NCBI GenBank assembly: GCA_037447655.1 | Contig: JBBHKE010002445.1 | Location: forward strand, 1-64,000 | Direction of reading: 5' to 3' | DNA: 64,000 nucleotides | Source: Zygnema cylindricum | Taxonomy: Eukaryota > Streptophyta > Zygnematophyceae > Zygnematales > Zygnemataceae | Part shown: positions 1 to 64,000 of the stretch, piece after piece | How positions within the stretch are numbered: position 1 is the first letter of the stretch | Layout of the letters: every line of letters begins with the position of its first letter | Made by a program: the position numbers and the translations under genes | Notes under the pieces: generated by a model | The model's database searches: none | The model's input: the letters and a program-made list of their open reading frames with translations, nothing else | What the model was told of the DNA's origin: nothing

Positions 1-2106
1 CAGTATTATAGTACACAAATCGATGAGATGCCAATGAATGTTGCAGATCTCATTTAGTTTTTTTTTTTTTTTTTTTCTTTTTTCGTTTGTACCTGTCGAG
101 ATTGAGGCACTTTTTAACTTCATGTCTCTGTCTATATTTGAAAAAAGAGAGAATTTTAGATAGTTGGTTTTACCGAGGAAGGCTGTTGTCGTTCAAGAAA
201 AGTCAAGAAAAGTCTGGAAAAGTCTCTGGTGGCGTAAAAATAAGATGTGAAAAAGTTTGTAGTAAAAATTCAACGTGTGGCTCGTGTCCATTTTGCCGCC
301 CAATGTTGAAATATGCCTAACATGGAAAAAATGAGGGAGCAGGGACCCTAAAACCCTAGAAACTCTAAAAAAACCCAAGGTATGGAAATAATGAGGGAGC
401 AAGGAGTCGGTACATAGTCGAGGATCTATGTTTCTCCAGTATTAGGATTTTGTCAAATGAAACGTTTTTGAATGGAACCTCGTTGTATGAAACCTTGGTT
501 GTATGGAAAATCGTTGAAATTGGATCCTGAATTTGTACAATGTATCGTTACTAATGTTAAAATGTTTTCTTCAGATGTTCAGATGTCAGGCTGGAAATTT
601 ATTGTATTTTCAGAACAACATTTGAGGATAAGAAGAGTATTAACACAGATAGACGAGCAGTGTACACCATGTATTTATAGGTTAAGGTTAATTATTTTCT
701 TTTGTTTTCATTAATTTTTTTACCTGTCAGATTATCAATCGTACCCGTCGTAGAGGGAAGTTAGGATTATTACTTTACAACTGTTGGTCAGCAAGACTGG
801 GAATTATAATTGTGTGCTCAAAGAGGAGTGAATAATACTGGCCAAAAAAAATCCAGTGCTAACAGTTGTGCACGGTGTACTTCATTAGATTCTTTAGGGT
901 TTTCAGGTTGTTTGAAGGGTTTTGGTAGGTGTGATCCAGTGTTGGCCTAGGCCGTTCTTTTCTTTAAGTGTATTTGACCTTTAGTGATGTAAATATTGCA
1001 AATGTCTGAGAAGAAGAAAGTATCATGGTTTTAGAGTGTGATAAAAGATTGTCACTATTTAGCTCAGAATAAGCCTCGAAACAAGAGTCATCCATTTTGT
1101 CACTCTGTTGGCTTTGTCTGCTCTTCCTCTCTGTTCTTGAGACCAATGGAGTCCATTTGCTCCTTCATTGTTCCCATAGAGGGGAGTTGATTCAGGGACC
1201 GACATCGTCCGTGATGACATCGTTTTGACTAAAGCTTCTGAAGAAGACTTTTCTATTCGTCGTGAGGTTTCACTTACTTATTCTTCGAGGCGCATCGGTA
1301 TTGGTTTGCTCGGTGGTGCTTGTTGTATTTGGAACCATTGTAACAAATACTCTTACAATAAAGACTCTTGCAATAAAGACTTAGCATTTCATTGTAATAG
1401 CGAAAATCCTACCTTTGTTACAGTTGTAGCTCATGCTGTGAGACATGTTGCAGTCACCGCATGTGACTTCTCTAGGAGGAACACGCGTGACTATGCGTGT
1501 TCTTTGAGAAGCTACAGTATCGATGATTTTGATTTGATGGCGGCTGAGATTTGTGGTTGTTTGGGTGTTTCCGACGAGAGAGGCCTGAGGAGTTCTCACC
1601 TTCTTGTTCTCGCGTCCTTTAATCGTCATGTTTATCTGTATCTTTACAAAGTGTGGAAGCTTCCATTCTTTTTCCTTTCTACAATTGTAAAAATGGGCCG
1701 ACTTTATTAAAAATCGCGATGGTAAACCATTCTCGCCATAATCTAGATCTCTCTCAACGTGCTCCGCAGGGTGTGGGAGGTTTTTGGTTGTTTTTAGGGT
1801 TTTAGCTCATTGGTGGTTGATTGGATAGTTTTTTTATTTATTTTTAGGGTGTGTTCATTTTTTGTCGTTTTCTGTTGCTCGCAACTTTTCCGTGTAATTT
1901 GCTAGTTCGTCCTTCTCTCTGTACATTCGTTCCTTTCGAATTTATTTTTTGTCTCTATTAGGTTTGCTTTCTCCAACTTGTTCAGTTTTTTTCAATTCCT
2001 CTGGTCGTATTTTTTTCCTTTGTTTTCATGTATACGAACGGTTAACGTTGGTACTTTTTCTGGTAGAGCCCAATACTAATTATAAGTTGTCAAAAACAAA
2101 GCTCTT
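1..2106. other. Intergenic DNA, no recognisable gene
   Basis: Poly-T near 59-77 and a short degenerate AAACCCTA-like stretch near 345-375. The longest open frame (1225-1710, plus, 161 codons) has no recognisable domain and includes near-repeats of an AATAAAGACTC-type word, so I do not call it a gene. No splice-linked exons or repeat termini were recognised. Confidence 0.4.
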
Positions 2107-2114
2107 ACAAAGTA

Positions 2115-2290
2115 CACCCTGAATCGCCTATAGTGTTGACAACACTATATTCGCGCCCCCAAATTTTGACCCTCGAACCTAAAATAGAATTAATCATTCT
2201 ATTTTTTTCTTTACGTTAATATAGGTAAGGTTTAATTAGCGTCAATGACTCTAATTTGGTCGGTTTTTAAATAGTGTAGCGTACCAAATG
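2115..2290 (+). mobile_element. TA-flanked MITE, left-end fragment
   Basis: After a TA dinucleotide the sequence starts CACCCTGAATCGCC, a variant of the terminus shared by families F, G and K. The internal part (TTAGCGTCAATGACTCTAAT and an AAATAGTGTA motif) resembles family K. No matching right terminus was found, so it is probably truncated. Confidence 0.5.
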
Positions 2291-2536
2291 TGTCATACCG
2301 TATTATAACTGCTCGTTTTTTCGTACAGTCGTACAAAAAAAGTGTTAGATAACGGCGTCGAGACGGTAAAGTGAGTGGCGTTAACATGGGAAAGCTCGCT
2401 CAAGGTTCCTTCCTAGAAATAAAGACCGGGGAAAATCACTCGAACCTATTCTCATATATTCAAACGTCTACAATGTGAACACAGGCTGTAGCTGCTACAC
2501 CATGGGAATGTGTATCCAAACTACAGTAGTAAACTA

Positions 2537-3067
2537 CAACCGTGTATCGCCATTAGGGTTAATGTTTTTATTTCCACTTAAACATATTTTATTCGTACGT
2601 ACATGTCGGATTGTGAATCTGACAGTTGCGATTGAAAGGCGAGATTCTTAGATTCCGATTGGCGGTCTCAAATTAAAAATCAAACAAGTGTGTACGGAGA
2701 AAAGATGTTTTAAGTGGCGAAAATATTGTTAACAGTAATAGAGATACATGGCATAGTTCAAAAGTAGGCGTTTTTATGGTAGGCCTTTGGTTGGCGCCTT
2801 TATCGTAAGTTGTGTTATGGGCTTTTCATGTGATCTTCTTAGATCGCTACTTTGATCAGCGACCGTCCGATCGTCCGAATCTGACGGTGTAAATAAAACT
2901 TTTTGGTCCGAATGTTTTAATTGGTCCAATTTTTGGTCCGAATGTTTTAATTGGTCCGAATAGGTCTGGATACAATATGGGTCTTAAGGTCATATTGTAT
3001 GTTTTGCATACAATAGGCATATTGTATGGGCCTACTTTCACATACTTTTGAACTATGATACATGGTG
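2537..3067 (+). mobile_element. Family F MITE, copy F1, interrupted by E1
   Basis: TA-flanked element (TA at 2535-2536 and 3068-3069). Termini are a diverged CACCGTGTATCGC type and its inverse ending GGTG. The core has the family F inverted arms: CACTTAAAACAT and TCTCCGTACACACTTGTC-like words on the left and their complements on the right. Without E1 and its TSD the element is about 217 bp. It encodes no protein. Confidence 0.72.
2752..3057 (+). mobile_element. Family E MITE, copy E1, with perfect 8-bp TSD
   Basis: 306-bp element with terminal inverted repeats CATAGTTCAAAAGTAGG and a complement ending CTTTTGAACTATG. It is flanked by ATACATGG at 2744-2751 and 3058-3065, a perfect 8-bp TSD. 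An 8-bp duplication is the hAT superfamily size, but the first bases (CATAG) do not fit the usual hAT YARNG start, so the assignment is by TSD length only. It lies inside F1 and so is younger than F1. Confidence 0.85.
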
Positions 3068-3069
3068 TA

Positions 3070-3212
3070 GTGTTAGATGTGTAAATTAGCGTTATTTTTT
3101 TGTTGGCATTAAGCCTTTGAACCCAAATTAGAGTTAATAACACTAATTGTTTCTTTACACTAATAATTTATTTACAGTAATAATTTCTTTACACTAGAAG
3201 CGATTCACGGTG
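3070..3212 (+). mobile_element. TA-MITE right-end fragment
   Basis: Ends in AGCGATTCACGGTG followed by TA, the inverse of the shared F/G/K terminus. Internally it has repeated TTTACACTAATAATTT words. No left terminus is adjacent; F1 appears to have inserted into or beside it. Confidence 0.5.
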
Positions 3213-3214
3213 TA

Positions 3215-4600
3215 ATGTTGTCATACAAATTTTAAGGCATAAAAAAAAATTCAATCATCGTCAATACCGGCAACATAGCAACTTCGATACAAAGGAGAAG
3301 AAAGGAACATAGAAAACAAATAAAAAAAGTGGAAAATGTAAATAAATAAATAAATAATGTCGTAGTCAAAAAAAAGGTCAGGATATGAACCAACAACTAG
3401 TTTTTGAAAACCGAAAGAAAATTATAAACTTGAGACGAGCAAAATAAAAAGGAAATTGAAAAAAAAGGAGGATACAAAAGATAAAAAAACACAAAAGAAA
3501 AGTCGAAAGGCAGCCGAAAAAAAAAGACACAAAACACAAAAACAAACAAAAAAAACGACCATTAATCAAAATATTAGTCCAAAATATAGCGATAAAAAGA
3601 ATGAACAATTTAAAGAATTGGCGGTGGATATTAAACAATGAGTGAAAAAAAAGAAAACAAAAAAAAACCTGAGTAGTCTTTTCTCCCTCCACTGCTGACA
3701 TCTGGCATGACAGCTGGCATTTTGCCCTATATGAAATATCTTTGAAGATCTTTTGACACAATAGTGTCGTCTTAAACATAAAAACAGAAGTGGATCTGTC
3801 TAAAAAAAAGTGAAACTAACTAAAATTTCTCAGTGGTTGTCAAAAACAGGTCACCCTTGTTGCTTAACCTCTCTCTCTCTCCCTCTCCCTCTCCCTCTCC
3901 CTCTCCCTCTCCCTCTCCCTCTCCCTCTCCCCCCATTTTTTTATTTTTTATTTTTTATTTTCGGCCATTTCAAAGGGCTTCCTCTTCACTCTCAACCATT
4001 TCGATCTAAACACTATTCTACCTTCTCAAGAAAAAACGAAAAAAACGTTTTTACTGGTTAAAGCGTGCTCTGTTTAATCGTTTAAAATGTTTAAACGTTA
4101 AACTTTCTGAAAAAAAAAAAAAAAAAAAAAAAAACCTTATTTATTTCTCCTGTAAACCATTCAGTATTAAATTATTTACTGTAAATCGCTCTTTTCCACA
4201 GTAACTGAAACTGTCTCCTGATTGGTCGCATCTTGGACCGTCGATTTCTTGAACGATAATCTTTTGTCGTTTAGTGAAATTTGAGCCAGCTGTACGGGCG
4301 ATGGTAAAGGAAAGAAATCTTCGTCGAATCCCGAATACGACAACGAATGCAAATCGTCGAAAATCTGCGCTTCGTCGGATTGTGACGTCACGAATTCCTG
4401 AAATCGGACAGCAATTCCGTACAAAACAAGATCAGTTTCAAATTTTTGGAGAAGGCTAGTAAGAAAAAGTGAAAAACGAACGAAACGACAAAATTGAATG
4501 TAACGACAAAATATATATAACGACAGAAAAGCGACAGATGTAACGACCAAGACGTTCGCAGATACAGACAAAAACGGTCAAAACGCACGAGAAACAGATT
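3215..4600. other. A-rich intergenic DNA, no supported gene
   Basis: Mostly poly-A-interrupted low-complexity DNA, with a poly-A run near 4109-4133. Open frames at 3378-3779 and 4176-4571 (minus) have compositionally biased translations. The second contains a plausible-looking acidic stretch but no domain I recognise and no visible splice partners. Confidence 0.35.
3869..3935 (+). repeat. CTCTCC microsatellite
   Basis: About ten uninterrupted CTCTCC-type hexamers preceded by a CT run. The leucine/proline open frame across it is a product of the repeat. Confidence 0.9.
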
Positions 4601-4637
4601 TAACGACTAAATCAGTCAGCAGTAACGGAAAAACCGG

Positions 4638-5324
4638 TTAAAGAGGACAAAGAGTCGAAAGAAAAAAAAAAAAACAGAAACTGACCGTACAAAAAATGAC
4701 CGTACAATGGAACCGGACAAAAAATCGCCAAAAAACAAAAAAAACGCCAAAAAAAACAAGGAAACAATTAAAAACGGTTATTTCTTCGCCTGATTCACAC
4801 ACCTCATCGCTACACTCTTGTCCGTACTCCGTTCCGTACATCATTCCGTACCCCGTGTCGTACGCCCTTCCGTACTCACTATCGTACTCCCAAAACTCCC
4901 CTCCCTCTCCCTCCTCCTCCTCCTCCCCCTCCTCCCCCTCCTCCCCCTCCTCCCCCTCCTCCCCCTCCTCTCCCTCCTCTCCCTCTCCGTCCTCTCTCTC
5001 CTCCAATGAGAGGGAAATGGGGGGGAGCCATGGCCCCGAAGCTTCCTCTCCCGACAATCTCCTGCTGACACGTGGCAGAGCCGCCTGCTGCCAGCTGTCC
5101 AATCCTACGGCTAAGACCTCTCTCCCGAGAGATTCTTTCCCTGAGGAGCTGCCAGCTGGCGGGGAGGTGATGGAGGAAGAGTAGGAGGAGGAGGAGAGGG
5201 ATCGAGAGAGAGAGGGATTTTTGTCTTTTTCGACGTTTGTCTTATTCGCGAGAGGTGGCCAAAGCCAAGACATGGAGGAGACGGAAGAGGTGAGAGAAGG
5301 TTTTTTTGTACCCGTTAATCCCAT
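4638..5324 (-). CDS. Hypothetical open frame with acidic Glu/Gly repeat (doubtful)
   Basis: A 228-codon frame. The N-terminal 40 residues are Ser/Lys-rich, a Ser-rich stretch follows, then a long Glu-Gly-Glu run encoded by the CTCC microsatellite at 4896-4997, a Tyr-rich stretch, and a hydrophobic C-terminus made from a Phe-rich low-complexity tract. The first 40 codons lie in repeat M; the M copy near 17.1 kb has the same frame with in-frame stops, which argues against conserved coding. I recognise no domain. It may be an exon of an unrecognised gene but is more likely a chance frame. Confidence 0.15.
   Translation of the reverse strand: MGLTGTKKPSLTSSVSSMSWLWPPLANKTNVEKDKNPSLSRSLSSSSYSSSITSPPAGSSSGKESLGREVLAVGLDSWQQAALPRVSRRLSGEEASGPWLPPISLSLEEREDGEGEEGEEGEEGEEGEEGEEGEEEEEGEGGEFWEYDSEYGRAYDTGYGMMYGTEYGQECSDEVCESGEEITVFNCFLVFFGVFFVFWRFFVRFHCTVIFCTVSFCFFFFLSTLCPL
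4896..4997 (+). repeat. CTCCTCCCC-type minisatellite
   Basis: Pyrimidine-only tract of CTCC and CTCCCC units, strongly strand-asymmetric. Confidence 0.9.
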
Positions 5325-7640
5325 TCAAAAAAAAAAAAAAAAAAAATCTGAAAAAGGAAATAAAAAAAAAAGGGGTAAAATGGAGTTAAAATTGGTAATA
5401 AAAATTAAAAAAATAAGAGTGTAAAGAAGTTTGTAGGGCTTTTTTTTTGTGTTTTCAGGGTTTGGATTTGGTAAAAGAATGGTATGAAAGGTTGTGAATG
5501 AGAAATACTTTATAGGGAAGTAGGATGCCAAATCGTGACGTGACAGCTAGTGACAGAATTATAAAAAGTACACGCGTCGTACATTCAGTGGTTACATAGA
5601 CCGAAAGGACCACTTTGAAAAGGTACACCTATACGGGAGAATCTCAAACGGGCGGCGGCATTGGCGGACTTCACGATTTTGTCGGCGGGAAAAATGGGCA
5701 ACTTGCACGGAAGCCGTACCGTACGAAAGGTTACGAGCCTGCAGACGGATTTTTCGGAGCCAATCAGAGGCTAGGCGTAAATTTCGGAGGTACAACGCAC
5801 TGCAAGTTGCGGCGGACGTCGTTTAGGAAGAGATAAAATGGGAGGTAAATAGTACACGGAAAAATTCCAAAAGGGAATCGACCGTACAGGTACGGACGGA
5901 GCTGGTTATATAAAACAGTCTATGCTGGTAGGAAACGCGTGGGAAGAAGACAATTTTGGAAGAAATTGGGGTGCGATATTCTATGTAGATGACAGGTTAA
6001 AAAACCAAAACGACAGCCTGTCGATGCTTAGAGAATGTCGGTCCATTGACTGGAGTACTGGACTCGTGAGATCGTACGAAACTGAATAGCTAAAAGGTAC
6101 GGTAGGCAACGTGGCTATTTTTGGACTAGACTCTGATGACAAGAAGGACAAATATGAGACGTGGCGTATTCTCAAACATGTTAAACGTGCCGTACAGCAA
6201 TTGGACTGAAGCAGTGTGATTCTTCCCGGAAAAAGGTAAACATTTGAATATGGACGAAGCACATGTAGAGGACTTGTTTCCGTGGTAAAGTACAGCAGCC
6301 TGAATATTTTTTTATGAATTTTGTACTTTTTGTGAATCCATAAAAGGACATCAAAGAACGAATGGAAGGCCTTTCTGTACGGCAAATCATGAATGAGACG
6401 CTGAAGTACATATTCGTAACAGAAAACAACCTGACGCCCGGTTCAAAAAATTGACGGTACGCGATGGAAAGTTTAGCAAAATAGTGTTTGTGTGGAAAAT
6501 TGAGATATTTTTTTACAACAGCAAATGGCCGATACCGTATTATCCTGCCACGTGTGGTAAAAGCAGCCCTAAAAATATGTCGAAGCTGTTCCAGCGGCTT
6601 TTAGATGGACTTTCAGTTTTTTTCATCTGCCCGAAAATGTGCGCCACGGCAAGAGGAAAGAATTGTCTCTACACCGTGTATCGCAAAGTATTTGCGCATG
6701 AATTATTTCACCGCTAAAAAAATATTTTCTCCGTACACACTTGTCCGATTTTCAATTTGAGACCGCCAATTGGAAGCTGAGAACCTTACCTTTCAATATT
6801 TACCGTCAGATCCACAATCCGATATGTGTGTACGGAGAAAATATGTTTTAAGAGACGAAAAAAACATTAACGCTAGTAGCGATTCGCGGTGTAGTTTTTG
6901 GATTCCACAAGTCCGTATTTTGTTAGTTAGGGTAAATCGCCATCAAAATAAAAAATAAATATAAATATCAAAATAAATATAAACAAAATAAAACATCTCG
7001 CTATTCGCTAATCATTACATACGACAAGCTTAGCGACAGGATCTTCGTCAAGAAGGCGATTTCCCCGTAAAAGATTCTGCGTGACAAACCGCCGACAAAG
7101 TCCTTTTAACGGGAAGGAAACGTACGCCCGGGTCCGCCGTTTCGCTGGTGTCATGATGTCACCCGGAAAAACTGTACTTCGTTCACATAGAACCACGTTA
7201 TCGTAAAATGGCCGAGGTGTCTTTCGGCCCATTTCCATCCTGACGTCTTTCGCTTCGCGAGTACAATACGCTTGCCGTGGAAACTTTGCTACATGCTGCC
7301 GTTTTAGGAATTTATGCACATGTGTCACCCGTACGGATTACGTGATTTTTCAATCGGATCGGATTCGGATCCGATTCTACTCAAATCGGAAAAGTGACCA
7401 AAAAGTGAATTTTCGGATTCTGTTTTTATGGTTTCCAGGACGACAACACCGACCGCATGCCAGCTTAGATCTCTAAAGTTTGACCCTTTCTTCAGTTTTA
7501 GGATTCATAACAGACAATCTTTTCATTTGAGATTCGCTTCTCATTTTGACCGTTGAGACTTGACTGAATTTTCGTCAAATCCACAATCTATCAAATATTT
7601 GTCAATGTGACCGTATCAGAACGACGAATCGCGCTACCGT
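5205..7640 (+). repeat. Dispersed repeat M, copy 1
   Basis: Long stretch closely matching 17065-22352. Shared landmarks are a TTTTGTCTTTYTC start, the block at 5618-5680 matching 19812-19874, GGAAAGTTTAGCAAAATAGT at about 6466, a TTGGATTCCACAA word at about 6898, and CGCTTGCCGTGGAAACTTTG at about 7268. Copy 1 carries F2 where copy 2 has none, and lacks E2, H1e and L1. Both ends are uncertain. There is no conserved open frame between copies (frameshifts differ), so its nature, whether a large non-autonomous transposon or a segmental duplication, is open. Confidence 0.7.
6672..6891 (+). mobile_element. Family F MITE, copy F2, TA TSD confirmed by empty site
   Basis: 220 bp flanked by TA (6670-6671 and 6892-6893). 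Starts CACCGTGTATCGC and ends GCGATTCGCGGTG. Inner arms TCTCCGTACACACTTGTC and GTGTGTACGGAGA form a long inverted repeat. The second M copy near 21625-21640 lacks it and aligns base for base with two bases in place of the TA, which supports a 2-bp TSD typical of Tc1/mariner and Stowaway elements. Confidence 0.85.
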
Positions 7641-8022
7641 AACCTCCACCATTAAGTCGGTTTTTTTTGGTTGCACATAAAACTATTGTTTTGTTTTGTT
7701 TTTCGTACGTTTTTAATATTATGCAAAAGCATAGTTGTTCACGGCGTTTAGTGCGAACGATTTAATCGCGACAAATTATACGTAACAAACGCATTGAACC
7801 TTTTGAAAAAATCGTAAAAATCGTTAATGAATTTTCGTCCGTACTATTCCGTACATGTAAACAAAAATAAATTTCACATATACCGCAGTTTGTACCATTT
7901 TCGTACATTTTCCGTATTAGCGCAGTTTGTAAGTTTTCCGCTAAATGAGCGCTAAAATATCATAAATATTTAAATAAATGTCACACTCCATATTGGTATT
8001 GGAATTCCATCATCAACTGGTA

Positions 8023-8221
8023 CACCTTGAATCGTTATTAGCGTATAGAAATTATTAGTGTAAAGAAAAAATTAGCGTCATTCATTCTAATTTAGTGCCA
8101 GGAGACATGGCGGATTATGGTCCACGTCCTTAAATAGTGTAATTTATTATATTTAAGGTATCACTGTCAAAATTTTGGGGTGCCGATATAGCGTACATAA
8201 AGCTAATAACGATTCACGGTG
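8023..8221 (+). mobile_element. Family K MITE, copy K1
   Basis: 199 bp flanked by TA (8021-8022 and 8222-8223). Starts CACCTTGAATCGTTATTAG and ends CTAATAACGATTCACGGTG. The core has CAAAATTTTGGGGTGC and AAATAGTGTA words, matching K2 in reverse orientation; both copies are 199 bp by my boundaries. Non-coding. Confidence 0.82.
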
Positions 8222-8322
8222 TAGCGGAGAATGCGAATTTAATCTACGCCACAAAATGTCGCATATCCGGGTTCGAACGTCCGCAATGTCATATTTTTAT
8301 GAAAATATTTGCAATATTCCAT

Positions 8323-8357
8323 GGCGTCTTCTTTCAAAAATATTTGAAGAAGACGCC
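8323..8357 (+). repeat. Short hairpin in repeat N
   Basis: GGCGTCTTCTTTCAAA, a 4-base loop, then TTTGAAGAAGACGCC: 15 pairs with one bulged base. A related but unpaired version lies near 58395-58448 in the other N copy. Confidence 0.7.
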
Positions 8358-8640
8358 TGTACAATTTTCAAACTTACCGCGCAAAAATAGTGTGACGTTA
8401 CCAACGTCTCTTTTCGAAAATGTCCGTACATTTTCGATAACTGACGTACAATTTCTGCGATAATTCTGTGCGGTTCACTGGACAAGAAGTACCAATAACT
8501 ACGACGTATCTTTTCCTCGAATTCCGTAGATTTCCGTAAAAAAGGTACATTTTACGAGAAATGTTGTACTTTTCGCGTAAATTTTCCATTCAGTTTACCG
8601 AACGGAAAGTACATCGCGTTTTTTTTGCGATTTGTTCAAA

Positions 8641-9391
8641 AGTCACGAATTATACGATTCAATCGGAAAAATTGAAAAATCGCACGATTTGAACAATTAT
8701 GGTCAAGTTCCATCAGTCGTTTCTATAATCGTACAGCCAACTCTACTAGCCGTGTTGATTGAGTCGATGATCAATCACGAAGAGTATGTAAACCACGTGT
8801 TCTAAATTGACTGACACCACGTAAGCTACGATCCGATATTGAATATCCTCAAGATTTTTACCACCGACAAATTTTACTTCAAGTCTTCACTTGCGTACAA
8901 AGTCATCATACGACATAACTTTAATACTTTTTCCATACGCCTGTCTTCTACGCCAACTCATTATTTAAGGTTCCTGTTTTCAAACATAATGAAAGTCTTT
9001 TGACAGAAACAGTGTGACCAACAAATGTTACCTAAAATAGCGTGACGAAAGAGCGTTACGAAATAACATTTTTATTTTCGGTTCTATTTTGAAAAGCACG
9101 TGTCATGTGCAACTTTTGTGAATTTTCGTTGGTTTTCCATCGTGACACGTAGCTCAATCGTCCAACGTGTCGCGATTCATTTTTTTCCATAGCTATCAAC
9201 CCACCTCTTACAGCAAAGTTGTCAGCTACAGAGAAATATGAAGCGAACGCCTCGCGACAGAAAATCCAACGGTTAGTGTTACCTCCCAAACCTTCGATGA
9301 TTTGGCAAGATTCTCTGTAATGTTGTTTCGTGCATAAAAACAAAATAAGTGGTACGGTTTGGTACTAATAGGCGCGGATTTCTGTGAACTA
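8641..9391. other. Intergenic DNA, nothing recognised
   Basis: A short poly-T and scattered GTAC words only. The minus open frame at 9056-9343 has no recognisable domain. Confidence 0.35.
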
Positions 9392-9454
9392 CCCCACTTT
9401 TTGACTGATGGAACTTGACCCTAAGGGTAACATTCCATTAGACAAAAAGTGGGG
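9392..9454 (+). repeat. Foldback hairpin 1
   Basis: CCCCACTTTTTG on the left and CAAAAAGTGGGG on the right enclose a further imperfect pairing (ATGGAA with TTCCAT, and CCC TAA GGG at the tip), giving arms of about 30 bp with a few mismatches. Confidence 0.75.
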
Positions 9455-9581
9455 TTCGTTATTGGACGACGTACATTTTCATACAGCGCCACACAGAGCG
9501 TACCATTTTTTTTTCAGTCAAAACATCTTAACTGGAAAACTGTCGGGATGCTCCAATGATGTAGGCGTAATTTCTGACCGT

Positions 9582-9716
9582 TGGATATTTCACTTTTTAA
9601 GATCGGTGAAGCAATCGCGCACATCATCCAGTGTGAAGCAACTCTCCTTGCGAGGAGAGTTGCTTCCCACCTTTCGTGTGCGATTGGTTCACGTGAAAAA
9701 GAAAAAATAATATCCA
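9582..9716 (+). repeat. Foldback hairpin 2
   Basis: Nested inverted repeat. The outer arms are TGGATAT with ATATCCA and the middle arms GCAATCGCGCAC with GTGCGATTG. The core at 9635-9666 is a perfect 14-bp stem (GAAGCAACTCTCCT) around TGCG. It may be the body of a small foldback element; no clear TSD was found. Confidence 0.7.
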
Positions 9717-11179
9717 TTTTGAACAAGTGATCACAGGCCTGCACGTCGTACAGGCCATGTGCCACTTGCGACGCAGGATGCAAGTAAGCAAAAAATATCC
9801 TCGCACGCTTCATCTGATATCCACCGAAATTCAAAGTTTGCCGCGACTTTCAAAGATTGCCACATCTTTTTGCCATTCCGTTTCTAAATTTTGATTTCTA
9901 TTTTCAAAATCAAAATCTGGCCGCAAACTTTATGTAGGAATCTTAAACTACCTCCGGTCCTACATATATTTTCTTTAGGCTTTACGTTTGTATATTTTTT
10001 AAGATTTTCATAATCTAGACTCTAACCTATGTGGCGCCAATCATAATTGAGGAAGGTTTGTTATTAGCCCGACGAAATAGATCGGACTTTCAGTAAACCT
10101 GTCAATAGACTTGTTCGTACATTTACTAGAACCGCTTAATGGAATATTACCCAAAGACCATAAAGTTTCATTCGTTAAAATTTTGATTTTTTTACGATTA
10201 TCCATTATTTTTAGGTTTTTTTTTTAACTTTTCTTTAATTTCGTATACTTTTCGTGTACGGATGGAGTGTACGGATATAATCTACTATATTTAAAAAAAA
10301 AGGTTGAAAGTACATCGTGAATCGCTGTTAGAGATAAGAAATCGATATTGTTTCCCATGCTTTTAGGGTAGCCACGAAAGTTTGTGTTCACACATTCGAC
10401 GCTTGAATATTTGAGAACACGTTCTCGCAATTTTCTCTTGTCTTTAAAGACTTGCAATCAAATATGAGTACGTTTTTCCGTGCGACGCACTCAATTTTCC
10501 CTTTCGACGCCATTTTCTCACACCTATTTTGTACGTCTGTACAAAATAATGAGCAATTTTAGTACGGACTAACACATTTATAAATTACATTGTCTATAAA
10601 TATTTGACATTAGAATAATTAACGCTAGTTAAACAGTACCAATGTTGATGTAAACTTTTTTTGCGTTAATTTTGATTAACTTCAATATTTTAACGTTCAT
10701 GCGCGTGATGGGTAATGAAAAAAATAGAGAGTACTCTCCATTGTGCTAATAAAAAACCCGGTAATTTAATGCATGGGCACATACACTAAGTTATAGTAGT
10801 ACTTTCGATGAAACTTTTGGTATTTTTATTTTATAATTAAGTAAAACTTGGTCAACACATTTTAAAAAATATGAATTTTTGAATAATGGGCATATGCATT
10901 TTTTTAAAGGTTTTTTACCGTGCCCATACTACAACTTAAACCTCTATGCCGAAGACTAAAAAGCGGACCAATATAATTTAATAATTTTTGGCTAACATTA
11001 GCGGGTGCGCTATTATATTATTGTTTTTGTGTTTTTTTTCCTTTACAATGCCTTTATGTTATATGTTACTGTAATTTCTTTCCCATTGTTTGCCTCCCCG
11101 CGTTCAATTTTTCGCTTTCGTTTTTACCTTGATTTTTTTTGTTTCTGTGCATCCAGATGGTTTAAATCGTTCTTTCTAT
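9717..11179. other. AT-rich intergenic DNA
   Basis: No gene, terminus or tandem array recognised. Repeated TGGGCA-plus-ATGCAT words near 10770 and 10890 hint at a decayed element, but no boundaries could be set. Confidence 0.35.
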
Positions 11180-12013
11180 TAGTGTTGTGTATCGGTTAAA
11201 AATTTATCGCAATAACACCGATACCGATAGTTATCGTTTATCGAACAGTCAAGGGTCCCGATATATCGATCAAAGACCAACAAATTCCATATCGGCGATA
11301 ACTTTTAAAAAATATAGTATGTATACAATAGTATTATATAACATATTGTATTATATTATTTACTTTATATAGCGTGAGATGCCACGTATAATGAATCTGT
11401 TCTGTACCTATTTAACTGAAATTGATTACGGGCATCGCAACACATAAACGTCCACAAACTTAAAACAATACTTTATAGTTCTAAAACTATATTTCTGAAA
11501 CATAAAAATTAAATTAAATTGTAAATTTTTATATCAAACTTTTTCGAAAAACAGTCGTAAAGACGAACAGAGTAGACGAATGAATCTGTCATAGTTCTGC
11601 CATTTACTACCACTATGGAAGTGATATGGGGGCGTAACTAACCTTGCAAAAAAAAATAATAGTCAAAAGGACATTTTGGACGAGTATGGGAGGGTGTAAA
11701 ACCAAGTAAAACCCCCTTAAATAATAAATAATGAAGGAAATATTGCGATTTTTTACCGAAATCGGGGGGGACAATGTCTTCGGCGCGTTTGGGGAATAAC
11801 ACGTACAGTTGCGTCTAACGGCCGGACATTTATCTTTACGGTCTATACAGATATCGCCGATAGTTATCGATATCGGTGTTGTCTTTGATAATAATTGATA
11901 AATATCGGTTATTTATCGGCGATAACCTTGATATCAATATATCATACCAACATATCGATTATCAGCTACCCGAAAAAAAGTCCATATCAGTTATCGGCAA
12001 ATCCTTACCGATA
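11180..12013 (+). mobile_element. Family H2 hAT-like element, copy H2a, right end lost
   Basis: Starts TAGTGTTGTGTATCGG, the same terminus as H2b, and shares its interior (ACACCGATACCGATAG, TCCATATCGGCGA, CCGATATCGGTGTT-type blocks). The right end stops at TTACCGATA, short of the expected ACACAACACTA. Non-coding and rich in ATATCG/CGATAT words. Confidence 0.72.
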
Positions 12014-12027
12014 GATACGTACAAGTT

Positions 12028-13250
12028 TAAATTATGCACGTGTCAGCTTTTTCCTTGAGACAATTGCAAATTTTTGTTTTTTTCTTTTACGTCGCATGTC
12101 CTTAATTTGTGTACGAACGCAGACAAATTTTCAATTTTCCGTTTTGAAATTTACGCCTCTTGTACTTTTGCGTTTTTGGAGGCAAAAATAACAAAAAAAC
12201 GGCAAAAATATCTCCCACGTGTTAATTACTACGGGTTAGGGTATTGTTCCATTAGGGAAAAATGTCGTTTACTAAAAGTCGTACTATTTCGTAAAGTGTC
12301 GTACCTAAAAAAATAAGATGTCAGAAAAACAAGCATACTAAATGAGCAATTCGATTCTCCACATTTATGGGCGTAAACGTGGACCGTGGGATACGTCATC
12401 GTCTAACACTTTCAATTCGCAACAAGTGACCTTGAGTAGGTCAATTTATGCGCCTGAACGAATAGCATCATGTCTTGTGGAAAAGTGAAAAAATATCCAT
12501 GACGACCGCGCGACCAGATCAGTACACATCCCATATGACATGTGCATTCCGCCAGGGAGGAAGCGAGGCCACCAGAAGCAGCAAGAAAATCTTTGACGGA
12601 AGTTATTGCTTCACGCTTTCTATTGCTACCCACTGACCATTTTGACATTTTCGTTTGCTTTTACAAATCTTAAGTTTCGCCCGCTTGTACAAATTTTATT
12701 GTATATGTCGTACGAGACATTCCTTTCCTTCGCTGGTAACAAATATGTGGTCACAATTTGCTGTCAGAGATTCCTTGAGGATTACCAGAATCGTATCCAT
12801 CTATTACGTGGACAAATCATAGTGTGCCACGCTAATAAAATGTCGATTACTGGCCCGAAACCATGGATCGATAGCTCTAGTAAACGAATTTTGTACGTTT
12901 ATTGAGACCGCCTAATGAAACAACGCTCTTACCTGACAACCTGTGTGATGACACTGTATGGAAAGGCTCAAAAGCTTCCCATCCTTTGGGAATTAACGCG
13001 GTTTTAAAGCTAAAGGACAAACGGACAAATATTTCAAACATTTACATTGTACGACATTTTTTTGGCTTCCCATTCTGTCTTGCAATATTTTATGAAAAGA
13101 ATGACGCAAAACGACAACCGCACGCGCTTTCGCTGTCTCCAAGTGGCAATGACAACAAAGGGCCGAAAATAATAAGAGTCATAATTTTTTCTAGCATATT
13201 TATTCCTAACGGGCTAGATTTTGGCCGAGGTACACCTGTTTGAGAAAGGC
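12028..13250 (+). repeat. Dispersed repeat J, copy 1
   Basis: Matches 54508-55035 plus 56266-56300. Shared landmarks are ACGTGTCAGCTTTTTCCTTG, TTTTACGTCGCATGTCCTTA, GGGAATTAACGCG and AGCTAAAGGACAA. Copy 1 has about 650 bp (12240-12900) not seen in copy 2. No TIR or LTR structure was recognised, and its open frames (12606-12905, 12902-13243) are not conserved in copy 2. Confidence 0.6.
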
Positions 13251-13660
13251 CATTTAAAAAAAAACTTGTACGGTAATGATCAGTAAGGACGTAGGTGGTC
13301 CCAGTAAAAATACAAGCTCGTTTACTATTAGTGGTATATTGCAGAATCCTCCGTTATGTTCTACCAGTAAACAACCTTTTACTCGTGTGCTTTATCTTTA
13401 GTATGACCACGTAGGCTTGTGTTTAGACGTCACAAATCGCCAAAAATTTGTTACGCGCAAAATCTGAACAAAAAATTTGCACTAACGGACGAAAACTATA
13501 AACTGTAAAAGTGTACGTAAATGTCATAATTTTAAGTGCGCACTATATCATCGTAAAAACTTTGTTGTTAATGTTTTAAAAATCCAGTATCAGGCTAGCG
13601 AAAGGGAGCGTTAAATAATATTTTACCTCAAAGATTTTTTCACGCTTTTGGTGAATTAAC

Positions 13661-13735
13661 TAGTGTTGTGTATCGGTAAGGATTTGCCGATAACCGATAT
13701 GGGCCTTTTTTCGGGTATCCGATAATCTGCTGTGT
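13661..13735 (-). mobile_element. H2 terminal fragment
   Basis: Starts TAGTGTTGTGTATCGGTAAG and continues with the inverse of the H2 right end (TTTGCCGATAACCGATAT), then stops after about 70 bp. A remnant of one H2 end. Confidence 0.65.
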
Positions 13736-13884
13736 CCACCAAATGGGCATAGGCATGACATTTCTTAACAATGAATTAGAAAAAGAGGTGAATATGAAGG
13801 TATAAAAAAGCTTCATTGCTTCGCAAGTTACGTTACAATGTCTTCGAAAGTCACTATATGTATTGAAGCTAGGGCCTATTACTT

Positions 13885-15050
13885 TGTTGATATTTTAGTA
13901 TTTTCTAGGTCTGTGTTAGGATAGGAAAAGAGCAGAGGCAGTCTGCCTCTAACTCCCCTCTCCCAGCCCCCACACTTGTTGTAGTCACTGAAGGCTGGAC
14001 AGAGGATATAGAGCCATGGCTGCCTAGGTCCTATAGAGAAGACATGGAATAGAGTGGGTAGATTTACCATAAAGACAGTTGACGGACCCAGGATTTAAAC
14101 ATGGAACTTGTCGTCCGTCAAGGTAGTCGTTAACCGGATGCTTTATCCAATTAGTCTAGGACGACTGCTAAGTAATGTTAGGTTTGATAAACATATAAAT
14201 GTTATCAAGTAGATCAATTCATTTAACTAGACGAATTGATTCTAAGTACATAGAAACAGTTCAAATAAAGAACTGTCTTATGTACATTACGAAAATGATA
14301 CCGCGCATTTGTTTCGACCGCGAAACAAATACCGCGCACCCATTTTCAACGGTTAGAATTAAAGTCGGTTTTGATCGGACGGCCGCGATAAGCCCCGCGA
14401 TCGCGGAATAGGTACTTTGGGCGTTTTACGGTCATTGCCACCTCGAGTGACACGTGGCGCAACAACATTGGATTGCGGCAACTCCGGAGATTACGGGAAC
14501 AAATCCGGATTTGACACGTGTCGACATTTTGGCCATGTTGTACGATGGTTGTACAAAAAGTACATCGGTACCTGTACTTTTCTATACGACACAGTAATTT
14601 GATTGGTGCCGTACGTCAATAGATAGAGTTTTAGAGAGAGAATACGACTTAGAAAATTTAGTAGGTAGCAGCCACTCTCCGAGAGAGCTCTTGTACAAAA
14701 GGTCATCTTTGACCATTCATAACTATCAATTTACTTGACCATTTTCAGTGAATCTTTTTGCTGCGGACTCAAGGGAATCCAAGCTACACAGGGTGTAGTT
14801 GGTCAGAGCTTTTGCCAGCCTTGGTGGCTGCATTCTAAGGGAAAGTCAAAGTGGGTGAATGTGTCAAAAACTCATATTCTAACTTTGCATTCTGTGGTGG
14901 AACTGAGCACACAAAAAGTCTTATTTCACAGGGGTGAAGCTATATTGTCAAGGGGTCAATCATTTGGGTTTATATCAACTTGGAGTCGGCACTATCTACA
15001 TTAGCTTGAAATCTGCGATTTTTGTGGGCAATGGAGCACATTCAGTTTCA
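13885..15050 (+). mobile_element. Solo LTR, copia family, lineage C, with 5-bp TSD
   Basis: 1166-bp solo LTR starting TGTTGATATTTTAG and ending AGTTTCA, flanked by perfect TACTT (13880-13884 and 15051-15055). It shares ordered landmarks with copia A and B LTRs: TATTTTCTAGG, CCCACACTTGTTGTAGTCAC, GAGCCATGGCTGCC, a tRNA-like antisense module at about 14075-14150, GATTGGTGCCGTAC, and TTTTTGCTGCGGACTCA. There is no internal domain, so it presumably arose by LTR-LTR recombination. Confidence 0.9.
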
Positions 15051-15108
15051 TACTTGATACGTGCGTCTTCGTAAAGCATTGTTGAACTTTGGTTTCTAAC
15101 GAAAAGCG

Positions 15109-16138
15109 TGTAGAAATAAAAGGTTATTTTAGTATTTTCTAGGTTTTGCAAAATGCAGAAAAGAAGCCGAGGCAGTCTGCCTCTAACTTCTCTCTTCAGC
15201 TCCCACACTTGTCGTAGTCACTGAAGGTTGAAGAGGGAGCTAGAGCCATGGCTGCCTATGCTGATTAGAGATAGAGTTACGGGTTATAGATTTTGGTAGA
15301 TTTACTAAAATGTATATTGACGGAACTAGGGTTTTAACCTAGTACCTACCGCCCGTCAACTTAGCCTGTAGCCTTAGCCATTTAGTATGCCATCATGCTT
15401 GAAGATACATAGTTTAATAGATATTTAAATGTTGACACGTAGTCTATTTCATTTAACGGATCTTTAAACATAGACACACTTTGTAAAGTACAGCGTACGA
15501 AACATCCGAAACGAATACTGCGCATTTTGTTTAGAAAGCGAAACAAATACTGCGGAAGTATTTATGACGGTCACGATTGTAATCCGGCTTAATCGGACGG
15601 CCACGAAGCATGCCGAGATCGTGGAATAGGTTTTCGGCGGTTTGCGGTTGACGTCACGTCAATTGCCACGTGGCAAAATCACATTGGATTGCGACATCTC
15701 TTGGGATTCCAAGAACGAATCCAAAAATGGCATGTGTCGACTTGTTGGCCATGTTGTACAATATCCGTACATAAAGTACATCGGCACTTGTACCTTATGT
15801 ACGATACACTATTATGATTGGTGCCGTACTTCAGTAGATAGAGTTTAGAGAGAGATAGGACTTAGAAAAATTTGATAGATTGGACCCTCTCTCCCAGAGA
15901 GCTGCTGTACAAAAGGTCAACTTTGACCCTTCATAACTTACTGCTCAGGGGAGCAAATTCAGAGATTCTTTTTGCTATAGACTCAGGGGAGTCTTGCCTT
16001 TACAGGGGTGAAGGTGGTCTGAGTTTTTGTTTGCCAGGGTGGCAGTTATTCTTGCTGAAAGACAAAGGGGTCAGGGTTATCCTAGAGGCTTCGTGTGAGC
16101 TGCCTACTCTGAGGTCCTATGGAGGTCTCAGAGTTACA
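15109..16138 (+). mobile_element. Solo LTR, copia family, lineage A, with 5-bp TSD
   Basis: 1030 bp, the same length as both LTRs of copia A, starting TGTAGAAATAAAAGG and ending CAGAGTTACA. Perfect TSD AAGCG at 15104-15108 and 16139-16143. It is slightly more diverged from the copia A LTRs than they are from each other, so it represents an older insertion of the same lineage. It carries the antisense tRNA-like module at about 15322-15398. Confidence 0.93.
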
Positions 16139-16143
16139 AAGCG

Positions 16144-17064
16144 GGGGAATAAAATTTGACATGAAAGCAAAAGAAGCAAACCCGGAAATATTTGTCACTT
16201 TGCGTGGATGACTTCCCAATGGCCTGTGAAAGGTTGCAGCAAATCAACAAATTGATGCATTACCTTATATTACACTTTAAGGACACGAAATTAGGGGAAG
16301 GTTGTTATAAACTTGCGATTAAAGTGATTCACGACAAATGGGGATTTATCAAGTTGAGTTAAAATCAATTTTACAATGAGGTATTAGAGTGGTTATCCAA
16401 GCTTGACCCAAAATCGTTTTTTCCGCCGTCGGACGCAAATTTATAGATGCACGATTTTAGAATGAATGTGTTTATCACGTCCAGTATTGCGAGGCTATTT
16501 GATGCCTCGTGTACTTGAGCGTCGAGACTTATCTTGACATTATAGGGGAGGTTACTTTTGTTAACCGATTTTTTTTTGGCTCATAGAAGGTCCACCGAGA
16601 GGTAGTAAAGGTAATATTTTCATACTTAGTATAGAAGATCAATTAGGGCCCTATGTTATAACCGAGTTCAAATTCATTAGAGTATTTTCATTATTTCAGT
16701 GTAGTCGAAAAGTTAAGGTCCAATGACGCATTTGTTTTTCGAAGAGTTGCGGTATTTTAGAGCTCAAAGCTCCAACCGCAATGCCACTCCATTCGACGGA
16801 ATAGGAATGTATGACTACATGTCACAATTTTAAGGCTTCAATTAGGATAAATGAGATGTTGGGCGAAATTAAGTGTACTACTCAAGTATTTCAAAATCAA
16901 TATAACTTCACGAGTAGTGTGGCATTGGTGAATAATCCTTTGCTGAAAAAACGGACAAGCCATATATAGTGCCAAAGGCATTTTGTACAAGGTTTGGAAG
17001 CTATTGGCAATATTGTGTTTATATATGTTTCTATTTTGGAGGAGGTAATCAATATGTCCAATAA
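16144..17064. other. Intergenic DNA, nothing recognised
   Basis: No TE terminus, tandem array or domain-bearing frame seen. Confidence 0.35.
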
Positions 17065-17267
17065 GTGAGAGAGTGGTTTTTGTCTTTCTCAACGTTTGTC
17101 TTATATGAGAGAGGAGGTTATAGCCAAGACATGAAGTAGACTTAACAGGTAAGCCAAGGTTTTTCTGTACCCATAGATCCCAATATAATTAGAATCTCAA
17201 AGGTAGATAAAAGCGTGCGAAATGGAGTTAAATTGGTGATAAAAATTAGAAAAGCAAGAGTTAAAAA

Positions 17268-17775
17268 CATAGTTCAAAAGTAGGTGAAAGTAGGCCCATA
17301 CAATATGCCTGTTGTATGTAAAACATACAATATGACCTTAAGACCCATATTGAATTGGTCGCAAAATGAAAAAAAAATAGTAATAGGGTTGAGTTACACA
17401 TCGATCGATAGAGAATTAAACGTCATGTCTAAATTTTGAAAAACATTTGGACAAAAAAACAAAATTTTGTGAGTTTAAAAGATTTTTTATTTAAACCGTC
17501 AGATTTCGAGGATCAGACGGTCGCTGATCAAAGGAGCGATCTAAGAAGATCACATGAAAAGCCCATAACATAACTCATCTTACGCCGTGTCAATTTGCTG
17601 AAAAAACTCGTCCGGCGGCGTGCGTTGTACTATGATCATACGTCAGATTCGTACGTTCGTACAAGAGTGAGCACAAACGCACACATATACAATATGCCTA
17701 CTCTACGCGAGTTTTGTGCCAAATTTTGTGGGCCTACCAAAGGCCTACCATAAAAACGTCTATTCTTTAACTATG
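17268..17775 (-). mobile_element. Family E MITE, copy E2
   Basis: 508 bp with TIRs CATAGTTCAAAAGTAGG and CTTTAACTATG, flanked by GTTAAAAA (17260-17267) and GTTAAAAG (17776-17783), a 7/8 match to an 8-bp TSD. The interior matches E3 in inverse orientation, including the site where E3 holds L3: here the sequence runs uninterrupted through CATGTCTAAATTTTG. Confidence 0.8.
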
Positions 17776-18619
17776 GTTAAAAGTAGTGTTGGGTATCGGG
17801 TAAATTCATATCACGATAATTTCGATAATCGATGTATCGAATATCGATCGAGCAGAATCCTCCATATATCGTATCGGGACCAACATAAATTATGGCGATA
17901 TATATCGCGATATAAAGTATTTTTTAAATATAATATTTTATATTTGTATATAATATGTTATTTTTGCGAAAATGACAAATTGTCTGATACGCCACCTACG
18001 ACCTGATTTTCGTTTTCCGTGACTTAAAGGTAAGTGCCTAGGCTTCGGTTACATCCTGTATTGTGTGTAAACAAGTTTTTACATACGTGTTTTAATTTGA
18101 GTGGTTCCATGTAAGTTGACGATAAAATCTCTAAAATAGTCAAAGATTTGAAAACCGACCATTTTCGTATGGAAATCCGTACTTGCGTATTACGTACATA
18201 TATTTCGCAAGTGTACCACGTCAATGTACCTCAAAGATCTCCTTCACTCTGTTGACTTTCAGGAAAAAACCGTATTTCTTTTCGGCAAATATTTTACGGT
18301 CACCTTGTCCGCAGGCACGTGACTTTGGAGACCTGTGGAAATTTTCATTTTTTTTTAAATGCCTTGATATATCGACGATACGATATATTGACGATATATT
18401 GGCGACAGAGGTCGAAAAGTCAAAATTTTACATAACCGAAATCGACCGTTATTTTTTTCAAAATCTGAGTAGCCGACGCCCGACCGGGTTATGTCACGCT
18501 CCAAAATTGTTAACCGTTAACCGGCCGACGTTTACGAAAATAAAAGTTAACGGGGGGCTCGTTCCTCTGGCTACACGGCGATGGTTAGTGGCGTTATGAC
18601 TCTATGTGACTTTGAATTA

Positions 18620-18760
18620 CGGCATTAATACCTTAAATGAGAATACACACTATTTAAGGGCGTGGATATAATCGCCCGTCTCTTGGCACTAAATTAGAAT
18701 GAATGGCGCTCATTTTTCTTTACATTAATAATTTCTCAACACTAATAACGATTCGCGGTG
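18620..18760 (+). mobile_element. Family K MITE fragment, copy K3
   Basis: Has the K core (ACTATTTAAGGGCGTGGAT, TTGGCACTAAATTAGAATGA) and a right end TAATAACGATTCGCGGTG followed by TA. The left terminus is missing. Confidence 0.65.
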
Positions 18761-18835
18761 TAACCGTGCCCGCTCGTAACCGAAAAAGTACAAAATTATC
18801 TAATGTACGACGTATGAATAAGCCAATAATTACGA

Positions 18836-19225
18836 TTTGTCGCGTTCCCTTAGATTTGCGAAATGAATAGTGTTTACTAACGTTGTACATTTGCGACGCT
18901 TTGTCGCGTTCCCTAAGATTTGCGAAATGAATAGTGTACTACGTGAATCGTTATTAGCCTTATGTACTCAATATCAGCACCCCAAAATTTTATCATTGAT
19001 ACCTTAAGTATAACAAACTACACTATTTAAGGACATGGACCATAATCTGCCACGTCTCCTGGCACTAAATTTGAATGAATGACGCTAATTTTTTCTTTAC
19101 TTTAATAATTTCTATAGTCTAATAACGATTCGCGATGTACCGTGTCAGATTTGCGACGCTTTGTCGCATTCCCTAAGATTTGCGAAAAAAATAGTGTTAC
19201 TACCGTGTCAGATTTGCGACGCTAG
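18836..19225 (+). repeat. About 65-bp tandem repeat, interrupted by K2
   Basis: At least three copies of a unit containing TTTGCGACGCTTTGTCGCRT and TCCCTAAGATTTGCGAAA, ending AATAGTGT. K2 splits one unit at a TA. Confidence 0.75.
18939..19137 (-). mobile_element. Family K MITE, copy K2
   Basis: 199 bp flanked by TA (18937-18938, 19138-19139). Starts CTACGTGAATCGTTATTAG and ends CTAATAACGATTCGCGATG. Opposite orientation to K1. Its position inside a tandem array gives an unambiguous insertion site. Confidence 0.82.
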
Positions 19226-20837
19226 TCGTGATGTCACGTACTTCCATGATACCAAAAGAGTACAAAGTACAATAATGTTGGATTGTATGGACAGTACAAA
19301 TTTTTCTTTTTTTTTGGTTTTTTGGTTGACCGACCGTAACCGACCGTTTTTTTTTTTTTGGTGAATCAACCGACCGCAACCGCCCGGCCCTCAAAATTTG
19401 GCAACCGAATCCGTTCCGGATCCGGCGCGGGCGGTCGGTTAACGGTCAGTCACGGTCTCGGTTGACCGTTTGCGACCTCTGATTGGCGATATATCGAGAT
19501 ATTTTTATTATCGATATATCGAAGAGATATATCGATTATCGGGTACCTGAAATTCGATATATATCGAATATCGGCAAACAGTCCTCGATACCCAACACTA
19601 CTAAAAGTGTCGTTGGACTTAAAAGGATATATTAGGGCTCCAAATTAGACTTGGGATTATTAAATATGTGGTTGGAACTTGTTGTGAAGGAAAACTAATT
19701 AATAGGGAAATGGGATGCCAAATCCGGGCGAGAAAGATGGTGACAGAATTCTAGTAAGTACACGCCTCGTACATTCAGTGGTTACATCGGCCGAAAGGAC
19801 ATCTTTGGAAAGGTACACCTATACGGGAGAATCTCAAACGGGCGGCGGCATTGGCGTGCTTCACGACTTGTCGGCGGGAGAAATGGGGCAGCTTGGCGGG
19901 AAACTATTTTGTACGGTAAGTGTCTGGACAGCATACGGATTTTTAAAGCCAATCAGAGGCTGGGCATAAATTTCGGTGTTACACCGCCTTTGCAAGTGGC
20001 GACTTATGTCGTTTAGGAAAGGAAGAAAGATAAACTGAGACGTCAATGGTACACGGTAATAATCCAAAATTGGCTTTAACCGTACATATATACGGAGCAG
20101 CTTATGTGGGAACAGGCTATGCTGGTACGAGATCCGTTCGAAGAAGACAATTTTGGAAGAAATTGGGGTGCGATATTCTATGTAGATGACAGGTTAAGTT
20201 AAAGTTAAACGACAGCCTGTCCTTGCTTAGGGAATATCGGCGATCTGACTGCTGTGAGATTGTACAAAATTGATAGCGAAAAGGTACGGTAAGTGACGTG
20301 GCTCTTTTTGGAATAGAATCTGATGTCAAGCAGGACAAATACGAGACGTGGCGTATTATCAGGAAATGTCAAATGTGCCGTACAGCAATTGGACTGACGG
20401 ACTGTGATTCCTCCCGGAAAAAGGTAAAAATTTGAATATGGACGAAGCACATCTAGAGGACTTGTTTCCGTGGTAAAGTACAGCAGCCTGATTTTTTTTA
20501 TCATGATTTGTGTACTTTTATTTTAAATCCATAAAAAATATATAAAAGGACGAGTGGAAGGCCTTTCTGTACTCTAAATCATGATTGAGACCCTGAAGTA
20601 CATATTCGTAACAGAAAACAACCTGACGCCCGGTTCAAAAAATTGACGGTACGGGATGGAAAGTTTAGCAAAATAGTGTTTGTGTAAAAAATTGAGATAT
20701 TTTTATACAACAGAAAATGGCCAATAATATTCAGCCACGTGTTCATAGGCAGCAATAAAATCGTGTTCCAGAATCTTTTAGATGGACTCTCAGTTTTTTT
20801 CAACTGCCCGAAAATGTGTGCCATGGCAAGAAAATAA

Positions 20838-21621
20838 GGCTGCGGCCCCATGTAGTTGTAACTTAGCGTACTTACTTTGTATTTTAGCGCGGATCCGGCG
20901 GACCCGGATTTCAAGTGTCTCTATGTGTTCATTCGAAATTATTACTTAAGTTTGTGACAATTGTATACGTCGACAACGCCCGTGACGGCTGTCACCGTGT
21001 ACAATTTGTGATGACGCACCATATTTTCTTGAAACTTTTTGAAGCGTCGCAAGACACATCGTAATTTTTGAAACGATTTGCGGATTTGGTATGTCGCATG
21101 TCTTTGCGAGACATCGTTGACGTACAGCCTTGCACCCGTGGCTGTGCAAAATGCCTTGACGTAAACCTCTCCCGTCCGGCCGCCATTACTTCGCAGATTT
21201 TTCACGTTCGCAGACTTTTCAACTTTGCGTGAAATGACACTGCAGCGTCGAGACCCCTGCAAAAAAAAAACCGTACAACATGCAAGCCGACAAAAACAAA
21301 CAAACCCTGTACTTTTTTTCGTCGTCAAAACTTCTAAAATCTTTTCACACGTGGGAATATATTTTCAGATTGGTGTAGACGGATTTGCTTAGCTTAAAAC
21401 ACAGTGCCGATGTGTTTTATGATAAGCTTGAAAATGACGTGACAGTGGGTCGAAAAACCGCAAGACGACAAAATTTCGTACATCCTAAGTTCAAGAATGA
21501 CGCAAATTGTACTTTACAAATTTGCGATTTCTTCGTACGGTCGCAACTTAGGCAGTACAGCGCTAAGTTATAAAGGAAAACGACAGAAAAAACCCGAACT
21601 TAGCCACATGGGGCCGCAGCC
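20838..21621 (+). mobile_element. PIF/Harbinger-like MITE, copy L1
   Basis: 784 bp with TIRs GGCTGCGGCCCCATGT and ACATGGGGCCGCAGCC, flanked by TAA (20835-20837 and 21622-21624). Three-base TAA/TTA duplications are typical of PIF/Harbinger. The core includes GCGGATCCGGCGGACCCG. The M copy at about 6650 lacks the element. Overlapping minus frames across 20942-21328 are not conserved in L3 and are not called as genes. Confidence 0.82.
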
Positions 21622-22374
21622 TAATTGTCTTGAATTTTTGGATTCCACAAACCGTATTTTGTTAGTTAGGGTAAATCGCCATCGGACTTTAAACAAAAAA
21701 AACATCTCGTTATTCGCTAATCATTACATACGACAGGATCTTCGTCACGAAGGCGATTTCCCTGCGTGACAAAACCGGCGACGAGTCCTTTTGACTGGAA
21801 GGTACAGTGACGTACGCCCGGGTCCGCCGTTCGCTGGTGTCATGATTCACAAGGACAAACTATGCTTCGTCCACAAAGAACTGCGTTACCGTAAAAAGGC
21901 CGAGGTGTCTTTCGGCCCATTTCCATCCTGCCGTCTTTCGCTTCGCGAGTACAATACGCTTGCCGTGGAAACTTTGCTACATGCTGCCGTTTTAGGAATT
22001 TATGAACATGTGTCACCCGTACGGATTATGTGATATTTTTCATTAGATTTAGATCCACTATTATTGTGCTAACAGCAGATTTTGATTCGATTCTACCCGG
22101 ATCGGAAAAGTGTACAAAAATGTGAACTTTGGATTCTGTTTTTATGGTTTTAAGGGCGACAGCACCGACTGCGTGCCAACTCAGATCTCTTAAGTTTGAC
22201 CTTTCCGTCATTTCTGTTATGAATCCTAAGGTTATCTTTTCATTTAAGATTCGCTTCGCAGTTTGACGGCTGGGATTGACTGAATCTTCGGCGGGAGTCC
22301 ACAATTTAGAAAATTATTCGACTATGTAACCGTATCAGAACGGACAATCGCGGCACACCGTGTATGGCTATTAT

Positions 22375-22680
22375 TAGTGTTGGGTATCGGGTAAATCCAT
22401 ATCGCGATAATTTCGATATTCAATATATCTAATATCGATCGAGCAGAATATTCGATATATCGTAACGAGACCAATATAAACCATCGCGATATATATCGCG
22501 ATATATAGTATTTTTTTAAGTTAAATATTTTATATTTCTATATAATATGTATTTTAGCGAAAAAGACAAATTGTCTGATACGCCACGTACGACGTGATTT
22601 TTGTCCCGTGACTTAAAGGTAGACGCCGCAAAATGTAACCAACAAAAAAGTACTAATTCTGTAATTCATATAATTATTTA
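22375..22680 (+). mobile_element. Family H1 left half, copy H1d
   Basis: Starts TAGTGTTGGGTATCGGGTAA and follows H1e and H1c through TACGCCACGTACGACGTGAT and TAGACGCCGCAAAATGTAAC, then diverges. No right terminus. Confidence 0.7.
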
Positions 22681-22964
22681 TTTGGGGTATGGTTACATCG
22701 GGAGGTCTTTGTAATAGTACGACAGCAAAATTTATCATAGATGTCCAATTCGTACGGTTTTGGACTTTTTCCCGAAAACTACGTAGTATTCGCTTGTTTC
22801 GTAAATTTCGTAAATTTCGTACGTCACACTGTACGGAAATTTGTACGGACATTAAAAATAAAATACGTTGCTTCATTTGCGCGCTCGTATTTTTTATCTC
22901 TCCTCCACCTCGTCATCAGAAGGAAGCGGCCGTTGGAGACGCCATAAATTCCGCCGCTCGCAGC
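22681..22964. other. Intergenic DNA with a short dispersed block
   Basis: A block near 22742-22800 (TGTCCAATTCGTACGG, ACGTAGTATTCGC) recurs at 23448-23500. No gene was recognised. Confidence 0.4.
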
Positions 22965-22966
22965 TA

Positions 22967-23024
22967 CACCGTGCATCGCTATTTGGGTAAATAATATTTT
23001 CGTCACTTACAAATTTGTTTCTAA
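22967..23024 (+). mobile_element. Family F left-end fragment
   Basis: After TA (22965-22966) the sequence starts CACCGTGCATCGCTATT and reads into a TTTTCGTCACTTA block like F, then is cut by L2 at TAA. Confidence 0.55.
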
Positions 23025-23330
23025 GGGTATGTCCCCATGTACTTGTAACTTAGCGAACTTACTTTGTATTTTAGCGCGGATCCGGCGGACCCGCTTTTCA
23101 AGTGTCCCTATGTGTAAGAACGTATCGTAAGTTACGTTTGTGACGATTTTATACGTCGACAATACCTGTGACGGTTGTCAACGTCTACAATCTGTGTTGT
23201 CGAACGTTATTTTTTGGAACTGCTTGTGTGACGTCGCATGTCTTACCGTGACATTGTAGACGCCGCCTTCCACCCTGTACCATTTCACGATTGAGGAAGT
23301 TGCGCTTTGCCTTTGCGTCTCTTGTCCGGT
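23025..23330 (+). mobile_element. PIF/Harbinger-like element, left part, copy L2
   Basis: Starts GGGTATGTCCCCATGT immediately after TAA and carries the L core GCGGATCCGGCGGACCCG plus a GTGACGGTTGTCAACGT block matching L1 and L3. No right terminus was found. Confidence 0.7.
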
Positions 23331-23544
23331 CTTTTGTTTTTTTTTTCAAACAAGACAAAATGAGCCCGTTACACGGGCGAGTTTCGTGTTGTGTGTGTTT
23401 ATGCTTGTATACAGTTTTTAGCCAATGTAATGGTTTGAGCCATAATTGTCCAATTTGTACGGATTTTGATTTTTTTCCGATTTTAACGTAGTATTCGCGA
23501 CTTTTATACTTTTCTTAAAATCCGTTTAGTTTCCGCTGTACGAA

Positions 23545-24010
23545 CATGTACGAAAATGTACGGAGAGCGTAATCATAGAAAATCCTGAAAAAATCTTAAA
23601 ATGTACAGAAAATTAACAAAAATGTACAGTAATATACGGAAAGTGTACCATACAAAACCTAATGGTAAAACAATTTTTTGGCAGTCGTACTCAAGTATAA
23701 AGGAATGTACGACAATGTACCCTAAAAACCCTAAAATCCCCCCTTTAATTACCCTAATATGTACGAAAATGTACGACCACTGTACGTAACTGCACGAAAA
23801 GTGTAGCGTAGCTGTATTGAAATATACGGGACTGTACGGAAATGAACCCTACAAACCCTAAAATATGTAACCTTAACAGGTATGGAAACTACGGACGATG
23901 TACTTACATGTATGAAAAGTGTGGGGCAGTTATACTGAAACATACGGAATGTAAGGAAAGGTACTCTAAAGCCCTAAAAATCCTATAAATAACCCTTAAA
24001 GGTGCAAAGT
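23545..24010 (+). repeat. Diverged tandem repeat, about 120-bp unit, GTAC-rich
   Basis: Successive segments near 23640, 23760 and 23880 share ATGTACGAAAATGTACG words, an AAAGTGT block, ATACGGAA, and an AACCCTAAAA-type close. The AACCCTAAAA words look telomere-like but are not a telomere array. Confidence 0.6.
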
Positions 24011-24363
24011 GTAGGGACATCGTCAAGAAATGTACAAAAATGTATTGCTACATAGGCAGATACGCATTTTATAACATTTTATTCAACGTTAAATGCGTAT
24101 CGTGCATAGTATTCGCTCGTTTATTTCGTGCGTATTATGCGCACGGGACATCTATGGTCAATCTGCACGCTATGCGTCACTTTTGGCGGACCGCACTTAC
24201 TTTTAACGACGCTTTTTTAGGGGCCGGTACGGGTGGTAGTCTTTGCTGGGGGCTGTTGGCAACTTTAGATTGTGTCAGGCGTACGGCTCTGTATTGCGAC
24301 GCACGACAACGCTACATTGTGCTAGCGGTACGGCGGTCCGTACTGCGACCCACGACAACGCTA

Positions 24364-24913
24364 CATTGTGAATCGTTATTAGTGTCAAAGTCACTAATTT
24401 GGGTTTTTTAAATTTTGATTTTTTTCCTCAAATAGGATTAGATGATTTTAATTTTTCTTTGACGTTAATTAAGGTACCGTATAAAATAGGGTAAAGAACG
24501 AAAATACAATAAGATCTAAATAGTGTGATGTACGATCGATGTTTGACCGTACATAAATGTACTTCTCTAAGTGAAAATTTTACAAAAAATGAATTAAATC
24601 ATATGCTCACTCTTAAGAATGTGCGCAAAAAAAACGGGATTAAAACGGGATTATTATGACACGTAGATTAGCTTGACCTGTACAGATATTTAACTTTCAC
24701 GACGGCGTACGGTTTCTAATATTTTGTACAAATACGTATATTAATGTATATAATCGTACGGCGAATATTCCATTTTTGCTGTTCCCAAATTACCATTAAG
24801 CCGAAATTATAATACACCTTTAAAAAAAAAAAAAAAAAATCTTAATTAGCATCAATTACGGTAAATTTTCTTCAACAATATTTAAACTTTGACATTAATA
24901 ACGATTCTCGGTG
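24364..24913 (+). mobile_element. Family G MITE, copy G1, TA TSD confirmed by array unit
   Basis: 550 bp flanked by TA (24362-24363, 24914-24915). Starts CATTGTGAATCGTTATTAG and ends AATAACGATTCTCGGTG. Removing it and one TA restores the array word CGCTACATTGTGCC, which confirms a TA target. The core has TTTGACGTTAATTAAGGTAC and AAATAGTGTGATGTACG blocks shared with G2 and G3. Confidence 0.87.
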
Positions 24914-25257
24914 TACATTGTGCCAGTCGTACGGCGGTTTGCACCGCGACGCACGACAATGCTACATTGTGCCAGCCGTACGGTTGACTTTACCGCGACA
25001 CAGGCAACGCTACAGTACTGTAGCGGTACGGCGTCTGTACACCGACGGTTGTCAGTGTAACATTACGCCAGCCATACGGCAGTCTGTACTCCGACGGCTG
25101 TCAGCGTAACAATATGCTTGCTGTATGGCGATTTGCACATCGACGGTTGGCAGTATAACATTACGCCAGCCGTACGGCGATTTGCACAGCGACGGTTGGC
25201 AATTTTATATTACGCCATTGGTATGGCGCTCTATAATGCGACGCTAGCAAAAATTTA

Positions 25258-25590
25258 TTACGTAAAATCACGCCAGCGGCCGGCAGCGTAGAAAACTGCC
25301 AGCTGGCAGGCGGCAGCGTAGAATTACGCCAGCAGCCGGCAGCGTAGAATTACGCCAGCGGCCGGCATCGTAGAATTACGCCAGCGGCCGGCAGCGTAGA
25401 AAACTGCCAGCTGGCAGGCGGCAGCGTAGAATTACGCCAGCAGCCGGCAGCGTAGAATTACGCCAGCGGCCGGCAGCGTAGAATTACGCCAGCTGCCGGC
25501 ATCGTAGAATTACGCCAGCGGCAGCAGCGTAGCATTACGCCAACCGGCGGGCGGCAGCGTGGAATTATGCCAGCGCTACAGCGGCTTGCA
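25258..25590 (+). repeat. 26-bp satellite
   Basis: About eleven units of AATTACGCCAGCGGCCGGC plus AGCGTAG. A 30-bp variant beginning AAAACTGCCAGCTGGCAGG recurs twice, about 108 bp apart, which shows a higher-order repeat. Confidence 0.92.
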
Positions 25591-25727
25591 CAGCGACGGG
25601 CGGCAAGCTACATCGTGCCAACGGTACGGCCTTCCGTACCTCGGACAGAAAAAATCCTTGACAGACACACCGCCTATATAAGGCTTTCCACAAAGGCGTC
25701 TGAAAGACTCTTATTTATATACTGATA

Positions 25728-26195
25728 GGATACATGATTTTAATTTTTCCTTGACGTTAATTAAGGTACCGTACAAAATAGCGTAAAGCCCGAAAGTACA
25801 ATAAAATCTAAATAGTGTGGTGTACAGTCGATGTTAGACCGTACATAAATGTACCTTTTCAAGTGAAAATTTACAAAAAATGAATTAAATCAGACGCGCA
25901 CGCATAGGAACGTGCGCTCAAAAAAAATGAATTAGTCTGACACGTAAATTAGTATGGCATGAACAGATTTTTTAAATTCGCGACAGCCTACGATTTCTTA
26001 TATTTTGTACGGATACATATATTAATGTATATAATCGTACGGCGAATATTCCATTTTGCTGTTCCCAAATTAGCATTAATGCCGAAATTAGAATACACAT
26101 TTTTTTTGAAAAATTTCAAATTCTTAATTAGCATCAAGTACGATAAATTTTCTTCAAAACTATTTAAACTTTGACACTAATAATGATTCGCGGTG
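25728..26195 (+). mobile_element. Family G MITE, copy G2, left end lost
   Basis: Matches G1 from GATAGGATACATGATTTTAA onward and ends AATAATGATTCGCGGTG followed by TA. The left terminus is missing. Confidence 0.75.
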
Positions 26196-26648
26196 TAGTT
26201 GGTTCCACGTTTCAATTTTTATGGTATTGAATATTTAAATATTTAAATTTGAAAAGTAAAACAAAAGTACGAATTTTGCCTACGAATTTTAAAATGTTGA
26301 AATTGTTTTATGCGCACTGTACGTAGTAATCGTTAGTTTACTCCGTGCGTTTTATGCGTATAGGACATCTATGAAATTTATGTATTACAAAAGCCTAGGT
26401 TACATCGTGTATCATCTGTAAACAAGTTTTTACATACGTGTTCTGATTTTATTGGTTCCTTGTAAGTTAACGATCAAATCTTTAAAATCGTCAAAGATTT
26501 GAAAACCGACCATTTTTGTATGGAAATCCGTACTTGCGTATTATGTACGTGTTCTTTGCAAGTGTACGACCTCAAAGTACCTCAGAGATCTCATTCACTC
26601 TGCTGACTTTCAAGAAAAAACCGTATTTCTTTTCAGAAACGATTTTAC

Positions 26649-27541
26649 TAGTGTTGTGTATCGGTAAGAAAATGATCGCGATAACACCGATACCGATAGT
26701 TATCAATTATCGAACGGTTAGAGGTTCTGATATATCGGTCTGAGACCAACAAATTCCATATCGGCGAAAACTTAAAAAAAATATAGTATGCATACAATAG
26801 TATTTTATAACAAATTGTATTATATTATTGACTTTATATAGGGTGGCATGCCACGTATAAGTATCTGTTCCGTCTTTGTTTAGCTGCAATTTATCACGGG
26901 AAACTTAGCACATAAATGTTGGCCGGTTAACTGAACAGAAAGTTTACGAAACGTACAGAATTTTACTGACAAACTGGTGAACATGGAACGGAAAAAGGAC
27001 GACGGACACAAAGTACAACGGACGCAAAATAACATTTTGCGTCCGTCGGAATCGAACGGACGACTTGGAATGAGAAAACACGAGCGGACGACCAGCGTGA
27101 GCGACAGCATACCGGAATGACTCTATTGGCAGCTTCTGCAAAAAAAGCCAACATATTGACACGTGGCAGGTCCCGAGTGGATCTCAATGAATAAAGGGAC
27201 AAAGCCATGGCGTCGGATGTGAAAGGTAAATCGAGTTTACTAGATCTGTATCAAAAACTGTACATATCTCATGGCGGCTACTGTACTTTCTGTGCTTGTA
27301 CACGTCCGGGGAAAAACATGTACAGTTGAGTGTAATGGCCGTACACTTATCTGTGCGGTCTGTACAGTTATCGCAGATAGTTATCGATATCGGTGTTATC
27401 GCCAATAATAACCGAAAAATATCGGTTATTTATCAGCGATAACACCGATAACAATATATCATAACAATATATCGATTATTACATACTCATAAAAATGCCC
27501 ATATCGGTTATCGGCAATATCTTTACCGATACACAACACTA
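26649..27541 (+). mobile_element. Family H2 hAT-like element, copy H2b, complete
   Basis: 893 bp with TIRs TAGTGTTGTGTATCGGTAA and TTACCGATACACAACACTA, flanked by a perfect 8-bp TSD GATTTTAC (26641-26648, 27542-27549). TAGTG fits the hAT YARNG terminus. Subterminal regions are dense in CGATA/TATCG words. Three overlapping minus frames around 26880-27208 coincide with an inverted repeat of AACGGACGCAAAATAACATT and are not supported as coding. Non-autonomous. Confidence 0.92.
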
Positions 27542-27585
27542 GATTTTACTGTCACCTTGTCCAAAGGCACGTGACTTTGGAGACT

Positions 27586-28560
27586 TGTAATAGGATTTCT
27601 AACCTGTTAGAAAATCCCATTACTTCAATCAATTTCAACCACACATTCCACACATTGGAAAATACACATCCACATTGGAAAACACTCACATAAGGATAAA
27701 CTTTAAATTAGAAGAAGCTTCTGTCCACATAACATTAGCTTGGTCTCTTGCCCTCGTGGCTCAACCCTTCTTATTAAAGTGTTTTCCTCTACTCTCCACT
27801 CTTAATAATTCTATCTCTTAACTATTAAAACACTACTTAGTTTGTAAGAGATTTCAATGCCAAAATGCCAATGCTCCAATTTGGTTTTAATCACTCAAGA
27901 CCAAGATCAGTCACATTTTCCACAAACTTTTCCAAAGGAAAAGATTTTAACTCTCCTCTTCAACTTCACTATTTATCCATCATCGCCTTGGACTTGCCAG
28001 GCCAGAGTCAAGGCTCCGTTGAACAGGTTTTACCTGGGCCAATCATTGATTAGCAAGGACTCAAACTTACCAATGCAAAAACGTGCGAAATCTCTTACTA
28101 ACTACGTAGCATTTCTAACCAATCAAACGCGGCGTTTCACTACGTAACATTTACTTGCAAAAGTGCGCACCAAACGAAACGCGACTTCGCACGAACGTGC
28201 GTCGCAAATTTCGCACGCGAAACTTCCTACGAAATTCCATAAACTGAAAATGACGTTTCGTACTAAAAATTGTACGAAACGAACCATCGTGCGTACCAAA
28301 CGAAATATTGATTTGGTTTAGTACTTTATAAACGTACGCCTTAAATTCCGCGTGTAGTTTGACCCTTAACCCGTAACATTGAACACCTAATCGTTATTTT
28401 GACCTCGCGTTGTCGCTTAAATACACCAATCACTATATCTTTTAAAATACAACCCAAAATCGTGCGATTCTTTCGCGGACGTCGATCAAATTCCAAAATC
28501 TATTTTCGTAATAATTAAATACCCATTTACGAACAAGTTCGATCCACTAGTACTGTTACA
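27586..28560 (-). repeat. Gypsy 3' LTR
   Basis: 975 bp; closely matches the LTR at 33691-34645. Length differences come from a duplicated CCACATTGGAAAA word near 27665-27690 and small indels. GC-rich AACGAAACGCGACTTCGCAC and ACGAAACG words cluster at 28150-28310. Confidence 0.9.
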
Positions 28561-28574
28561 TCATCCCCTCTTTA
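28561..28574 (-). other. Gypsy polypurine tract
   Basis: On the minus strand AAAGAGGGGATGA abuts the LTR, the expected position for plus-strand priming. Confidence 0.75.
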
Positions 28575-29940
28575 TATTTAAATGACCTCAGTTAAAACAC
28601 ATTTTATTCTGAAGACGTGACTTCTATATTATTATCCCTCCAATACCTTTGCAAAAAATCAGAATTTTTATCTTCTAAAGTTAACTCATCTTTTGGCCTT
28701 CCTAGATAATGCACTTGCCAGAATATAATATTGCCGACCTTAAACCGTTGACCAACCCAATTTATTACCTATCTGTGAACCTCAAGTTCTATAATTATTG
28801 AGGGATCCAATTCCAATTCTCTTTCAGTTGGTCGAAGATTTGCTGGTGTTAACTAGCTGATTTGTATAATTGGATGAATTTTTGTTGAAGGCGGAAAGTC
28901 TAATTTGGCAGCAATTGACGATATCATCTCAATTACAGTAAATGGTACGATGTACTTAGGAGAAAATTTACCAGTAGGATCCGCTTGTCCCTCGATCTTG
29001 CACCTATAACAAGTTGTTGAAAGCCAAACCTTGTCACCTGTTCCTACCATCCAATCACCCCGTTTGCGGTTACCATTTAGTTCTTGCCTTCATTTTGCCT
29101 CCACTAATGCATCTCGGACTGTTTTCCAAACCGTTTGAATGTATTCCCAAAATTACGTTCCATAACCCTTATTTTCTTGAGTGATCCATGTTATTAAGTC
29201 TAATGCTTATCTCGGTTGGTATCCGTATGCAACTTCAAACGGTGAGAATCATGTACTAGCATGTTTACATGAATTGTATGCAAATTCCATTTATGGCAAT
29301 TTAGATTCCCATGTGTTGTGAACTCTAGTGCAAACAGTTCTTAGCATTTCTTCCAGTGTACGGTTCATCCTTTCTGTCTGTCCATCTGTTTGAGGATGAT
29401 AAGAGGTACTCATTTTTAATTCAGTGCTTTAATTTTGGTGCAATTCTTTCCAAAATGCAAATGTAAATTTAGAATCCCTATCTGTGACTATAGACAAGGG
29501 AATTCCATGATGTCTGACCACGTTGTCAAAATATAACTTTGCAATATCTACAACTGAATGAGTAGTTTTGCAAGGGATAAAGATTGCCATTTTACTGAAC
29601 CAATTGACTATGACCTTGATACTGTCATTTCTTCTAGATGTAGCTGGTAACTTGACAATAAAATCCATACTGACAAATTCCCATGGTCTTTCGGGAATAT
29701 CCAAAGGTTTTAAGAGACCTCTAGGCTTTTGGTTAGTAGGTTTACTCTGTTGGCAAGGGACACAACTTTCTACGTGTTTCGACACCTCATTTGCCATCCC
29801 TGGCCAAAACAATCTACTCTTCAACCGACTAAAAGTTTTATCTCGACCTAGATGTCCTAAATGCTCATGGGCTTTCGTAAAAGTTGTTTTCTTAAGTCTC
29901 CCATTTCAAAAATGCATAACCTATCCCCGGTTCGCAAATA
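28575..29940 (-). pseudogene. Gypsy integrase, broken, with possible chromodomain remnant
   Basis: The best frame is 29429-29824. It has an HHCC zinc-binding end (CVPCQQSK preceded by a His-rich GHLGRDKTF stretch upstream), then the catalytic core with first Asp in SMDFIVKLP and second Asp in IVTDRDSKF. The third residue lies past a stop, in YHPQTDGQTERMNRTLEE at about 29340-29405. Another frame at 28853-29050 has WLSTTCYRCK and KFSPKYIVPFTV, typical of the gypsy integrase C-terminus. A short downstream tail (VHYLGRPKDELTLEDKN) could be a decayed chromodomain. At least five stops interrupt it. Confidence 0.8.
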
Positions 29941-30179
29941 CAGTAAACCATCTTCTATTCTAAAGTTTTTGACATACCTCTCATTCAATAGGTCAGAATT
30001 CCCTCTCGAAATATTTTTGCGAATCATTACAAAATAAGGGTCTTTATCATACCATTTCTAACAACATCTAAAAACAATTCATCGCGAACCATCACAGTTA
30101 TTTCAAAACATCTACTTAAAGGATATGCGATTACATTTGTCTTTCCAAGAACATGTTTTCAATTAATTTTTGAAATATG

Positions 30180-30775
30180 CTAATTTCTGCATCTACCTAA
30201 CGTGTTTGCAGTCATAATTTGTGCATCACGTAATCCTTGTAGATAAGCGAGTGCCTTATTATCATAGTGAACTGTAAATTCTTTATTATGCAAATAACAA
30301 CGCCATTTCACTAATGCATGAACAATTGCAAATAATTCTTTTTCCTGTGCCGGTTTGTTTTTTTCAGCATCATTAAATTTTCTCGACTAAAAAGCAATAG
30401 GATGAAAATGTTTGCCGACTTTTTGACTTATGACTGCACCTAGACATTTATCAGATGCATCAGTAGTGATCAGAATTTCAAATTCCCCAGCAAGATCAGG
30501 ATAGACCAGTGTAGGGGCAAAGGTCAACTTCCCTTTTAGTTCTTAGAAAGCTCTTTCTTGATCGGCTCCCCACAAAAACGTCTCTTTCTCGCGAAGTAAA
30601 TCTGTCAATGGTGCGGCGATCACACTGAAGTTCCCAATAAATTTCCTGTAATAAGTGGCCAATCCAAAAAATGATCTAACTTTTGTGACATTAGTGGGTT
30701 GCTTCCAATTTTGTATTCCAGTTTTAGTGGTGTCTGATTTAGCAATAAGATCAATGTTAGTGTTTCCCCACACCC
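30180..30775 (-). pseudogene. Gypsy RT thumb and RNase H remnant
   Basis: The frame 30543-30773 contains VRSFFGLATYYRKFI followed by FSVIAAPLTDLLR, the conserved end of gypsy reverse transcriptase leading into RNase H. The following sequence, with stops, reads ITTDASDKCLGAVISQKVG and KELFAIVHALVKWR, RNase H motifs with the first Asp visible. The palm with the catalytic YxDD motif is absent upstream: the sequence jumps near 30770 from the protease linker to the thumb. Confidence 0.8.
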
Positions 30776-30982
30776 TTTATCAGTAACTGCCTTAGTTACA
30801 AATAACAAGAAAGTATGATTTGTTTTATCTTTTAATTGCTTTTTAAATTGTTTAGCAGAAATCAAACCTTCCACTCCTAACTTGGTTATGTAATTTTTAT
30901 GATTCCTATGCAATTTCTTCGAAGATAATGCTTGTAAAACCTTCCAACCGTTTTCAGACTTCACTTTCAAGGTGCTAGTTTC

Positions 30983-31270
30983 TTAATTAATTTGAGGGTA
31001 ATGTTCAGTTAACCAAGGCTTTCCGAGTATTAGCTCCTCACTACCCAAATTCATTATTTCACACACAACAGTCATTTTATGACCTTGGATATCAACTTCT
31101 ATTGTGTCAGTTTGTAAATCTAATGTGGACTTATTACCATTTGCCACTTGAACATGTAAAGGTTTTTCCCTTATAATTGTAGGAATTTTATTTTCCTCAA
31201 CAAACTTATGTGAAATAAAATTATATGTTGCACTTGAATCTACCATAACTCTCAATGGTTTTCTTTCCAC
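30983..31270 (-). pseudogene. Gypsy aspartic protease
   Basis: A 95-codon frame beginning KPLRVMVDSSATYNFISH, matching the retropepsin active-site region; the usual D-S/T-G is DSS here, so glycine is lost. It continues with the EELILGKPWL segment typical of gypsy proteases. The linker downstream (30620-30970, other frame) contains LISAKQFKKQLKDK and HTFLLFVTKAV, the usual protease-RT spacer. Confidence 0.8.
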
Positions 31271-31632
31271 TAAAGACTCAAATCAGATCAAATTGTGTTT
31301 GGTGTCATCGTTACTTAACTGTCCTAACATAGGTCTATCGTTAAAAGTTTCATCAGAAGGATTTTTCAAACTATGGAGTGTAGTTAGCACCATAATAAAT
31401 TCAGCTATCCTATCCTTTCCATTCATTAACTTGCCCTCTAGAGTTAACTCTTTAACCTCTGGATGTGATCGACTCAATTGAGGATTTTTAGCGAGTCTTT
31501 TATGTTTTCCACCTCCTGGACTTCCTATTCAGCTAGGTATAATGCAATATCTTCTTGAAGACCTTCATTGACATCAACTGTTTTAAGAGATCCCTTATCT
31601 TTACATTCATTAGCGCAATGATCTGAACCTCC

Positions 31633-32896
31633 TCAATTAAAACAAGTGACTTTCTTCTTCGGTTTTGTGCATTCTTTGCTGAAATGTCCCTCCTTTCCAC
31701 AGTTATAACAGTTAATTTTCTTCAATTGTCCATATTTTGATGCCCTATGACCTCTTCTTTTCAGACAAATAATGCATATGGGAATGGGAAAATTAGGTTT
31801 CTGAGCATTAATGCTCGGTTTAGGACTCTTAATGTAGCCTTGTCTATTCTGAAATTTATTTTGTGCATTAACACTTTGTCCACCCCTCTGATTTCCCCTG
31901 AAGATATTATGCCTATTAACCAAACCTGCATTCAGACCTTCTTCCTCAAATTCCTCCTCACCCCACTCTGATACTTTATTGAAATTTCCCCTGAGTGATT
32001 GAGTTTCACGATTATACCCGAACTGATCCTCTAATTCCAATGACTTATCTTGTAATTCCTTTCAACTTAATTAATTCTTGATGTTTCAGTCCTGATTTCA
32101 GTATACGATTTAGATAGTTCAAAAAATGCAATCTAGCCATTTCTTCAGTCAAACCTATGACATGAATGTTGGATGAGTCAAATTCCACAAAATAATCTTT
32201 CACAGATTCAGTTTGCTTCCTAGCCATTTCATTAGTCAAACCTGTGACATGAATGTTGGATGAGTCAAATTCCACAATATAATACTTCAGAGATTCAGTT
32301 TGCTTATAGTTCAACCAATTTTCTTCCATTATGGATTTACTTTTTTCCTATTCTGGATTTATAAGTGACAGACAAGAAACGCGATTTGATCGCGGTTTTA
32401 AAAATTTTCCCAATCAGTATTATCAAGAATCAAATTAGACCTCCTCTGAGTGTAATACCAAATTTGAGCATCACCTTTCAGACAGCTAACAGCAAAAAAA
32501 AGTGTAATCATCACGATCACAGTTTCTAGATTCGAAATAATACTCCAAATGAAAAATCCAAGCATCTAACTCATCAATCTTCTTACCATCAAATGATGGT
32601 GCTTCAATGATAGACAATTTCAGATCCCATATCTTCTTAGGTGTATCGTGATTATCTTCCCTAAAATTGGCATTTTTCTTACTACTCTCACCTTTTTGGT
32701 CATTAACATTATTTCTAGTGTGAATTAAATTAATTAGCTCATCCAATTTTTGACTTGAAACATTTTCATTTTCTTTAATATCCTTCAATTCACTTTTCAA
32801 CTCAAAAATTGTTTCATCCACAGCAGCAGCATGATTATTAAATCTTTTGACCAATTTCACACTACATTTCTTCAAAACATTTAAGGCATTTTCCAT
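31633..32896 (-). pseudogene. Gypsy gag, broken into three frames
   Basis: The N-terminal part (32486-32896) is charged and probably coiled-coil, followed by SFDGKKIDELDAWIFHLEYY, the gypsy gag capsid motif. The middle part (32045-32329) has a tandem duplication of about 93 bp encoding repeated QTESxKxYxVEFDSSNIHV. The C-terminal part (31633-32040) has a zinc knuckle CYNCGKEGHFSKEC. Frameshifts separate the parts. Confidence 0.82.
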
Positions 32897-33672
32897 GCCG
32901 AATTTGCCATTATCACAAAAATAAAATCGAGTACAAGAAAGATAGAATATAATTTCCCAAAGAAATTTGCTGCAGGTTTAAAGTCCTCTGATTGCTCCAA
33001 TACAATACTTTTTCTCTTTAACAAATCCTTTGAAAAAGATAAAAAGTTGAGAAATCAATAAGACATTGAAAGTAAGTTAGTGCAAATTCAATTATTCAAT
33101 TTCCCAAATATTGATGCAAAAAGGTAAGAATTTCCCCACAAATTTTGCAACAGAAAAATTGAAAGCTCTTAAAGGTAAGGTTCAACCATAAATTTTGCAA
33201 CAACAAAATTGAAAAGCTCTCAAATGTAACAATTTAGGGTTTGAAAAGTCATAAGTCATTTATGGACTCATTTGCTCTTAAAGAAGTAAAGTGCTCCACT
33301 TTCCTTATCCACTATTAGCAAATTTCCCATTTCCCACTACATCTGGATCTTTTGTTCTCTAATCCTCACATCCTCACCCTTCATGGCTTTAAGCCTTCCC
33401 TGTACACATGAATCATTGCTAGGAGAAAGCAAGTTTGTTTGGCCTCTAAGTAATTGGAGTGAGTTTCAGCGGTGGCTACACTGCCCACCCCGCCTTAGTC
33501 TTTATGACCTGAGCACGCCCCACATCTAACCAGCGGCCGCTGGCAGTGTATCACCCAGTTTCCCTCCAATCCCCTACCACTTCACATTGTGGTTCTACCG
33601 ACATAGGTTAGAGCAACCTCACCGGTCACAGCAGTCGATATTCGAGTGAGCAAACTTCTCCTTGGTTTCTAA
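32897..33672 (-). other. Gypsy 5' leader
   Basis: Non-coding stretch between the primer site and gag on the minus strand. It includes an approximately 60-bp tandem duplication (AAATTTTGCAACARMAAAATTGAAAG words at 33136-33215). Confidence 0.6.
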
Positions 33673-33676
33673 CCAA

Positions 33677-33688
33677 GCTTTGATACCA
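33677..33688 (-). other. Gypsy primer binding site (initiator tRNA-Met 3' end)
   Basis: On the minus strand TGGTATCAAAGC follows the LTR after two bases; it differs by one base from TGGTATCAGAGC, the complement of the plant initiator tRNA-Met 3' end. Confidence 0.85.
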
Positions 33689-33690
33689 TA

Positions 33691-34645
33691 TGTAATAGGA
33701 TTTCTAACCTCTCAGAAAATCCTATTACTTCTATTTATTTCAACCACACATTCCACACATTGGAAAGCACTCACCTAAGGATAAACTTTAAATTAGAAGG
33801 AGCTTCTGTCCAAATAACATTAGCTTGGTCTCTTGCCCTCGTGGGTAAACCCTTCTTATTAAAGTGTTTTCCTCTACTCTCCACTCTTAATAATTCTATC
33901 TCTTACCTATTAAAACACTACTTAGTTTGTAAGAGATTTCAATGCCAAAATGCCAATGCTCCAATATGGTTTTAATCGCTCAAGACCAAAATCAGTCACA
34001 TTTTCCACAAACTTTTCCAAAGTAAAAGATTTTTACTCTCCTCTTCGACTTCACTATTTATCTATCATCGCCTTGGACTCGCCAGGCCAAAGTCAACGCT
34101 CCGTTGAACAGGTTTTACTTGGGCCAATCATTGATCAGCAATAACTCAAACTGACCAATGCAAAAACGTGCGAAATCTCTTACTAACTACGTAGCATTTC
34201 TAACCAATCAAACGCGACGTTTCACTGCGTAACATTTACGTGCAAAAGTGTTCGCCAAACGAAACGCAACTTCGCACAAACATGCGTCGCAAATTTCGCA
34301 CGCGAAACTTCCTACGAAATTCCATAAACTGAAAGTGACGTTTCGTACTAAAAATTGTACGAAACAAACCATCGTGCGTACCAAACGAAATATTGATTTC
34401 GTTTAGTACTTTATAAACGTACGCCTTAAATTCCACGGATAGTTTGACCCTTAACCCGTAACAATGAACACCCAATCGTTATTTTGACCTCGCGCTGTCG
34501 CCTAAATACACCAATCACTATATCTTTTAAAATACAACCCCAAATCGTGCGATTCTTTCGCGGACATTTATCAAATTCAAAACTATATTTTCGTAATACC
34601 TAAATACCCATTTACGAAGAAGTTCGATCCACTATTACTGTTACA
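33691..34645 (-). repeat. Gypsy 5' LTR
   Basis: 955 bp, TGTAATAGG to CTGTTACA as read on the plus strand; same landmarks as the other LTR. Confidence 0.9.
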
Positions 34646-34826
34646 AGACATGTGTTTTTTTTTTTTTAATGCCCTGATATATCGGCGATACGATATATCG
34701 GCGATATATCAGCAACATATCACGATATTTTGATTTTCGATATATCAAAGCTATATATCGATTATCGGGTACCTGAAATCGATATATCTCGAATATCAAC
34801 AAAAGGTCTTGGATACCCAACAATAG

Positions 34827-35040
34827 CCTATTAGGGTTAATACTTAATAACTTTTTCGTCAATTATAACATCTTTTCTCCATACACATTTGTCCGATTTT
34901 CAATTTGAGACCGCCTATTGGAAGCTGCAAATCTTACTTTACAATCGCAACCGTGAGATCCAAAATAAGGCACATGTCTACGACAAAAAGATGTTTTAAG
35001 TGGCGAAAAAAATTATTGACCCTTACAGCCATACACGGTG
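34827..35040 (+). mobile_element. Family F MITE, copy F3, left end truncated
   Basis: Begins CCTATTAGGGTTAAT directly at the end of H1 DNA and has F core arms TTTTCTCCATACACATTTGTC and AAAAAGATGTTTTAAGTGGC, ending CATACACGGTG before TA. Confidence 0.72.
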
Positions 35041-35281
35041 TACAGATCCATGAACCATTCAGTCGGGTTTGCAACTTTATAGTTTTGTTACATGACCAAG
35101 GTTCGATTGTTCAAAATTTCCTGTCACTTGAAGCACATTTTCAGTATACGTTTTGCCCATAGAATGTTTGTATAATATACTTTTTGTAAACAAAATGACG
35201 TGACGCTCAAATATTTCGAATACAATGTAAAAAAATAGATATTGAACAGGTTTCGATATCAAACTGGTGAATGTTAGGTTA

Positions 35282-35491
35282 CATTGTGTATCGTTATTAG
35301 TGTTGATGTTTTTTTTGCCACTTAAATCATCTTTTCTCCGTACACACTTGTCGAATTGTGGATCTGACGGTTGGAATTGAAGCCTCAGCTTGTGGTTGGC
35401 GCTCTCAAACTGGAAATCAAACAAATGTGTACGGAGAAAAAATGTTCAAAGTGGCAAAATAAATAATTAACACTAATAGCGATTCATGGTG
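35282..35491 (+). mobile_element. Family F MITE, copy F4
   Basis: 210 bp flanked by TA (35280-35281, 35492-35493). Starts CATTGTGTATCGTTATTAG and ends CTAATAGCGATTCATGGTG. Internal arms TCTCCGTACACACTTGTC and AATGTGTACGGAGAAAA. Confidence 0.84.
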
Positions 35492-35493
35492 TA

Positions 35494-36894
35494 GCATATG
35501 AAGAAACGTTAGTGTACCTTAAATCGACATTGAACTATTGGATTTAACTTCAATCTGTAGCGATGAACTTTTCTCGTCGCTGTAACAAATTGTTACCCCG
35601 GAAATCACGGAACAAAAAGACGCCAACAAACATCAGTAAAAATACAATTCACTATTTTTGGTATGCCGTAAAATTCACACGTCAAATAAATATTTTAAAA
35701 GTATGCCACGTCGGATACTTTCAAAAAGTATGCCACGTCAGATTCTAAAAGGTACGACGTAACTGCAAAAGATAATCGAAACGACAAAGTACCGCGAGAA
35801 ATTTAAACTTGAAATAGAACCAGGAAAGTCCGATGTAACTCAAAAGAACTATGAAATTCAAATTCTTGATTTCAAAATCATTCAAATTTCTTAGTAAGCA
35901 AAATTTGAATGTTTCAATCCGATGTAGCTTAGTTCGTTATATTCAAGGAAGAACTGTGTTAGTTTAAGAAGTATATAATTACCATTGTAGGAAGCAAAAA
36001 AACCATCAGATTAGTTTACATTGTATGTTTACATTCTTATCAATATTAAAAAAATTGCATTTGCCTTGTGTTCTGTGTAAGTTTGAATGTGAATATTGAA
36101 GTGTAAATCTGATCAAGTATAATCTGAGTGTTTCAGAAGGTTATTATGGTCAGAAGGGAAGTAATTATCTGAATGTTAGTAAGATAAATTGACTTCAAGG
36201 TCTGACATCTGATTTCTTATGTGTCCAAGGTATATTGTTTGATAAAAGTTGAGACTTTAGAAGTCAAGATACTTTGAAGTAATTATAAGGATTCTGTGAA
36301 GAGTGTTGTTTAGGCAGTTTAAGGTTGCTTAGCTGTGAGTGATCAGTCAATATGGATGATCAAAGTTTACATGATCGTTTGAAACGTTAAACCTTTAGTG
36401 TCGTGCAAGAGTTAACACTTTTCCTCTCACACAAAAAATTGAACCAACAAAATCTTTATAATCACTAATGGCCACCATTTTTCGGGACATTTTTTTTTCT
36501 TCTTTTGCGCTTGTTCATTAAGATGTCATTTGTTAGCTTGCCTTTGTTTGTGTGTCAGCTTCCTTTGCACTTCTTTTCCTTTTAGTTTGCTTCCACCCGG
36601 TTTCAATTTTTCAGTTTAAGTTTTGCCTTTTGGATAGGACGACAACTACACAAGTCCATTAGCTCCGTAATAACGAAAAGATGTTTACATTTTTAAACTC
36701 TCCTTGTGTTTCAATCCAAAATCGGCATCACCTCTTCATGGTTGACCACCTTTTACACGCGGTGAAGTACTAATTATGCTTTGCCACACCTTGTGTTTCG
36801 TCCCCTTAAATACAACAATTTTCTTTAGCATTTAATGTAATTGCTCTTCAACTTCACCCCACTCACCGAGATTGAAACTATCACCGACGATAAA
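35494..36894. other. AT-rich intergenic DNA
   Basis: No TE terminus or exon recognised. Confidence 0.35.
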
Positions 36895-36899
36895 TCTCT

Positions 36900-37929
36900 T
36901 GCATAAATAAAAAGGTTATTTTAGTATTTTCTAGGTTTTGCAAAATGCAGAAAAGAAGCAGAGGGAGTCTGCCTCTAACTTCTCTCTTCAGCTCCCACAC
37001 TTGTCGTAGTCACTGAAGGTTGAAGAGGGAGCAAGAGCCATGGCTGCCTATGCTGATTAGAGATAGAGTTACGGGTTGTAGATTTTGGTAGATTTACCAA
37101 AATATAAATTGACAGACCCAGGATTTGAACCGGGTACCTAAATCCACTTTTAGCTTGTAGCCTTAGCCATTTAGTCTGCCATCATGCTTGGAGGTGTATG
37201 GTTTATTAGTTTATTAAATGTTAACACGTAGTCTATTTCATCTAACGGGATCTTTAAACATAGATACAATTTGTAAAGTACGGCGTACGGAACATTCGAA
37301 ACGAATACTGCGTATTTTGTTTAGAAAGCGAAAGAAATACTGCGGAAGTATTTATGACGGTCACGATTGTAACCCGGCTTAATCAGACGGCCACGAAGCA
37401 TGCCGAGATCGTGGAATAGGTTTTCGGCGGTTTGCGGTTGACGTCACGTCAATTGCCACGTGGCACAATCACATTGGATTACGACATCTCCTGGGATTCC
37501 AAGAACGAATCCAAAAATGACATGTGTCGACTTTTTGGCCATGTTGTACAATATCCGTACATAAAGTACAGCGGTACATGTACCTTTATGTACGATACAC
37601 TATTATGATTGGTGCCGTACTTCAGTAGATGAGTTTTAGAGAGAGATAGGACTTAGAAAAATTTGATTGATTAGACCCTCTCTCCTAGAGAGCTCCTGTA
37701 CAAAAGGTCAACTTTGACCCTTCATAACTCACTGCTCAAGGGAGCAAATTCAGAGATTCTTTTTGCTATAGACTCATGGTAGTCTTGCCTTTACAGGGGT
37801 GAAGGTGGTCAGAGTTTTGGTCAGCCAGGGTGGCAGTTATTCTTGCTGAAACACAAAGGGGTCAGGGTTATTCTAGAGGCTTCGTGTGAGCTGCCTACTC
37901 TGAGGTCCTATGGAGGTCTCAGAGTTACA
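36900..37929 (+). repeat. Copia A 5' LTR
   Basis: Starts TGCATAAATAAAAAGG and ends CAGAGTTACA. Contains the antisense tRNA-like module at 37112-37189, GATTGGTGCCGTACTTCAG at about 37610, and CCTCTCTCCTAGAGAG. An ATG at 37910, inside the LTR, is in frame with gag. Confidence 0.95.
37112..37189 (-). ncRNA. tRNA-like module in copia A 5' LTR (antisense to element)
   Basis: On the minus strand there is a box-A-like TGGCAGACTAAATGG followed by CTAAGGC, and 50 bases later GGTTCAAATCC, a perfect pol III B box. The T-stem pairs with one mismatch; the acceptor ends do not pair, so this is a tRNA-derived remnant, not a tRNA gene. The same module is at the same relative position in the other A, B, C and D LTRs. 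Confidence 0.55.
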
Positions 37930-37945
37930 GGTTATGGGCCCACCA
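37930..37945 (+). other. Copia A primer binding site (anticodon region of initiator tRNA-Met)
   Basis: GGTTATGGGCCCACCA abuts the LTR end. Its complement TGGTGGGCCCATAACC matches the anticodon arm of plant initiator tRNA-Met as known to me. This is the half-tRNA priming mode known from Drosophila copia, not the usual 3'-end priming. Confidence 0.82.
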
Positions 37946-38883
37946 TCTAGGGTGCCAATATTCAATAGAGTTGGCTTCATATACTGGGAAAGTATGATGA
38001 CAGGAGCTCTATGTGAGAAACGGTTTTGGGGAATAGTGAGTGGACGGGTGAGGCGTCCATCCAGTCTTGGGATACCTCCAGGGTTTACAGGAGGAAAATT
38101 CACTAGGGATGCAGATTCATCTTCAACGGAGGAGACAAAGGAAGGAGAGGTGATGGACAAATGCAAGGAGAAGGAGACGGTCACGCCAATAGCAACCGGT
38201 TCGGCATTCATGTCACCTATTCCAAGGAACGAGGAGAATGATATCGATACGTGGGACTACAACAATATGGCGGCTAAGCATTTCATCCTCCGCCATCTTA
38301 CTCAAGGGCTTGCATCTCCCCATTTGCAAGTAGAGAGGGCATCCGATCTTTGGATGGCTCTCATAGAGATGTACCGAAGTGGTACGATTCAACAACAACA
38401 GTTGGCTGATTAGAAAATTAATGAGTATGTATACAAAGGGGGGAAGATGTTGGATTTTTGCAATGAGCTTGCTACACTTTTCATGGAACTAGAAAGTGCT
38501 GGAAAAGTATTTAGTGAAAAGGAAAAGGTTAACTGTTTACTGATGAAGTTACTCGAGGAGTTGGAGAACATAGTCAACTGTGTGCAGGACTTGGCGGACT
38601 CAAGGTGGATTTGAATTCAGTGGTAGGGATGATTCTCGTTCGCGAGAATACAATTGAGATCCGAAGGGGAGGAAAGAGTGGGCAAGCTTTGGCAGCCGGG
38701 ATTGAATGGCGAAACAATGATTCTAGAAAACAGGTTGGAAATTATCGGGGGGAGGGGCAGAAAAATCAGACCGAGGAGTTCGGACCAAGGACTCCTAAGG
38801 GAGCCATTTTTGTAAGAAACCCGGGCACTATATGGCTGAATGCACTAAGTTAACCGAGCTGCGGTTAAAGGAGGGGCTGACTG
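37934..38883 (+). pseudogene. Copia A gag, broken, split by TRIM
   Basis: The likely start is the ATG at 37934 inside the primer site; the in-frame ATG at 37910 in the LTR is the alternative. The frame runs to a TAG at 38411 where copia B has a coding triplet at the next conserved positions (ADQKxxEYVYKGGKMLDF), consistent with a CAG to TAG change. After further frame changes the zinc knuckle reads CKKPGHYMAEC, with the first Cys of the CCHC motif replaced. Capsid motifs include IFNRVGFIYWESMM and HFILRHLTQGLASPHL. The TRIM interrupts just after the knuckle. Confidence 0.85.
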
Positions 38884-38936
38884 TGTTAGATTTCCTAGAA
38901 ATCCGGGATTCGGCATGTCCCACACTTGGGAAAATT

Positions 38937-39007
38937 GAGCCGGCCAGGGTTCGAACCTGGGACCTTTCACTTCAGCTGCGAACGCACTACCACTGTGCCA
39001 CCAGCTC
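38937..39007 (-). ncRNA. tRNA-like cloverleaf in TRIM LTR 1
   Basis: 71 nt. Acceptor GAGCTGG with CCGGCTC (7 pairs, one G-T); D arm GCAC/GTGC around AGTGGTA; anticodon arm TTCGC/GTGAA (one wobble) around AGCTGAA; 5-nt variable loop; T arm CCAGG/CCTGG around TTCGAAC. Box A TGGCACAGTGG fits the consensus and box B GGTTCGAACCC has one deviation. A TTTT run starts two bases after the cloverleaf. The base before the CTG anticodon is G instead of T, so a normal translating tRNA is unlikely. Confidence 0.85.
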
Positions 39008-39222
39008 GATGTTGAGACTGGCGGGTCCGTACCCATTTATTACGGGCGGCTCGAGTATGGATATTTCCATATTCTACCCCGTATTGGACCGGCTTCACGT
39101 GCCAATCCAACACCCCCCCTCACGGGAAAGCCGGTCAAACCATCCGCAATCCCGCTGGCTCCGATACCATGTTAGATTTCCTAGAAATCCGGGATTCGGC
39201 ATGTCCCACACTTGGGAAAATT

Positions 39223-39293
39223 GAGCCGGCCAGGGTTCGAACCTGGGACCTTTCACTTCAGCTGCGAACGCACTACCACTGTGCCACCAGCTC
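39223..39293 (-). ncRNA. tRNA-like cloverleaf in TRIM LTR 2
   Basis: Identical to the copy at 38937-39007, including A and B boxes and the downstream TTTT. Confidence 0.85.
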
Positions 39294-39403
39294 GATGTTG
39301 AGACTGGCGGGTCCGTACCCATTTATTACGGGCGGCTCGAGTATGGATATTTCCATATTCTACCCCGTATTGGACCGGCTTCACGTGCCAATCCAACAGA
39401 CTG

Positions 39404-40557
39404 GTGGACCCCCGAGAGGAAAGAAAAAGGTCCTTGTGACGCAGGTACATGAGGCGGAATCCGAGGACGAGGACGATGAACTCCTATTGGATGAGGAGTT
39501 GGAAACGAAAAACGAGGTCGAAATTCCACGAAAACAGAAATGTGCTTTCGGTGGATTGAAAGGTGAAGCAGGCTGGATTGTAGATTCAAGAGCATCCATG
39601 CACATGTGTAAAGATAAACACCTGTTCACTAAGATACGAGAGATTCCCACCGTAGAGATAGAGTACGGGGATGGGAGGATAGTCACAACTACTCTTGTAG
39701 GATCGGTAGATCTAAAAGTGTTAGTAGAAGGAAAGACATCTATAGTTACATTCTCCGATGTGTTGTTTATTCCGGAGCTGAACAAAAACCTCATCTCTAC
39801 GTCTGTTTTAGATGATAAGGGTTTTCATACTAGCACTAGGAAAGGAGTCTTTACTGCTAGCTTTGAGGAGGAAGTTTATTTCACTGCTCAAAAAGGTAGC
39901 CAAGGGATGTTTAGGCTGATTTTAAGCAATGAAAAGAAGAAACTTTATTATACTGGTGTTCATGATATAATGTTGTGGCATAAGAGGCTTGGGCATGTGA
40001 ATCTAGATAAGTTAAGAGAGATGAAAAAGATGGGAGTAGTGGAAGGGATTCAGTTCGGTGAAAGTGAGAATCTAAGTGATTGTAGTGGATGTGCTCTAGG
40101 TAAAGCACACAGGTTACCCTTCCAAAAAACTGCCACCTATAAGGGAGAAAAGATTCTAGATTTAGTACACACAGATATTTGGGGGCCGGCCAGAGTGCCA
40201 TCACCCGGGGGAAAGAGATTTATGATGACTATAACTGATGATTGGTCTCGGTATTCCAGGGTGTATTTTTTGAAAAATAAGTCAAAGGCTCAAGAATGCT
40301 TTAAACAATATAAAGCATGGAGTGAAAAACTCCATGAAACCTCAATCAAGAGAGTAAGGAGTGACAATGGTGGAGAGTATACCTCTAACCAGTTTGAGGA
40401 TTTTTTGAGAGAAGATGGAGTGCATCACCAAAAGATAGTTCCTGAAAATCCTGAGCAGAATGGTGTAGCTGAAAGATTAAATAGAACACTGAGTGATAGT
40501 GCTATGAGTATGCTGTCCGATAAGAAGATAGGAAAGAAGTTTTGGGCCGAGCAATGA
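39404..40557 (+). pseudogene. Copia A protease and integrase
   Basis: Open to 40557, but its first ATG lies in the TRIM, so the long frame start at 39169 is an artefact of insertion. The protease site reads WIVDSRASMHMC, where copia normally has DSGAS, so Gly is Arg here (a G to A change). The integrase zinc finger has LWHKRLGHVN and DCSGCALGKAHRLPF. Catalytic residues are visible in VHTDIWGPA (D), VRSDNGGEYTS (D) and PENPEQNGVAERLNRTL (E). The frame is lost at WAEQ: alignment with copia B implies a small deletion in codons for EAMNC. The rest of the polyprotein is at 40558-42767. Confidence 0.92.
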
Positions 40558-41747
40558 ACTGTGCAAATTATCTCAAAAATAGAGTTCTTACTTCAGCAGT
40601 AAAAGGCCAAACACCTTATGAGAGATAGACAGGCCGAAAACCACATGTTTCACACTTAGAGGTTTTCGGTAGTCAAGTGTTCAGTTTAGACATAGATCGA
40701 TCAAACTGGAAGTTAGACCCAAAAGGAAAACCAAGATATCTACTAGGATATGATGATGATGTAAAAGGATATAGAGTCTATGATCTCAAAAGAGAGGATA
40801 TTATTCTAGTGAAGGATCAAGTGGTTATGGATGAAGGAAAATCTTTTGATCCCTTTAAGCATACAAGGACAGTCAAGATCAGATTTGAGTCAGAAAATTC
40901 TGATGACTTTGAGCTTCCTAACTATCCACAATTTCAAGAAGATGATGATCTTGCAGGTATGGATCAGATCGAGAAGGACCCAAATGTGGAACCCCTTGTA
41001 TTAACTCCAACCGAAGCGGAAGACGTGGTGGAAATCGACCCGGAATCAAGGGATAGGGGAGAAGTAGAAACTATTCGGAAAAATCCAAGAGAACCATCTA
41101 TTCCGGCAACCGAGTTTGAGGGAGGAAGAAGAAGCACCAAAAGACTGCAAGAGAGACAAGTTAACAATAAGGTAACCAAACTGTCTCACCCCGATGAACC
41201 TCAAACTTATAATGAGGCAATGACTTGTCCTGAAAGAAACCGGTGGAAAACAACCATAAATGAGGAGATGGCCTCAATTATGGCGGCCGATACATGGGAA
41301 TTGGTGGATTGTCCTCTTGACAAGAAGCCAATTGGGTGTAAGTGGGTATTTAAGCTCAAACTCAACCCGGATAACACCATTGAGCGCTACAAGGCTCGGT
41401 TAGTGGCGAAGGGATTTACCCAGAAAGAGGGAATTGACTACGAGGAGACTTTTGCTCCGGTCGTTAGGTTTCCTTCGGTTCGGATACTTCTCAGTATGGC
41501 GGTAGCAGAAGACATGGAAGTGCATCAGATGGACATCAAGACGGCCTTCCTACATGGAGAGTTGGAAGAGGAAATTTTTATGCGACAGCCCGAAGGATTT
41601 GTGGAGCAAGGGGAGGAAAGCAAGGTATGCTGATTGATCAAATCTTTGTATGGGCTGAAACAGGCGCCCCGGCAATGGAACAAGAAGCTCTATGAGTTTC
41701 TTACAGGTTTGGGATATATTCGGATCAGCTAAGATCACTCTATATAT
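40558..41747 (+). pseudogene. Copia A reverse transcriptase, N-terminal part
   Basis: The main frame is 40677-41633. It covers the integrase C-terminal tail (SQVFSLDIDRSNWKLDP, KGYRVYDLKREDIILVKD), an acidic linker, then the RT start: TWELVDCPLDKKPIGCKWVF, ERYKARLVAKGFTQKEGIDY, HQMDIKTAFLHGELEE (first catalytic Asp). A TAG at about 40627 (in YER-stop-TG), TGA at 41632 (VC-stop-LIKSLYGLKQ, where copia B has Arg) and TAA at 41731 interrupt it; the TGA fits CGA to TGA and the TAG fits TGG to TAG. Confidence 0.9.
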
Positions 41748-42767
41748 TTGTTTGAAGATGAGGAAGGAATTATTTTTATTGCAATTTTTGTCGATGATTT
41801 GCTTGTTTTAAGTAAATCTATGGATAAAATAAATAAGTTGAAAAATGATTTAAAAGGAAGATTTGAGATGAAGGATATGGGAGAAGCAAAGTATATTTTG
41901 GGAATTCAGTTAGAAAGGGACAGAGAGAGAAAGATAATCAGATTAACTCAAAAAGAGGCCATTGGAAACATGTTAGAAAAATTCCAAATGGACAAGGCTA
42001 ATAGTTGTACCACTCCTATGGATTTAAAGAAGGGAAGTGAGGGGAGTGAGGAAGAGGGAGTTATAATCTTAGATGATGAGGTAAGCCCGGAAGAGAAAAG
42101 ATTTATGCATACCATCCCTTATAGACAAGTAGTGGGCAGCCTAATATATTTTATGAATTGTACCCGTCCGGACATAGCCGCAGCTGTAGGAGTACTAAGT
42201 AGGAGTCTGAATGCTCCCACTAAGAAAGATTGGGAGGCAGCTAAGAGAGTCCTTAGATATCTCATAGGAACTAGGGATCTATGGTTGCATTTGGGTGGGA
42301 AAAATACTGACATCACCACTTGGAGTGATGCCAGCTATAGGGATGCTCCTATGAGGAGATGCACATCTGGATATGTATTGTATGTGGGTGATGGGGCTTG
42401 CTGCTGGAGCAGCAAGCAGCAAAAGGTCATTGCTCAGTCCACAATGGAGGCTGAGTACATGGCTTTTTGCTCTGCTGTAAAAGAATTAATGTGGGTCAAG
42501 TCTTTGCTTGGTGAGCTTGGTCAACTTAAGAGTGGTGTCCAAAAAGTGTTTTGTGATAATCAGGCTGCCATTGCCATTTCTGCCAATCCTAAACATCACT
42601 TTAAAGCCAAACACATGGACATTAGGCTTAGCTTTGTTAGGGAGAAAGTAGAAAACAAGATAATCAGTTTGGAGTATAAACTAGATAGTGAAATGGTAGC
42701 TGATATGATGACCAAACCTGTTCCTTCCCCTAAACTAATTTTCTGCCGGGAGAAGTGTGGTCTTTAA
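41748..42767 (+). pseudogene. Copia A reverse transcriptase C-terminal part and RNase H
   Basis: Uninterrupted 339-codon frame. The catalytic pair is in IFVDDLLVLSK (copia FVDD/YVDD box), followed by MKDMGEAKYILGIQL and the connection TIPYRQVVGSLIYFM. RNase H has WSDASYRDAPMRRCTSGYV (first Asp), STMEAEYMAFCSAVKELMWV (Glu), FCDNQAAIAIS (Asp) and KHMDIRLSFVREKVEN. It ends KPVPSPKLIFCREKCGL. The start is internal to the polyprotein, after the stop at about 41731. Confidence 0.93.
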
Positions 42768-42782
42768 ATAAAGAGTGACTAG

Positions 42783-42795
42783 AAAATAAGGGTAG
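42783..42795 (+). other. Copia A polypurine tract
   Basis: AAAATAAGGGTAGTG region just before the 3' LTR; copia B has AAATAAGGGGAG at the same place. Confidence 0.6.
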
Positions 42796-43825
42796 TGTAG
42801 AAATAAAAAGGTTATTTTAGTATTTTCTAGGTTTTGCAAAATGCAGAAAAGAAGCAGAGGCAGTCTGCCTCTAACTTCTCTCTTCAGCTCCCACACTTGT
42901 CGTAGTCACTGAAGGTTGAAGAGGGAGCAAGAGCCATGGCTGCCTATGCTGATTAGAGATAGAGTTACGGGTTGTAGATTTTGGTAGATTTACCAAAATA
43001 TAAATTGACAAACCCAGGATTTGAACCGGGTACCTAAATCCACTTTTAGCTTGTAGCCTTAGCCATTTAGTCTGCCATCATGCTTGGAGGTGTATGGTTT
43101 ATTAGTTTATTAAATGTTAACACGTAGTCTATTTCATCTAACGGGATCTTTAAATATAGATACAATTTGTAAAGAACGGCGTACGGAACATTCGAAACAA
43201 ATACTGCGCATTTTGTTTAGAAAGCGAAAGAAATACTGCGAAAGTATGTATGACGGTCACTATTGTAACCCGGCTTAATCGGACGGCCACGAAGCATGCC
43301 GAGATCGTGGAATAGGTTTTCGGCGGTTTGCGGTTGACGTCACGTCAATTGCCACGTGGCACAATCACATTGGATTACGACATCTCCTGGGATTCCAAGA
43401 ACGAATCCAAAAATGACATGTGTCGACTTTTTGGCCATGTTGTACAATATCCGTACATAAAGTACAGCGGTACATGTACCTTTATGTACGATACACTATT
43501 ATGATTGGTGCCGTACTTCAGTAGATGAGTTTTAGAGAGAGATAGGACTTAGAAAAATTTGATTGATTAGACCCTCTCTCCCAGAGAGCTCCTGTACAAA
43601 AGGTCAACTTTGACCCTTCATAACTCACTGCTCAGGGGAGCAAATTCAGAGATTCTTTTTGCTATAGACTCAGGGGAGTCTTGCCTTTATAGGGGTGAAT
43701 GTGGTCAGAGTTTTGTTCTGCCAGGGTGGCAGTTATTCTTGCTGAAACACAAAGGGGTCAGGGTTATCCTAGAGGCTTCGTGTGAGCTGCCTACTCTGAG
43801 GTCCTATGGAGGTCTCAGAGTTACA
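42796..43825 (+). repeat. Copia A 3' LTR
   Basis: 1030 bp, TGTAGAAATAAAAAGG to CAGAGTTACA; same length as the 5' LTR. Carries the antisense tRNA-like module at 43008-43085. Confidence 0.95.
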
Positions 43826-43830
43826 TCTCT

Positions 43831-44293
43831 CCCTCCCAAGGGTTTTTTGTTCCCTTGTATTTGGATGGTTGCCATCTTGCTCTCTCAATATAATCGTAAA
43901 AGTGACTCCAAATTACATGACATAAGATCCAACCTTTAGGATTGTAAATAATAGGGGTTTAAACAAGTTTTGTGAGTTTAATGATAGTGGCGCACAAAAT
44001 TACGGTGAATAATAACAACATCATTCTTCAATACAATGGCCCGAAAATGTTACATTAATATCCTCATAATGCTTAACTTACAAAATCGCTATATTTCTTT
44101 GTGTTGGTCACTCAGTTCAAAAATCTAAACCAGAATACTCACATGAGTTTAAATCCCATATGAATCTCAATTTGTCAAAAATTGAAATCAATTATTAAAC
44201 CTTTATCTTTAACCGTGATTCCTTCATTACGGCGAATCTTTATTGTACGATTTTTTTTATTGGCCAATCATGTTAGACGATGCATCTTGTGTC
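43831..44293. other. Spacer between copia A and copia B
   Basis: No feature recognised in about 460 bp. Confidence 0.4.
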
Positions 44294-44298
44294 CCTTC

Positions 44299-45428
44299 TG
44301 CAAAAAAATGGTATTATATATTTTATCTTCTTTGTCAGCCTATGAGTATCCTACAGTTCTCATACTTGTTGTAATTACTGAGAACTAAGAAGCAACCATG
44401 GCTGGCTCAGACAGATGAGAAAACAAGCAAAAGACAAGGTTCTTGCAAAAAAAAGGCTACTAAGGATAGGATTTGATGCTCTAACCTCCGGAAGACAGCC
44501 GGTCGGAGTAGGAGTCAGCCTTAGCCGGTAGATCTTGATGAAACGATACACATGCTATATTTGTTAAATATAAAAATAATAACATAGTGACGAATTCCAT
44601 TTAACGACTTACAGAACGAAACGAAACATAGAAACATGTGGTAACGCACAAAATACAGTACCGCACGAAATGAACGAAACAACATTTGATTTCAACGGCG
44701 AAATTAATTGTCGTTTAACGATAGGTGGTTTGCGACGAAAAAAGGAATTTCAATGGTCAACACGTAATGATGACCGTCGAAATTCAACAGTTACCACAAA
44801 ACGATGACCGATGAATTTCAACGGTCAAAATTTCTCGGCGCAACGTCAGATCGAACGGTTGACATTAATCGTCAGAATACGAACGGACTGCACGGTGAGT
44901 GCTGGCATACCGGAATGTTTTTTTTGCAGTACTTCGCCAAAGTGGAGGGGATATGACACGTGGAATCATCTTACAAGATGCACGAGAATATTGGGACGGA
45001 ATGACGACGACCTATATGCCACGTGGCTTACCGAGAGTGGTGTAGAAAAATTCCGTGCATAAAGTACCACGGCTACCGTACTTTATATACACATTATTTA
45101 GTGTATGATGGTTTTTGATTGGTCTAGAGGAGCTATGAGCAGGTTCTTAGGACTTAGACAATTTTTGAGAAAGTCCTCTCTCCCAGAGGCCATTTGTATA
45201 AATTTGTCGTCTTTGAACAACCATAACTTAATGCTCAGGTGAGAAAATTCAATGATTCTTTTTGCTGCGGACTCACGGGAGTCCAAGCTACATAGGGGTG
45301 AATTCGGTCAGAGTTTTTGCGTGCCAGGGTGGCACTTATTTATCGCCAAAGTCAAAAGTGCAAATAGTATCCTAAAAGCGTGATATAAGATAGACATTCT
45401 GTGTACCAATGGAGGTCACAGAATCACA
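44299..45428 (+). repeat. Copia B 5' LTR
   Basis: Starts TGCAAAAAAATGG and ends GAATCACA. The antisense tRNA-like module is at about 44461-44540 (minus: a CTACCGGCTAAGGCTG box-A-like word, and GCATCAAATCC as a weak B box). Confidence 0.92.
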
Positions 45429-45444
45429 GGTCATGGGCCCACCC
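45429..45444 (+). other. Copia B primer binding site (initiator tRNA-Met anticodon region)
   Basis: GGTCATGGGCCCACCC, the copia A primer site with two changes, at the same position next to the LTR. The ATG complementary to the CAU anticodon is kept and is in frame with gag. Confidence 0.78.
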
Positions 45445-47410
45445 TCTAGGGTTCCCATTTTCAATGGAACAAGGTTCATTTATTGGGAAACCATGATGAG
45501 GGGTGCATTGTTTAAAAAACGGCTATGGGGCATTGTGAGTGGTTGTGTGCGTCGGCCATCCGCAAAATTGGGAGTTCCACCTGGGTTTGGAGTATCTCGA
45601 TTCACACAAGGATCAGCGGGAGTAGATGAAGCAGGGGATGTTGGAGAAAGCATCGTGTCGAACACATGGAAGGAGAAGGGGAAGGAGAAACTCACACTGG
45701 TGGCTATTGTTCTGGTAGCAGATGTTAAGAAAACCAAATGATAGTGGAATCTGGGATTTCGACAATACCGTAGCGACTCATTTTATTCTCGGGCGTCTCA
45801 CTCAAGCAGTGGCTACACCCCATCTAAATGTGGAGTGTTGATATTTGAGTATTTTATAGGTTTTTATTTAGGATAGAACAAAGAGCAGAGGTAGTAGGAT
45901 TTAAGTACCGGACAAAATAAATAGTACAAACATTTGTTTCGACGGTCCGCATTAAATGCCGATATAAATTGGATGTCCGTGGTTAAGCACCGGCTTCGCT
46001 GAAAGGATAATTTGGCGGTTTGCGAACGTCATAACTGCAGATGACACGTGGCGACATCGTACAGGTTGGGGAATCTTCGGAACGCAAGATAACAAGTTTG
46101 GATGTGACAGCTGTCACTTGTAGGGTTTTGTCGTATAGTTGCCGTGTAGAAAGTACTCTTGCGCCTATACTTTTTTGTACGGTACAGTCCTGTGATTGGC
46201 GCCGTACTTCAATAGAAGGGGTTTAGAGAGGGACTAGGACTTAGAATTTTTGGGTAGGTAGCCGCCTCTCTCATAGAGAGCACCTTATATAATAGGCTAA
46301 CTTTGAGCAGTTATAACTATCAACTCAGTTGACCAAATTCAGTGATTCTTTTTGCTGCAAACTCAAGGGAATCCAAGCTACACAAAGGTGTAGTCGGTCA
46401 AAGTGTTTGCTTGTTAGGGTGGCTGCATTCGGAAGGGAAAGTCAAAGTGGGGAATGTTATCCAAAACTCATATTCTAACTTTGCATTCTGTGGTGGAACC
46501 GAGCACACAAAATTTCTTATTTCACAAGGGTATGGTGTAATGGGGTTTTTGTTGTCAATGGGTCAATTGTTTAGGTTTATATAAACTTGGAGTCGGCACT
46601 ATCTAGATTAGCTTCTTTGGATCTGCGAATTATGTGTGGCAATGGAGCCCCTAGAATTTCATAGCCCCTAGAATTTCATAGAGAGGTCAAACGAGTTGTG
46701 GGAGGCTCTTGTCAACATTTACAAGAGCGGTACGATTCAGCAGCAAAAGGTGGCAGATTAGAAGGCACAGGCATATGTGTACAAAGGTGGGAAGATGTTA
46801 GACTTTTCTAATGACTTGGCCGGGTTATATATTGAGTTGTAGAGTGTAGGAAAGAGGGAGACAGAGAAAGAGAAGGTGAATACTTTGTTAGTGAAACTCT
46901 TTGATGATTATCAAAACATTATCAATAGGGTTGAGGACGGACTTGCCAGATCTTCGATAGATTTGGAACTCTGGTGTAGAGATGATTTTGGTTCAGGATA
47001 GCACAATTGAGATTTGGAGAGGAGGAAAGAGTGTTCAAGCATTAGCTGCTGGAACTATTTGGGGGGATAAGGATTGTAAGAAACCTTAGGGAAACTTTGA
47101 TGGAGGAGGAAGAGGAAACCATGACGGATCAAGATCAAGGCATTCGAAGGGGCTTTGTCACATTTGTAAGAAGCCAAGACATTACATGGCGGAGTGTACC
47201 AAACTGACAAAGTTGAGATTAAAAGATGAACAGGTCAAAAACCCAGCCGCTAGGAAAAATAAGGCATTTGTGGCAACACAAGTCATCGGAGAGGATCCCG
47301 ATGAGGACGATGGAGAACTCCTCCTCAACAAAGAGTTGGAGGTGAAAGGTGAGCAGGAGATTCCAATGAGGCAAAAGTGTGCTTTCGGAGAAGTAAGAGA
47401 AGCTCTTGAA
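45433..47410 (+). pseudogene. Copia B gag, broken, split by a solo LTR
   Basis: The start matches copia A (MGPPSRVPIFN; alternative upstream ATG at 45409). Open to 45741, then frameshifts. The nested LTR (45836-46678) splits the capsid at the position equivalent to LQVERASDL in A. After it come LWEALVNIYKSGTIQQQKVAD and YVYKGGKMLDFSNDLA, then the intact-looking zinc knuckle CHICKKPRHYMAEC (C-x2-C-x4-H-x4-C) at about 47158-47200, and a frame 47186-47419 leading to the protease. Confidence 0.8.
45836..46678 (+). mobile_element. Solo LTR of lineage C nested in copia B gag
   Basis: Starts TGTTGATATTTGAG and ends GAATTTCA, flanked by TGGAG (45831-45835) and TAGAG (46679-46683), 4/5 of a TSD. It matches the solo LTR at 13885-15050 but is shorter (843 bp) because roughly 300 bp near its start, including the tRNA-like module, is missing. 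A short tandem copy of CCCCTAGAATTTCATAG is at its right end. Confidence 0.85.
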
Positions 47411-48480
47411 AAAAGATAGATTATTGATTCAGGACCTCTATGCATATGTGTAGATAAAAACCATTATTTACCAAAATGAGAAAAATCCCAACTATAGAGA
47501 TAAAGTATGGGGATGGGAGAATAGTGACCACGAATTCAGTGGGATCACTGGATTTGAGAGTCTTAAGTTGATGGTAAGACATCTATAGTCACTTTCTTTG
47601 ATGTTTTTTTTATTAAACAAAATCTTATCTCTACGTCGGTCTTAGATGATAAGGGATTTGAGACTAGTACTAAGAAAAAAGTCTTTGTTGCAAACTATGA
47701 GAATGAAGTGTACTTCTCAGCTGAAAAGGGTAGCCAGGGAATGTTTAGGTTGAATTTGAGTAATGGAAAGACGGGAGTTTACTATGTTGGTGTAAGTGAT
47801 TTGATGATGTGGCATAAAGGATTAGGACATGTGCATCTAGATATATTGAAAGAAATGAAGAAAATGGGTGTAGTTGAGGGAATACATTTCGGAGACAATG
47901 AGACTTTAGATGATTGTAACGGATATGCTCAAGGAAAGGCCCACAGGTTGCCTTTTCTTAAAGCCACAACATATGAGGGTGAAAAGGTCTTAGATGCAGT
48001 ACATACTGACATATGGGGACCGGCCAAAGTGCCATCAGTTGGAGGGAAAAGATTTATGCTTACCATCACTAATGATTGGTCTAGATACTCTAGAGTATAC
48101 TTCTAAAAAAACAAATCTGAGGCTTCAGCTTATTTAAAGAGTGTAAAGCATGGAGTGAAAAGCTTCATGAGCACCTATAAAGAGAGCGAGGAGTGATAAT
48201 GGGGGGGAATACACTTCTAATGAGTTTGAGGATTTCTTGAAAGAGGAAGGGGTTCAACACCAAAAGATTGTTCCTAAAAACCTAGAACAAAATGGTGTAG
48301 CAGAGAGACTAAATCGAACATTGAGTGATAGTGCTCATAGTATGTTGTCAGATAAAAAGATAAGAAAATGTTTTTGGGCAGAAGCTATGAATTGTGCGAA
48401 ACTATCTCAAAAATAGAGTCCTTACCTCGGCGGTAAAAGGACAAACACCTAATTGAAGATGGACCTGGAGAAAACCTAAT
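47411..48480 (+). pseudogene. Copia B protease and integrase remnants
   Basis: The protease site is damaged (a stop-flanked IIDSGP-like word at about 47420). The integrase frame 47708-48106 has MMWHKGLGHVHLD, DCNGYAQGKAHRLPF (first Cys of the pair lost to Tyr) and VHTDIWGPAKVPSVGGKRF with the first catalytic Asp. The second and third catalytic regions follow in other frames (SDNGGEYTS-like at about 48193, EQNGVAERLNRTL at about 48290). Confidence 0.82.
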
Positions 48481-50612
48481 ATTTCACACTTAAAGGTGTT
48501 CAGAAGTCAAGTATTTAGTTTAAACACAGAAAAAACTGATTGGAAGTTAGATGCAAGAGGAAAGCTGGGATACTTACTTGGATATGATGAAAATGGAAAG
48601 GGATATAGAGCTTATGATCTCGGAAGAGAAGACATAATTCTAGTAAAACACTTGGTAGTCATGGTTCAAGGAAAGTCCATAGATCCCTTCAAATACACTA
48701 AACCGGTTAGAATTTGAATTGAATCCGAAAATGAGTTAGATTCACATTATTCTAACCAAACTCTGGTTCAGGCTGACCTTGCAGAGGAAGAGAAAAATCA
48801 GAGCGAGAGTGACCCTCTCTTGGAGTCACAACTTCCGGCTCAAAACGAAGAAAGACCGGAAATGGACTATGAACGTCCGAAGATGGACTCCACGGATAGG
48901 GGAGAAGTTGAAGCTGTTCGGAGAAATCCAAGATTACCCTCCATTCCATCGTCGAAGTTTGAAGGAGGACGGAGAAGTTGTAAGAGACTTCAAGAGAGAC
49001 AAGTAAACAACAAGGTAACCATGCTGTCACATTTGAGCGAACCCCATAATTACTCAAAGGCAATTAATAGTCCAGAAAGTAGTAGATGGGTGACAACCAT
49101 TAATGATGAGATGGCTTCCATTATGGAAGCAAATACATGGGAGTTGGTGGATTGTCCTCCGGACAGAAAGCCGATAGGATGTAAGTGGGTGTTTAAGTTG
49201 AAACTCAATCAGGATAACACTATCGAGCGATATAAAGCCAGATTAAAGGCAAAGGGTTCACACAAAATGAGGGAATTAATTATGAGGAGATCTTTGCTCC
49301 GAGTGTTAGATTTCCCTCCCTCCGAATTCTACTTAGTCTAGCGGCAGCGGAAGACATGGAAGTGCACCAGATAGACATCAAAACCGCTATCTTACACAGA
49401 GAATTAGCATAAGTGATCTTCATGCGGCAACAGGAAGGATTTGTGGAGAAAGGAGAAGAAAGTAAGGTGTGCAGACTGATAAAATCCCTTTACAGACTAA
49501 AACAAGCTCCACGCCAATGGAACAATAAACTTAACGAGTTTCTAACAAGTTTGGGATATATCCGAATCAGTTTGGATCATTCGATCTATCTATTTGAGGA
49601 CGACGAAGGTATAATTTTCATTGCTATCTATGTGGATGATTTGCTTGTTTTGAGTAAACAGATGGAGAACATTAATAGGTTGTAAAAGAAATCTAAAGAG
49701 TAGATTTGAAATGAAGGACTTGGAAGAGGCAAAGTACATTTTAGGAAATCATATGGAAAGGGATAGAGAGAAAAAAACAATTAGACTAACTCAAAAGGAA
49801 GCAATAGGGAATATGCTTGAAAAATTTCAAATGGATAAGGCAAATAGTTGTACGACTCCCATGGACTTAAAAAAGGGAAATGATGGGAGCTCAGAAGAGA
49901 GAGTCTTGATCTTAGATAAAGAGTTAGAACCTGAGGAAAGCAAGTTCATGCAAACTATTCCGTACAGACAAGTTGTCGTAGTTTGATCTATTTTAAGAAC
50001 TGTACTCGTCCTAGTATAGCAACAACTGTGGGGGTATTAAGTAGGAGTCTGAATGATCCTAGGAAGAAAGATTGGGAAGCGGCCAAAAGGGTCATGCGAT
50101 ACTTAATAGGAACAAGAGATCCGTAGTTGCATTTGGGAGGGGATAATACTGACATCACCACTTGGAGTGATTTTAGTTATGGGGATGCTCCGATGAGGAG
50201 GTGTACTTCTGGGTATGTGTTGGATGTTGGGAATGGAGCTTGCTGTTGGAGCAGCAAGCAACAAAAGGTGATTGCTCTGTCCACCATAGAGGCTGAGTAC
50301 ATAGCCTCTTTTTTGGCTGTGAAAGAATTAATGTGGGTGAACTCTTTGCTTCAAGAACAAGGATATATGAAAAATAGACTGCAAAAGATATTTTGTGCCA
50401 ATCTAGCTGCGATTGCAATTGCGGCAAACCCTAAGCATCATTTTAAAGAAAAACATATGGATATTTGTTTGAGCTTTGTTAGGGAGAAGGTTGAAAATAA
50501 AATAATTAGTTTGGAATATAGACCGGATGGAGAGATGGTAGCTGATATGATGACTAAGCCAGTTCCTCCTCCCAAATTGACATTTTGTAGGGAGAAGTGT
50601 GGACTGAAATAA
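48481..50612 (+). pseudogene. Copia B reverse transcriptase and RNase H remnants
   Basis: Several frames in order: 48496-48717 (integrase tail), 48820-49341 (RT start with TWELVDCPPDRKPIGCKWVF), 49413-49685 (LIKSLYRLKQAPRQWNNKL and the catalytic IYVDDLLVLSK box, intact YVDD), 49711-49986, and 50127-50612 (RNase H: TIEAEYIASFLAVKELMWV, NPKHHFKEKHMDI). Stops and frameshifts lie between each. FCANLAAIAIA shows the third RNase H Asp replaced by Ala. Confidence 0.88.
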
Positions 50613-50625
50613 AAGACATACTAGA

Positions 50626-50638
50626 CAAATAAGGGGAG
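50626..50638 (+). other. Copia B polypurine tract
   Basis: CAAATAAGGGGAG directly before the 3' LTR. Confidence 0.65.
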
Positions 50639-51818
50639 TGTTGAAAAATGGTATTTTATATTCTATCTTCTTAGTCAGCCTATGAGCATCCTACAGTTTT
50701 CATACTTGTCGTAGTCACTGAGAACTGACAAGCAGCCATGGGTGGCTCAGACAGATGAGAAGACAACCAAAAGAAAAGGTTCCTGCAAAAGAAAGGTTGC
50801 CATGGATATGATTTGATCCTGTAACCTCCGAAAGACAGCCGTACGAAGTAGCAGTCAGCCTTAGCTAGTAGATCTTGATGAAATGATACACATGCTATAT
50901 TTGTTAAATATATAAATAATAACATGGTGACGAATTCTATTTAACGACTTACAGAACGAAACGAAACATGGAAATGTGTGGTACTGCACGAAATACAGTA
51001 TCGCACGAAATGAAAGAAACAACATTTGACTTCAACGGAAGAAATTAAATGTCGTTTCGCAATCGACAATTCGTGAAGAAAAACGGAATTTCAATGGTCA
51101 ATAAGGAATGATGACCGTCGAAATTCAACGGTCAACATGGAACGAACCGGTGAATTTCAACGGTCATTTTTTTTCGGCGCGCCCTCAGATAAAACGGCTG
51201 ACATTAATCGTCGGAATACGAACAGACGGCACGCGTGAGTGCCCGCAGACCGGAAAGATTTTTTTTGTTGTACTTCGCCAAAGTGGAGGGGATATGACAC
51301 GTGGCATCATCCTATAAGATGCCCGAGAAGAATGGGACGGAATGACGACGACCTATATGCCACATGGCATATCGAGAGAAGAATGGGACGGAATGACGAC
51401 GACCTATATGCCACATGGCATATCGAGAGTGGTGCTGAATAATTCCGTACATAAAGTACCACGGCTACCGTACTTTATACATACATTATTTAGTGTATGA
51501 TGTTTTTTGATTGGTGTTGAGGAGCTGTGAGTAGGTTCTTAGGACTTAGACAATTTTTTAGAAAGCCCTATCTCTCGAGGCCATCTGTATAAATTTGTTG
51601 TCTTTGAACAGCCATAACTTAATGCTCAGGTGAGCAAATTCAGTTATTCTTTTTGCTCCGGACTCAGGGTAGTCCAGGCTACACAAGGGTGTAGTCGGTC
51701 GGAGTTTTGCTTGCCGAGGTGGCATTTATTCATTGCCAAAGTCAAAAGTGCAAATACTATCCAAGAGGCTTCATATAAGCTGGACATTTTGTGTACCAAT
51801 GGAGGTCACATAATTACA
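50639..51818 (+). repeat. Copia B 3' LTR, with internal 51-bp duplication
   Basis: Starts TGTTGAAAAATGG and ends TAATTACA. A segment with AATGGGACGGAATGACGACG and CCTATATGCCACATGGCATA is repeated in tandem at about 51325-51425, accounting for its extra length over the 5' LTR, which has one copy. Confidence 0.92.
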
Positions 51819-51879
51819 CCTTCTCCCTTAGCAAATGGGACATAATTTATAAGTTGTTTTTGTCGGTCAACGTCCACTA

Positions 51880-52096
51880 CACCGTGTAACGCTATTAGTG
51901 TTAATAATATTTATGCCACTTAATTCATATTTTCACCGCACACACTTGTCTAATTTTCACATTGAGACCGCCAATCGAAAGCTGAGAATCTTACCTTTCA
52001 ATTGAAATCGTCAGATCCTTAATCCGACATGTGTGTACGAAGAAAAAATGTTTTAAGAAAAGAAAAAAACATTAATGCTTATAGCGATTCATGGTG
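51880..52096 (+). mobile_element. Family F MITE, copy F5
   Basis: 217 bp flanked by TA (51878-51879, 52097-52098). Starts CACCGTGTAACGCTATTAG and ends TATAGCGATTCATGGTG, with the F internal arms around the ACACACTTGTC and ATGTGTGTACG words. Confidence 0.84.
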
Positions 52097-52140
52097 TACT
52101 TTCGTGGCTTTGGACTTTAATTTCTCAAGGTTGTGGATAG

Positions 52141-53111
52141 TTGTGTTGGGTATCGGGTAAATTCATATCTCGATTTTTTCAAATTCGATATATCGAATAT
52201 CGATCGAGCGCACTCCTCCATATATCGTATCGGGACCAACATAAATTATCGCGATATACAGTATTTTTAAAATTTAATATATTATATAATATGTTATTTT
52301 ATCAAAATAAATAAATTGTTTGATACGCCACGTACGACATGATTTTCGTTACGTGACTTAAAGGTAGACGCCGCAAAATGTAACCGACAAAAAAATACTA
52401 ATGCTATAATTCATATATTTACTTATTTAATACGTAGTGAACTTTACATACGAAAAGTTCACACTCATTTAGCCAAAGTATAATCTGAAAAAAAAAAATT
52501 TGTAGACTTATTATTATTATTATTAATTATTTTTTGAAGTGTACAAAATGTGAATTTTTATTATTATTTTTAGGGTTTATTTTTGGAAGTGTACAAAATG
52601 TGAATTTTTACTATTATTTCTTTTAATAATTTTTTGAAGTGTACAAAATGTGAATTTTTATTATTATTTTTAGGGTTTATTTTTTGAAGTGTCAAAATGT
52701 GAATTTTTATTATTATTTTTATTAATTATTCTTTGAAGTGTACAAAATCTGAATTTTTATAATTATTTTTATTCATTATTTTTTGATGTGTACAAAATGT
52801 GAAAGTTTATTATTATTTTTTTTAATTTAGAGTAGCACTAGCTACAACTACGAGCTACATTAACACTAGTATTGGCGGCAGCAGCAGCAGCAGTATTAGC
52901 AACAGTACCAAAAATAGTTATAATTATTTTTTAAAAAGCCTCGATATATTGACGATACGATATATCGGCAATACGATATATCGACATTATATCGGCGATA
53001 TATGGCGATATTTAGCTTTTTGATATATATCGAAATGATATATCGATTATCGAGTACGTGAAATTTGATACATATCGAATATCAGCAAATGGTCCCCGAT
53101 ACAGAACACAA
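52141..53111 (+). mobile_element. Family H1 hAT-like element, copy H1c, complete
   Basis: 971 bp. Starts TTGTGTTGGGTATCGGG and ends CCCCGATACAGAACACAA; flanks GTGGATAG and GTGGAAAA match at 6 of 8. Both ends are dense in CGATAT words. The middle holds a tandem repeat (52490-52820) not present in H1e. Confidence 0.78.
52490..52820 (+). repeat. About 50-bp tandem repeat inside H1c
   Basis: Six units built from TTTTTGAAGTGTACAAAATG, TGAATTTTTATTATTATTTT and in some units AGGGTTTAT. Confidence 0.9.
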
Positions 53112-53125
53112 GTGGAAAATCATCT

Positions 53126-54246
53126 TGTAGAAATTAATGGTTTTCTTTAGATATTTTCTAGATGAGAGATTGTAAAAATAAAAGACAAGAAGGAAGCAGA
53201 GGCAGCCTGTCTCCAACTCCTCTCCCAAGTCCCCACACTTGTTGTAGTCACCGAAGACTAGGGAGGGAGTTAGAGCCGTGGCTGTCTAAGCTTCTCAAAG
53301 AGACAGAGATCGAAGACTAGGGAGGGAGTTATAGCCGTGGCTGTCTAAGCTTCTCAAAGAGACAGAGATAGAGAGATAGAGAGCAGATCAGGTCATCCTT
53401 ACCAAAAGGATCCTTACCAAAAGGTTGCCGAAACCAGTATTTGATCCCGGTACCTAATATCCATCAGAGTAGCAAGTATCAAATAGCTTTGCCCTATGTG
53501 CTATGACCTATGCTGAGATACATAGGGTATGATAGCTATTTACATATTTACACGTAGGAAATTTCATTTAACTTATGGAACGAACGGTAAAACATAGTAC
53601 TCGTTGAACATTAAAGTACCGCACGGAATAAATGTTGCGAAGTTTTCTTTCAACACGTGTATTAAAAGTCGATCTAATCGAACGACCATGGTGAGCGCCA
53701 ACATCGCGGAATGGATGCCTTGGCGGTTTATGTTCGTAGACACACCAGATGACACGTGGCAGTATCACATTGGGTTGCGGCATCTCCGGAGAGTATGGAA
53801 ATGAGTCCGGATATGACAGACGTCCACGTTAGGGCCATGCCGTACAATTGCCGTACAGAAAGTACTCTGACACCAGTACCTTTCTGTACTATACAGTAAT
53901 TTGATTGACGCCGTTGGCGCCGTACTCCAGTAGTAGAGGGTTTAAAGAGGGGTTTAGGACTTGGGCAAATCATAGGTAGCCGCCTCTCTCCAAGAGAACA
54001 TCTGTACAAAAGGTCATCTTTGACCATCCATAATTTACTGCTTAGGGGAGCAAAATCGTTGGGGAGCAAATTCAACGATTATTTTTGCAGCAAACTCAGG
54101 AGAGTCTGCTCTTCACAGGGGTGAAGTTAGGTCAGTCTGGAGTCGGTGACAGTCAATCTTGATCAAAGTGAAAGGAGCAAGGGCTATCCTAGGTGCTTCT
54201 TGTGAGTTGTGTACTTTGAGGACCAATGGAGGTCTCAGAGTTGCAC
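53126..54246 (+). mobile_element. Solo LTR, copia family, lineage D, with 5-bp TSD
   Basis: 1121 bp, TGTAGAAATTAATGG to CAGAGTTGCA, perfect TSD CATCT (53121-53125, 54247-54251). Same landmarks as A (CCCCACACTTGTTGTAGTCAC, GAGCCGTGGCTGTC, TTGGCGCCGTACT, GGAGGTCTCAGAGTT). A 59-bp tandem duplication lies at about 53253-53370. The antisense tRNA-like module is at about 53427-53500. Confidence 0.92.
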
Positions 54247-54507
54247 ATCTAATGTGTTTTTCTTCTCTTCATGGATAGTCATTTTCAATTGTTCATCACG
54301 TAGATGCTTCTTTCAGTTAGCGTTTTAATGTTTGTTTAATCTTTTAGGCGTAACCCGATTTCTCTCTACTCTTCTAGTATTCAGATGTTTTTTTCTGTTT
54401 TTTCCCCCTTTGTATCCTGATACTTTATCACTTGCTGGTTTTTCAATTTTGTCTTTTTGAACATTCCTCAATTATGTTTTACGTGTATCGAGCGGCTTCT
54501 ATATTAT

Positions 54508-55035
54508 CGACGTGTCAGCTTTTTCCTTGAAGCAATTGCTTATTTAGATTTTTTTTCCTTTTACGTCGCATGTCCTTAATTCGCGCACGGACGCAGACAA
54601 ATTTTCAATGCTCGGTTATTTAAAATTTACACCTCTTGTAATTCTGCGTTCGTGGAGGAGAAAAAAAAAAAAAAAAAATGGCGATAATACTGTAGCTCCC
54701 ACCTATTAATTACTATGGGTTTACTTGACAGGCTGTGTGGTGACAGCTGTATGGAAACGTTCAAAAGCGACCCTTCATTTGGGAATTAACGCGATTTAAA
54801 AGCTAAAGGACAAGCAGGCAAATTTTTCGAACGTCTACATTGTATGGCATTTTTCTTAGATTCCCTGCTCAATTGCAAGTTTATGTGAACACAATGACAC
54901 AAAATGACAACCGTGGGCCCTTGTGCTTTCTCCACGTGGCAACGACGATATCGGGCAGAAGGTAATACCCGATAATTTTCTCATAATTTTCTCTCGAATA
55001 TTTATTCCTGCCCAGCTGGATTTTGGCGGACATAC
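54508..55035 (+). repeat. Dispersed repeat J, copy 2 (interrupted by E3)
   Basis: Matches 12028-13250 and continues at 56266 (CAGCTGTTTGAAAAAG...) after E3, matching ACCTGTTTGAGAAAGG in copy 1 at about 13235. Confidence 0.6.
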
Positions 55036-56257
55036 CATAGTTCAAAAGTAGGCGTTTCTATTGTAGGCCTTTTGTAGGCGCCTTTATCTTAAGTTGTGTT
55101 ATGGGCTTTTCATGTGATCTTCATAAATTGCTCCTTTGATCAACGACTGTCCGATCGTCCAAATCTGACGATAGTCCTATCGTAAGTTGTGTTATGGGCT
55201 TTTCATGTAATCTTCTTAGATCCCTACTTTGATTAGCGACCCTCCGATCGTCTAAATCTGACGGTTTAAATAAAAAATACCTCAAAACTCACAGAAATAT
55301 AATTTTTTGTTCGAATGTTTTTCAAAATTTAGGGTGCATCTTCATGTGCCAAAGTAAGGGTTTTTTTCTGTCGTTTTCCTGTAAAACTTAGAGCCGTACC
55401 GCGTAAGTTTCTGCCGTACAAAAAAATAGAAAAAAGGAGAAGTACATTTTGCGTCATCGTTGAATTTAGAATGTACTACATGTTGTCGTCTTGTGTTCGT
55501 CGACCCACGGCCACGCCAAAAAACGTCATCTTCAAACTTTTCTTTAAAAAACAGGGACGATACAAAGTCTTTTCGAAAATCAAATAGGAACACGGATTAG
55601 CACGTGTAAAAAAATTTACAAAAATTTCAAACGAATTGAATCGACAGCGAAAGGTACATTATTCGTTATATTTTGTCCGTTTGTGTTCAGACATGACAAG
55701 GCAAAGTACACAATTTGTTAAGTTTTGTCCGTTTGCGCCAAGTACGGATTTTATTTCGCTAGGGGTCTCAAGATTCCAATGCCATTTCACGTCGAGCGGA
55801 GAAGCGACGAAAAGGCAAAATGCATCTTCTTCAACCGTGAAACGGCATAGGCTGGAAGGTGGTACGTCTACAATGTCACGAAAACTTATGCTACGTCACA
55901 AGCTGCTACAAAAAATTTATCACAGATTGTAGACGTTGACAGCCGTCACGGGCATTGTCAGCGTATACAATCGTCACACGCTTAAGTAACTATGTCGTTG
56001 TTACACATAGGGACACCTGAAATCCGGGTCCGCCGGATCTGCGCTAAAAAAAAATGTTTTTTCTCTAAGTTTCAAGGATATGGAGATGCACCCTTAGACA
56101 TGACGTTTAATTCTCTATCGATCGATGTGCAACTCAACCCTGTTACTATTTTTTTTCATTTTGCGACCAATACAATATGGGTCTTAAGGTCATATTGTAT
56201 TTTTTGCGTACAATAGGCATATTGTATTTGCGTACTTTCACCTACTTTTGAACTATG
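55036..56257 (+). mobile_element. Family E element, copy E3, with perfect 8-bp TSD
   Basis: 1222 bp with TIRs CATAGTTCAAAAGTAGG and CCTACTTTTGAACTATG; perfect 8-bp TSD GGACATAC (55028-55035, 56258-56265). Contains L3 and a partial tandem duplication around 55065-55220 (ATCKTAAGTTGTGTTATGGG twice). Confidence 0.88.
55332..56093 (+). mobile_element. PIF/Harbinger-like MITE, copy L3, nested in E3
   Basis: 762 bp with TIRs GGGTGCATCT and AGATGCACCC, flanked by TTA (55329-55331, 56094-56096). E2 has the uninterrupted site with one TTA, confirming the 3-bp duplication. Core GACAGCCGTCACGGGCATTG and TCCGGGTCCGCCGGATCTGC correspond to L1 in inverse orientation. Confidence 0.87.
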
Positions 56258-56309
56258 GGACATACAGCTGTTTGAAAAAGCGCATTTAAACAGGTCACTG
56301 TATATACTA

Positions 56310-57347
56310 CTGATCAGTAATTGATTTTGTTACTAAAACTTTCCAGTTTACCAAGATGCGATGATCAATTTCGTGGTGTTTCGTCTCGACGTGTTGGTAC
56401 GGTATCGGAATAGAGTCATATCGGCAGGGAGACGTTACTCGTGTATAACCCGGTTCGATTCATACTGAGAGTGCCGCATCGCGATTGTAATTTGGATTCG
56501 TTGTTTGTCTGTTTGTTTTCGTTTTTTATGTACTCATCCGGAGTGCACGAGACAAAATAGCGCTAGTCATTTGGATTTTTTTCTTTGCAATAAAAGATTT
56601 CTGTAGTTTTGGAGGAAATAAGAATACATTTTATTTTCTTTTTGGTTTGCCTATTAAACATTATTTTGTCACCATAGCTTGCTTCGGTACGAATCAAATT
56701 TTCAATTAGAGTGTAGCTTTCACAAACGCCAAATATTTCCCAATTTAAATGAACAAGTCTATAAACAAACACTTAACATTTTTAATGAACATGGTATGTT
56801 TAGCAATTTCTGCATACATCATCTTCTATCTCCCTTGCAAAAAGACCACATTTTACACACATGCACACTGTTTAATTAATCCACTTTCCTTATATTGAAC
56901 TTTGTCTTTAACGATTTAGTTACAGTTTGAAAGTTGCACTAGAAGTTTTTAAATTGTCTTTAAAGTCGTATTTGAAGTTATGTCTAAAGTTTTCCTTAAT
57001 GTGTCATTAAAGCTTTCTTTAACATTGTCTTTGAAACTGTATTTGAAGTTGTGTGTTTAGTTGTCTTTAACTGTCTTTACAATCTTCATTGGAGTTATCT
57101 TTAATGTTGTCCTTAAAGTTATCGCCAAAGTTGTCTTCGATAATGTCTCTAAAGCCGTCTTTAATAGTGCAATGGAATTGCGATGGTTGGCTCCCATATC
57201 TATGAAAGTTTAATAGGAAATCCGTTAAGTACCGAAAAACATCATCTAACGTCTGAATAGAATCCTACCGAAAAAAATTGATGTGGTTTCTTTAGAACCT
57301 AAGGCTGTCTTTGCCCATATCCCCTATACCGTGAGAATTTAGATAAC
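56310..57347. repeat. Intergenic DNA with a diverged 12-bp tandem array
   Basis: At 56900-57165 a degenerate TTGTCTTTAAAG-type 12-mer is repeated many times. The rest has no recognised feature. Confidence 0.6.
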
Positions 57348-57349
57348 TA

Positions 57350-57909
57350 CATCGCCAATCGCTATTAGCGTTGTGTACGCTAATTCCGTCCCGCTTTTTT
57401 TTTTTTTATTCTCCATTAGCGTAGTTCATTCTATTTTTTTCTTTACTCTATTTAGGGTTAATTTTTTAGTACCGTACAAAATGGAAGTACGCAATAAGTC
57501 AACTAGTGTGGTGTACGGACATTTTTGGACCGTACAAAATTGTACCTTTTTAAATGAAAAAGTATAATTAATGAGTTTTAGTAGCCATGGACGCATGAGA
57601 ATGTGCGCTCTAAAAAGGGGGTCTAATCGGGTTGTCAAATATCACGTTCGCACAAATTCGTCCAGCAACCACGTTTCGACTGTGTGAACGTACGATTTGT
57701 GTACGATTTGTCAGATTTTGTATAAATACCTATATTAGTGTAGGCAAATTTGAGACCGACATTTATTTTTTTCAAAGACCCAAATTAGAATTATTAAACA
57801 ATTAGAATGTATGTATTTTTTCAAAATATTCAAATTCTTAATTAGCGTAAACCACGGTAATTTTTCATGTACGCTAAAAAAACTTCTACGCTAATAACGA
57901 TTGGCGGTG
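57350..57909 (+). mobile_element. Family G MITE, copy G3
   Basis: 560 bp flanked by TA (57348-57349, 57910-57911). Starts CATCGCCAATCGCTATTAGCG and ends CGCTAATAACGATTGGCGGTG. Shares TAGTGTGGTGTACGG, CCGTACAAAATTGTACC and TTCTTAATTAGCGT blocks with G1 and G2 but is well diverged. The termini have changed together, both carrying the CGCCAATCG variant. Confidence 0.82.
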
Positions 57910-58049
57910 TACTGTAAAGTACAGTACCAACGCCCCCTTGCATAAGTACGGTATAAAGTTGCCTCGTCACGAACGTCCAACGTTTTGGTATTGGTCGAAA
58001 TCGTACTTCTAGACGCTGAGCTGTTAAAGTACATTGTGCAGGTGTACAT

Positions 58050-58137
58050 CATAGTTCAAAAGTAGGTGAAAGTAGGCCCATACAATATACCTATTGTATG
58101 CAAAACCTACAATATGACCTTAAGACCCAATTGTATT
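58050..58137 (-). mobile_element. Family E end fragment, copy E4
   Basis: CATAGTTCAAAAGTAGGTGA followed by GCCCATACAATATACC, matching one end of E2, then lost after about 90 bp. Confidence 0.65.
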
Positions 58138-58139
58138 CA

Positions 58140-58640
58140 GACCATAGTTGTTCAAAACGTATTTTACGCACGTTTTCGAACGAGCGTACAATAAGTAGAA
58201 ACTGGAGAGGTACATTTGAAAAAAAACGTTAATGAATTTTTTTTCCGTACAAATCCGTACATTTTTAAAAAAATGAATTGATCATGTACCGCAGTTTGTA
58301 CGCTTCTTTGTGACTTCTTCGTCAACGGCTTCAACGAAAGTTTACTAACTACTGTCATGGCGTCGGAAATGGCGTCTTCTATGATTTTTCGCGTTCAGCT
58401 GTTCAAGTAATAATGGCGGCTTCTTTTCAAAATTTGAAGAAGACGCCCATACAAAATTTGAACTCACGGCGCTCAAATAGTGTGACGCCGCAACGTCTCT
58501 ATTTGGAAATATTTGTAGACGTCACATTATTTTCCCGTACAATTCATGTACATTCTGTTCGGTTTACTGAACAGAAAGTACGGATACGTGCATCGATTTT
58601 TTTTTGTTAACTACCGTACAGTTTCCGTAAAAAATCTAAC
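58140..58640 (+). repeat. Dispersed repeat N, copy 2
   Basis: Diverged match to 7770-8640; see that copy for shared blocks. No coding frame is conserved. Confidence 0.55.
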
Positions 58641-58940
58641 AGTTACAATATTTTGTTTATTAGTTTCCGTAATATTTCAGTTTCAGCTTACAGTAGACGT
58701 TTTTTTGCGTATTTTTCAAAAGTCACGTACAATACATAGAAACTGGAAAAAAAAAAAAAAACAGTTTCAGTTTACAGTAAACATTTTTTTTTTTATTTTT
58801 AAATGGAGGTTTTGTTTAAATACCTTAATTTTTTTTTACTATTTACTTTAATGCTTATTTGCTTTTAAAAGAGTTTCCTAAGAAAACAAATCAAATATCT
58901 TTCAACATTATATCATAGATTATAATCACGAAAGATGTTA

Positions 58941-58946
<6 letters not shown>

Positions 58947-58992
<46 letters not shown>
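58947..58992 (+). repeat. TA dinucleotide microsatellite
   Basis: About 22 TA repeats with one interruption, 25 bp downstream of exon e of the phosphatase gene, probably intronic. Confidence 0.9.
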
Positions 58993-59005
<13 letters not shown>

Positions 59006-59017
59006 CAAGAGACATAC

Positions 59018-59053
59018 CGCAACAATTAGTCTCCCGGCAGCGATATCCCATGG
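59018..59053 (-). CDS. Phosphatase exon e
   Basis: 36 bp micro-exon, phase 0; acceptor TGTTTACAG, donor GCG then GTATGT. Encodes PWDIAAGRLIVA. Confidence 0.9.
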
Positions 59054-62000
59054 CTGTAAACACAACAAAACTCTCAAAGGCAAAATATTAGTAAAAATCA
59101 CATAAGCATAAAATCAATAAGACACTGTCCATCGTTATCAGAGTCTAATTCGATAACACATTCATTTGAAACAAAAATAACCAATAGAGTAAACATATCA
59201 ACACTACTTCAAGGAGCAAGTTGCATTCCTCCACAGCCCTTTACCCTAAACTGCACATCTCATTCCAATTTTATCCATAATGAAAATTAGAGTTAATAAC
59301 TTTAATTTGATTGCAAGTTTTTCTGGTCTAGAATCATAAGTGTTGTTAATGACACTAATTGAACAAATGGCCCCTAAATAAGCCATGTCATCTGACCATA
59401 ACTTTTTTTATTTCTTATTTTCTAGCAAATTTGAATACCCATTCAACGTTAATAATGCACGTACTCTTTTAGCGATAGAAGGTGTGATATCCTCAATTCA
59501 AATTTTGTATCTTTCCTTAATAGTTTGTTCTTTAATATATTACACACGTGTGACATCTGTCTCCTCTCCCTAATCGGCACTGCCATCACTAAAACTAAAA
59601 CAAAAACAAAAACATAAATTTACACGATCGTGAAACAGAATATCAATCTCTTCTTTCTTAAAAAGACGATTCTCCTCTTTTTTCTGCAGGTTAGAGATAT
59701 CAATAACTTGTACCTTCAGATCGAGTTCAAAAAAAGCTCCCAGCCTCCCAGATGCGACATAACTCATATGCAGAGCCTGCGAAAAACAAAGTCCAAATCT
59801 TTAAAAAAAAAGTATATCTCAAAGATAGGCTATTTCTAATTTTTTTTGGACACAGATATACATAATAACCTCTCAAATATAGGCTATTTTTTTATTTTTC
59901 AGACATAATCTCAATAAACATCTCAGAAAAAGTAAACGAAGGACTGAACCGACGTTTTCAATACCGTTACCACAAATGGAAATCGTACCCACAAACCAGC
60001 GTTTCTAAGTACCATACCGTACCATATCGTGCAACTTACAAAAAACTGTACCGCAAGACCAACAAACCCTGCATTTTTTTTATACCCTTACAATTAACAA
60101 AAAGAGTACACTTGCCCATCGGTATTGTTGTTAATAACACTAATTTGGTTGCGGCAAACACAAAAAATACTGTTCGCGACACTATTTAAGGGAGTGGACT
60201 GAAATCGACCACTTTCCCTACCCTAAATTACTACTATTGACACTAATTTCGCTTTTATATCAATAATTCCATTACACTAATAGCGGTAGGCAGTGTTCTG
60301 TACTGCAGAGTCCAACAAACCTGTGAACAGTTACAGTTAACAGAAACTATACCGCAGAGTCCCCAAAAAACCGTTGCAGCTAACGGAAACAGTACTGCAG
60401 AGCTCCTCAGAACCAATACTTTTAAACACCATTACAAATAATGGACACCGTACTTCATAGCTCCAGAAAATCAGTACTTTTAAACACCATTATAGTTAAC
60501 GGATACCATACAGCAGAGAACAACAAAACCAATACTTTTAGACACCGTTACGGTTGACAGAAACCATTCTGCTCAGCCCCACAAAACCAGCATTATTAGA
60601 AACCGTTACAGCGAACGAAAATCATACTGCAGAAAACCACAAAACAGTACTTCTAAAATCCGTACGAGATAACGGAAAACCGTACCGCGGAGCCCAAAGC
60701 TCGTACAGTTCTCACATGTGTCGACACAGTAGCAATTGAGGAAACCATGGCTGACCGAGTTCCTGACTGTATTCCACATCGCCCCAATAATATTTTAGGG
60801 CTTTTTACAAAAATTGCTGATTAAAACTGAACCAGTTTAAAATAGCGTTAAATCATCTTCCAATACAACTAAAACGTAAAACTATTACATAATGCTGTTT
60901 ATTCCACATCGCCCCAATGATTTTTTCGCTACAAAAATTGCTGAGTAAAACTGAATCAGATTAAAATAGCATTAAAATCATAACCCAATACAACTAAAAC
61001 ATAAAACTAAAACATAATGCTGTTTATTCCCAATTGCCCAAACTTATTCCTATGAAGCAATACGGATAATCACTGCAAAATAGTACATAAATCACATCCA
61101 GAATGTTTTTTTCTTCTCATTACAACTGAAACCAGATAAAAAAACAGCACATTGAATCAGATTCCAACACAATTAAAACGTAATGTTGTTTATTTTCTGA
61201 ACTTCTAAAAATTTAGCATAAAGCAATGAGGATTAAAACATATAGTTTAGAACAGCAATTACAAATAAATAAATGACATCCACAGTGTTGTCTTTCTACT
61301 CATTAATGAAAACAAATCAGTTTAAAACAGCACATTGAATCATATCTCAACAAAATTAAACATAATACTGTTTATCTGCTCAATAGAACAGAATGAGCTT
61401 AAAACAGCCCAGTAAATCACATTGAATATTCTCCAATTCTCAACACATTTTTCCTATTTTTGCCGAAAGAGTTTAAATACTGACTGACATTTCCCATCTA
61501 CGATTTTTTTTTAAAAAGTGTTCGAAAAAGTGCTGGAAAAAGTGTTTGACAAAGTGTTCAAAAAAGTGTTCGAAAAAGTGTTTGAAAAAATGTTTCAACC
61601 GGTGTTTGAAGACGTGTTTGAAAACGTGTTTGAAAACGTGTTTGAAAAATTGTTTGAAAGTGCGTGAAAAAGCGTTTAGATAAGTGTTCGAAAAAGTGTT
61701 CAAAAAAGTGTTTGAAAAAGTGTTTGAAAAAGTGTTCAAAAAAGTGTTCAAAAAAGTCTTCGAAAAAGTGTTCGAAAAATGTTCGAAAAAGTGTTTTAGA
61801 AAATGTTTTTTTTGAAAGTGTTTTTAAAAAAGTCTTTAAAAAAGTGTTTGAAAGTGTTCAAAAAACATCACCTCAGAAGGAAATCCAACAGAAACGGCAG
61901 CGTCACAGAGTTCCGTAACAGGCGACTGAACTGAAATAGAACGTCCGTTTAAAAAAGCCCCTGTCACCCTGTCACACACCCCCCTCAACCTCAAACGAGC

Positions 62001-63132
62001 GACACTATTGGTCAAATGAAACAGACAAACTCTTTCAAAAAACCCTAAGAAAACCTACAAACCCTAAGAAAACGTAAAAACCCTGAAAAACCTAAAAAAA
62101 TCCATAAATCCTCTAAGAATCCCATACAAACCACTTAAAAACAAAATCCTCAAAAAGCTCTTCAATTTTGATTCTTTCGAAGGGAAATACTAAAACTCAG
62201 AATTAACACATTACTTTTCCCTTTTTTGCAATTTTTTTGCAAAAGCGTTGGTATGAAATTGTTAAAAAAAGGAAAAATATAATTTGAATGACAGAATCTG
62301 AATGAAAAAAAAAAATCATCTATAAGGTGAGTAAAACATCCCACAATCTTAAAATTTAAAAACTATGAAATTGCTTCCTAACAATTTACTTTTCCCCTCG
62401 AAAGAAATATCAAATTAATACCTGAAACCATATAAGCCTATCAACACCATGAAGAAAAATCTGGGGATGATGAGATCTATAACATTTTCGTACTTTTTGT
62501 ACAATTTTGTACCAGAAGATGTACCAAAAAATATACCAAAAAAACTACAAAAAAAGGTACAAATCTCAACTAACATCCTAAGAAATTTCACCATAGTATG
62601 GAAATGCTTCAAGTCTGGCAGATTTTAAAGGATACTAAGGATACAAAAGAGGTTAAAGGGTACTAAGGACACAAAAGAGTTTAAATAAGCACATGAAAGA
62701 TTCAAAAATAATAAGGAAAGGAAGAATATTGAAGGATGCTAAAGATTTTAAAGGATACTAAGGATACTACAGATTTAAAAAGATACTAAGGACATAAAAG
62801 AATTTAAAGCATAGTGAGGATACTAAAGATTTTAAAGTAGACTAAGAACACGAAAGATTATAGAGGATGTTAAGGACACGTAATTTTTTAAAGGATAGTA
62901 AAGATTTGAAGGGTACTAGGGACACTAAAGACACAAAAGGATACAAAATATACTAAATATTGTAAAGGATATATGGAAAATAAATGGGATTCAAAAAGAA
63001 AAAAATGAACTTGCCTTCCCCGAAACGTGCACTAAAAAGTTCGTCGTGAAAAGGATCATAAACTACACCCACTTCCATTTGTCCACCATAAGAAACTCCA
63101 ATGGAGACAGTAGAGAAAGGCATGCCTCCTAC
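59018..63132 (-). CDS. Inositol monophosphatase-family protein, five internal exons (partial)
   Basis: Exons in transcript order: 63132-63015, 61960-61872, 60766-60686, 59776-59714, 59053-59018, giving about 129 codons in one frame. Family motifs appear in the expected order: MPFSTVSIGVSYGG, GVVYDPFHDELFSARFG, GAFLNGRSISV across the first junction, VSVGFPSE, RTVRALGSA, ALHMSYVASGRLGAFFELDLK (long, so partly paraphrased), and PWDIAAGRLIVA, which carries the metal-binding WD of this Mg-dependent, lithium-sensitive phosphatase fold. Most members hydrolyse inositol phosphates, histidinol phosphate or related sugars; substrate cannot be read here. The upstream DPxDGTT motif exon and the C-terminal exon were not found in the window. 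Introns are 660-1105 bp; three exon junctions are phase 0. This is the only convincing host gene. Confidence 0.88.
59714..59776 (-). CDS. Phosphatase exon d
   Basis: 63 bp, phase 0 at both ends; acceptor TTTTTCGCAG, donor AAG then GTACAA. Encodes MSYVASGRLGAFFELDLK. Confidence 0.9.
60119..60295 (-). repeat. Decayed TA-MITE-like sequence in intron
   Basis: GTTAATAACACTAATTTGG, ACTATTTAAGGGAGTGGAC and ACACTAATAGCGGTAGGCA echo family K in order, but the termini are degraded. Confidence 0.45.
60296..60685 (-). repeat. Intronic tandem array 1, about 60-bp unit
   Basis: About seven diverged units with AGTACTTTTAAACACC, GTTACAGTTAACGGAAACC and TACTGCAGAGC words. It ends at the donor of exon c. Confidence 0.75.
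60686..60766 (-). CDS. Phosphatase exon c
   Basis: 81 bp, phase 0 at both ends; acceptor AATACAG, donor GCG then GTACGG. Encodes THVRTVRALGSA at its end. The start is less certain because a second AG lies 12-16 bases inside. Confidence 0.75.
60770..61420 (-). repeat. Intronic tandem array 2, about 120-bp unit
   Basis: About five diverged units with TGCTGTTTATTCCACATCGC, AAAACTGAATCAGATTAAAA, and CAATACAACTAAAACATAA words. Confidence 0.75.
61515..61865 (-). repeat. Intronic tandem array 3, 12-bp unit
   Basis: About 28 units of GTGTTTGAAAAA / GTGTTCGAAAAA. The open frames on both strands (61473-61751, 61664-61918) are products of the 12-base periodicity. It ends next to exon b. Confidence 0.92.
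61872..61960 (-). CDS. Phosphatase exon b
   Basis: 89 bp, phase 1 at its start and phase 0 at its end; acceptor GTGACAG, donor GAG then GTGATG. Encodes AFLNGRSISVQSPVTELC and VSVGFPSE. Confidence 0.85.
62040..62115 (-). repeat. Short AACCCTAAGAAAAC-type repeat
   Basis: Several AAACCCTAAGAAAAC words within 75 bp, in the intron between exons a and b. Confidence 0.6.
62620..62975 (-). repeat. Intronic tandem array 4, about 27-bp unit
   Basis: Roughly thirteen diverged units built from TTTAAAGGATACTAAGGACA and CAAAAGA. Confidence 0.8.
63015..63132 (-). CDS. Phosphatase exon a
   Basis: 118 bp. The acceptor is TTTTTTGACAG and the donor reads AAG then GCAAGT, a GC donor. Only this donor keeps frame with exon b and rebuilds the family motif G-A-F-L-N-G; the nearby GT alternative shifts the frame. 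Confidence 0.85.
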
Positions 63133-63156
63133 CTGTCAAAAAAGGGAATATAAAAG

Positions 63157-63159
63157 TAA

Positions 63160-63192
<33 letters not shown>
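63157..63192 (-). repeat. AT dinucleotide microsatellite
   Basis: About 15 AT repeats just upstream of exon a in the preceding intron. Confidence 0.85.
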
Positions 63193-63195
<3 letters not shown>

Positions 63196-63569
63196 CATTT
63201 GGACTCCGAATCAAAATTCGTGTTATTAACAATGTTTAGTACAGTGGCCCATAATGAGCCACATGCCGAAACATTCTTTAGTGTAGTTGATTCTCATAAA
63301 GTGCTAACGCTAATTCACTAACTTTAAAAGTGATGAGCAATGTAGTTTGATTAAACAAACTCGCAACACTAAAACGCCCCTTAATTTTGCCTATTATTTT
63401 TAGTTACAAACAAACCAACAATTATTATGATAACAATACCACGGGATGAAGATAGTGCTCAGATTTTAAATCCCTTGTAGCTTATTTTTCACCTTCTCCC
63501 ACATGCAAGTACTTCTCAATTCATGTCAGCTAATAACAAGAGAATTTACCCAATAAGCATAAATTTTGA

Positions 63570-64000
63570 AAATGGGTGCTCACAAAGTCATCAATAAAGG
63601 TCATCATAAAACAAATTTTTCCATATAATTACTTTTCACAAGGCTTCATATGAATTTTTTTGAATACGGGTACTCGCAAAGTCATCAATAAAGGTCATCA
63701 TAAAACAAATTTTTCCATATAATTACTTTTCACAACTCATATGAAATTTTTTGAATATGGGTACTCGCAAAGTCATCAATAAAGGTCATCATAAAACAAT
63801 TTTTTCCATATAATTACTTTTCACAAGGCTTCATATGAAATTTTTTGAATATGGGTACTCGCAAAGTCATCAATAAAGGTCATCATAAAACAATTTTTTC
63901 CATATAATTACTTTTCACAAGGCTTCATATGAATTTTTTGAATATGGATACTCGCAAAGTCATCAATAAAGGTCACCATAAAACAAATTTTTCCATATAA
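63570..64000 (-). repeat. Tandem array 5, about 93-bp unit, runs off window
   Basis: About 4.5 units with AAAGTCATCAATAAAGGTCA, TTTTTCCATATAATTACTTT and CACAAGGCTTCATATGAA. Units are much less diverged than those of arrays 1, 2 and 4. Presumably in the intron upstream of exon a. Confidence 0.92.

Follow-up and report, generated by a model that had tools for sequence, protein, structure and literature searches.

The 64,000-nucleotide stretch of Zygnema cylindricum DNA analyzed here (contig JBBHKE010002445.1, positions 1 to 64,000; hereafter the window) contains a TRIM with a total length of 515 bp. Its two LTRs of 229 bp are identical to each other (0/229 differences), and they enclose a non-coding interior of 57 bp (39113-39169, minus strand). 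The element has two LTRs, is shorter than 1,000 bp, lacks coding capacity for mobilization, and carries a primer binding site (PBS) and a polypurine tract inside, which is the build of a TRIM. Its sense strand is the minus strand, with the PBS TGGTATCGGAGCC, of the initiator tRNA-Met 3'-end type (39157-39169), following the 5' LTR (39170-39398) and the polypurine tract GTGAGGGGGGG (39113-39123) preceding the 3' LTR (38884-39112). The target site duplication (TSD) GACTG stands at 38879-38883, on the 3' side of the element in its own sense, and again at 39399-39403. The identical LTRs, the TSD, the initiator-Met-type PBS, and the purine tract, from which the first-pass annotation had assembled a complete TRIM in 515 bp, were thus all found.

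Both LTRs contain a tRNA-like sequence of 72 nt on the minus strand (LTR positions 106-177), located at 38936-39007 in the 3' LTR and at 39222-39293 in the 5' LTR, where the first base, 39293, is the putative start of R. This part scores 53.6 bits against the Rfam tRNA model (E = 9.9e-9, above the gathering cut), is called tRNA-Gln(CTG) by ARAGORN, and forms 21 of the 21 cloverleaf pairs; the cloverleaf described earlier for each LTR therefore stands, and its length of 71 nt becomes 72 nt when the discriminator base is counted. Box A TGGCACAGTGG (39276-39286 in the 5' LTR, minus), box B GGTTCGAACCC (39233-39243, minus), and a downstream TTTT are present as claimed. The TTTT lies one base past the end of the tRNA-like part (38931-38934 and 39217-39220, minus), and these two are the only runs of four or more T in the 515-nt sense strand. 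Upstream of the tRNA-like part, there is a CAA triplet at a distance of 5-7 nt (39012-39014 in the 3' LTR and 39298-39300 in the 5' LTR, both minus) and, in the 5' LTR, a TATA-like TAATAAAT at 28-35 nt (39321-39328, minus). A scan of the window for paired boxes A and B returned the two TRIM sites and one weak site (8684-8748), against a mean of 0.33 in 30 first-order shuffles. The minimum free energy of the 72-nt part by itself is not unusual (z = -0.66 relative to shuffles).

The tRNA-like part is not the primer of the element, since it does not match the PBS complement: the longest perfect complement to the PBS region is 5 nt, and its 3'-end 13-mer with CCA added agrees with the PBS complement at 7 of 13 positions. 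Within the element, Rfam finds tRNA only and no 5S rRNA, the feature of Cassandra LTRs. U33 is present in the anticodon loop of nearly all tRNAs; the loop here reads AGCTGAA and lacks the U33 expected of a decoding tRNA. A decoding role for this sequence is therefore improbable.

The TRIM interrupts a Copia element on the plus strand (36905-43825; LTRs placed by BLAST at 36905-37929 and 42801-43825) with the Pfam domains Pol_BBD, gag_pre-integrs, rve, SH3_retrovirus, and RVT_2. A second Copia in the window aligns with the sequence to the left and right of the TRIM (38331-38699 to 46679-47052, and 39466 onward to 47300 onward), and the stretch between the aligned parts measures 766 bp with the TRIM and 247 bp in the second Copia, a difference of 519 where 520 is expected for the TRIM plus its duplication. 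The TRIM was therefore inserted into an older element, and its description as very young is borne out by 0/229 differences between its LTRs, compared with 19/1025 between those of the surrounding Copia (98.1% alike). At the end of its 5' LTR, the interrupted Copia has a PBS-like GGTTATGGGCCCACC (from 37930), which we take to resemble the anticodon region of initiator tRNA-Met and not its 3' end. Priming of this anticodon-region type by initiator tRNA has been described (PMC10886601). We set this Copia aside as the autonomous partner because its GGTTATGGGCCCACC looks like the anticodon-region type and the PBS of the TRIM is of the 3'-end type. A Gypsy element on the minus strand (27586-34645; LTRs 27586-28560 and 33691-34645, 92% alike) is a possible partner type: its PBS-like TGGTATCAAAGC (33677-33688) occurs as the same sequence in 6 of 77 TRIM PBSs, but the TRIM matched the rest of the window only in short stretches at chance level. 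Foreign sequence upstream of one TRIM copy elsewhere (locus L105) was also considered as a partner LTR and rejected, as its matches, which at some places lie about 3.1 kb apart, represent another repeat and end before the TRIM part (best 40 of 3216 candidates scored). Neither the element nor its pieces had matches among phages, viral contigs, or genome contigs, which is no surprise for an element of eukaryotes.

Several other repeats of the window were noted along the way. The 1-kb LTRs of the interrupted Copia carry a degenerate antisense tRNA-like stretch (about 37108-37190) with box B GGTTCAAATCC (37121-37131 and 43017-43027, minus), which lies below detection by Rfam and ARAGORN. In a related LTR at 15.1-16.1 kb, the tRNA-like stretch appears more diverged than the remaining LTR. 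A dispersed repeat of about 200 bp, roughly 70-80% alike among its copies, occurs in both orientations at 2531-2757, 6669-6897, 34844-35043, 35280-35494, and 51876-52102.

To place the element in its genome, 352,776,454 bases in 2689 contigs were searched. With the LTR plus interior as the query, at least 92 matches were obtained (best 40 of 985 first-look candidates scored). The tRNA-like 72-mer with up to 3 mismatches had 326 hits, compared with 228 and 207 for two 72-mers from U3 searched under the same mismatch limit, and backward-read control patterns of the tRNA-like and U3 72-mers had 0 hits each. Given the Rfam E value of the tRNA-like part and its 326 hits against 0 for the reversed pattern, its presence is not due to chance. 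From loci that were either among the best matches or matched the tRNA-like part or U3 exactly (L001-L110, which lean to young copies), 157 distinct full LTRs were aligned, and their majority sequence is the LTR of the window. The groups with intact ends comprised 40 two-LTR copies, 26 solo LTRs, 8 clusters of 3-5 LTRs, and 1 other, so that the search recommended earlier for copies and solo LTRs yielded both, with LTR clusters besides. Identical 5-bp TSDs flank 30/40 two-LTR copies, 11/26 solo LTRs, 8/8 clusters, and 1/1 other; these are retrotransposed copies with the short TSD of a TRIM, at the 5-bp length of Helenus in plants and fungi. The clusters keep a single outside TSD (8/8), which fits insertion as arrays and later unequal exchange alike. 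LTR pair identity in the 40 two-LTR copies ranged from 90.8 to 100% (6 at 100%), and the 77 PBSs consisted of TGGTATCGGAGCC (57), TGGTATCAGAGCC (13), TGGTATCAAAGCC (6), and 1 other.

Within this family (family 1), the tRNA-like part is not better conserved than its surroundings. In the 51 LTRs of the young copies L001-L030, it had 28/3668 differences, compared with 20/5352 in U3 and 10/2652 in U5 (30/8004 for U3 plus U5; Fisher p = 0.007). We note separately that this amounts to about twice the differences of the remaining LTR in the same 51 LTRs. Among 87 LTRs not seeded on the tRNA-like part, variants common to at least 3 copies were not fewer there (3/72 positions, compared with 3/105 in U3 and 4/52 in U5). 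The idea that the tRNA-like part decays more slowly in family 1 had been entertained and was rejected, because the impression came from seeding on exact tRNA-like matches and was gone in these 87 unseeded LTRs. With the tRNA-like part not better conserved among family 1 copies, these copies decay freely once inserted, in line with their being non-autonomous.

The pattern used to detect LTR fragments that begin at LTR position 105 also brought up a second TRIM family (L111-L116 and L118-L123). The 16 extracted LTRs of family 2 are 206-234 bp long (222 in 7) and run from TGTTGACG to TTAACA; in five displayed copies, the PBS is TGGTATCAAAGCC (twice), TGGTATCAGAGCC, TGGTAACAGAGCC, or TGGTATCGGAGCC, and one copy (L112) has AGTTC flanking both sides. 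The tRNA-like part of one L112 LTR is identical to that of family 1 at 69 of 72 positions without a gap, and all 3 differences lie in loops, leaving 21/21 pairs and boxes A and B intact in both families; one of them, G to T at position 35 of the tRNA-like part, alters the third base of the anticodon. In the same comparison, U3 1-84 agrees at 53/69 ungapped positions with 20 gap columns and U5 at 35/50 with 7 gap columns. The search seed for family 2 covered nt 1-33 of the tRNA-like part, where identity is therefore selected; outside the seed, the tRNA-like part agrees at 36/39 positions, compared with 105/139 ungapped positions elsewhere in the LTR (Fisher p = 0.025 for this one family pair, or p = 0.0002 when gap columns count as differences). 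The tRNA-like part is thus conserved between families while the remaining LTR drifted, which is new evidence. The decay test proposed by the first-pass annotation, cloverleaf against flank, accordingly splits: between families the cloverleaf outlasts its flanks, and among copies of family 1 it does not. It is only the between-family comparison and the higher genome-wide pattern count that speak for a constraint on the tRNA-like part. No TTTT follows the tRNA-like part in the displayed family 2 loci (L111-L116 and L123), and 15 of the 16 extracted LTRs have no TTTT at all; therefore, the terminator TTTT is not conserved. A TATATAAAAA lies about 32 nt before the tRNA-like start in family 2.

Copies that lack the 5' side of the LTR bear on where the RNA begins. 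L001-L122 contain 93 distinct exact copies of the tRNA-like 72-mer; the LTR is complete on the 5' side of 85 of them, and 8 are cut, two at contig ends (L049 and L086) and six in the interior of contigs. The interior cuts begin at LTR positions 90 (L046), 99 (L036), 104 (L042), 105 (L035), 106 (L047), and 106 (L077), so that 4/6 start at 104-106, where the tRNA-like part begins, and all four reach LTR 229. The matches at 104 and 105 may be chance extensions of a start at 106. In this sample of six, which was selected on exact tRNA-like matches, the chance for four cuts to fall within 3 nt is 1e-5, with the width chosen afterwards. Three of the four (L035, L042, and L047) show 100% identity to the LTR and stop precisely at position 229, the boundary to the PBS; neither a tail nor a 5-bp duplication was seen at their junctions. 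The fourth (L077) continues through the PBS and interior to a full 3' LTR. Of the other two, L036 starts at 99 (CAA) and ends at 223, and L046 ends at 216. A search for starts at 105 had 27 hits, and the 21 examined included 1 true truncation (L035), 2 family 1 LTRs with a base change (L097 and L124), 17 hits lying in loci of family 2, and 1 (L117) whose match was confined to LTR 85-163.

A fragment from the 5' end of the RNA to the PBS boundary is the expected minus-strand strong-stop DNA. R-U5 copies that start at 104-106 and end at the PBS boundary suggest that R probably starts at the tRNA-like part, and an RNA start placed in this way would be new evidence for elements of this kind. By this indirect route, and in a small sample, the copies also point to the tRNA-like part as what may set the RNA 5' end, through either a pol III start or an RNase P cut.

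Elements of this build are known. Contrary to the first impression that no family of this kind had been described, TRIMs with tRNA-like LTRs were named Helenus by Kojima in 2024 (Biology 13:119, PMC10886601) and reported from fungi, animals, and Selaginella; a pol III promoter role was proposed there on sequence grounds, with experimental validation lacking. In the structural features tested, the TRIM fits the Helenus type, one base of box A aside: a tRNA-like sequence occurs in each LTR and is not complementary to the PBS, GGTTC and TGG are present, and TGGCA differs from TRGCY at its last base. According to the parts of PMC10886601 covered here, the likeness extends to short TRIMs with boxes A and B in both LTRs, a PBS, a PPT, and 5-bp TSDs (the fungal and plant type), and to several families per genome, solo LTRs, and, in one Helenus fish family, tandem arrays. 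The dimensions differ, with an LTR of 229 bp and an interior of 57 bp here, compared with 120 and 85 bp in Helenus-1_SMo, the only plant family reported in those parts; evidence on the RNA 5' end, as given here, is likewise not in them. Among the papers listed in literature searches, no other title or abstract opening describes tRNA-like TRIMs. The element was also rightly recognized as a tRNA counterpart of Cassandra, with a tRNA-like sequence in each LTR: Cassandra likewise has a small-RNA gene in the LTR, tandem arrays, and a short size, and its plant PBS TGGTATCAGAGC matches that of the TRIM at 11/12 bases (PMC7215508, as far as covered), a likeness that suggests a plant host; its LTR, however, contains 5S rRNA. 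Ajax, a nemertean TRIM, similarly holds a piece of a small-RNA promoter in its LTR, although this is a partial 5S piece and is described from two nemertean species in the covered parts of PMC10886601. Like the TRIM, tRNA-derived SINEs are short, non-coding mobile elements with pol III boxes A and B, but they have no LTR, PBS, or PPT and are moved by non-LTR elements (same source). The family and its sister family are hence of a kind known since 2024, and such repeats number in the hundreds in this genome, where they form two families or more.

On balance, we consider it fairly likely that this Helenus-type TRIM has an LTR that works as a tRNA gene-like pol III unit, with its RNA beginning at the tRNA-like part. 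The TRIM would be moved in trans by the enzymes of an LTR retrotransposon. Its LTR would act as a pol III unit, with the TATA-like motif and CAA upstream, boxes A and B inside, and TTTT downstream, and the RNA would begin in the 5' LTR in one of two ways, to judge from the truncated copies: (i) by a pol III start just upstream of the tRNA-like part or (ii) by an RNase P cut at its first base. The transcript would then pass the first TTTT and presumably end at or after the TTTT of the 3' LTR, giving U3 as LTR 1-105, R as about 106-182, and U5 as about 183-229. Initiator tRNA-Met would prime at the PBS, and the tRNA-shaped R would carry the first strand transfer. That the tRNA fold itself works in the life cycle, with an RNase P cut at the first tRNA-like base defining R and the template 5' end, is a tentative further step that we regard as doubtful; the starts at 104-106, the one at CAA, and the confinement of between-family differences to loops fit it. 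A possible pol III role gains support from the conservation between families, the plant-type upstream elements, and the truncated copies starting at the tRNA-like 5' end. According to the covered parts of PMC11700998, plant tRNA genes may combine A and B boxes and a T run with an upstream TATA and CAA, the upstream elements occurring in only a fraction of them, and CAA triplets within 10 nt are reported start sites.

The same LTR could be read as that of a pol II TRIM, transcribed from the TATA in U3. The tRNA-like part would then be a piece of a SINE or tRNA that was captured and retained for some other reason, for example a folded R in strand transfer or an effect on chromatin. A distance of about 32 nt before the start is the usual pol II TATA spacing, and the TATATAAAAA of family 2, at about this distance from the tRNA-like start, would give the same RNA start; moreover, family 2 has not kept the terminator TTTT, and in family 1 a pol III transcript started in the 5' LTR has to read through the TTTT lying downstream. 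However, boxes A and B are intact in both families with 3/3 differences in loops, and an upstream TATA and CAA also belong to plant tRNA genes (PMC11700998, covered in part). We judge this reading unlikely.

The R-U5 copies themselves invite other explanations. They could be deletions after normal insertion that removed U3 and about 100 bp of flank and stopped by chance at the 5' edge of the tRNA-like part. Target loss relative to homologues is indeed 99 bp in L035 (one homologue), 92-111 bp in L042 (among ten matches listed), and 98-101 bp in L047 (in 8 of 10 matches listed; 266 and 620 in the other two), and a loss of about 100 bp in 3/4 R-U5 copies is not predicted by strong-stop capture alone. 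Nevertheless, three independent sites plus L077 share an inner endpoint within 3 nt, which makes chance deletion improbable. Even less probable is that the fragments are relics of an ancestral SINE (a tRNA head with a short tail) inserted into the LTR rather than cDNA ends: the 5' boundary would be identical, at the tRNA-like start, and SINE insertion was proposed by Kojima as the origin of Helenus (PMC10886601, covered in part), yet 100% identity to the young LTR, an end exactly at LTR 229, and no tail at the junction were seen in L035, L042, and L047. Finally, a working tRNA gene spread by the element is scarcely credible despite the ARAGORN call and a Rfam score above the gathering cut, as the loop has G in the place of U33, family 2 alters the third anticodon base, and many Helenus show isotype disagreement (PMC10886601, covered in part).

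Taken as a Helenus-type pol III unit, the element offers many young copies in two families, which make the pol III question on Helenus, a group proposed on the basis of sequence alone, testable. Its truncated copies place a likely 5' end of the RNA at the tRNA-like part, and comparing the two families shows what is kept. In addition, tRNA gene counts in such genomes are expected to be inflated by these LTRs, as Kojima found in rust fungi (PMC10886601, covered in part).
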